Positions 1 through 30,062 of a stretch of 30,062 bases of DNA are shown one piece after another. Under the pieces are notes generated by a model, which was given only the letters and a program-made list of their open reading frames with translations, was not told the DNA's origin and searched no databases. A program made the translations under genes and the position numbers. The stretch's first letter is position 1, and every line of letters starts with the position of its first letter. The DNA comes from a virus: the IMG/VR virus record IMGVR_UViG_3300042898_003888, positions 1 to 30,062 of that record; one strand, 5' to 3'.

Positions 1-327
1 CTCGATGAATTTTATAAGACAAACAGAGATAAACATGATATTATGATTATTTCTGATGAAATTGGTAGATCAAAACCCTCAACTTTATTTTTTCTTTCAA
101 AGTTCGGGTGTCAAGTTGAGAGAGTTGTATTTTATAGCAAAATCACTATAGATAAAATTTGGAATGAATTTGATGTTTTACTTACCGCAAATCCTGACTT
201 ATTATTAAACCATCCTCAAGATAAAAAAGTTATCAAGTTTGAAACAGTATATAATCAAAATATTGATTTTAAAAATAATATTGATACTTTAAAATCTTTA
301 AACGAAAAAATACTTGAATTAGAATGA
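1..327 (+). CDS. Partial hypothetical protein, weakly HAD-like C-terminus
   Basis: The frame is open to the left edge, so the gene starts outside the window; 108 codons are visible before TGA. An internal ATG at 43 is not needed as a start because the reading frame continues upstream of it. The visible part has a DVLLTANPDLL segment followed by a KKVIKFE strand, a pattern reminiscent of the late strands of HAD-type phosphatases found in phages, but the nucleophile and acid/base region would lie upstream and cannot be checked. The stop overlaps the ATG of the next gene (ATGA), so the two are translationally coupled. The HAD suggestion is an inference from a short motif and is weak; that the frame is coding is fairly safe. 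Confidence 0.6.
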   Translation, partial: LDEFYKTNRDKHDIMIISDEIGRSKPSTLFFLSKFGCQVERVVFYSKITIDKIWNEFDVLLTANPDLLLNHPQDKKVIKFETVYNQNIDFKNNIDTLKSLNEKILELE

Positions 328-599
328 TAGAAATTTGGAATGAAAACTATTACGTAGATTTGGATGCGATCGAAAAATACGTAGATATTAGCGATATTAA
401 TCCCATTGAAAATAGTGGTCAAACAGACACAAAAATTAACTTAGTAAGATACGAAATGGTTAAGTTAATGTTGGACGTTGTTTTTACTGAACATGATATC
501 CAAGACGAAAAACTTGGACTTCATAACTCAGGATTATCAGTACCTTTTAAACTATCATTTAACAGTTTACTAAATAAAAAATTGATTAACAAATATTAA
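324..599 (+). CDS. Small hypothetical protein
   Basis: Ninety-one codons, starting in an ATGA overlap with the preceding gene and ending two bases before the next ATG, so it sits inside a tight operon. The protein is acidic in its N-terminal half, with no Cys, no transmembrane segment and no signal peptide. The central stretch (about residues 38-55, INLVRYEMVKLMLDVV) looks like an amphipathic helix. I do not recognise the family. Its position immediately before two glycosyltransferases and the late sigma factor is the only functional hint. Confidence 0.65.
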   Translation: MIEIWNENYYVDLDAIEKYVDISDINPIENSGQTDTKINLVRYEMVKLMLDVVFTEHDIQDEKLGLHNSGLSVPFKLSFNSLLNKKLINKY

Positions 600-600
600 T

Positions 601-1656
601 ATGGATCAAGAACAAATTGAAAAAGTAAAACTTTCAATACAGAAGTTAGAAGAAAAAACTTCACGAATTTATTTCTTTGTACACGATACAAAAGGAAACC
701 CCAAAGCGTCAATTAAATACATTTATGACATGGCACTAACACTCAAGAATAATGGTTACAACTCAACTATTTTACATGAGAAAAAAGATTATATGGGTGT
801 CGCAAATTGGTTAAACGAAGAATATATGAGTCAAATTCCACACCAACTTATTGAGGGTGAAAATATTGAGATTGCACCTGAAGATTTTTTGGTTGTACCT
901 GAAATTTTTGGATTTATGATGGATCAGGTAAAGGACTTACCATGTGGTAAAATCGTACTTACACAATCATACGCACACATGTTGGAAACTCTACAGCCAG
1001 GTCAAACTTGGAGTCAATTCGGTTTTTTTAAATGTATTACCACATCTGATGTACAAAAAAAACAAATTGAAAAAATAATGAGAAATAACTCATTTGATAT
1101 TTGTGAACCTTACATTTCTGATCTTTTTAAGAAAAAAGATAAACCACCAATGCCAATCATTGGTATACATTCAAAAGAACAAGAAGACACTATTAATCTT
1201 ATAAAGACTTTCTATTTAAGATTTCCTCAGTATCGTTGGTTCACCTTTAGAGACCTTAGAGGTCTTAATCATGAACAATTTTCACAAGCTATTTCAGAGT
1301 GTATGTTAACTGTTTGGATTGATCATGAAAGTGGATATGGAACATTCCCATTAGAATCCATGAAGTGTGGTGTACCTGTTATGGGTATTGCACCCGAATT
1401 AGTCCCGCAATGGATGAATGAGGAAAATGGTGTGTGGATTAAAGATAGAATTTTACTACCAGAACTTGTTGGTGATTGGGTTCAAAATTGGTTAGAGGAT
1501 AACATATCACCATCAATATATGAAAACATGGACAAAACAATTGGTGAACTACCAACTAAAGAAGATTTTGAAAATAAAGTTGTTGAGTTATTCTCCGAAT
1601 ATCTTACTCTACGTGCAAACTCTATGAAAGATCAAATCTCAAAATTTAATGATTAA
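601..1656 (+). CDS. GT-B fold glycosyltransferase (GT4/GT1-like)
   Basis: A 351-residue protein resembling the GT-B glycosyltransferases that move a sugar from a nucleotide donor. The N-terminal half has a Rossmann-like opening (RIYFFVHDTKGNPKASIKYI, about residues 22-41). The C-terminal half carries the donor-side signature HESGYGTFPLESMKCGVPVM (about 242-261), like the E-x7-E motif followed by CGVPV of GT4 enzymes, here with eight residues between the two Glu. No membrane segment is present. It starts two bases after the previous stop and its own stop is one base before the likely start of a second, GT-A type transferase, so the two are coexpressed. Likely acceptors are phage DNA base modifications, virion proteins or host surface glycans; the sequence does not decide which. 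Confidence 0.8.
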   Translation: MDQEQIEKVKLSIQKLEEKTSRIYFFVHDTKGNPKASIKYIYDMALTLKNNGYNSTILHEKKDYMGVANWLNEEYMSQIPHQLIEGENIEIAPEDFLVVPEIFGFMMDQVKDLPCGKIVLTQSYAHMLETLQPGQTWSQFGFFKCITTSDVQKKQIEKIMRNNSFDICEPYISDLFKKKDKPPMPIIGIHSKEQEDTINLIKTFYLRFPQYRWFTFRDLRGLNHEQFSQAISECMLTVWIDHESGYGTFPLESMKCGVPVMGIAPELVPQWMNEENGVWIKDRILLPELVGDWVQNWLEDNISPSIYENMDKTIGELPTKEDFENKVVELFSEYLTLRANSMKDQISKFND

Positions 1657-1657
1657 T

Positions 1658-2464
1658 ATGGAAAACATTTTAGACCTTACAGTTGTATTACCGATTAAGT
1701 CGGCTATTGCAAAAGATTTCGCAGAACTTTTTGGGAATGCGATATCGTCAGTTAAAAATCAAAAAGTTGGTGTCAAAGAACTTTTGATTGTCGCAACTCA
1801 AGAAGAACATTTACAAGACTTTCTTAAATCTTTTGATTTTGGAGATCAACCATACCGTATTTTAACTTGGGAGGGTGAACCAAGTTTTGCTGACCAAATA
1901 AATTATGGTATTAAAAGTTCAAACAGTGAATGGGTTTCCATTTTTGAGTTTGATGATGAATATGCATCAATTTGGTTTGATAACTTTAACAAATATCAAA
2001 AATACTATACGGATGTGGACGTGTTCCTTCCAATTGTTGTAGATACTAATGAAAAAGGTGTTTTTGCTGGTTTTACAAATGAAGCGGTTTTTGCCGCAAA
2101 TTTTGCACAAGAAATGGGATATCTTACAAACGATATCTTACAAGATTACCAAAACTTCCAAACATCAGGTATGATTTTCCGTAAAAAAGTTTATGAAGAC
2201 TATGGTGGGTTCAAATCAAGTATCAAACTTACATTCGTTTATGAGTTATTCCTTCGTTGGACTTATAACTCGGTAAAAATTATGAGTATTCCTAGAATCG
2301 GATACAAACACTCTAATATGAGAGAAGGTTCTTTGTTTTGGAACTACAAAAATGGTACTGACAAAATGTTAGATGAAGAAGTTAAGTTTTGGGTTCAAAA
2401 CGCAAAAAAAGAATATTTCTTCACCGAGGACAGATCCATAAAGTATGTTTCAACAAATGATTAA
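1658..2464 (+). CDS. GT-A fold glycosyltransferase, family 2-like
   Basis: A 268-residue protein. It opens with the family-2 pattern LDLTVVLPIK, then an AISSVKNQ helix and an LLIVATQ strand. A DxD-like metal/nucleotide site, FEFDDEY, includes D99 and D100. ATG 1658 lies one base after the previous stop; an in-frame ATG at 1649 overlaps that gene and is less attractive. The C-terminal half has a GMIFRKKVYEDYGGF segment (about residues 170-184) that matches the acceptor-side region of many GT2 enzymes. It is coupled to the upstream GT-B enzyme and overlaps the late sigma gene by one base (TAATG). Two transferases of different folds in tandem suggest sequential addition of at least two sugars; the acceptor is unknown. 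Confidence 0.75.
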   Translation: MENILDLTVVLPIKSAIAKDFAELFGNAISSVKNQKVGVKELLIVATQEEHLQDFLKSFDFGDQPYRILTWEGEPSFADQINYGIKSSNSEWVSIFEFDDEYASIWFDNFNKYQKYYTDVDVFLPIVVDTNEKGVFAGFTNEAVFAANFAQEMGYLTNDILQDYQNFQTSGMIFRKKVYEDYGGFKSSIKLTFVYELFLRWTYNSVKIMSIPRIGYKHSNMREGSLFWNYKNGTDKMLDEEVKFWVQNAKKEYFFTEDRSIKYVSTND

Positions 2465-3231
2465 TGTCAGAAACATTCACGGCGACATCAGAGACATTTA
2501 CGGCCACAACTGAAGACGCCGCTTCAAAAAAAAGAGGTAGAAAGGCTACTCAAACAAACTACTTCGATGTAAGAGAAGAAGAAGCTGTTAGAAAATATTT
2601 GATAGCGACTACTTTCGAAGAAAAAAATCGTATTTACAACGAATATTTGAGAGGACCTCTTGATAAGATGATCTCCTCGATTATTCGTCGATATAAACTT
2701 TACAGAAAAGATATGGATTTTCGTGAAACACACACGGATACACATTCATTTTTAATGACTAAAGTTGATAAGTTTATACCGGCAAAAAATAAGAAGGCTT
2801 ATTCTTATTTCGGTACAATTTGTAAGAACTATCTGATGGGTCAGATTATTAAAGATCAAAAAGATATGAATCGGAAAATATCTTATGAAGATATCTCTCA
2901 GTCCTTAGAAGAAAGACCCGACATGATGTACACCATTGACAATGACACTATAGAAACTGAAGTTGTTATTGCACAATATCTCACTGATTTAAAAGGTTAT
3001 ATTGATAAGGAAAACTTATCAGATAGTGAGGTAAAACTTGGATACGCACTTATTGACCTATTTGAAAACTACGATTCTATTTTTACCGGTACCGACAACA
3101 ACAAATTTAACAAAAATATCATTCTTTTGTCATTAAGAGAAATGACTAATCTTTCCACCAAAGAAATACGAAATTCTATGAAAAAATTCAAAAAACTATA
3201 TTTGGTGGTTCAAATGAAAATGAAAGATTAA
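2464..3231 (+). CDS. 55: Late-transcription sigma factor, T4 gp55-like
   Basis: A 255-residue protein longer than T4 gp55 (185 residues). Residues about 62-130 resemble a reduced sigma region 2: a helix with IIRRYKLYRKDMDF, then AYSYFGTICKNYLMGQIIK, the core-binding and promoter-melting segment typical of gp55 proteins. A distal part (about 212-255, NIILLSLREMTNLSTKEIRN) looks like a small helix-turn-helix. In T4 the homologue directs host RNA polymerase to late promoters together with gp33 and the sliding clamp. The first 17 residues hold a tandem duplication (SETFTAT twice), an unusual disordered extension. ATG overlaps the previous stop. No classical clamp-binding C-terminus was recognised. 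The role fits the recurrent TATTTATN motif in front of structural genes here. Confidence 0.8.
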   Translation: MSETFTATSETFTATTEDAASKKRGRKATQTNYFDVREEEAVRKYLIATTFEEKNRIYNEYLRGPLDKMISSIIRRYKLYRKDMDFRETHTDTHSFLMTKVDKFIPAKNKKAYSYFGTICKNYLMGQIIKDQKDMNRKISYEDISQSLEERPDMMYTIDNDTIETEVVIAQYLTDLKGYIDKENLSDSEVKLGYALIDLFENYDSIFTGTDNNKFNKNIILLSLREMTNLSTKEIRNSMKKFKKLYLVVQMKMKD

Positions 3232-3247
3232 CTTTTCATTTTTTTTG
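3217..3247 (+). terminator. Intrinsic terminator overlapping the end of the sigma gene
   Basis: AAAATGAAAG and CTTTTCATTTT pair with a single bulge around a 5-base loop (ATTAA) that contains the TAA stop of the gp55-like gene, followed by a T-run. The stem is AT-rich, so termination may be partial. Confidence 0.5.
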
Positions 3248-3264
3248 AATATTTTATTCTAAAG

Positions 3265-3272
3265 TATTTATT
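3265..3272 (+). promoter_or_regulatory. Putative late promoter motif TATTTATT
   Basis: The 8-mer lies three bases before the ATG at 3276, just after the terminator of the upstream operon, so it is well placed to start a new transcript. With a T4-like box-to-start distance the mRNA would begin at or next to the AUG. Confidence 0.55.
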
Positions 3273-3275
3273 GGT

Positions 3276-3647
3276 ATGCCACGTCCACAAAGAAAAGAAA
3301 TCAAGTACACCAAAGAGTCTATGTTGGCTCTTATGCAAGAAATCTACAATGAGATTGTAGAACAACGTAATACCGCTATTCGTATACAGAACAAAATGCT
3401 TACGATGATGAAAGAACCTGAAGATATGAGACAGCTTGGTCCTATCATTGAAAAACAACAAAGAATAATAAATGATTGTGTTGAGAAAAAGTTAACACTT
3501 TCTAAACTCCAATCACAGATTTGGGAAAAATCTAACAACACACAAGAAAGTTTTTCTCTATCTGATATGGATGAAGATCTCATGAATCAACTTTTGGACA
3601 AAGATTCGGATGTTGATGATGAGACTCCAACATACAGAATGAAATAA
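3276..3647 (+). CDS. Small helical hypothetical protein
   Basis: A 123-residue protein, largely helical with coiled-coil character over residues about 12-90, ending in an acidic tail (SDMDEDLMNQLLDKDSD). It follows the late-motif 8-mer by three bases and its TAATG stop overlaps the start of the 720-residue protein, so it heads the tail operon. Size, acidity and proximity to the sigma gene made me consider the T4 late coactivator gp33 (112 residues), but no gp33 signature is seen and the LMNQLL segment is not C-terminal as the clamp-binding peptide would be. It could equally be a tail chaperone or a small virion protein. Function unassigned. Confidence 0.6.
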   Translation: MPRPQRKEIKYTKESMLALMQEIYNEIVEQRNTAIRIQNKMLTMMKEPEDMRQLGPIIEKQQRIINDCVEKKLTLSKLQSQIWEKSNNTQESFSLSDMDEDLMNQLLDKDSDVDDETPTYRMK

Positions 3648-5809
3648 TGCCACTACCAAATTTTGAACCGACAGATCTTAAAAATGGATATGAGTCAATA
3701 AACTCACAAATTTCTGCGCTCCAATCTTACAAAGCAGTATCTGATGCTCAAAATCAAAATACGAGAAACTTAGGCAATTCCGATGCACAATATCAAGGGT
3801 TATTTGCAACTCAGTTAAATCAAATCTCAACACAACAAAAAAGGTTCGAAAGAAACACCCCAACATCTTATAGTGAACTTTTAAAGTTAATCCAAAAAAC
3901 CAAAGGTTCTGGAACTGAAACATCTAAAGAACTTAGAAAAATATTAATCACCGCAGCGATTAAGTTAGAGCCTGAAGTTAATCAAATTGTTGCTCAACAA
4001 GCAATTAAAGTTTTAGGTTGTTCACAACAACAAACTTATGAAGGAATTTCAGAAAATGAGTTAATTTTAAATGGTGTGAACTCTCTTAGTGCGTTAGCAC
4101 CAAGCAAAGGAATATATTTAAAAATCACTGATATTGATTTTTTTAAAGCTTTGACCGTTGACCCGCAAAGTAGAATAGGAAAAATATATTACGAACGTGA
4201 AAATATTGGGTCGCTCCAAGCTTATAGAAACTACTACGGTACAAGTGGTTTCCCGATGAACTACGAGTTGTGGGAAAGAACACAAGATTCAACTAAAACA
4301 TACAAAGATCAGTACGAAGTTTTTTATAATGGTGGAAGTTCAAAAGATAGATTATTCGATTTTGCATACACCAAAACTGATGGTTTTGGAAATAGTGGTG
4401 AGTTTGTAAGAATATTTTTTATTGACAGAACAGGTACACCTGTTGATCCTGGAACAGATAAACTCGCCTATTCAGGACAAACAATTGTTAAATCACTCAA
4501 TGATTATTATAGATCTATTAATATTTTTAGTGCTAAAACTCTGTTAGCAAATATATTAAATATTGCTGTTGGTGCACTTTCTTCAGGTATTAGTATAACT
4601 CAAATACAAGAACAAACAAAATTTGCGATAATACTCAATAGAATATTAGGTAGGTGTGAATCTGGAGAAAGTGAAATTGATGTAAGTGGTATTGCTAAAG
4701 TCTCTGAACTTGATGTGGTGGATGACGCATTTTTTGAATTTAATCAAATAGACGAAAAATTTATTCAAGAAACAGTTAATCGAGTTCAAGGTAGGTTTGT
4801 AACCTACGAAGAATGTGGTGAGGTTCGGTTTCCCGTTGATGTAAACTCGATCCTTAATGACGCAGATCGATTTGGTCAGATTGCAGATTCTTTGACTATC
4901 GAACAACAAGTCGAAGAAATTGAAAGAATATTAGATTCGATACCCAATACTTGGGAACAAAGTGGAACAACACAAACTATAAAATTCAGTACAGACGCTT
5001 ATCTTTCGAATCTCATAAGTCAAATACCATTGGCACTAGCCTCTTCAATTTTTACACCTAAAGTACTTCTACCATTATTTGCCTTTTATCAGTATTTACA
5101 AAACGAAATTTTGGGATTTGCAAATCAACAAATAGTAAGTGGAAATACTGTTATTAATGTTGTAAATAGTAATATATCCTCAGCCAATACTCTTAACCAA
5201 CAATCCAATATTCAAGTCTCAAATGCTACTCAGTTTGCCAAAAAGTTTAGAAAGTTTTTATTCGGTGTTGTAGGTGCCGTTGCCGGTAAATTTATTGAGA
5301 TTCTTTTTCAAATATTAAAAAGGGAACTTCTCAATCTCATTAAAACAGCGTTAGAAGATATCTACAGAACAAGTAATAATATTTACGCGTTGAAAGTTAG
5401 ATCGTTAATAGCCGCTGGTGAGTTTTTGGTGGACTCATTTGTGTCAATACAAAATTACCGAGAGTGTAAATCTTTAGTTGCTCAGATTCAAAAAATATTG
5501 AAACTTATTTCACGAAGTATTCCGAATAGACCAAGAATATCAAAAGGTTTAATTGGACTCGCCAACTATCTACCTGGTACTTCCCCCGAAAGAGCGGTAA
5601 TCAATGCAATACAGATTAGTCAGGAGTTTGGATTACCAACAGGAAGTTTATCAGATGGGCAACCAAATAAAATGATTTTATACCAAATGGCAACACAAAG
5701 AGCATCAAAAAAAGAAGAGGCCGAAAACGGTGTGGTCGACATTGGAGTTGATCCTATACAAACTGCAGCACTTGGGGGTATACCAGTCTTTGTTGGAAAA
5801 AATAGATAA
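3647..5809 (+). CDS. Large virion-type protein, probably tail/baseplate
   Basis: A 720-residue protein without a recognised domain. The N-terminal 100 residues are Gln/Asn/Ser-rich and likely extended or coiled. The middle (about 130-260) holds Tyr/Phe/Gly-rich beta segments including YYGTSGFPMNYELWERTQD. The C-terminal half contains long hydrophobic helices (about 455-490, SQIPLALASSIFTPKVLLPL; about 535-565, FLFGVVGAVAGKFIEILFQI) that resemble buried structural helices or membrane-interacting segments, with no signal peptide. It is coupled to the small gene upstream (TAATG) and followed one base later by a short coiled-coil gene and the OB-fold baseplate protein. The context makes it a baseplate/hub or other tail component; that is inference from neighbours and size. 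Confidence 0.65.
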   Translation: MPLPNFEPTDLKNGYESINSQISALQSYKAVSDAQNQNTRNLGNSDAQYQGLFATQLNQISTQQKRFERNTPTSYSELLKLIQKTKGSGTETSKELRKILITAAIKLEPEVNQIVAQQAIKVLGCSQQQTYEGISENELILNGVNSLSALAPSKGIYLKITDIDFFKALTVDPQSRIGKIYYERENIGSLQAYRNYYGTSGFPMNYELWERTQDSTKTYKDQYEVFYNGGSSKDRLFDFAYTKTDGFGNSGEFVRIFFIDRTGTPVDPGTDKLAYSGQTIVKSLNDYYRSINIFSAKTLLANILNIAVGALSSGISITQIQEQTKFAIILNRILGRCESGESEIDVSGIAKVSELDVVDDAFFEFNQIDEKFIQETVNRVQGRFVTYEECGEVRFPVDVNSILNDADRFGQIADSLTIEQQVEEIERILDSIPNTWEQSGTTQTIKFSTDAYLSNLISQIPLALASSIFTPKVLLPLFAFYQYLQNEILGFANQQIVSGNTVINVVNSNISSANTLNQQSNIQVSNATQFAKKFRKFLFGVVGAVAGKFIEILFQILKRELLNLIKTALEDIYRTSNNIYALKVRSLIAAGEFLVDSFVSIQNYRECKSLVAQIQKILKLISRSIPNRPRISKGLIGLANYLPGTSPERAVINAIQISQEFGLPTGSLSDGQPNKMILYQMATQRASKKEEAENGVVDIGVDPIQTAALGGIPVFVGKNR

Positions 5810-5810
5810 T

Positions 5811-6020
5811 ATGACACAAGAAGAATTTAAAATTGTCGGGGAAGTTGTTAAGGATATAAAAAATGTTCCAAACGCTAAACTCGAAGAAACTATGGATAAA
5901 ATTTCCTCGGAGTTTGAATCGACCAAAAACGCTATCTTGGGTTTGAGTTTTTATATAGACAAGCTCGAAGAAATGTATAACAATTTACTTAAAGAATACA
6001 CAGACAGAAATGGGATCTAG
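5811..6020 (+). CDS. Small coiled-coil protein, tail operon
   Basis: Sixty-nine codons. The frame is open upstream, but the start is set at ATG 5811, one base after the preceding stop, because the longer reading would overlap a real gene by about 80 bases. The peptide is almost entirely helical with heptad-like spacing of hydrophobics (about residues 9-62) and is strongly charged. Its last bases overlap the start of the OB-fold gene by 11 bases. Such small helical proteins between baseplate genes are often assembly chaperones or minor plugs; no family is recognised. Confidence 0.65.
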   Translation: MTQEEFKIVGEVVKDIKNVPNAKLEETMDKISSEFESTKNAILGLSFYIDKLEEMYNNLLKEYTDRNGI

Positions 6021-7512
6021 AATTTGGTATTACGCAAAAGTTTTAGATAACCAAGATCCTTTGAACCTTGGTAGAATTCGTGCGAATTTATTAACTGATG
6101 ATGAGAGTGCCATAACAGGATCTGAAAAAGATTTCAATCCATTAAAGGACAAATGGACAGAAAAAGATCCTTATGTTTTTAACAGTTTATTACCTGTTTA
6201 TATCTATGCCGTTCCAAAAGAAGATGAACTCGTTCAGGTTTACTATCATGAAAATCAAACCGCTCAGTTTCTTAACGCCTACTATATTTCGGGACCTTTA
6301 TCAAGGATACAGAATATTGTTCAAGAAGACTACAATCAATCAGGAAAATATACCGATATAAGCGGCATCCAAATACTTGGAGCAAAAAACCTACGCAACC
6401 CTGATGGAACTTATAAAGATTCAGATCCTGATGGTGTATTTCCAAACCCTGGTGATATTGCCGTATTAGGTAGAGGATCTACCGATTTGATTCTTCAAGA
6501 AAACACAACATTACTAAGAGCAGGAAAATATAAGGGTGAGTTAGTTAGTGACACACAACCATCTGGTAATCCAAGAAGAGCTTTTCTACAACTTTCGAAG
6601 TTTCAACAAAAAACAATCGTCGGATCTACCAAACAATTTGCAGAAGTCAAAACACAAAGTTTACAAGTCAATTTTCTTATTGAATATGATATCACCAACC
6701 CCGAAAATAACTTTAATCTGTTCTCTGGAGCAGTAAGACTTTATCGATTAAAACCTGCGGAACAAACCTCATCAAGAAACATTCGTGTAGATTCTGATTT
6801 GGAACCCTTCAAAATACTCTCAGCGCAGTCAAGTTATAATTTACTTGGGATTGATGGTGTTATTGCCTTTATAAATAACTTCATTCAAAACTGTAATACC
6901 AAGTTGAAAACTTCAACTGGTATCCAACTTTTTTCTGTTACAGACCAAAGATTTCCAATATATTATAGACCAACAAATAGAATATATAACATATTGAGAT
7001 CCACAACGGATACCACAACAAGAAATAATATCACAACGGTATTTCAATCAATTAAGTTAAATCCGAACACACAAAAAGGGGGTTATAATTTGATATATGA
7101 ACAATCACGTGAAGGAGAACCTGTTTCACTCACCTTTAAAAACTACAAACAAGTCACCACAACAAACCTTCCTGAGACATACGCGACACTTGGTGGTAAC
7201 TACCTGTATCTTTTGTCTTCACTTTCTCAAGTACCCGGTAAACAAAAGATCAACTTCGAGAATAGTTTATATGGAATTCAGGAAGAACAGTTTGTAAAAG
7301 AAATATTCCCAAGAACTTCAAGCGCCGTTCGTGGTGAAGAACTTTTAGAACTCCTTAACCTGATTGTAAGGTTCTTGGTAAGTCATGAACACGGGTTTCC
7401 AGGTGAACCCCCGGTTTCAGTGACACAGGACGGATCCACAGTGTCAGGTCTCTTGGCAGAACTAAATGCCGCTTACCAAAAGGTCTTAAGTCAATATATT
7501 AGACTAAATTGA
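6010..7512 (+). CDS. 5: Baseplate hub/spike protein with gp5-type OB-fold
   Basis: A 500-residue protein. Residues about 6-90 match the N-terminal OB-fold of T4 gp5 and related spike proteins: AKVLDNQDPLNLGRIRA, then a conserved Trp/Pro stretch (DKWTEKDPYVFNSLLPVYIY) and PKEDELVQVYYHE, the strand that closes the barrel. The rest is beta-rich and Asn/Thr/Gln-rich. A short conserved-looking tail, LLNLIVRFLVSHEHGFPGEP (about 455-474), contains a His-Glu-His. No lysozyme catalytic segment and no long triple-helix repeat is visible, unlike T4 gp5, so peptidoglycan hydrolysis must be elsewhere if this is the central spike. It ends just before a late-type motif. The OB-fold call is from the N-terminal motif; the hub role is inference. 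Confidence 0.7.
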   Translation: MGSRIWYYAKVLDNQDPLNLGRIRANLLTDDESAITGSEKDFNPLKDKWTEKDPYVFNSLLPVYIYAVPKEDELVQVYYHENQTAQFLNAYYISGPLSRIQNIVQEDYNQSGKYTDISGIQILGAKNLRNPDGTYKDSDPDGVFPNPGDIAVLGRGSTDLILQENTTLLRAGKYKGELVSDTQPSGNPRRAFLQLSKFQQKTIVGSTKQFAEVKTQSLQVNFLIEYDITNPENNFNLFSGAVRLYRLKPAEQTSSRNIRVDSDLEPFKILSAQSSYNLLGIDGVIAFINNFIQNCNTKLKTSTGIQLFSVTDQRFPIYYRPTNRIYNILRSTTDTTTRNNITTVFQSIKLNPNTQKGGYNLIYEQSREGEPVSLTFKNYKQVTTTNLPETYATLGGNYLYLLSSLSQVPGKQKINFENSLYGIQEEQFVKEIFPRTSSAVRGEELLELLNLIVRFLVSHEHGFPGEPPVSVTQDGSTVSGLLAELNAAYQKVLSQYIRLN

Positions 7513-7520
7513 TATTTATT
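7513..7520 (+). promoter_or_regulatory. Putative late promoter motif TATTTATT
   Basis: Sits directly after the stop of the hub gene and 15 bases before the next ATG. The leader contains AAAGG, a possible Shine-Dalgarno-like stretch about 6 bases before the ATG. Confidence 0.5.
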
Positions 7521-7535
7521 ACTAAAAGGTAGTAA

Positions 7536-9053
7536 ATGTCCATTCTAAGATCATATTTCCAAAGAAATAATACATTAATTTCTAATCTTTATACCAACAC
7601 CGCTCGCAACCCTGTTGTCGAGTTAAACTTCGGTGCTTCAGACCTTATTGTCCCTAACTTTGGTTTTACAAGACTTATATTTGATTTAGACCTCACTTAT
7701 CTACAACAACAAATCGCCTCGGGTGTTATTTCAACAGGGTGTACCACAGGGATGACACACACACTCAATATGGTAAATACTTCGTCGTTTGAAGATGATT
7801 TATTAAACACCAGTATGTCCAACGGAAGAAAACGTGCCACATCTTTTGATTTGATTCTCTTTAGAATACCCAAGACATCAGGATCGACAGGAAATCCACA
7901 ATCTTGGGACGAGGGAGTAGGGTACGACTATAATGATTTTGGAACCACACAAAATGGTATCGCAGGATCACTTACCGCCATTCAACAGAACAACGATAAG
8001 ATGTTTTCAACAAGACCATCCAATTGGTACCAAACAACTACCGTATCCAACTGGACAGTTCCTGGTATATACGACAACACCAACTCTCTGACAGGTGCAA
8101 CCCAAGGATTAAACTTCTCAGCACTTACCATAGTAGATACCCAACATTTTGAACTCGGTAACGAAGATATCTCGTTTAATATGACAAACGAAATAAACGC
8201 AGTGCTCGATGGTAGCCTAACGGGTGTTACAGGATGGGGGGTCGCTTACATGCCCGATTTAGAAACATTAACAGGACTTACATCAGCATACAGTGTTGGT
8301 TTCTTTTCAAAATATACACAAACATTCTACCAACCATTCCTACAAACTAACTATAACGATCTCATTCAAGACAATAGAAACACGTTTCTTAAGAACCAAA
8401 CCAACAAACTATACCTATACATTTATCAAAATGGTGATTATGTGAACTTGGATAACTTACCAGGGGTGAATATATTAGATTCTAATGGAAACCCATATGC
8501 TGGTGGACAAGGACTAACAACTTGTCTTGCAACTAAGGGCGTATATGAAGTCACAGTTCCGAATATATTCACAGGTTCACCAACACCTTGTATGTATTAC
8601 GACGTATGGACAGGACTAACAATCAATGGTGAATCAATACCTAATGTTGAAAATCAGTTTATTCTACAACCATATACCGCAGGTATTAACATCGGATCTA
8701 TGTCTCGTGAACCTGAAAAGTTTGGTTTTGACTTCTATGGTATTTTACAGAATGAAAAGATCCTAAATAATGAAATGCGTAAAGTGGGGGTTGTTGTTAA
8801 AAAACAATGGTCTACAAACGTACAGATACCAAACATCGACATCTACTATAGAGTATATGTTAGGGAGGGTACTACAGAAGTGCAAGTGCAAGATTGGACT
8901 CCTGTTAACAGAACTCCAAATGAATACTACTTTATGTTTGACATGAAAGACAAAATACCTAATGAGTATTTTGTTGATATTCAAGTGAACACAAGTGGTG
9001 AGAAAGATATTTATAAAGACACCTTACAGTTTCAAATCGTAAACAAAAAATGA
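7536..9053 (+). CDS. Virion structural protein, beta-rich
   Basis: A 505-residue protein with the composition of a tail or decoration protein: rich in Asn, Thr, Gly and aromatic residues, few charges, two Cys close together (about residues 329 and 346), no signal peptide. The N-terminal YTNTARNPVVELNFGASD and the C-terminal segment (about 410-505, VQIPNIDIYYRVYVREGTTE onward) look like separate beta domains, the latter resembling a phage immunoglobulin-like or baseplate docking domain. I do not recognise the family. It has its own late-type motif and overlaps the next gene by four bases (ATGA), implying abundant late expression. Confidence 0.65.
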   Translation: MSILRSYFQRNNTLISNLYTNTARNPVVELNFGASDLIVPNFGFTRLIFDLDLTYLQQQIASGVISTGCTTGMTHTLNMVNTSSFEDDLLNTSMSNGRKRATSFDLILFRIPKTSGSTGNPQSWDEGVGYDYNDFGTTQNGIAGSLTAIQQNNDKMFSTRPSNWYQTTTVSNWTVPGIYDNTNSLTGATQGLNFSALTIVDTQHFELGNEDISFNMTNEINAVLDGSLTGVTGWGVAYMPDLETLTGLTSAYSVGFFSKYTQTFYQPFLQTNYNDLIQDNRNTFLKNQTNKLYLYIYQNGDYVNLDNLPGVNILDSNGNPYAGGQGLTTCLATKGVYEVTVPNIFTGSPTPCMYYDVWTGLTINGESIPNVENQFILQPYTAGINIGSMSREPEKFGFDFYGILQNEKILNNEMRKVGVVVKKQWSTNVQIPNIDIYYRVYVREGTTEVQVQDWTPVNRTPNEYYFMFDMKDKIPNEYFVDIQVNTSGEKDIYKDTLQFQIVNKK

Positions 9054-9535
9054 AAAAAATAGTAAAACTTACCGAATCAGATCTTCAAAGATTAATTAAC
9101 CGTGTTATCCAAGAAGCCGATCATGATAATGACAGATACATGTTCTTCTCAAATCTTGAACAAATCAAAAGACAAGCCGATATGTTATTGGATATGGATA
9201 AAGAAGTTCTTCATCAAATAATAGAGAATGGGCATGATTGGGCACAAGATCACGTTGCTAGCGCTAAAGAGAATATGGATCAAATCTTTGATTTCTTCAT
9301 GAATGAGATTGAAGGTGATGGCGAAGATAATCAAGATTACATGGAAATGAATGTTGATGTCATGGAAGGTAGAAAAAAAACGGGTACTAAGCTATGTGCA
9401 CGGGGTAAAGCTGCCGCCAAAGCTAGATACGACGTATTTCCAAGTGCTTATAGCAATGGACACGGAGTACAAGTTTGTAAAGGAAAAATTAAAGGTCTTG
9501 ACGGTAAAAAACGATGTTCACCACCTTATTGTTAA
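9050..9535 (+). CDS. Small protein with capsid-targeting-like N-terminus and Cys/Lys-rich tail
   Basis: A 161-residue protein in three parts. Residues 1-22 form an amphipathic helix (KLTESDLQRLINRVIQE) ending in IQE before Ala23, which fits the (I/L)xE-A rule for the T4 gp21 prohead protease and the capsid-targeting peptides of T4 internal proteins. Residues about 25-100 are acidic and helical. The C-terminal part (about 107-161) is basic with four Cys: KLCARGKAAAKARYDVFPSA, a VQVCKG segment and a final CSPPYC. The start overlaps the upstream stop (ATGA) and a terminator follows within six bases. A small internal head protein that binds DNA is an attractive reading, but it is inference; the basic module is a type common in environmental phage proteins without known function. 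Confidence 0.65.
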   Translation: MKKIVKLTESDLQRLINRVIQEADHDNDRYMFFSNLEQIKRQADMLLDMDKEVLHQIIENGHDWAQDHVASAKENMDQIFDFFMNEIEGDGEDNQDYMEMNVDVMEGRKKTGTKLCARGKAAAKARYDVFPSAYSNGHGVQVCKGKIKGLDGKKRCSPPYC

Positions 9536-9540
9536 AAAAT

Positions 9541-9564
9541 AAAAGAGGCGTTTAGTCTCTTTTT
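9541..9564 (+). terminator. Intrinsic terminator after the tail operon
   Basis: AAAAGAG and CTCTTTT pair across a 9-base loop and the right arm runs into an unbroken T-tract. It starts six bases after the stop of the 161-residue gene and separates the tail genes from the HNH gene. Confidence 0.65.
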
Positions 9565-9588
9565 TTTGTTTTTAGATGTCTACCCATA

Positions 9589-9596
9589 TATTTATT
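9589..9596 (+). promoter_or_regulatory. Putative late promoter motif TATTTATT
   Basis: Three bases before ATG 9600 of the HNH gene and downstream of a terminator, so it is the only visible signal for that gene. Confidence 0.5.
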
Positions 9597-9599
9597 AGT

Positions 9600-10088
9600 A
9601 TGGGTAGACAATGTAGTAAATGTGGTGATATTAAATCGCATGATGATTTTTATCAAACGCAAAGAGGTAATAGATGTAAGGAGTGTATTTTAATTGGGAC
9701 TAGAGAGTATAAGAGAAAAAAAAGATTAGATCCTGAACATAGAAAAACTGAAGGTGTTAAACAAAAAGAAAGAAGAATAAGACTTTGGCAAAACACTTTA
9801 ATACACGATTCAAAACACCGTAAGTTTGAAAATACCTTAACTGTTAATGAGATAAATGAAATATACGACAAACAAAACGGTTTATGTTATTGGTTCAAAA
9901 TCCCCTTAATACCTTCAAATCGTAAAAAACACCCTCAACAACCCTCTTTAGATAGATTGGATCCAAAAAGAGGTTATACCAAAGACAACGTGGTCTTGTG
10001 TTGTTATTCTGCAAACATCGGTAGAAATGAAAATGACATCGATACTTGGAAATCTTTTTTAGAAATTTTGTTCCGAAACAATAATTGA
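9600..10088 (+). CDS. HNH-type endonuclease with zinc ribbon, free-standing
   Basis: A 162-residue protein. ATG 9600 is preferred over 9576 because it places the late motif three bases upstream and starts directly at the zinc ribbon. Residues 5-27 hold CSKC and CKEC pairs separated by 16 residues. The basic middle (about 38-75) suits DNA binding. Residues about 93-160 match HNH/endonuclease VII-like folds: NGLCYW, then PSLDRLDPKRGYTKDNVVLC and an N-x-G-R-N stretch, where the Asp-Arg and Asn are typical of this family; the first catalytic His appears replaced by Ser-Leu-Asp, as in many phage members. Such genes are usually homing endonucleases in intergenic sites. It is isolated between a terminator and a host-type promoter, consistent with mobile insertion. 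Confidence 0.75.
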   Translation: MGRQCSKCGDIKSHDDFYQTQRGNRCKECILIGTREYKRKKRLDPEHRKTEGVKQKERRIRLWQNTLIHDSKHRKFENTLTVNEINEIYDKQNGLCYWFKIPLIPSNRKKHPQQPSLDRLDPKRGYTKDNVVLCCYSANIGRNENDIDTWKSFLEILFRNNN

Positions 10089-10098
10089 TGTATATTTG
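10067..10098 (+). promoter_or_regulatory. Bacteroidetes-type host promoter (TTTG-N20-TATATTTG)
   Basis: TTTG at 10067-10070, a 20-bp spacer and TATATTTG at 10091-10098 match the Bacteroidetes primary-sigma consensus TTTG/N19-21/TAnnTTTG exactly. The expected start is a few bases downstream, giving a leader of roughly 10 nt before ATG 10116. The -33 element is inside the end of the HNH gene. The two genes behind it are probably transcribed by unmodified host polymerase, hence early or constitutive. Confidence 0.7.
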
Positions 10099-10115
10099 TA
10101 GTCAAATATCAACCC

Positions 10116-10520
10116 ATGAAAAACCTCTACCACCTTTTCCGTAGGTTTGTCCAAAAACAAACTATTCGAGCATTTCGATATGTTCAGACTGATTACGAAA
10201 AATCAGTCTATGAGAATGATTCTATCTCTATTTGTAAGAAGTTGATCAATCAAAAAGAAACCACACTTCTTCTTACACCAAGGAGTGGTAAGAGATATAT
10301 TAAAAGCGAATCCTCCGACATTTTTATTATTTTAGATAGTCATAGAATCAAAATCATCAACCACATCTATGCTTATGATATCTACGTTACAGATAAACCT
10401 TGGACTAAGTTGCTAGACTACTTTGACACGGAGGTGGAAAAAAGAAGAGATGAGTTTGAAAAACAAATCACCTCTAACATTCAAAGTTCACTAAAAAAGA
10501 TTTTACACGAAGTCAAATGA
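10116..10520 (+). CDS. Hypothetical protein, first gene of a host-promoter operon
   Basis: A 134-residue protein with a basic N-terminus (HLFRRFVQKQTIRAFRYVQT), a beta-rich middle (about 48-98) and a charged helical C-terminus from about residue 110. There is no signal peptide or clear membrane segment. It follows a strong host-type promoter and its stop overlaps the next ATG (ATGA), so it is co-translated with the membrane-anchored Pro-rich protein. I do not recognise it. An early host-takeover or envelope-exclusion role is suggested only by promoter type and partner. Confidence 0.6.
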   Translation: MKNLYHLFRRFVQKQTIRAFRYVQTDYEKSVYENDSISICKKLINQKETTLLLTPRSGKRYIKSESSDIFIILDSHRIKIINHIYAYDIYVTDKPWTKLLDYFDTEVEKRRDEFEKQITSNIQSSLKKILHEVK

Positions 10521-10849
10521 AACATCCTTTCCATACCTTATTTTACATTGGTTTTTCAACTATGATCTTTGTTGGGACATTCTTGGGTCTTTTAGTTATT
10601 AACATCAAAGACATACTTCCTTCGGCATTCAGTGACAGTGAACCACGCGTTGTTAATCGAGACGTAATTGTCACAACACCTATTAAGATTTTGAGTGAAC
10701 CAACACCTCAAATAAAACCTATTGAGAAAGTAATACCTAAAGAAACTCCGAAACCGATTCTTGTTTCAGAACCTATTGTTTTGAAACCTGTTACTGAGGA
10801 CACTGTTGTAAAAGAGGTAAAAACTATCGATTCGTCAAAGACTCTTTAA
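10517..10849 (+). CDS. Membrane-anchored Pro-rich protein (TonB-like or spanin-like architecture)
   Basis: A 110-residue protein with one transmembrane helix near the N-terminus (about residues 7-29, FYIGFSTMIFVGTFLGLLVI) preceded by a short basic/His stretch, then about 75 residues rich in Pro, Lys, Glu, Val and Thr (IKPIEKVIPKETPKPI). A membrane anchor with an extended Pro-rich periplasmic segment is the layout of TonB and of some inner-membrane spanins; no TonB C-terminal domain is present. Coupled to the preceding gene (ATGA) behind a host-type promoter, it may act at the envelope early in infection, for example in superinfection exclusion. It overlaps the convergent Cys/Lys-rich gene by 26 bases. 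The topology is visible; the function is conjecture. Confidence 0.6.
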   Translation: MKHPFHTLFYIGFSTMIFVGTFLGLLVINIKDILPSAFSDSEPRVVNRDVIVTTPIKILSEPTPQIKPIEKVIPKETPKPILVSEPIVLKPVTEDTVVKEVKTIDSSKTL

Positions 10850-11219
10850 GAACTTTCTGTATTAGGTCTCTCAGTCCCTCATTTTTTTTCTTTGGTTTGT
10901 AAGACGTCATAGTTGGTTTGTTACCCTTACCAACTTTGGGTTCTTTTTTTTCTGCGGCTCTTTTTTGTGCACACGCGGCTCTTTTTTGTGAATCGGTCAT
11001 TTTGGATGCGACACCAGCGGCTCTACATTTTGGGTAACCTTTCGAATCCGCATCAGGTCTACCACAAGGTGGGTGTCCACCACCTTCTTTTTTCCTACAA
11101 ATATTAACCCAAGGTCCTTTCGGTTGTTTGGAACCTTTTGGTTTTTTTTTCGTACCGAACCAAACCGCCAAATCTTCCTTTAACAATTTTTCAAGAAATT
11201 CTTGTGAGTTATTTGACAT
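10824..11219 (-). CDS. Cys/Lys-rich small protein (DUF5872-like module)
   Basis: A 131-residue, very basic protein. The start is set at ATG 11219 (MSNNSQEF); a longer frame to 11261 would run through the promoter motif. Residues about 1-16 are a short amphipathic helix. The core (about 32-90) has GPWVNICRKKEGGGHPPCGR and further Cys at the YPKCRAAG and RAACAQKR segments, a pattern I associate with DUF5872-like modules of environmental phages and giant viruses. The tail (about 112-131, EGLRDLIQKVLKESLTNR) is another amphipathic helix ending in LKE-S, possibly a prohead-protease site. Charge and Cys suggest nucleic acid or metal binding. It stands alone on the - strand, convergent and 26 bases overlapping with the Pro-rich gene. 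Confidence 0.65.
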   Translation of the reverse strand: MSNNSQEFLEKLLKEDLAVWFGTKKKPKGSKQPKGPWVNICRKKEGGGHPPCGRPDADSKGYPKCRAAGVASKMTDSQKRAACAQKRAAEKKEPKVGKGNKPTMTSYKPKKKNEGLRDLIQKVLKESLTNR

Positions 11220-11238
11220 ATTTTTTCTTTTTCTTATA

Positions 11239-11246
11239 TATAAATA
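11239..11246 (-). promoter_or_regulatory. Putative late promoter motif TATTTATA, divergent position
   Basis: On the - strand TATTTATA lies 19 bases before ATG 11219. On the + strand the same bases read TATAAATA, the classical T4 late box, two bases before ATG 11249, so the element could serve both divergent genes. Confidence 0.5.
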
Positions 11247-11248
11247 CA

Positions 11249-11476
11249 ATGGACAATTCATTTATACTTTTCGATAGAATTCAGATAAAAGAAGATTCTC
11301 ATTTTGAATCTTTTATCAATGACTTGACTGAGGAACAATCTTTATACATGATTAGATTGGCTGTCAATGCTGCATTGAGTAAAGGTTTATATTCTTTGGA
11401 AGAATCGGAGATTCTTTCCAAATCAATAAGAATACTTAATCAAACTGATTTGAATCAGAATAATACAGGGTCGTAG
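11249..11476 (+). CDS. Small hypothetical protein
   Basis: Seventy-five codons. The start is ATG 11249; a longer frame upstream runs through a Phe-rich translation antisense to the neighbouring gene and is rejected. The protein is acidic and helical (about residues 22-65, LTEEQSLYMIRLAVNAALSK) with no Cys and no membrane segment. It is a single-gene unit: a divergent AT-rich promoter element lies in front, and its stop codon lies in the loop of an intrinsic terminator. Family not recognised. Confidence 0.6.
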   Translation: MDNSFILFDRIQIKEDSHFESFINDLTEEQSLYMIRLAVNAALSKGLYSLEESEILSKSIRILNQTDLNQNNTGS

Positions 11477-11489
11477 GACCCCTTTTTTT
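11468..11489 (+). terminator. Intrinsic terminator with the stop codon in its loop
   Basis: GGGTC and GACCC pair around the loop GTAG, whose TAG is the stop codon of the 75-codon gene, followed by C and eight T. A compact, convincing rho-independent terminator. Confidence 0.75.
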
Positions 11490-11501
11490 TGCGATAGAGT
11501 G

Positions 11502-11687
11502 ATGAACAAGAACGAAATGAGTAGGCGTATAGTTGAGGGTGAATACTTCCTTACAACAGTTGTTAGGAATGGACATCGACCTTATTATGGGGATAAATAT
11601 GAACAACTCAGAACTGAGGTTGAAATTTTAAGATGTTTGTATTTTGGAAATGAGTCTCCGTATTGTAAACCAAAGTATAGAAAATAA
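11502..11687 (+). CDS. Very small hypothetical protein
   Basis: Sixty-one codons from ATG 11502 (a GTG directly before it is also possible). The peptide is basic with many Tyr and Arg (EGEYFLTTVVRNGHRPYYGD) and two Cys; no known domain. It lies between two terminators, and its stop is two bases before a strong bidirectional terminator. The region GAGTGATGA in front gives a weak ribosome-binding stretch. Composition and terminator placement support a real gene; function unknown. Confidence 0.5.
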   Translation: MNKNEMSRRIVEGEYFLTTVVRNGHRPYYGDKYEQLRTEVEILRCLYFGNESPYCKPKYRK

Positions 11688-11688
11688 A

Positions 11689-11710
11689 AAAGGGGACCGA
11701 AGTCCCCTTT
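11689..11710. terminator. Bidirectional terminator between convergent units
   Basis: A perfect 9-bp stem (AAAGGGGAC/GTCCCCTTT) with tetraloop CGAA, A-run on one side and T-run on the other. It ends both the small + strand gene and the capsid transcript arriving on the - strand. Confidence 0.8.
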
Positions 11711-11729
11711 GATAAAGTGTTTTGAGATA

Positions 11730-13538
11730 TTATCTCAATTCTCTCAAGTCGAACGTTCTAACACCATCAACTGTGATTCTACCGTAGAAACGGTTGTTCA
11801 CCATCTTCTTAGCGTATCTTGTCATGATACCCTTGATCGGGGTGAAGTTGAATGGGTTATACATCGTTGGAGTGAGTTGTAAAGGTACATACGGAGCGTA
11901 AATGTAACCTGTATCAAGTAACGATGTACCTTTGTGTCCTAACAACACCTGGTTTGCAGGGAAGTAAGGGTCACGGTAAACTTGATATCTACCAGCAAGT
12001 GTACCAACTCTTTCAATACCCATGTTGTATTGATCTTGCTCAGGAGCTGCGTTCGATACGTGGAAGTACTCCAAGTCGTCGAAGATTGCAGAAACCTCTG
12101 AAGATACAACGATCCAGTTAGCACCACCTCTTAAGGTTGACTTGTGAATCTGAGCTGAGATTTGGTTGATTGCTGTAATAAGAGTTTGGTTCCAGTCCTT
12201 CTGTGTGTAAGGAACAGCATTTGATCCAAGTCTCTTCCATCCGTTGTAGTCCCAACGTAGATCCCAAGCAGCACCTTTTCTAAGGTCTCTCAAGATTTCA
12301 CGGTCGATTTCCGCAGCAACTTGTTCAGACAATAAAGCTGTTAACTCAGCCTCAGCGTCGATGTTGTGGAAAGCCGCAACGTCTTGTGCCATTTCAGGAG
12401 ACCATTGAGCTCTAAGTTTTCTTTCAGTAACCGAAACAGTCACAGACTGAAGGTCGAAAGAAACTTCACCGATCTTATCTTCAAACTCCAAGTTTTTGTA
12501 AAGTCTGTAACTAGCCACAAATGCCGTATTAGCAGTTGTACTAGAAGAGAATGGTGTACCAACGTAACCATCGATTGTGTTTGCACCTACTGTTGCTGGT
12601 GTTGTAAGGTCAACTTCTAAATAGATTTCACCTTGAGCATTACAAACGTCATCGTATCTACCACCGTCAGTTTTACTAGTTGGGAAAACTGCGTCCTGTT
12701 GTGAACCGTATTGTACAATACCCTTACCATATCTTTGAGTTACAACTCTAAATAGGTAATTGTTGTTGGTGTTACCTGAAGTATAGTTGTTACCTGCAAC
12801 ACCTCTGATAGTCAAACTTGCTAAGAAACTTTCAGTATCCATTGGATTACCATCAGGACCAATAAGTTTTCCAGCTCCGTCTGATCCGAAACCTGACATA
12901 ATCAACAATACCTTACTAGTTGTTGCGTTGTAAGCGTATGCCGCAGCTATCAAGTTAGTACCATTCCAAGCTGCAGTTGTAACACTAGTGCCTGATGCCG
13001 CGTTAATGACAGCGTACCGACCTTTTGAGTAATCGAAAAGACCTGGAGGATCAAGTGCTGGTTCATTACCTTCGTAGAATCTATCATAAAGGTCTTTTTG
13101 AGTGTTTACATCATATCCACTGTTTGGAGTTTGTAATGCGCCTGCATTTGGTGCTCCAAAAGGTGCGTAATGTGTAGCACCATTAGCGGTTTCAGTTTCA
13201 TATTCCTGAATCAAAGGTACGAAGTAAAACAACTTACCGATAGGTAGGTTCATAGCTTGTACTGAAACGATATCGTTAGCAAGAAGTTTAGAGAAAACTC
13301 TTCTTACGATTGGAAAAACAACAGTTTCAAATGAACCTGAGTCAGCCGTAGTTGATGCTTCGTTAATAAGATAAGAAGCTTGGTTTTCATACAACTGAGC
13401 TACGTTTTCTTTAAGGTGACCATTAAGACCTTCGAGGAATCCTAATTTGTCCCATTTATTTATTGTATCTTCTTTGATAACTTTTAGGTGTTTTAGACCG
13501 ATGTTACCAACAAGACCACTTTCTAATAATGCTCCCAT
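11730..13538 (-). CDS. 23: Major capsid protein, T4 gp23-like
   Basis: A 602-residue HK97-fold capsid protein, longer than T4 gp23 (521). Diagnostic segments: VVFPIVRRVFSKLLANDIVS in the N-terminal part (about 73-92), AEAELTALLSEQVAAEIDRE (395-414) and a C-terminal NPFNFTPIKGIMTRYAKKMV. Residues 51-64 (ENQASYLINEASTT) contain INE before Ala61, matching the (I/L)xE-A rule and position of T4 maturation cleavage after residue 65; removal would leave about 542 residues. Residues about 120-350 are Gly/Thr/Asn-rich and probably include an enlarged insertion domain. It lies 30 bases downstream of the scaffold gene with no separate promoter seen, and a strong terminator follows. Codons look more GC-rich than in neighbours, as expected for the most abundant product. 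Confidence 0.95.
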   Translation of the reverse strand: MGALLESGLVGNIGLKHLKVIKEDTINKWDKLGFLEGLNGHLKENVAQLYENQASYLINEASTTADSGSFETVVFPIVRRVFSKLLANDIVSVQAMNLPIGKLFYFVPLIQEYETETANGATHYAPFGAPNAGALQTPNSGYDVNTQKDLYDRFYEGNEPALDPPGLFDYSKGRYAVINAASGTSVTTAAWNGTNLIAAAYAYNATTSKVLLIMSGFGSDGAGKLIGPDGNPMDTESFLASLTIRGVAGNNYTSGNTNNNYLFRVVTQRYGKGIVQYGSQQDAVFPTSKTDGGRYDDVCNAQGEIYLEVDLTTPATVGANTIDGYVGTPFSSSTTANTAFVASYRLYKNLEFEDKIGEVSFDLQSVTVSVTERKLRAQWSPEMAQDVAAFHNIDAEAELTALLSEQVAAEIDREILRDLRKGAAWDLRWDYNGWKRLGSNAVPYTQKDWNQTLITAINQISAQIHKSTLRGGANWIVVSSEVSAIFDDLEYFHVSNAAPEQDQYNMGIERVGTLAGRYQVYRDPYFPANQVLLGHKGTSLLDTGYIYAPYVPLQLTPTMYNPFNFTPIKGIMTRYAKKMVNNRFYGRITVDGVRTFDLRELR

Positions 13539-13568
13539 TTTAAATTTAGTTTTAGAGAATTTTTATTT

Positions 13569-15152
13569 TTATAGTTTTGACATCAAATCCTTAATTCTTA
13601 AGAACTGAGGATTTTCATATGTCTTAGACTCAATGAGGTTTTGTGCAGAACCTGAACTAACAGAGTTATTTACACTTTTTTGAACACTTTCATTAATGTT
13701 TTTAGTATTAACAGTATCCAAGTCCTCTTTGATTGTCTTGTAGAGATTCTTTGATTCTTTTAAATTTTCAACAGAATCAAATCTTCTCAATATATTTATT
13801 TTTTCTTTTTTGGTAGTGGAATGCTCAGTAAACAATCTTGTTGCATAAGCCAAGTTTGAGTTAAATACAGCAACTTCGTTAAGTTTTTCTCTGAAAACAT
13901 TTAACGCTTTTCTATATTCCTCATTCTTTTCCCTCAAAGTTTTGAGTTCTACTTCTACAGATTCTACTGTTACACCACTATTACCATAAACATAGTTTCT
14001 GTTATTGGTAATACCTTTTCTTAAACCTCTACCTTCTTTTGATCCGAACCCATAAGTACGTGAAGCTTCTTTTGCTTCGGTTTTTTCATAGTCTTTCTTC
14101 ATAGGATGTGTTTTAGATTTGTCACCTTTATTTCCTCCGATTTTACCTTCGTAGTCTTTATAGTGTCCGTCCTTGTCACCAGTTTTCTTCTCAACACCGT
14201 TTACATCCTTACGTTTGTATTCGTGTTTTTTAGAACCATAGTTTTTGTCCTTACCTTCTTCCATTTCACCTTCCTTGAATTCGAACTTAGCCTTTCCTGT
14301 ACCCATAGTTTTTGGACCCTCTTTCTTGTGGTCGTCAAATCCTTGTTTAGGTAATGTTTTACCATACTTAAACTTAGGACTTCCCATACCAACGCCTTTA
14401 GGTTTTACAGTCATCTTAGCTTCGGATAAGTCATAGTCTTCGGTGTCTTCTTCGTCCATCATTTCAGAGTCATCCTCATCCATCATGTCCATGTCACCTT
14501 CTTCCATTTCATCTTCTTCCGACATTTCGATTTCATAATACACATCATCACCTTCTTCCATCTCCTCTTCCATATGGTTACTCTCTGAGTAGTCACCTTC
14601 TAAATTCAAAGAAGCAAGAACAGCGTCAAGGTCAGCATCTTCATCTTCCATTTCCATGTCATCAAAATCTGCTTGTTCACCCATTTCCATTTCGATATCA
14701 TCTTGTTCGCCTTCATTCATCTTTACAATGTATTCAACGTCTTCATCACTGTCAGTAATATGAACTTCATTACCGTCCTTTTGAACCATAATTCCATCCT
14801 CTTCACCCATAGCTTTGAAAATCTTTAAGATTTCTTCGTCCGATGCGTTTGTTAAATCGATAGTTTCTTCCTCGTCATCAAATTCCATGTCCATATCAAT
14901 GTCCATTTCATCTTCATCTTCGAGGTCTAAATCCATCTCGTCGTTATCAGCGTCCATGTCGATGTCACCCATCTCTACGTCTGCATCCATTTCAATCTCA
15001 TCCTCTTGTTCGGATAAAGATTCTTTTACTAATTGACTGATTTCTTCCTTCATAGTAGAAGCAAGTATTCCTTTTGCGTTTTCGGCAATTACTTCTTCAA
15101 CATTTTTCATTTGAATAAGAGCCTCTTGAACTAAATTTTTAGTACCTTGCAT
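13569..15152 (-). CDS. 22: Prohead core scaffold protein, T4 gp22-like
   Basis: A 527-residue protein, about twice T4 gp22 (269). Residues about 1-50 are helical. About 50-245 is an extreme acidic, Met-rich low-complexity tract (for example EMDLDLEDEDEMDIDMDMEF). About 245-390 is Lys/Gly-rich and basic. The C-terminal 135 residues are coiled coil and carry the gp22-like element NEVAVFNSNLAYATRLFTEH and a KKEKINILRRFDSV stretch. Order 21-(69-residue gene)-22-23 fits the T4 scaffold position. Scaffold proteins fill the prohead and are digested by gp21; several (L/I)xE sites are present. The polyampholyte middle is unlike T4. It is insulated upstream by two terminators and has its own late-type motif. 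Confidence 0.85.
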   Translation of the reverse strand: MQGTKNLVQEALIQMKNVEEVIAENAKGILASTMKEEISQLVKESLSEQEDEIEMDADVEMGDIDMDADNDEMDLDLEDEDEMDIDMDMEFDDEEETIDLTNASDEEILKIFKAMGEEDGIMVQKDGNEVHITDSDEDVEYIVKMNEGEQDDIEMEMGEQADFDDMEMEDEDADLDAVLASLNLEGDYSESNHMEEEMEEGDDVYYEIEMSEEDEMEEGDMDMMDEDDSEMMDEEDTEDYDLSEAKMTVKPKGVGMGSPKFKYGKTLPKQGFDDHKKEGPKTMGTGKAKFEFKEGEMEEGKDKNYGSKKHEYKRKDVNGVEKKTGDKDGHYKDYEGKIGGNKGDKSKTHPMKKDYEKTEAKEASRTYGFGSKEGRGLRKGITNNRNYVYGNSGVTVESVEVELKTLREKNEEYRKALNVFREKLNEVAVFNSNLAYATRLFTEHSTTKKEKINILRRFDSVENLKESKNLYKTIKEDLDTVNTKNINESVQKSVNNSVSSGSAQNLIESKTYENPQFLRIKDLMSKL

Positions 15153-15174
15153 ACAAAAATATTTTTATTTTTCT

Positions 15175-15182
15175 TATAAATA
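15175..15182 (-). promoter_or_regulatory. Putative late promoter motif TATTTATA for scaffold and capsid
   Basis: Twenty-two bases before the scaffold ATG and immediately downstream of two tandem terminators, so scaffold and capsid transcription very probably starts here. Confidence 0.6.
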
Positions 15183-15193
15183 GTTCAATAAAC

Positions 15194-15243
15194 AAAAAAA
15201 GTTCATTTTTGATGTCTCAACTTGGAAAACATCAAATTTGAAC
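15194..15243 (-). terminator. Second of two tandem terminators
   Basis: Arms at 15201-15215 and 15229-15243 match 13 of 15 positions as an inverted repeat around a 13-base loop; on the - strand the stem is followed by a T-run (15194-15200). It backs up the terminator immediately upstream. Confidence 0.6.
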
Positions 15244-15270
15244 AAAAAAAAAGAGTGGTTACCCACTCTT
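15244..15270 (-). terminator. First of two tandem terminators
   Basis: AAGAGTGG and CCACTCTT form a perfect 8-bp stem with loop GTAA (- strand), followed by seven T. It starts three bases after the stop of the DUF4494-like gene. Confidence 0.8.
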
Positions 15271-15273
15271 CTA

Positions 15274-15483
15274 TTATTCGATCACTTCATCGATTTTACT
15301 TTCCCCCACTGAAAAGATTCTCCAATCATGTTGAAACCCTTGGTACTTTTCAGTTACCTTTGCTTCAACATCAGTTACTGAATAACCTTTTACAAGTTTT
15401 TCTTCTCTGATTTTTTTTAATCGACCTGAATTCTCATCGGGAAGTTCATAAACAACTTTAGCTATAAAATATTTCTCATCCAT
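15274..15483 (-). CDS. DUF4494-like small protein
   Basis: Sixty-nine residues with the layout of DUF4494, a small family known mainly from Bacteroidetes and their phages: an N-terminal strand YFIAKVVYE, then EEKLVKGYSVTDVEAKVTEK, a second strand HDWRIFSVGESKID and a short acidic end. The function of the family is not known. It lies 11 bases downstream of the protease gene and before two tandem terminators, so it is the last gene of the transcript that includes the protease. The family match is from memory of the pattern, so moderate. Confidence 0.65.
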   Translation of the reverse strand: MDEKYFIAKVVYELPDENSGRLKKIREEKLVKGYSVTDVEAKVTEKYQGFQHDWRIFSVGESKIDEVIE

Positions 15484-15494
15484 GTTTTAAAGAT

Positions 15495-16211
15495 TTAACG
15501 TTTTAAATAATCGGTTAATTTTTTCATTAAATCAACAGACTTATCTATATTTGTGTCACTTGACTTTATTGTTTTTTCTTCCTCGAGATTTTCTTCATAC
15601 TTAATTCTGTCTTCAGGGCTTCCAAAAAGATATGCTCCTGGTGTTGATGGTGATGATACAAGGTCAAAACATATAAGTTCAAAATCATCTTGTACTTCGT
15701 TTTGTTCTCCAATTTTTTTCAAAGAACCTACTCCTCTTGAGGATACTCCCATAGTAACACCTTGTCTCATTAAGTTAGCGGCAATGTCACCTTTTGTTGA
15801 AACTATACCTCTTTCATGAAATCCTGGTGAAGTAAGTAACTTAAGTTTTCCCATAAGAATATTTCCATCCCACCAAATATCGGTTATAATGTGTGCAACT
15901 CTGTCCAAATCGATTAAAGATGATTCAGGGTGGTTTAACTCGGAAGTTGATAAACCCTTTTTAATCATTGTCTTATATTTGTCAGCTTCTCGTTTTAAAA
16001 TCCGTTCAGGATAAACTCTGCCATTTCTATTTGGTACGCCATACTTTTGAAGAACGGCATAAAACTCAAATGGATTTCTATAATCAATTTCTTTTTGTTC
16101 CTTAATAATATCCACATTTAATGGATCTGTAGGTGAAACATATCCGGCGTCCATTTCGATAAGAATACCCTTACCGGTTTGTCCCGCACCCAAAACACTA
16201 TAATCTTTCAT
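15495..16211 (-). CDS. 21: Prohead core maturation protease, T4 gp21-like
   Basis: A 238-residue serine protease of the herpes-like prohead fold (T4 gp21 is 212). Recognisable segments: YGVPNRNGRVYPERILKRE (57-75); SELNHPESS (90-98) with the likely catalytic His94; GVTMGVSSRGVGSL (151-164) with the likely nucleophile Ser158 (or Ser157); and CFDLVSSPSTPGA (181-193), where Asp183 may complete the site. In T4 the enzyme cuts capsid, scaffold and internal proteins at (I/L)xE before a small residue, then is itself degraded. Matching sites are visible in the capsid protein and in the 161-residue protein of this window. A late-type motif sits 15 bases upstream and the leader has a purine-rich AAAAGAGA stretch. 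Confidence 0.92.
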   Translation of the reverse strand: MKDYSVLGAGQTGKGILIEMDAGYVSPTDPLNVDIIKEQKEIDYRNPFEFYAVLQKYGVPNRNGRVYPERILKREADKYKTMIKKGLSTSELNHPESSLIDLDRVAHIITDIWWDGNILMGKLKLLTSPGFHERGIVSTKGDIAANLMRQGVTMGVSSRGVGSLKKIGEQNEVQDDFELICFDLVSSPSTPGAYLFGSPEDRIKYEENLEEEKTIKSSDTNIDKSVDLMKKLTDYLKR

Positions 16212-16226
16212 GAATCTCTTTTAAAG

Positions 16227-16234
16227 GATAAATA
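16227..16234 (-). promoter_or_regulatory. Putative late promoter motif TATTTATC
   Basis: Fifteen bases before the protease ATG, between the stop of the upstream hypothetical gene and the protease. Confidence 0.5.
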
Positions 16235-16242
16235 TTATGGTA

Positions 16243-16692
16243 TTACATAACTTCTTCAATAATTGTATTTTTGGATGGTGTGAATACAAAATATTTGTTT
16301 TTAATTACACATTGTTTGTAGATTTCTCTAACAATGTTCTTAACAGAATCTTTTACTGTGTTTGATTTAAAATCAATTTCAGTGTTTGTAAAAAGATTTA
16401 TTTCAAGATTCATAAATGATTTTTTATTAATATTTATTCCACTTGTTCGTAAGTCTAAATCAACAATATAGTTGTTTTTATAAAGATTTAAATTCAGACT
16501 TTCTAAAACAGAATGTTTCACATCTCTCGATAAATTACCAACAATACGTTCCCAATTATCGTATTCTTCTTTTGGTTGAACCCAACTTTGAACATTTATA
16601 TATAACGATTTCAAATTTTTTGAATCAACTGTACCGTATGTAGTTTTTAGTGAGGGATAAGAGTTAATTTTTACTGTTTTACCTTTTTTCAT
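16243..16692 (-). CDS. Hypothetical protein between bS21 and protease genes
   Basis: A 149-residue basic protein with alternating strands (SLYINVQSWV, about 30-39; NNYIVDLDLRTSGININKKS, about 73-92; MNLEINLFTN) and a helical C-terminal third ending in IIEEVM. No membrane segment, no recognised motif. It lies in the 20-21 interval where T4 keeps head-core genes 67 and 68, and is divergent from the bS21 gene. It might be a head-core component or a small beta-barrel virion protein; no clear TATTTATN box is present upstream, only a degenerate TATTTTTATA. Confidence 0.6.
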   Translation of the reverse strand: MKKGKTVKINSYPSLKTTYGTVDSKNLKSLYINVQSWVQPKEEYDNWERIVGNLSRDVKHSVLESLNLNLYKNNYIVDLDLRTSGININKKSFMNLEINLFTNTEIDFKSNTVKDSVKNIVREIYKQCVIKNKYFVFTPSKNTIIEEVM

Positions 16693-16755
16693 ATTTCAGA
16701 TATTTCATCTGTTTATTTTATAAAAATATAGGAAGTAATTCTGTTACTCCAAACA

Positions 16756-16763
16756 TATTTATA
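16756..16763 (+). promoter_or_regulatory. Putative late promoter motif TATTTATA for the bS21 gene
   Basis: Four bases before ATG 16768. It is one of the few + strand copies in the - strand head region, which supports it being a true gene-linked signal. Confidence 0.55.
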
Positions 16764-16767
16764 AAAT

Positions 16768-16959
16768 ATGTTAATTGTTGAAGTAAACTCCAATATTGAA
16801 AAGGCACTAAAAACCTTAAAAGGTAAAGTCATTAAGACCAAACAAACAAAACTTCTTAATAAACGTAAGGAGTTTGTAAAAAAATCAGTAAAGATAAGGC
16901 TTAATAAAAATAAAGCCATTTATGTTCAGAAATCTAAGATTGAAGTTGAAAAGGGATAG
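16768..16959 (+). CDS. rpsU: Phage-encoded ribosomal protein bS21 homologue
   Basis: Sixty-three residues with the bS21 layout of the 30S subunit platform: start MLIVEV, helix NIEKALKTLKGKV, then LLNKRKEFVKKSVKIRLNKN and KAIYVQK. Both the MLI start and the RKEF..KKS..R....KA.Y.Q pattern are closer to Bacteroidetes bS21 than to the E. coli form. Tyr52 sits in the KAxYxQ position where, in Flavobacterium bS21, a Tyr helps cover the anti-Shine-Dalgarno tail of 16S rRNA. Phage bS21 copies are known in other large phages and are thought to enter host ribosomes. It lies alone on the + strand within the head region, four bases after a late-type motif, and overlaps the convergent gene by 26 bases. 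Confidence 0.8.
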   Translation: MLIVEVNSNIEKALKTLKGKVIKTKQTKLLNKRKEFVKKSVKIRLNKNKAIYVQKSKIEVEKG

Positions 16960-17647
16960 ATTCACTTAAGTGTTTTAATCTAACAAAATTGACTTGATCA
17001 AAATTCTCTGACTTAATCTTATTAATAGTTTCGATTAACTTGTTTTTCATTTCAGAATCTTCATTAGATTCCAAAATAGCATTTAAACTATTGATAGTAT
17101 TTTCTTTCAAGTTAGTATATTCTACCTCTAACTCTTCTTCTTTTGATGCCAAAATATGAAATACTTCTTTTTTTACATCCTCATCTAAGGTTTCTAAGTA
17201 ATTTTGAACAGTTTGGTTAGCAATAGTAACCATAGACCTTAAGGGTATTAAAATTTTTGTTTCGTTAATTTTTGGTTTTGAAGTTAACACACCTAAAACT
17301 TGTTTTTTTGATTCTAATCTTTCTGAAATATTGATATTATTTAGGTAAACTAAGTTATCTAAATCTTTATAGTTATTCTCAGAAATTTCACCTTTTTTTG
17401 GAAGTTGAGTGTCTTCTAAAATTACTCTAACCAAGGATAGTCCCTCTTCCAAATATTCTTTAGCGTCATTTTCTGTTAACCCTTTCGGGGTTGATAGATC
17501 ATCATAAAGGCTGTATAGTTTTGAAAAGTTTTTATTGTTCAAAACATTATGTTTAAACTCCTTGAGAGTTTTCTTAAAACTTAAGGAATTAGAATAAGAT
17601 TCTAGTAAGTTTTTTTCTAAGATGGATTTAATTTGTCCGAAGGTCAT
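16934..17647 (-). CDS. Helical hypothetical protein at the T4 67/68 position
   Basis: A 237-residue, almost entirely helical protein with charged heptad-like segments (about 150-235, including EEELEVEYTNLKENTINSLN). No Cys, no membrane segment. It lies between the portal gene and the protease-side genes, where T4 encodes the small prohead-core proteins gp67 and gp68, so a head-core or portal-associated role is plausible by position; no sequence match to either was recognised and it is much longer. A late-type motif overlaps the end of the portal gene 24 bases upstream. Its 3' end overlaps the bS21 gene on the other strand. Confidence 0.65.
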   Translation of the reverse strand: MTFGQIKSILEKNLLESYSNSLSFKKTLKEFKHNVLNNKNFSKLYSLYDDLSTPKGLTENDAKEYLEEGLSLVRVILEDTQLPKKGEISENNYKDLDNLVYLNNINISERLESKKQVLGVLTSKPKINETKILIPLRSMVTIANQTVQNYLETLDEDVKKEVFHILASKEEELEVEYTNLKENTINSLNAILESNEDSEMKNKLIETINKIKSENFDQVNFVRLKHLSESIPFQLQS

Positions 17648-17671
17648 TTTTGTGGTGTCATTTAATTCACT

Positions 17672-17679
17672 AATAAATA
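17672..17679 (-). promoter_or_regulatory. Putative late promoter motif TATTTATT
   Basis: Abuts the stop codon of the portal gene and lies 24 bases before the next ATG. Confidence 0.45.
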
Positions 17680-19530
17680 TTACGAATTAAGTAACTTGTC
17701 TAACTCTTCCTCTATTTTACCCAAACTTTGTTGTGCAACACCCAAATCTAAAAACCTCGAACTGAAAATATCACTCTCAATTAAAATATTCATATCCCTT
17801 TGTGTTGTTGATTCAGGTGTTAGTTCACCACCTTCAGGAGATCCACCCATTTCTTCAGCACCACCGAGTTGAGGGCCTGTCATTGCTCCTAAATCATCAC
17901 CTAATCCACCTAACTCAGCGCCAGCAGGTTCTGTAGTTTCTCCCGCAGCGGTTACGGGTACGTCACTAGGTTTCGTGCCATAAAGTTTGTCTACAGTATC
18001 AAACACACCTGTTTTAGAAATGACAGTTGCGGTATTCTTAAGTTCTTCACCGATAGCCTTTTCCATTCTTTGTTGTAGAAGATCAGTTCTAATATCTTCA
18101 TCAGACCATGCAAATAAGTGTTTTTTGGCCCAAGTTGAAGATGTTGGTTGAATACCATTACCAGGATCAGAAACCATATCTTTGTAAAGAAGCATTTTTT
18201 CTTTCCAAATATCTACTTTGAGAAGATCGGCTTGAGTCGATGGGTTTGTTAAACCGAGTGTGAAGTTTGAGATTTCCTCTTCGAAACCTAACAAGAATAA
18301 ATGAATGATTGCAATCTTATTCAATTCTTGTAACATGGACTTTTGAATTCTATTGATAGTCCTTGCAAATCGAATATCCATCAAAGCCAAAGTTTTACCA
18401 TCACCAACCACTTCTTCAAACCCTAAGAACGCTTTAGGGATACGAAGTGCAGTAACAAGTTTTTTCTGAATATACTCAATATCAGCAATTTCAGCTAAGT
18501 TCTGAGCACCTGGTAAAGTTTCGATAGGACTCGGTTGTGAAGGATCACGAACAGGAATAAAATAATCTTGGTCAACAGCCATTTGGTTGAATCTCATATC
18601 CACATTACCTGTTTTGGAATCTACAATTTGATTTCGTTTAAACTTGTTAGCAACACGTTGTACATAAGCTTCCACATCATCATCGTTCATGTTTCCAACA
18701 TAAACTTTAAATACACGTCTTTCAGGCGCTCTAGAGGTACGATAGATCAACATGGCATCTTCAGACAACAAAAGTTGTTTCCAAATACGACGAGATTTTT
18801 CTAACATGGATGTGCCATATGGTAATCTTCTATCGTCACCTAACAATCTGAAGTGACCAATTTCCCATGGTTGAAAATCCATGTTTTGGGCTTTCCAAGT
18901 AAACTTGAGACCTTTGTTTTCAGATCCTGTTGGTGGTTTACCACTCATATTAAAATTATGGGTCGAAAGACCTGTTTCATATCGTTCAACTTCAATATTT
19001 GGCAATTGTTGACATCCAACAACACCCTTTTCAGGATCTAATCTTAAATAAATAAAGTTATCACCATACTTACACGTGTTTCTTGTCCACATTGGTAAAT
19101 TGGTGTTTATATCTAAGTTACTATTAAATAAATCGGCTAAAACAGATTTTATTCTTTTTGATTCTGAATAAATTTGCAGAATAAAACCGTCTTCGTTTGG
19201 AGTGGTTGATTCTTCAGCATAAATGTCTAACGCTGCAGATATTTCAGGTGTGTACTCCATAGATTCGTAATCGTAATACGCAGCAAGTCGGTTTGGTTCA
19301 TAATAAACCGCTTGGTTGTAAAGATTACTTTCAACCTTTGAAAACTGATTAGATAAGTAAGCTGACTGTTGAGCTTGTAGTTTTTCTTTTTCATACTCCT
19401 CCTTATCTTGTGTTCTTAAGATTTCTTTCTTATCAAACTTATAAACAGGATAATCCTGATTCATAAGGGCATTAGGACCTAAAGCTCTACTTAGTCTTTG
19501 CCAAACCGTATTATTTTTGGGAGTACTCAT
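17680..19530 (-). CDS. 20: Portal vertex protein, T4 gp20-like
   Basis: A 616-residue portal (T4 gp20 is 524), the dodecameric DNA channel at one capsid vertex that binds terminase and nucleates head assembly. Family segments: MEYTPEISAALDIYAEESTT (91-110); WTRNTCKYGDNFIYLRLD (148-165); RLPYGTSMLEKSRRIWKQLL followed by SEDAMLIYRTSRAPERRVFK, the stem/clip region strongly conserved in gp20; then ALRIPKAFLGFEE. The C-terminal 100 residues are Gly/Pro/Glu-rich (PAGAELGGLGDDLGAMTGPQ) and probably disordered, an extension absent from T4, ending in a helical LGKIEEELDKLLNS. It lies 38 bases after the terminase stop with a late-type motif between them. Confidence 0.93.
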   Translation of the reverse strand: MSTPKNNTVWQRLSRALGPNALMNQDYPVYKFDKKEILRTQDKEEYEKEKLQAQQSAYLSNQFSKVESNLYNQAVYYEPNRLAAYYDYESMEYTPEISAALDIYAEESTTPNEDGFILQIYSESKRIKSVLADLFNSNLDINTNLPMWTRNTCKYGDNFIYLRLDPEKGVVGCQQLPNIEVERYETGLSTHNFNMSGKPPTGSENKGLKFTWKAQNMDFQPWEIGHFRLLGDDRRLPYGTSMLEKSRRIWKQLLLSEDAMLIYRTSRAPERRVFKVYVGNMNDDDVEAYVQRVANKFKRNQIVDSKTGNVDMRFNQMAVDQDYFIPVRDPSQPSPIETLPGAQNLAEIADIEYIQKKLVTALRIPKAFLGFEEVVGDGKTLALMDIRFARTINRIQKSMLQELNKIAIIHLFLLGFEEEISNFTLGLTNPSTQADLLKVDIWKEKMLLYKDMVSDPGNGIQPTSSTWAKKHLFAWSDEDIRTDLLQQRMEKAIGEELKNTATVISKTGVFDTVDKLYGTKPSDVPVTAAGETTEPAGAELGGLGDDLGAMTGPQLGGAEEMGGSPEGGELTPESTTQRDMNILIESDIFSSRFLDLGVAQQSLGKIEEELDKLLNS

Positions 19531-19560
19531 TTCCTATCAAATTAACCTAATAGTCGTTAA

Positions 19561-19568
19561 TATAAATA
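19561..19568 (-). promoter_or_regulatory. Putative late promoter motif TATTTATA for the portal gene
   Basis: Directly abuts the stop codon of the terminase gene and lies 30 bases before the portal ATG; the leader ends in TAGGAAATG, a possible short Shine-Dalgarno. Confidence 0.5.
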
Positions 19569-21335
19569 CTATTTAGCGCCAAATAACCAAGCATACTTAA
19601 TATAATCGTCACGAGTGACTTCTCCCATATTATTATTACGTCCCATACCTGGTTGAGAAAAGGACGGGACTTGAGGATTGAAAAACTGTGAGGGTTCCTT
19701 ATTTTCGTTTACAAATGTTGACCAAGAATCAATCATTGCTTTGGTATGATTTGTAACTTTTTGTAATGAAGGGAAAGCAGCTTCGGCAACATATAACGCC
19801 ATAGAAATAGACATTATACAATCATCATGATGTCCTTTTTGGTGATCAGGTCTACCATTAATATATATAAATGTACCCATCTCATTAAGGAGTCTATTTG
19901 ACCGAATTTTAAACTCATGTCTCATAGATTCTTCAAGTGCGGAAATTATTTGAACACGTTTGTTATTAAAGTTAATACCTGGAATCTTATCTTTTACCTT
20001 AGGATCATATTTCCATTTATTAGCAATATCAATCCCATCATAAAAGAAGTTTTCATATCCTAGTTCCTGTAATCTTCTGGCTGTTGCAACACCCATACCT
20101 CCTGTTAAATCAATAACACAGAGTGCACTATACATAATACCCCATTTGTAAGCGATGTCTGCTAAAATATCTGGTGGAACTTTTCCAACATATTCTAAAA
20201 CTTGTTCCCTACTATCGAAATCAATAATTTCAATACACGAAAAGTCTTCAGAGTCACCTCGAGAAACATCTATCCCCATAACATACTTATGACCGTTTTC
20301 GGGTTCCTTCCATAACCAAAGTTGGTTTGCCATAAGTTTAGCCTGAGGTTCACGAATATCATTCTTAAGAATATCCTGTAACATTTGAGAATCAAAAACG
20401 TTATCACCTGAACCTAAAAAGTTACATTCCAATTCTTGGGCAACTTTTCTTTTATCGTATTTGAGTTTTTTTACCATCGCCTCAAACCATGAAGAACATG
20501 GTTTATATCCGTCCTCAATGTATTTGTGTAAAGTTTCTAAATTTCTTTCGTGTCTATTTTCTGTTGCAAGGTCAATAACGGCATCTGAAGGGTATTGTTC
20601 TTTATTGAGAAGATAGTGGACCATATCATTTGTTTTGACCATGTATAGATCCTTTGTATATCTTGGATCTCGATACCAAAACATTTCAGTTATTTTGAAA
20701 TCGTTCATGCCTCTTAAAGCCTGATCATAAATTTCATAGTAAATCGCATCGAATCCGTTGGGTGTCGAAATTACAACGACTTTACCTCCCGTTGATAGGG
20801 ACGCCATACAAGCCGCCCAAAAATCACTGTCAGCTTCGATAAAAGCAGCCTCATCAAAAATAAGGATGGTTGGTGAATATCCTCTTAAAGCATCTCGGGA
20901 AGTTGCTACGGCTTTAATTTCACAACCATTAGTGAGTTTAAAATGTCTCGCAGAGTTTTTTTCAGGCGCAAATCCTGTACCAACCCAAGAAGGCCATTGT
21001 TCAGTAAACCCTCTTATTTTATTGGCAAATTCTACAGAGGTATCAAGTTTGTTTGCGATAATAAGGACTTTTTCAGGTTTGTTCTTATTTGCAAAGGCTA
21101 ATCTTTTACTTGCCCACGCAGCTGTAACAGTGGATACACCCGCTTGACGATATTTTAAAGCAATGTTTTCATTGTAGTCTTCGTAATCGTTAATAAGGTT
21201 TACTTGATCTTGGAAAAGTTCCAATGGAACAAAACGTGAAACAGTGTTGTCGTAAGTTTGTAAGTAAGTTTTCAGAGCATAAGGAGTGCTTTTCATACAC
21301 TTCTTATACTCTATTATGACTTGTTCTTTTGTCAT
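19569..21335 (-). CDS. 17: Terminase large subunit, T4 gp17-like
   Basis: A 588-residue packaging motor with nuclease (T4 gp17 is 610). The ATPase half shows a Walker A-like KYRQAGVST (61-69), Walker B TILIFDEAAF (156-165) and a coupling VISTPNG motif (188-194). The nuclease half shows GIDVSRGDSEDF (354-365), CVIDLTGGMG (406-415) and GHHDD (501-505), giving the acidic metal-binding cluster expected for the RNase H-like fold. No intein or intron is seen. The start overlaps the stop of the upstream gene (TAATG). In T4 the sheath and tube genes 18 and 19 separate gene 17 from gene 20; here portal follows directly. Confidence 0.95.
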   Translation of the reverse strand: MTKEQVIIEYKKCMKSTPYALKTYLQTYDNTVSRFVPLELFQDQVNLINDYEDYNENIALKYRQAGVSTVTAAWASKRLAFANKNKPEKVLIIANKLDTSVEFANKIRGFTEQWPSWVGTGFAPEKNSARHFKLTNGCEIKAVATSRDALRGYSPTILIFDEAAFIEADSDFWAACMASLSTGGKVVVISTPNGFDAIYYEIYDQALRGMNDFKITEMFWYRDPRYTKDLYMVKTNDMVHYLLNKEQYPSDAVIDLATENRHERNLETLHKYIEDGYKPCSSWFEAMVKKLKYDKRKVAQELECNFLGSGDNVFDSQMLQDILKNDIREPQAKLMANQLWLWKEPENGHKYVMGIDVSRGDSEDFSCIEIIDFDSREQVLEYVGKVPPDILADIAYKWGIMYSALCVIDLTGGMGVATARRLQELGYENFFYDGIDIANKWKYDPKVKDKIPGINFNNKRVQIISALEESMRHEFKIRSNRLLNEMGTFIYINGRPDHQKGHHDDCIMSISMALYVAEAAFPSLQKVTNHTKAMIDSWSTFVNENKEPSQFFNPQVPSFSQPGMGRNNNMGEVTRDDYIKYAWLFGAK

Positions 21336-22558
21336 TATTCGGGACGGTTAATACCCAATCCCGATAAGAAATCTAGTCCGTCATCCTCTTCATCGTCTTC
21401 AGGAGAAACATCTTCAAAACCTTCATATTCTTCTTTGTTTTGTTTCGCGATTTTCAAGACATCTTTGAATTTGGATTTCGCCATTGATTGTTTTGAAGAA
21501 TCTTCAGAAATGGCATTACCAATAATTTTGATAAAATCCTCAGCGGGAAGTTTATAAAGTTCCATTTGGAACCAATTTATAAGACCGTAGTTTTCTTCGT
21601 TAAAAACCTCGTCAGGTAGTGCAAAACGTATTTTCTCAACGATCTCGGGACCTAATCTTAAAGTCCAAGCTTCCATGGGTAATGTATCGGTCTTTTGTTG
21701 AACTATTTGTCTTACTTCAGCATCTTCAGGAAATCCATATCTTCCCTTAGCTTCTTCAAGACCTTTGATAATCTCATGAGATAAGATTGGAAAAATAAGC
21801 CCATAAGCGTTTATTACCGTATCAGAAGCACCATCACCATCCTCATCACTCTCCTCAGAACTTTCAAGTTTTACCGCTCCACCAATACCTGAAGCACTTG
21901 AACTCATCATTTCAATCATTTGTTCCATACTAAAATACATGAAATCATTGATTGTCATTATACCTAAATAAGCAGGATACAGTCTTGGATCAATTTGATC
22001 TAACCGTCTACGTATTTCAGGTTTTTGAAAAATATAGTGACCTTTTTTTGCGGTTCCTTGTATAATGGCGTTAATAAGATTTCTCTTATGCATTTCAGAT
22101 GTTACATCCATTTCATCACCGACAGAGATTGATGGGAGTTCACCTCCACCCAAATTAAACTCAGGACTTTCAAATGGACCTAATTGTGCATTAATTTCAA
22201 ACCAATCTGATGGCATTTGAATTTCATCTAAAGCAGATTCTACCGCTAAGTCCTCAAGTTCTTCTTTGTGACGACGTTCAATACCCATGATCGTTTGAAG
22301 ATTCTGTATCTGTTGTTGATAAATCATCATTGCAACTTGTACGGAGGTAATTGGTCTACCTGTCACATCACGTAATTTATCTGCAACTTGCTTGAAACGA
22401 TTAGTCATCAATCGTTGAACATCTTTTTCAGCTCTTATGAAAGCTGGATTTACGGCAAATGGTGATTGAGGATCCGAAATCTTTGTTTCCAAAGAAGGGT
22501 CCATTCTTTCGGGGGTATCCCCGTAATCAATTTGTTCCTTAATTTTATTTTTTGCCAT
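21335..22558 (-). CDS. Packaging/virion-associated hypothetical protein
   Basis: A 407-residue protein. ATG 22558 (MAKNKIKEQ) is chosen over an upstream ATG at 22645 that would overlap the preceding gene by about 100 bases. Helical segments dominate (about 80-110, SVQVAMMIYQQQIQNLQTIM). The middle contains an AIIQGTAKKGHYIFQKPEIR stretch and a Met-rich MEQMIEMMSSSASGIGG (about 215-231) reminiscent of fusion- or membrane-active segments. It ends in an acidic tail (SPEDDEEDDG). The stop overlaps the terminase start (TAATG), giving tight coupling. It occupies the place of a small terminase or neck gene but matches none that I recognise. Confidence 0.65.
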   Translation of the reverse strand: MAKNKIKEQIDYGDTPERMDPSLETKISDPQSPFAVNPAFIRAEKDVQRLMTNRFKQVADKLRDVTGRPITSVQVAMMIYQQQIQNLQTIMGIERRHKEELEDLAVESALDEIQMPSDWFEINAQLGPFESPEFNLGGGELPSISVGDEMDVTSEMHKRNLINAIIQGTAKKGHYIFQKPEIRRRLDQIDPRLYPAYLGIMTINDFMYFSMEQMIEMMSSSASGIGGAVKLESSEESDEDGDGASDTVINAYGLIFPILSHEIIKGLEEAKGRYGFPEDAEVRQIVQQKTDTLPMEAWTLRLGPEIVEKIRFALPDEVFNEENYGLINWFQMELYKLPAEDFIKIIGNAISEDSSKQSMAKSKFKDVLKIAKQNKEEYEGFEDVSPEDDEEDDGLDFLSGLGINRPE

Positions 22559-23420
22559 TGGGTAGAATATCTTTGATCGCTTTAAGTATTTCTTTTTTTG
22601 CGATTTCCAACTTTTGTTGTCTTGCCTTAGGTGCTGGATTTTCACCCGGATGTGGGTTTTTACCAGGGTGAGCCGGTCTTGTACCAGGTCCGGGTTTTAC
22701 ATTAGGTTTGGTTTTTGGTGGAGCTACCGCTGGTTCGTTTTCAGATGTTTCACCTTTCATCATGGTAATTTTACCTATTGGTTTGTTCATTTTAACCTTA
22801 CCAACGATTCCACCAACAGGTGATTTTGCGATTGAACGCTTGATCATCTGTGTTTCTTGAATTTGTTTAATTAAATCTCCTTTAGTCATTTTTGGTTTAA
22901 GTTCTCTTTCGACCAAAGATACGATTTTTTCTTCAATGAAAAAAGACATTGGTGATTTTCCTTCCTTCAAACTTTGTTTGACTTGTCTAACACATCTTTC
23001 AAACTTGGCATTCCGTTTAGGTCCAAGTTGTGAATGACAAATAGCCCACGGATTATCTTCATCCTTCTTGATTTCGGTAACTTCTTTTTCAGCATCCACC
23101 TCTTGATCACCTTCATCACCCATACCATCAGGTGCTTGCACTTGAATATCTGATTGGGTTGTTGATCCCGCCTTTGAAGATCCTTGGTAATCCATAGCAT
23201 CTTCAGTCATATCACCCTCGATACGTACATTTATACCACGACTGGTGAGATCTTTAAGTTTTTGTGGGTCACTACTTGCTTTATCCGCTGAAATCATCAC
23301 AGCGCCTTGTTCGATAAGTCCCATCTTTTTGTATAGAACATTTATTTGACTTTCAGTCAAATTAGACAATAGGCTATCTGATAAGCCCATCTCAAGTAAT
23401 GTAACAATTTTAGTTTTCAT
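22545..23420 (-). CDS. Hypothetical protein with PWAIC-type Cys module
   Basis: A 291-residue protein from ATG 23420 (MKTKIVTLLEMG), which overlaps the upstream gene by 11 bases. Residues about 1-30 are an amphipathic helix like those on other small proteins here. About 60-125 is acidic and disordered. About 126-160 holds NPWAICHSQLGPKRNAKFER then CVRQVK, a two-Cys basic module seen in many environmental phage proteins without known role. About 215-265 is a Pro/Lys/Gly linker (GPGTRPAHPGKNPHPGENPA), and the last 30 residues form a basic helix. The layout (helix, acidic, Cys module, Pro linker, helix) suggests a flexible virion-assembly or internal protein. Overlaps the next gene by 14 bases. 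Confidence 0.65.
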   Translation of the reverse strand: MKTKIVTLLEMGLSDSLLSNLTESQINVLYKKMGLIEQGAVMISADKASSDPQKLKDLTSRGINVRIEGDMTEDAMDYQGSSKAGSTTQSDIQVQAPDGMGDEGDQEVDAEKEVTEIKKDEDNPWAICHSQLGPKRNAKFERCVRQVKQSLKEGKSPMSFFIEEKIVSLVERELKPKMTKGDLIKQIQETQMIKRSIAKSPVGGIVGKVKMNKPIGKITMMKGETSENEPAVAPPKTKPNVKPGPGTRPAHPGKNPHPGENPAPKARQQKLEIAKKEILKAIKDILPNGKK

Positions 23421-23805
23421 ATACCACTTTTTTTTCAAACTCAAGAATTAAATCTCTTGAATAGAGTTTATCTTTTACACTTTTTTCGTCGTCACCAAAC
23501 CTAAACACCAATCTATCATCTCCATTATATTCGCTCACTTCCCAACCAACTGCTATCACTCCGTCCATGGCGTCGGACATTGAAAAGTAATCGGATGATT
23601 GTATAAGTTCTAACTTGAGATCAGTATTTCTTAGTACACCAACTTTTTTTATGTTTTTTAGTTCCGGTGGTGATGGGTATCCATTCGCAGGTTCTGATTC
23701 CCAAGAATCACCCCACACCTCCGTATCGTCAGAAAATATAAATTCATATAAATTATTACCTTTGTAATCAGGACCTAACCCATTAACAAAAGTTAAATAA
23801 CTCAT
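23410..23805 (-). CDS. Conserved-looking hypothetical protein
   Basis: A 131-residue acidic protein with a compact alpha/beta composition. Notable segments are TFVNGLGPDYKGNNLYEFIF (5-24), VWGDSWESEPANGYPSPPEL (30-49), rich in Trp/Pro/Ser, and SDAMDGVIAVGWEV. There is no Cys, signal or membrane segment. It starts in an ATGA overlap with the 394-residue gene upstream and ends 11 bases into the next, so it belongs to the packaging operon. I do not recognise a named family; the density of aromatic and Gly/Pro residues suggests a folded virion component rather than a disordered one. Confidence 0.65.
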   Translation of the reverse strand: MSYLTFVNGLGPDYKGNNLYEFIFSDDTEVWGDSWESEPANGYPSPPELKNIKKVGVLRNTDLKLELIQSSDYFSMSDAMDGVIAVGWEVSEYNGDDRLVFRFGDDEKSVKDKLYSRDLILEFEKKVVYEN

Positions 23806-24986
23806 AATACAATACCTTCGGGAGAAACTTTTACTTGTTTTTCTTTATTTTCAAAAACAAGGTTATTTTTGTTAGTTCTACCAACAAATTTAAAACTTGT
23901 ATTTTCCTCTAAAAACTTAGCACTAGCAAGTTTTTGACTTTCAGAAATCGCAAATTTCCCAATTTTGTTTAACATATCATTAATAACTTTAAGGTTTTCT
24001 TGTTTTCTTTCTTCTTGTAGTCTTTTAATTTGAGTTTTTTCATTGTCTGAAACTTCAAAATACTTACTCAAAACTCTATCTACCTTACTTTCTTTAAATA
24101 ATGCGTCAAAAATGTGACCTGAACCTTCAGTTGGTTCTTGCATACCAACCTCCATATCAACGTCCATCTCATCCGAAGACATATCGTCACCGCTTTCCAT
24201 GTCCATGTCCATTTCTTCACCCGAGTCAACATCTTCAAATTTAGACATTACATCTTCCATATCCTCGGGAGATAGTTTTGTCAAATCTAAAGAAGATAAA
24301 ACCATATTGATAACGTATTTAATATCCTCAGATGCCATTCCGTCTTTTGCTTCAAGGGCTCTAACTTTTTGTGTGAGTTTACCTGTTAATTTTTGTACTA
24401 ACTTGAAAGAAACTTTATCTTCCATAGACTCACCGTCTTCAGAACCCATTTCTATATCAACGTCCATTTCTTCTTCACCATCAAGTGGAAAGTCATCCAT
24501 ACTTAATGGACCTTCTTCATCACCCATGTCACCACCAGGTAACTCTGGTTCAGGAAGAGCTGCCGGTTCTGCAGGAACTGAGGGTTCTGCAATAGGAGCT
24601 GGATCGACTGACTTAGGTGTTTTTAACACGAACTTTTTTTGTTCACCAAAAAGTGAAGTTTCTTCTGAAACTTCGTTTAATGTGTTAACTTCTTTAACCA
24701 AAAGATTCAATCTCTTAAGAGCTTGTCCATATGAAGAATAGTATTTCCTATTTCTCATTGGATCTATGTAATCTGCATCAGATTCGTTTAATCCTTTTTT
24801 GATGATGTAACCTGATTTTTCTTTTATAATATGATATGTCGCACCATCCGCTAAGTTGATGGAATAATCGGATACACCTTCTCTGATTGATGAAGTTGCA
24901 ACATTATAATTCGCAATCTCCATAATCCTTTTAAGTTTGTCGGTACCTTCTAACTTTTCGCTACCGATTGGTTTTAGTTTTGCCAT
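23802..24986 (-). CDS. Acidic Asp/Met-rich scaffold-like protein
   Basis: A 394-residue protein. The N-terminal 110 residues appear folded (helix KLKRIMEIANYNVATSSIRE, then strands). A Pro/Ala/Glu linker follows (about 128-152, APIAEPSVPAEPAALPEPEL). Two acidic Met-rich tracts (about 165-190, DGEEEMDVDIEMGSEDGESM; about 255-285, EEMDMDMESGDDMSSDEMD) flank a helical segment. The C-terminal 100 residues contain a coiled coil (SDNEKTQIKRLQEERKQENL) and a beta tail. The tracts closely resemble those of the gp22-like scaffold in this window, so it may be a second internal/scaffold protein; IREG and other (I/L)xE sites exist. A weak TATTTAAA variant lies 11 bases upstream. Confidence 0.65.
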   Translation of the reverse strand: MAKLKPIGSEKLEGTDKLKRIMEIANYNVATSSIREGVSDYSINLADGATYHIIKEKSGYIIKKGLNESDADYIDPMRNRKYYSSYGQALKRLNLLVKEVNTLNEVSEETSLFGEQKKFVLKTPKSVDPAPIAEPSVPAEPAALPEPELPGGDMGDEEGPLSMDDFPLDGEEEMDVDIEMGSEDGESMEDKVSFKLVQKLTGKLTQKVRALEAKDGMASEDIKYVINMVLSSLDLTKLSPEDMEDVMSKFEDVDSGEEMDMDMESGDDMSSDEMDVDMEVGMQEPTEGSGHIFDALFKESKVDRVLSKYFEVSDNEKTQIKRLQEERKQENLKVINDMLNKIGKFAISESQKLASAKFLEENTSFKFVGRTNKNNLVFENKEKQVKVSPEGIVL

Positions 24987-24997
24987 GGTTTTTTTTA

Positions 24998-25005
24998 TTT
25001 AAATA
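24998..25005 (-). promoter_or_regulatory. Degenerate late-type motif TATTTAAA
   Basis: A one-to-two base variant of TATTTATN, 11 bases before ATG 24986 and next to the stop of the Thr-Pro repeat gene. Listed as weak because the last positions differ. Confidence 0.25.
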
Positions 25006-25008
25006 TTT

Positions 25009-26265
25009 TTAATTGTTGTAACCACTACTACCTATTCTGATAGCAGATAAGTCAACAACATAGGCTGTTCTTGATGGTTCATCAATTACATAATCTGTTG
25101 GATGTTCAACTATGGTTCCAAATAGAGCTGAATCCCAAGTTCCTCCACTAAAACTACCCGTTTGTCCAGTACCATACGCGTATGGTACATTTACATATCT
25201 GGTACCGTAGGGAGTTTTGGAGGGTGTTGGTGTTGTTGTTTTAGTTGGTGTAATTGATGGGGTCACCGTTTTAGTTGGGGTTATTGATGGGGTTATTGAT
25301 GGGGTCACCGTTTTAGTTGGGGTTATTGTTGGTGTTGGGGTAGAAGTAGATGTTGTTGTAGGTGTTACTGTTCTTGTTGGAGTAACTGTTGGTGTCACTG
25401 TTTTAGTTGGTGTTACAGTAGGTGTCACTGTTCTAGTTGGGGTTATTGTTGGTGTTGGGGTAGAAGTAGATGTTGTTGTAGGTGTTACTGTTCTTGTTGG
25501 AGTAACTGTTGGTGTCACTGTTTTAGTTGGTGTTACTGTTCTAGTTGGTGTGGGTGTAACCTCTAAAATACATTGTGCACAGTTTTCCCAAGGACCTGTA
25601 ACAAATACGGCCCTCTGAGCTAAAGGAGTTTCAACATAGTCACCAACAGTGTAACATGCTGAAGTTCCTGCAACTGTTAATTTATATATCTTATTTTGAT
25701 CTAATGATCCATTTATCAAGATTGGAAAACTAACACTATCCAAACAAGCCGTTAACCAATAATATTCGATAGGGGCAGGTGTGTTTGATGGTGTAATCGA
25801 TGGTGTAATCGTGTTGGTTGGTGTCACGGTTTTTGTTGGTGTTACAGTTGGGGTTACAGTTCTTGTCGGCGATACTGATAATGTTGGAGTTGGAGTTGCT
25901 GTATTTGTCGAAGTTACTGTTGGAGTAACCGTTTTAGTTGGGGTTATTGATGGTGTAACAGTACTAGTTCTTGTTGGTGTGACGGTCGAGGTCAGCGACG
26001 GGGTCACGCTAATAGTTGGTGTGACTGTCGGTGTTGGCGTGGGTGTTGCATCTAACAAACACTCTGAACAATTTTGCCAAGGTCCTGTAACAACGGTTGC
26101 CGCCTGTGCTAAACTTGTTACGACTCCAGTAGCAACTGAATAACAACCTGTAGATCCTCCAAAATTCAATTTATATACCGCACCCGTTTGTAAGGATGAT
26201 GTTGTAACAACATAAAATGATCCACCGCCAGTACAAGAGGTTACGTAGTAATAAAATGACGCCAT
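25009..26265 (-). CDS. Thr-Pro repeat protein with duplicated four-Cys domain
   Basis: A 418-residue protein of unusual architecture. Domain A (about 1-72) and domain B (about 167-236) are homologous copies with identical Cys spacing: Cys, 29 residues, Cys, 24 residues, then CxxC, ending in GPWQNCSEC or GPWENCAQC. Each is followed by a rigid Thr-Pro linker built from TPTVTP/TKTVTP/TRTVTP hexads (about 73-166 and 237-352). A C-terminal domain (about 353-418) starts YGTRYVNVPYAYGTG and ends RIGSSGYNN. No signal peptide, so secretion is unlikely; display on the virion, as a fibre, head decoration or glycan-binding protein, fits. Thr-Pro linkers are typical of glycosylated spacers. Two late-type motifs lie upstream. 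Function inferred from architecture only. Confidence 0.75.
   Translation of the reverse strand: MASFYYYVTSCTGGGSFYVVTTSSLQTGAVYKLNFGGSTGCYSVATGVVTSLAQAATVVTGPWQNCSECLLDATPTPTPTVTPTISVTPSLTSTVTPTRTSTVTPSITPTKTVTPTVTSTNTATPTPTLSVSPTRTVTPTVTPTKTVTPTNTITPSITPSNTPAPIEYYWLTACLDSVSFPILINGSLDQNKIYKLTVAGTSACYTVGDYVETPLAQRAVFVTGPWENCAQCILEVTPTPTRTVTPTKTVTPTVTPTRTVTPTTTSTSTPTPTITPTRTVTPTVTPTKTVTPTVTPTRTVTPTTTSTSTPTPTITPTKTVTPSITPSITPTKTVTPSITPTKTTTPTPSKTPYGTRYVNVPYAYGTGQTGSFSGGTWDSALFGTIVEHPTDYVIDEPSRTAYVVDLSAIRIGSSGYNN
25314..25536. repeat. 120-bp tandem repeat encoding Thr-Pro linker
   Basis: Bases 25314-25416 recur identically at 25434-25536, a 103-base exact match with a 120-bp period (40 residues). 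The wider region 25220-25560, and again 25780-26040, is a degenerate 18-base repeat coding TPTxTx units. Length variation by recombination or slippage is likely. Confidence 0.85.
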
Positions 26266-26281
26266 TATACTTTTTTTTATC

Positions 26282-26289
26282 TATAAATA
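26282..26289 (-). promoter_or_regulatory. Putative late promoter motif TATTTATA (proximal)
   Basis: Sixteen bases before the ATG of the Thr-Pro repeat gene. A second copy lies 34 bases further upstream. Confidence 0.5.
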
Positions 26290-26315
26290 TATTCCTAATG
26301 GATAATATTTTAATA

Positions 26316-26323
26316 TATAAATA
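26316..26323 (-). promoter_or_regulatory. Putative late promoter motif TATTTATA (distal)
   Basis: Second copy in the same 70-base gap, 50 bases before the ATG. Paired boxes in front of a single gene suggest strong late expression or one active and one relic site. Confidence 0.4.
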
Positions 26324-26335
26324 TCTGTGGACCCA

Positions 26336-27088
26336 TTAATCCACTTTTCTTACTTCAAGTGATAGTTCTTTATCTAATTGTTTGTTAACAGTATTGTAAA
26401 GTTTCTCCATCAAACCCGATCTTCGAAGATATTTAAAGACCAAGTTTTCATATGAAAGTTCACCAACTTCTTCTAAACCTGATTGTCTATATTCTTTTAT
26501 TTTCTTTTTAAGGTTGTCGATTTTGTCCTCATTTTTTTTCATGCCTTCAGACTTTATTGAAGATATGATATTTTCAATTTTATCTCTCCAACCATCAACT
26601 TTTACTTTTAAAGTTGACTTATCAATTTTAAACTCCTCTTTTGTTGGAACATTAATCCACTCATCGGTCATAATAGAATACGTACCTGTTGAAAAATGGG
26701 ACTCTTTTTCATCCTGAGGATACAACTCAACTTCGTATCCGAATATACTAATATCGTGTTTTTGGTTGAAAAGTTGTTTCTTTAACTGAAAAAGTTCTTG
26801 ATACAACTCTTTTTGTTTTCCGTAAACCGAATAGTCAATTATAACGTGTAAATCAAAGTCGGAATACTTGGACCAGTTATAGTTTGCTAATGATCCTGTT
26901 AGAACAACGTCAACAACTTCGATTTTATCGTCAAGTCCTGAAATAAACTCATCAGCAATTTTTAGTAAAGCATTTCTAACCTTTGACTTCATAACAGACT
27001 CTGTTGGTCTATCAGAGTTTTCAAAGACTTTAGGGTTTAAAGTTTCTTGTAGATTGAAACTACTTAATATGTTTGATAAGGAATCCAT
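26336..27088 (-). CDS. Nucleotidyltransferase-fold protein
   Basis: A 250-residue protein of the DNA polymerase beta-like nucleotidyltransferase superfamily. The signature is complete: VVLTGSLANYNWSKYSDFDL (61-80) gives the Gly65-Ser66 motif and Asp77/Asp79 pair, and GYEVELYPQD (117-126) supplies the third acidic strand residue. The C-terminal half is a charged helical bundle (about 155-250). The family transfers nucleotides to RNA, antibiotics or proteins; minimal members act as toxins. The acceptor here is unknown. It starts four bases after a late-type motif that begins just after the KTSC gene, so it is made late with virion proteins, odd for a nucleic-acid enzyme and more compatible with a packaged or protein-modifying activity. 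Confidence 0.75.
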   Translation of the reverse strand: MDSLSNILSSFNLQETLNPKVFENSDRPTESVMKSKVRNALLKIADEFISGLDDKIEVVDVVLTGSLANYNWSKYSDFDLHVIIDYSVYGKQKELYQELFQLKKQLFNQKHDISIFGYEVELYPQDEKESHFSTGTYSIMTDEWINVPTKEEFKIDKSTLKVKVDGWRDKIENIISSIKSEGMKKNEDKIDNLKKKIKEYRQSGLEEVGELSYENLVFKYLRRSGLMEKLYNTVNKQLDKELSLEVRKVD

Positions 27089-27092
27089 CCTT

Positions 27093-27100
27093 AATAAATA
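27093..27100 (-). promoter_or_regulatory. Putative late promoter motif TATTTATT
   Basis: Four bases before ATG 27088 and abutting the TAG stop of the KTSC gene. Confidence 0.5.
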
Positions 27101-27349
27101 CTACTGACCGAGTTTGGTGTATTTGTATTTCTTGGAAATCTCAGATGTAAAAAATTTACCTTGAGATTCAGCCATTCTAAACTGAGTATAAACCTTATGA
27201 GGCACTTCATCATAAGAATATGTTGTTCCGTTTTTAAACTCAACAATCATTTGTTTAGTTTCTGTGTCGTATTCACTACGAACCATGTTGGACGACTCAA
27301 GTTCATTCAAAATCTTTGATCCGTTAATCGTTTCCTTCTTCACTGCCAT
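27101..27349 (-). CDS. KTSC domain protein
   Basis: Eighty-two residues. Residues about 20-82 match the KTSC domain: SSNMVRSEYDTETKQMIVEF, then NGTTYSYDEVPHKVY and ESQGKFFTSEISKKYKYTKL. KTSC is a small domain named for its fusion to some lysyl-tRNA synthetases; free copies are frequent in phages and plasmids and have no established function. The start at 27349 gives a 26-base overlap with the upstream gene; a shorter start at the internal Met would remove the first strand. Coupled with the 106-residue gene and followed by the nucleotidyltransferase. Confidence 0.75.
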   Translation of the reverse strand: MAVKKETINGSKILNELESSNMVRSEYDTETKQMIVEFKNGTTYSYDEVPHKVYTQFRMAESQGKFFTSEISKKYKYTKLGQ

Positions 27350-27644
27350 TTTTTTTCAAGGGATATAACTCATCAATTTTATCACTAACATTTTTAATGT
27401 AAACAGCCCAATTTTTTTCGTTAGGAAAAAATAGATTGACCTGACTCTTTAAATCATGGAGATATGCTCCAAATTTTTCTCTGTGTAATAATAACTTAAT
27501 TGGTGGATTCGACATCTTAGCTGCTTGTTCTTCAGTATAACCTTCATCATAAAGATATTTTCTGATTTTCAAATACTCATCCATCATTCTTCTAAAGTAG
27601 ATGGATTTATTAATAAAGCGAACTATTGCTTTTTCAGTTGACAT
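27324..27644 (-). CDS. Hypothetical helical protein
   Basis: A 106-residue basic, helical protein (KSIYFRRMMDEYLKIRKYLY, about 13-32; then SNPPIKLLLHREKFGAYLHD). No motif recognised. It starts three bases after a late-type motif which in turn follows the terminator of the ParB-like gene, so it opens the unit containing KTSC and nucleotidyltransferase genes. The acidic C-terminus (NGSEEGND) overlaps the KTSC start. It may be a partner of one of these small proteins. Confidence 0.6.
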   Translation of the reverse strand: MSTEKAIVRFINKSIYFRRMMDEYLKIRKYLYDEGYTEEQAAKMSNPPIKLLLHREKFGAYLHDLKSQVNLFFPNEKNWAVYIKNVSDKIDELYPLKKNGSEEGND

Positions 27645-27647
27645 ATT

Positions 27648-27655
27648 AATAAATA
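27648..27655 (-). promoter_or_regulatory. Putative late promoter motif TATTTATT
   Basis: Three bases before ATG 27644, and immediately after the T-tract of the upstream terminator, so a new transcript must start here or read through. Confidence 0.55.
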
Positions 27656-27685
27656 CAAAAAACCCCCACTTTAAATAGTGGGGTT
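27656..27685 (-). terminator. Intrinsic terminator after the ParB-like gene
   Basis: On the - strand CCCCACT and AGTGGGG pair around a 6-base AT loop, followed by a T-run (27657-27662). It lies 16 bases after the gene's stop. Confidence 0.75.
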
Positions 27686-27700
27686 ATTTAATCTTATAAT

Positions 27701-28648
27701 TTATTTTGTTTTTTTTACGCAATTGGGGTATCGTTTCCCGAACATTGTCTTCATACCTTTTTGAGTGTACCCCTTCCAACATCTTTCGGTCAACTCACTT
27801 TCGTTTTGTTCTTGTTTTCCCATGTGGGAAAATACTTTTCTAATATTCTTTGGAAGTAAATTGATTGGGATAACCTTTGCATTAATTGTTCCCAATTTAT
27901 TTTTGACAGCTTTTTGGGCCCTATGATGTCCATCGATTATTGAAATAAAAGAACCGTCATCTTCCACAAATATCAAAATAGGATATTGTAAATCGGCCTT
28001 GTCAATTTTTACCCTTTCTTCCTCATCACCATCCCAAGTTAATAAGTGTGGTTTTAAAACTTCCAAATCTACTTTTGATACGGGAATGTCCTCTGTTGCG
28101 TTCAACAAATCCATAAGTGTTACTTTATCACCCTCTTCATTTTCCCACGATGTGTCAAGTAATCCTTCTTTCATCACCTGAGTTTTTCTTTTTGACTCTT
28201 CTTTTTTGGACTCAATGTATTCAAACGCAGTCCTTAATCTTTTTTTTACTTCAGGGTCTTTAGCACTTTCTAATGCAACTCTTAATCTCTGGTGAATCAG
28301 ATTAATAATCTGAGATTGTCTTGCATGTGATTTTGATTTGAAACTTTCTTTGTTTAAGGTGTCAATAATATCTTGTTTGGTTCTGAACTTTACCGATACA
28401 GTATCACTTGGATTTTCATCGGTGTATAATCTTCTACTTGACCCTTCAGGTTTTTTTCCTGTTCCCACTTTTGGGTCCTTATCTTCAACCGTTTCTCGAC
28501 TATAGGGTCGAAACCTTAAAGGATTATTTTTGATTGCTGTTTTCGAAAATCTTAACCCGCTACCTTGTTTTCTGGCGTTTTTTAGTGATCTAGAATACTC
28601 CCCAAGTTCTTCTCTTAAAATCCTCAATATAGTTTCTCTAATGTCCAT
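27701..28648 (-). CDS. ParB/sulfiredoxin-fold protein with Cys-Lys tail
   Basis: A 315-residue protein. The N-terminal 60 residues are an amphipathic helix (MDIRETILRILREELGEY) followed by a basic stretch. The middle (about 90-160) is helical and charged. About 185-262 matches the ParB/Srx fold: VSKVDLEVLKPHLL, then YPILIFVEDDGSFISIIDGH (222-241) and HHRAQKAVKNKLGTINAKVI; the GHHRAQ motif corresponds to the ParB box that binds or hydrolyses a nucleotide. The last 27 residues form a separate basic module, ERCWKGYTQKGMKTMFGKRY then PNCVKK, common at ends of environmental phage proteins. There is no HTH, so a partition role is unlikely; nuclease or nucleotide-sensing activity is possible. Monocistronic: late-type motif upstream, terminator downstream. 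Confidence 0.75.
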   Translation of the reverse strand: MDIRETILRILREELGEYSRSLKNARKQGSGLRFSKTAIKNNPLRFRPYSRETVEDKDPKVGTGKKPEGSSRRLYTDENPSDTVSVKFRTKQDIIDTLNKESFKSKSHARQSQIINLIHQRLRVALESAKDPEVKKRLRTAFEYIESKKEESKRKTQVMKEGLLDTSWENEEGDKVTLMDLLNATEDIPVSKVDLEVLKPHLLTWDGDEEERVKIDKADLQYPILIFVEDDGSFISIIDGHHRAQKAVKNKLGTINAKVIPINLLPKNIRKVFSHMGKQEQNESELTERCWKGYTQKGMKTMFGKRYPNCVKKTK

Positions 28649-28651
28649 TTA

Positions 28652-28659
28652 GATAAATA
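28652..28659 (-). promoter_or_regulatory. Putative late promoter motif TATTTATC
   Basis: Three bases before ATG 28648 and downstream of the terminator of the UVR gene. Confidence 0.55.
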
Positions 28660-28670
28660 TGTCAAAAAAA

Positions 28671-28703
28671 CAAAACAAAAAACCCCCACTTTGGATGGGG
28701 GTT
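28671..28703 (-). terminator. Intrinsic terminator after the UVR-motif gene
   Basis: AACCCCC and GGGGGTT (- strand) form a 7-bp stem, extendable by one A-T pair, followed by TTTTGTTTTG. It starts four bases after the stop. Confidence 0.75.
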
Positions 28704-28707
28704 TCTT

Positions 28708-29178
28708 TTAAAGTTTCAACTTGGTAAGTTCTTTCTTGATTTCTATTGCTCTTTCAAAGTTCTCGTTTGTAATACACTCTTTGAGTTCCTCTTCGAGTTT
28801 GGAGATTTCACTTTGGTTTTCTTGTAGTTTAGAGATCTTATCACGAATATGTATTGCCATTTCATAGTCTTCGTTCTCAATAGCTAATTGAAGTTCTTTT
28901 CTCAAACCTTCAACATTTGTTCCTGAGTTTTTTCGTTTCCTCAATATCTCATCCATAATCCAATGACCTTTATTTTCTAAAATACCATCAGATGTTCTGA
29001 CAAAACTATGGATTATAATTTTACCGTCAGATGATTTATAGGTTTCTTGATTCCATTCGCCAGAATCATCTTTACCACTGTTTTGAGTTTTATCACCCAT
29101 GAAAGGATCTTGTGAAAACATTTGACGGAAAATTTCGTCGATGTCGTCGATGTTAAAGAAGTTTCTTCTGTTTCTCAT
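28708..29178 (-). CDS. Double UVR-motif protein, possible Clp partner
   Basis: A 156-residue protein. ATG 29178 (MRNRRNFFNIDD) is chosen because the late motif lies three bases before it; an ATG at 29217 would place that motif inside the gene. Residues about 1-85 form an unknown domain with KIIIHSFVRTSDG strands and GHWIMDEILRKRK. Two UVR-like helical hairpins follow: GLRKELQLAIENEDYEMAIH with IRDKISKL (91-118), and ISKLEEELKECITNENFERA with IEIKKEL (125-151). UVR motifs mediate contact with UvrA/B/C and, in McsA and ClpC, with the ClpC system. The divergent neighbour is a ClpC-type ATPase, so an adaptor role is attractive but unproven. The gene is monocistronic with its own terminator. Confidence 0.7.
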   Translation of the reverse strand: MRNRRNFFNIDDIDEIFRQMFSQDPFMGDKTQNSGKDDSGEWNQETYKSSDGKIIIHSFVRTSDGILENKGHWIMDEILRKRKNSGTNVEGLRKELQLAIENEDYEMAIHIRDKISKLQENQSEISKLEEELKECITNENFERAIEIKKELTKLKL

Positions 29179-29181
29179 TTC

Positions 29182-29189
29182 GATAAATA
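29182..29189 (-). promoter_or_regulatory. Putative late promoter motif TATTTATC
   Basis: Three bases before ATG 29178; it decides that start over the longer frame. Confidence 0.55.
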
Positions 29190-29257
29190 GTTTTTTTTGC
29201 TTATCTTTGACCAACAATAGTCAACTGATATGCCAAAATCAAATAACATCTGTTTTA

Positions 29258-29301
29258 TGACATTTTGTCAGGTAGGAAAAAATCTTACTGACATTTTGTC
29301 A
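29258..29301. promoter_or_regulatory. Twin palindromic operator upstream of the Clp gene
   Basis: The 13-base perfect palindrome TGACATTTTGTCA occurs at 29258-29270 and 29289-29301, 31 bases apart centre to centre (about three helical turns), so two dimers would bind the same DNA face. The second copy ends just before the -33 element of the Clp promoter. Regulator unknown. Confidence 0.7.
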
Positions 29302-29339
29302 AACAATTTGGATTTGTATATTGTTTGACTATACCTTTG
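29298..29339 (+). promoter_or_regulatory. Bacteroidetes-type promoter with embedded 10-bp dyad
   Basis: TTTG (29307-29310), a 21-bp spacer and TACCTTTG (29332-29339) fit the Bacteroidetes consensus. GTCAAACAAT (29298-29307) and ATTGTTTGAC (29320-29329) form a perfect inverted repeat spanning the -33 element and spacer, a typical repressor position. The leader to ATG 29358 is about 13 nt. Confidence 0.6.
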
Positions 29340-29357
29340 TAAAAAAAATCGAAAACT

Positions 29358-30062
29358 ATGAATGATACTATGGGTGATGACGAAAAGATGACAAACCGTA
29401 AAAAGACGAGTGACTCAGGAACTCCTGTTCTTGATAACTTCTCTCGGGACCTCATTAAACTAGCAGAAGAAGGAAAACTTGATCCCGTCATTGGACGTGA
29501 AAAGGAGATCCTTAGAATTGCACAAGTCCTTTCTCGACGAAAGAAAAACAATCCGATTATCTTGGGGGAACCCGGCGCAGGTAAGACGGCAATCGTGGAA
29601 GGGTTGGCAATTAAAATCCATACGGGAGAATGTCCAAGAAACCTCATCGACAAACGAATCGTTACACTCGACCTTACAGCGGTTGTCGCTGGTACCAAAT
29701 ACCGTGGTCAGTTTGAAGAACGTTTGAAGGTGATCTTGGAAGAACTCCAAGCTCATCCCAATATCATCGTGTTTATTGATGAAATTCATACTTTGATTGG
29801 ATCGGGTAACTCCTCGGGTTCGTTGGATGGTTCAAACATCTTCAAACCCGCACTGGCTCGTGGGGAGCTTCAGTGTATCGGTGCCACCACCTTGGATGAG
29901 TACCGCAAGTCTTTTGAAAAAGACGGAGCGTTGGAGCGCCGCTTTCAGAAGATTATTGTGGACCCTTCAACCCCCGAGGAGACGATCCAAATCTTGACTC
30001 AAATCAAGGACAAGTATGAATCTTACCACAAGGTACTATACTCGGATGAGGTTATTGAACTT
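29358..30062 (+). CDS. ClpC/ClpB-type AAA+ ATPase, partial, lacking the N-domain
   Basis: The gene runs off the right edge; 235 codons are visible. After only about 22 residues it enters the D1 AAA+ module: [20 protein letters not shown] (21-40), Walker A GEPGAGKT (70-77), pore loop [11 protein letters not shown] (112-122), Walker B VFIDEIH (138-144), sensor 1 IGATT (174-178) and the arginine finger in ALERRF (191-196). ClpA/B/C proteins normally begin with a 140-150 residue double-repeat N-domain that binds substrates and adaptors; it is absent here. Whether a ClpP-binding loop, UVR-like middle domain or D2 exists lies outside the window. The 3' visible part is markedly GC-richer than the surroundings. 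A host-type promoter with multiple dyads lies upstream. Confidence 0.9.

Follow-up and report, generated by a model that had tools for sequence, protein, structure and literature searches.

The DNA considered here (the window) is a stretch of 30,062 nucleotides from an IMG/VR virus record, and comes from a large phage that probably infects Bacteroidota. It contains a T4-like head block encoded on the minus strand, with genes for a gp23-like major capsid protein (MCP, 11730..13538; PF07068, 3.9e-73), a prohead protease of the Peptidase_S77 type (15495..16211; PF03420, 6.3e-25), a gp20-like portal protein (17680..19530; PF07230, 5.2e-74), and a T4-type terminase large subunit (TerL, 19569..21335; PF03237, 2.1e-13, and PHROG 2). 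Within this block, one gene stands alone on the plus strand (16768..16959) and encodes a 63-residue ribosomal protein bS21, a placement opposite to the head genes that the initial annotation had described correctly. It is flanked by a divergent gene for a protein of 149 aa (16243..16692, minus strand), for which a Pfam search returned no family, and by a convergent gene for a protein of 237 aa (16934..17647, minus strand). At their 3' ends bS21 and the convergent gene share 26 nt (16934-16959); among relatives this overlap ranges from 4 to 144 nt. A late-type box, TATTTAT, occupies positions 16756..16762 of the plus strand, 5 nt before the bS21 ATG. A tRNA scan of the window found none.

The 63-aa ORF is, judging by its sequence, a genuine bS21. 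The initial annotation had staked this identification on similarity to bS21 in profile searches, and the protein reaches 33.1 bits against PF01165, whose gathering cut-off is 27; a second match to the family, at 16777-16929, has 31.9 bits. The best relatives found by phmmer in the PDB are bS21 chains from Bacteroidota, namely 9i5v_9 (1.7e-5) and 7jil_z from Flavobacterium johnsoniae (2.7e-5). In the alignment with 7jil, Tyr52 of the phage protein falls on F. johnsoniae Tyr54, the position involved in covering the anti-Shine-Dalgarno (anti-SD) sequence, as had been predicted; among 46 distinct phage bS21 proteins this position holds Tyr in 45 and His in one. Purifying selection acts on the phage gene, with dN/dS at roughly 0.02-0.1 (dS being near saturation in the subclade of the window). 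The narrower NCBIfam equivalog TIGR00030, on the other hand, has a cut-off of 28.95 bits, under which both the window protein (17.6 bits) and three clade relatives (22.8-25.3 bits) remain, whereas five Bacteroidota bS21 proteins score 53-68 bits; the F. johnsoniae sequence used in this scoring, and in the residue comparison below, combines residues 6-63 from the PDB alignment with two ends added by hand. The phage protein is therefore filed under the broad family PF01165 and outside the equivalog, which makes the clade a divergent branch of the bS21 family and leaves a different role possible. A search of PHROGs returned no match for the phage bS21.

This gene is an ordinary member of an already published group. 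Chen et al. 2022 (PMC9723584) described bS21-encoding jumbo myophages of Bacteroidetes, divided into clades a-e, and the arrangement that characterizes their clade is also found here: TerL, portal, prohead protease, and MCP are encoded on one strand and bS21 on the other, where it is flanked on both sides by genes for conserved hypothetical proteins. The likeness extends to the aromatic residue at Tyr54, the predicted freshwater Bacteroidetes hosts, genomes of 293-331 kb, and late expression. In metatranscriptomes of relatives, the same study found bS21 transcribed alongside core structural genes, in agreement with the late expression suggested in the initial annotation. Since the gene, its setting, Tyr54, and late co-expression all appear in that paper, the gene is of a known kind. 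A search of the phage collection used here did not turn up the sequences of Chen et al.; its best TerL matches were below 60% identity.

The arrangement recurs among relatives. The 149-aa neighbour is present in 78 of the 80 relatives fetched, and so is the 237-aa neighbour; with the window counted in, the 149-aa gene lies next to bS21 in 79 of 81 loci. When loci were anchored on the 149-aa neighbour instead, bS21 was present in all 75 that had room for it and, at the level of contigs, in 22 of 25. A more distant phage, L029, carries a bS21 gene (6001-6198) whose product is 62% identical to that of the window, and lacks the box and both conserved neighbours.

The phage proteins differ from those of their putative hosts in a consistent way. 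Between 45 phage and 42 Bacteroidota proteins there is almost no overlap in the residues used at F. johnsoniae positions 18, 19, 21, 23, 24, 28, 29, and 33, all of them near helix 1 of bS21. Among these eight positions, two aromatic residues are replaced by Leu and Val in the phages, and three basic positions lose their charge. Tyr54, Arg46, Ala52, Ser42, and Lys40, by contrast, are common to both groups. To judge from these residues, the pattern fits a protein that would keep the anti-SD lock while altering another surface. In this part of bS21, Chen et al. had found four residues to diverge significantly; the eight nearly non-overlapping positions go beyond that set.

A further difference concerns the region upstream of the gene. 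None of 41 distinct phages has an SD match of at least 6 nt before bS21. Among 46 host genes 13 have one, and in seven of these the SD measures 9-10 nt; the host contigs were scanned with a hand-made consensus query and came mostly from Saprospiraceae and Chitinophagaceae, with few Flavobacteria. In F. johnsoniae, autoregulation of rpsU, the host bS21 gene, depends on a strong SD (PMC9976891), so the phage gene, which lacks one, should escape this feedback. Compared with host bS21, then, the phage version belongs to the same Pfam family and shares the C-terminal half, including the A1534-stacking Tyr, and differs in its lower equivalog scores, its nearly fixed N-terminal differences, and the missing autoregulatory SD.

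What stands upstream of the phage gene is the late-type box. Of 41 distinct relatives, 39 have their best-scoring site, exact box or variant, 4-8 nt ahead of the bS21 ATG; the exceptions are L045 (19 nt) and L029 (none). The box drifts among relatives to forms such as TATTTCT, TATTTGT, and TATATGT, and its score exceeds the 95% shuffle level for that place in 24 of the 41 and falls below it in 16. A conserved AT-rich element at 16711..16734 (GTTTATTT...TATAGG), present in almost every relative, was another candidate for the bS21 promoter. It was discarded because a lineage from which bS21 is missing retains it; it therefore belongs to the divergent neighbour, being read here as the promoter region of 16243-16692 on the minus strand.

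The box of bS21 is one of many. TATTTAT recurs upstream of other genes of the window and, in the window and its relatives together, occurs in the last 45 nt before 137 of 494 non-redundant starts, versus 14.9 expected, which substantiates the late-type box proposed for bS21. Longer contigs of the clade show the same enrichment, with the box at 97 of 229 starts in G001 (321 kb; 6.7 expected), 83 of 241 in G003 (309 kb; 10.1 expected), 39 of 100 in G006 (4.8 expected), and 37 of 96 in G007 (2.1 expected). An EM motif fit seeded with TATTTAT yielded [A/G]TATTTAT[A/T], and no -33-like element was evident upstream of the box. The enrichment was not found in about 40 kb each of two other bS21 phages, LR756501 and LR756508. 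Matches to a generic sigma-70 promoter were not in excess in the window (53 versus 58.9 in shuffled sequence). One gene of the window, starting at 10116, is preceded by TATATTTG and an upstream TTTG (10077-10116), an element that resembles the Bacteroidetes host promoter and is unlike the phage box.

The distance between box and ATG in these phages is bimodal, at either 4-6 nt or 12-18 nt, each figure being computed within one genome. Among the 99 boxes of G001, 47 lie at 4-6 nt (7.2 expected if uniform, P 4e-27), only two at 7-11 nt (12.1 expected), and 33 at 12-18 nt; in G003, 37 of 87 boxes have the short gap, versus 6.4 expected, a fixed short distance above chance in both genomes. Examples in the window include, on the plus strand, the box at 3265..3271, whose gap of 4 nt to the gene at 3276 is kept in the orthologues of four genomes and, on the minus strand, those at 27094..27100 (5 nt before the gene starting at 27088), 27649..27655 (4 nt, gene starting at 27644), 28653..28659 (4 nt, gene starting at 28648), and 29183..29189 (4 nt, ATG at 29178). 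The short-gap products of G001 include a gp25-like baseplate wedge protein and proteins of endolysin and nuclease type. The main head genes are outside this class: where they carry a box the gap is roughly 16-31 nt, as in the leadered protease (16228..16234, about 16 nt) and portal (19562..19568, about 31 nt) genes of the window, both on the minus strand.

The protein that could read this box is possibly encoded in the window as well. A highly conserved protein of 255 aa (2464..3231, plus strand) is a candidate late sigma factor, whose profile has T4 gp55 (7d7c_F) as its top PDB match, at a weak E of 0.2. Its predicted model is of moderate confidence (pLDDT 66.6), and a Foldseek comparison of that model with PDB and BFVD returned sigma factors for the most part, with no match below E 0.001; a PHROGs search gave no match. 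The system would resemble T4 late transcription, where the gp55 sigma factor recognizes TATAAATA promoters, in its T4-like virion genes, its single AT-rich box with no evident -35 element, and its candidate sigma factor, for which gp55 heads the PDB profile matches. It differs from T4 in the sequence of the box, in the many boxes that abut the start codon, and in the weakness of the sigma similarity.

Bimodal spacing, together with terminators that end close to the ATG, makes it probable that many short-gap mRNAs, that of bS21 included, have no leader or almost none. If a box whose end lies 4-5 nt ahead of the ATG had the same spacing to the transcription start as the host promoter, that start would fall on the ATG itself. 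In 20 of 114 short-gap genes the T-run of a terminator ends 12-28 nt before the ATG; in four of them it does so at 12-13 nt, and the box fills most of the space that remains. The window offers an example at 27644-27683, where a terminator (27664-27683) directly precedes the box. Leaderless or short-leader late mRNAs had been postulated in the initial annotation, and their existence finds computational support in the spacing. In published host data, 87% of predicted transcripts have leaders longer than 10 nt.

Not every phage of the clade keeps bS21. The three contigs without it among the 25 that hold the 149-aa neighbour (G003, G005, and G038) are identical over the proteins compared, have both bS21 neighbours intact, and are nested among bS21-positive phages in a tree whose midpoint rooting makes loss of the gene the simpler reading. 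Where bS21 would lie, they have a brief segment that includes a terminator hairpin, and the TATTTAT box of bS21 is absent. As seen above, G003 nevertheless has 37 short-gap boxes among its 87, versus 47 of 99 in the bS21-positive G001, so bS21 is not required for the short-gap layout.

The explanation that we consider reasonably likely is that the phage bS21 takes the place of host bS21 late in infection, being expressed from its own start-hugging late promoter and free of host feedback. The host RNA polymerase, with the gp55-like sigma factor, would probably transcribe the gene from its late box, which lies so near the ATG that the mRNA is expected to start at or within a few nucleotides of it, and the SD-free gene should escape the SD-dependent feedback that limits rpsU in Bacteroidota. 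On the 30S subunit, replacement of the host protein would most likely retain the C-terminal half, with Tyr52, that holds the anti-SD tail, and bring in a phage-specific N-terminal half; ribosomes would then stay SD-blind and change their contacts with mRNA or rRNA. Entry of phage bS21 into host ribosomes in favour of phage mRNAs was already proposed by Chen et al. Against this explanation stand the drift of the bS21 box, the weak scores of the sigma candidate, and the lineage that does without bS21.

The promoter part of this explanation has two competitors. TATTTAT is AU-rich and near the ATG, and might act as a translation signal within a longer leader. This is quite unlikely: several genes have a terminator ending immediately ahead of the box, the two distance classes are separated by a trough at 7-11 nt, and boxes are few where the intergenic space is below 12 nt. 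Each start was taken as the first ATG of the open frame, and the short-gap peak could in principle reflect misassigned start codons, with the true ones further downstream. Random starts, however, would show no peak at 4-6 nt, homology to bacterial bS21 settles where the phage protein begins, and alignments of 36 orthologous short-gap pairs run in register from residue 3 or earlier in 27 cases; the start codons thus look right, and misassignment is very improbable.

As for the function of the protein, infection or host defence might deplete bS21, and the phage copy would then merely restore SD-blind ribosomes. This is possible but rather doubtful: the retention of Tyr54 and the C-terminal contacts, the SD-free gene that escapes host feedback, and the suggestion that host bS21 may be swapped out or degraded by phages (PMC9976891) all agree with it, while the eight nearly fixed differences around helix 1 exceed what plain replacement needs. 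The initial annotation went further, in that phage bS21 was to tune ribosomes toward leaderless or short-leader messages. bS21 and start-hugging promoters would then form one programme, and the two do co-occur in the clade. Moreover, leaderless mRNA is favoured by E. coli 61S ribosomes, from which bS1 and bS21 are missing (reviewed in PMC12186496), so the bS21 site can affect the choice of such mRNAs, and in immuto, a cultured Flavobacterium phage in whose genome a search found no bS21 match, the TATTTAT box exists with few short gaps (4 of 29). In E. coli, however, it is the loss of bS21 and not its addition that favours leaderless mRNA, the main head genes have the longer gaps, and the correlation between bS21 and leaderless layout across phages, when tested, was not upheld, as the bS21-less G003 shows. 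The idea that leaderless mRNAs are the clients of phage bS21 is weakened accordingly, and a single programme is unlikely. Equally improbable is a late two-sided reshaping of initiation, in which a sigma factor would drive leaderless mRNAs from dozens of promoters in a host with mostly leadered mRNAs, and phage bS21, translated from one of these mRNAs and beyond the reach of host feedback, would suit the ribosomes to them.

Within the favoured explanation of late replacement, three points appear to be new: the bimodal, start-hugging box, the SD-less phage bS21, and the eight-residue signature with the anti-SD Tyr kept. Promoters, sigma factors, and leaderless mRNA do not come up in the paper by Chen et al., nor is the nested loss of bS21 with both neighbours intact part of their description, and a literature search that covered few subscription journals found no earlier report of a start-hugging leaderless class. 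If real, this class would be sizeable, and would occur in phages of a phylum in which the model host makes mostly leadered mRNAs; it would show a phage bypassing leader-based initiation cues. The start-hugging promoters, the nested loss, and the missing SD are worth following. With a natural loss lineage, a predicted leaderless gene set, and a residue signature, the clade offers concrete tests of phage bS21 function, in hosts whose ribosomes have already been studied in vitro.

Two further observations concern other genes. An ORF at 25009-26265 of the window (minus strand), without a family in a Pfam search, contains long Thr/Pro-rich repeats of the type TPTxTKTVTPT. In the contig G003, the portal frame (202751-205567, locus L193) extends to 938 aa, and an insertion of some 250 residues, possibly an intein, separates its portal-like parts.
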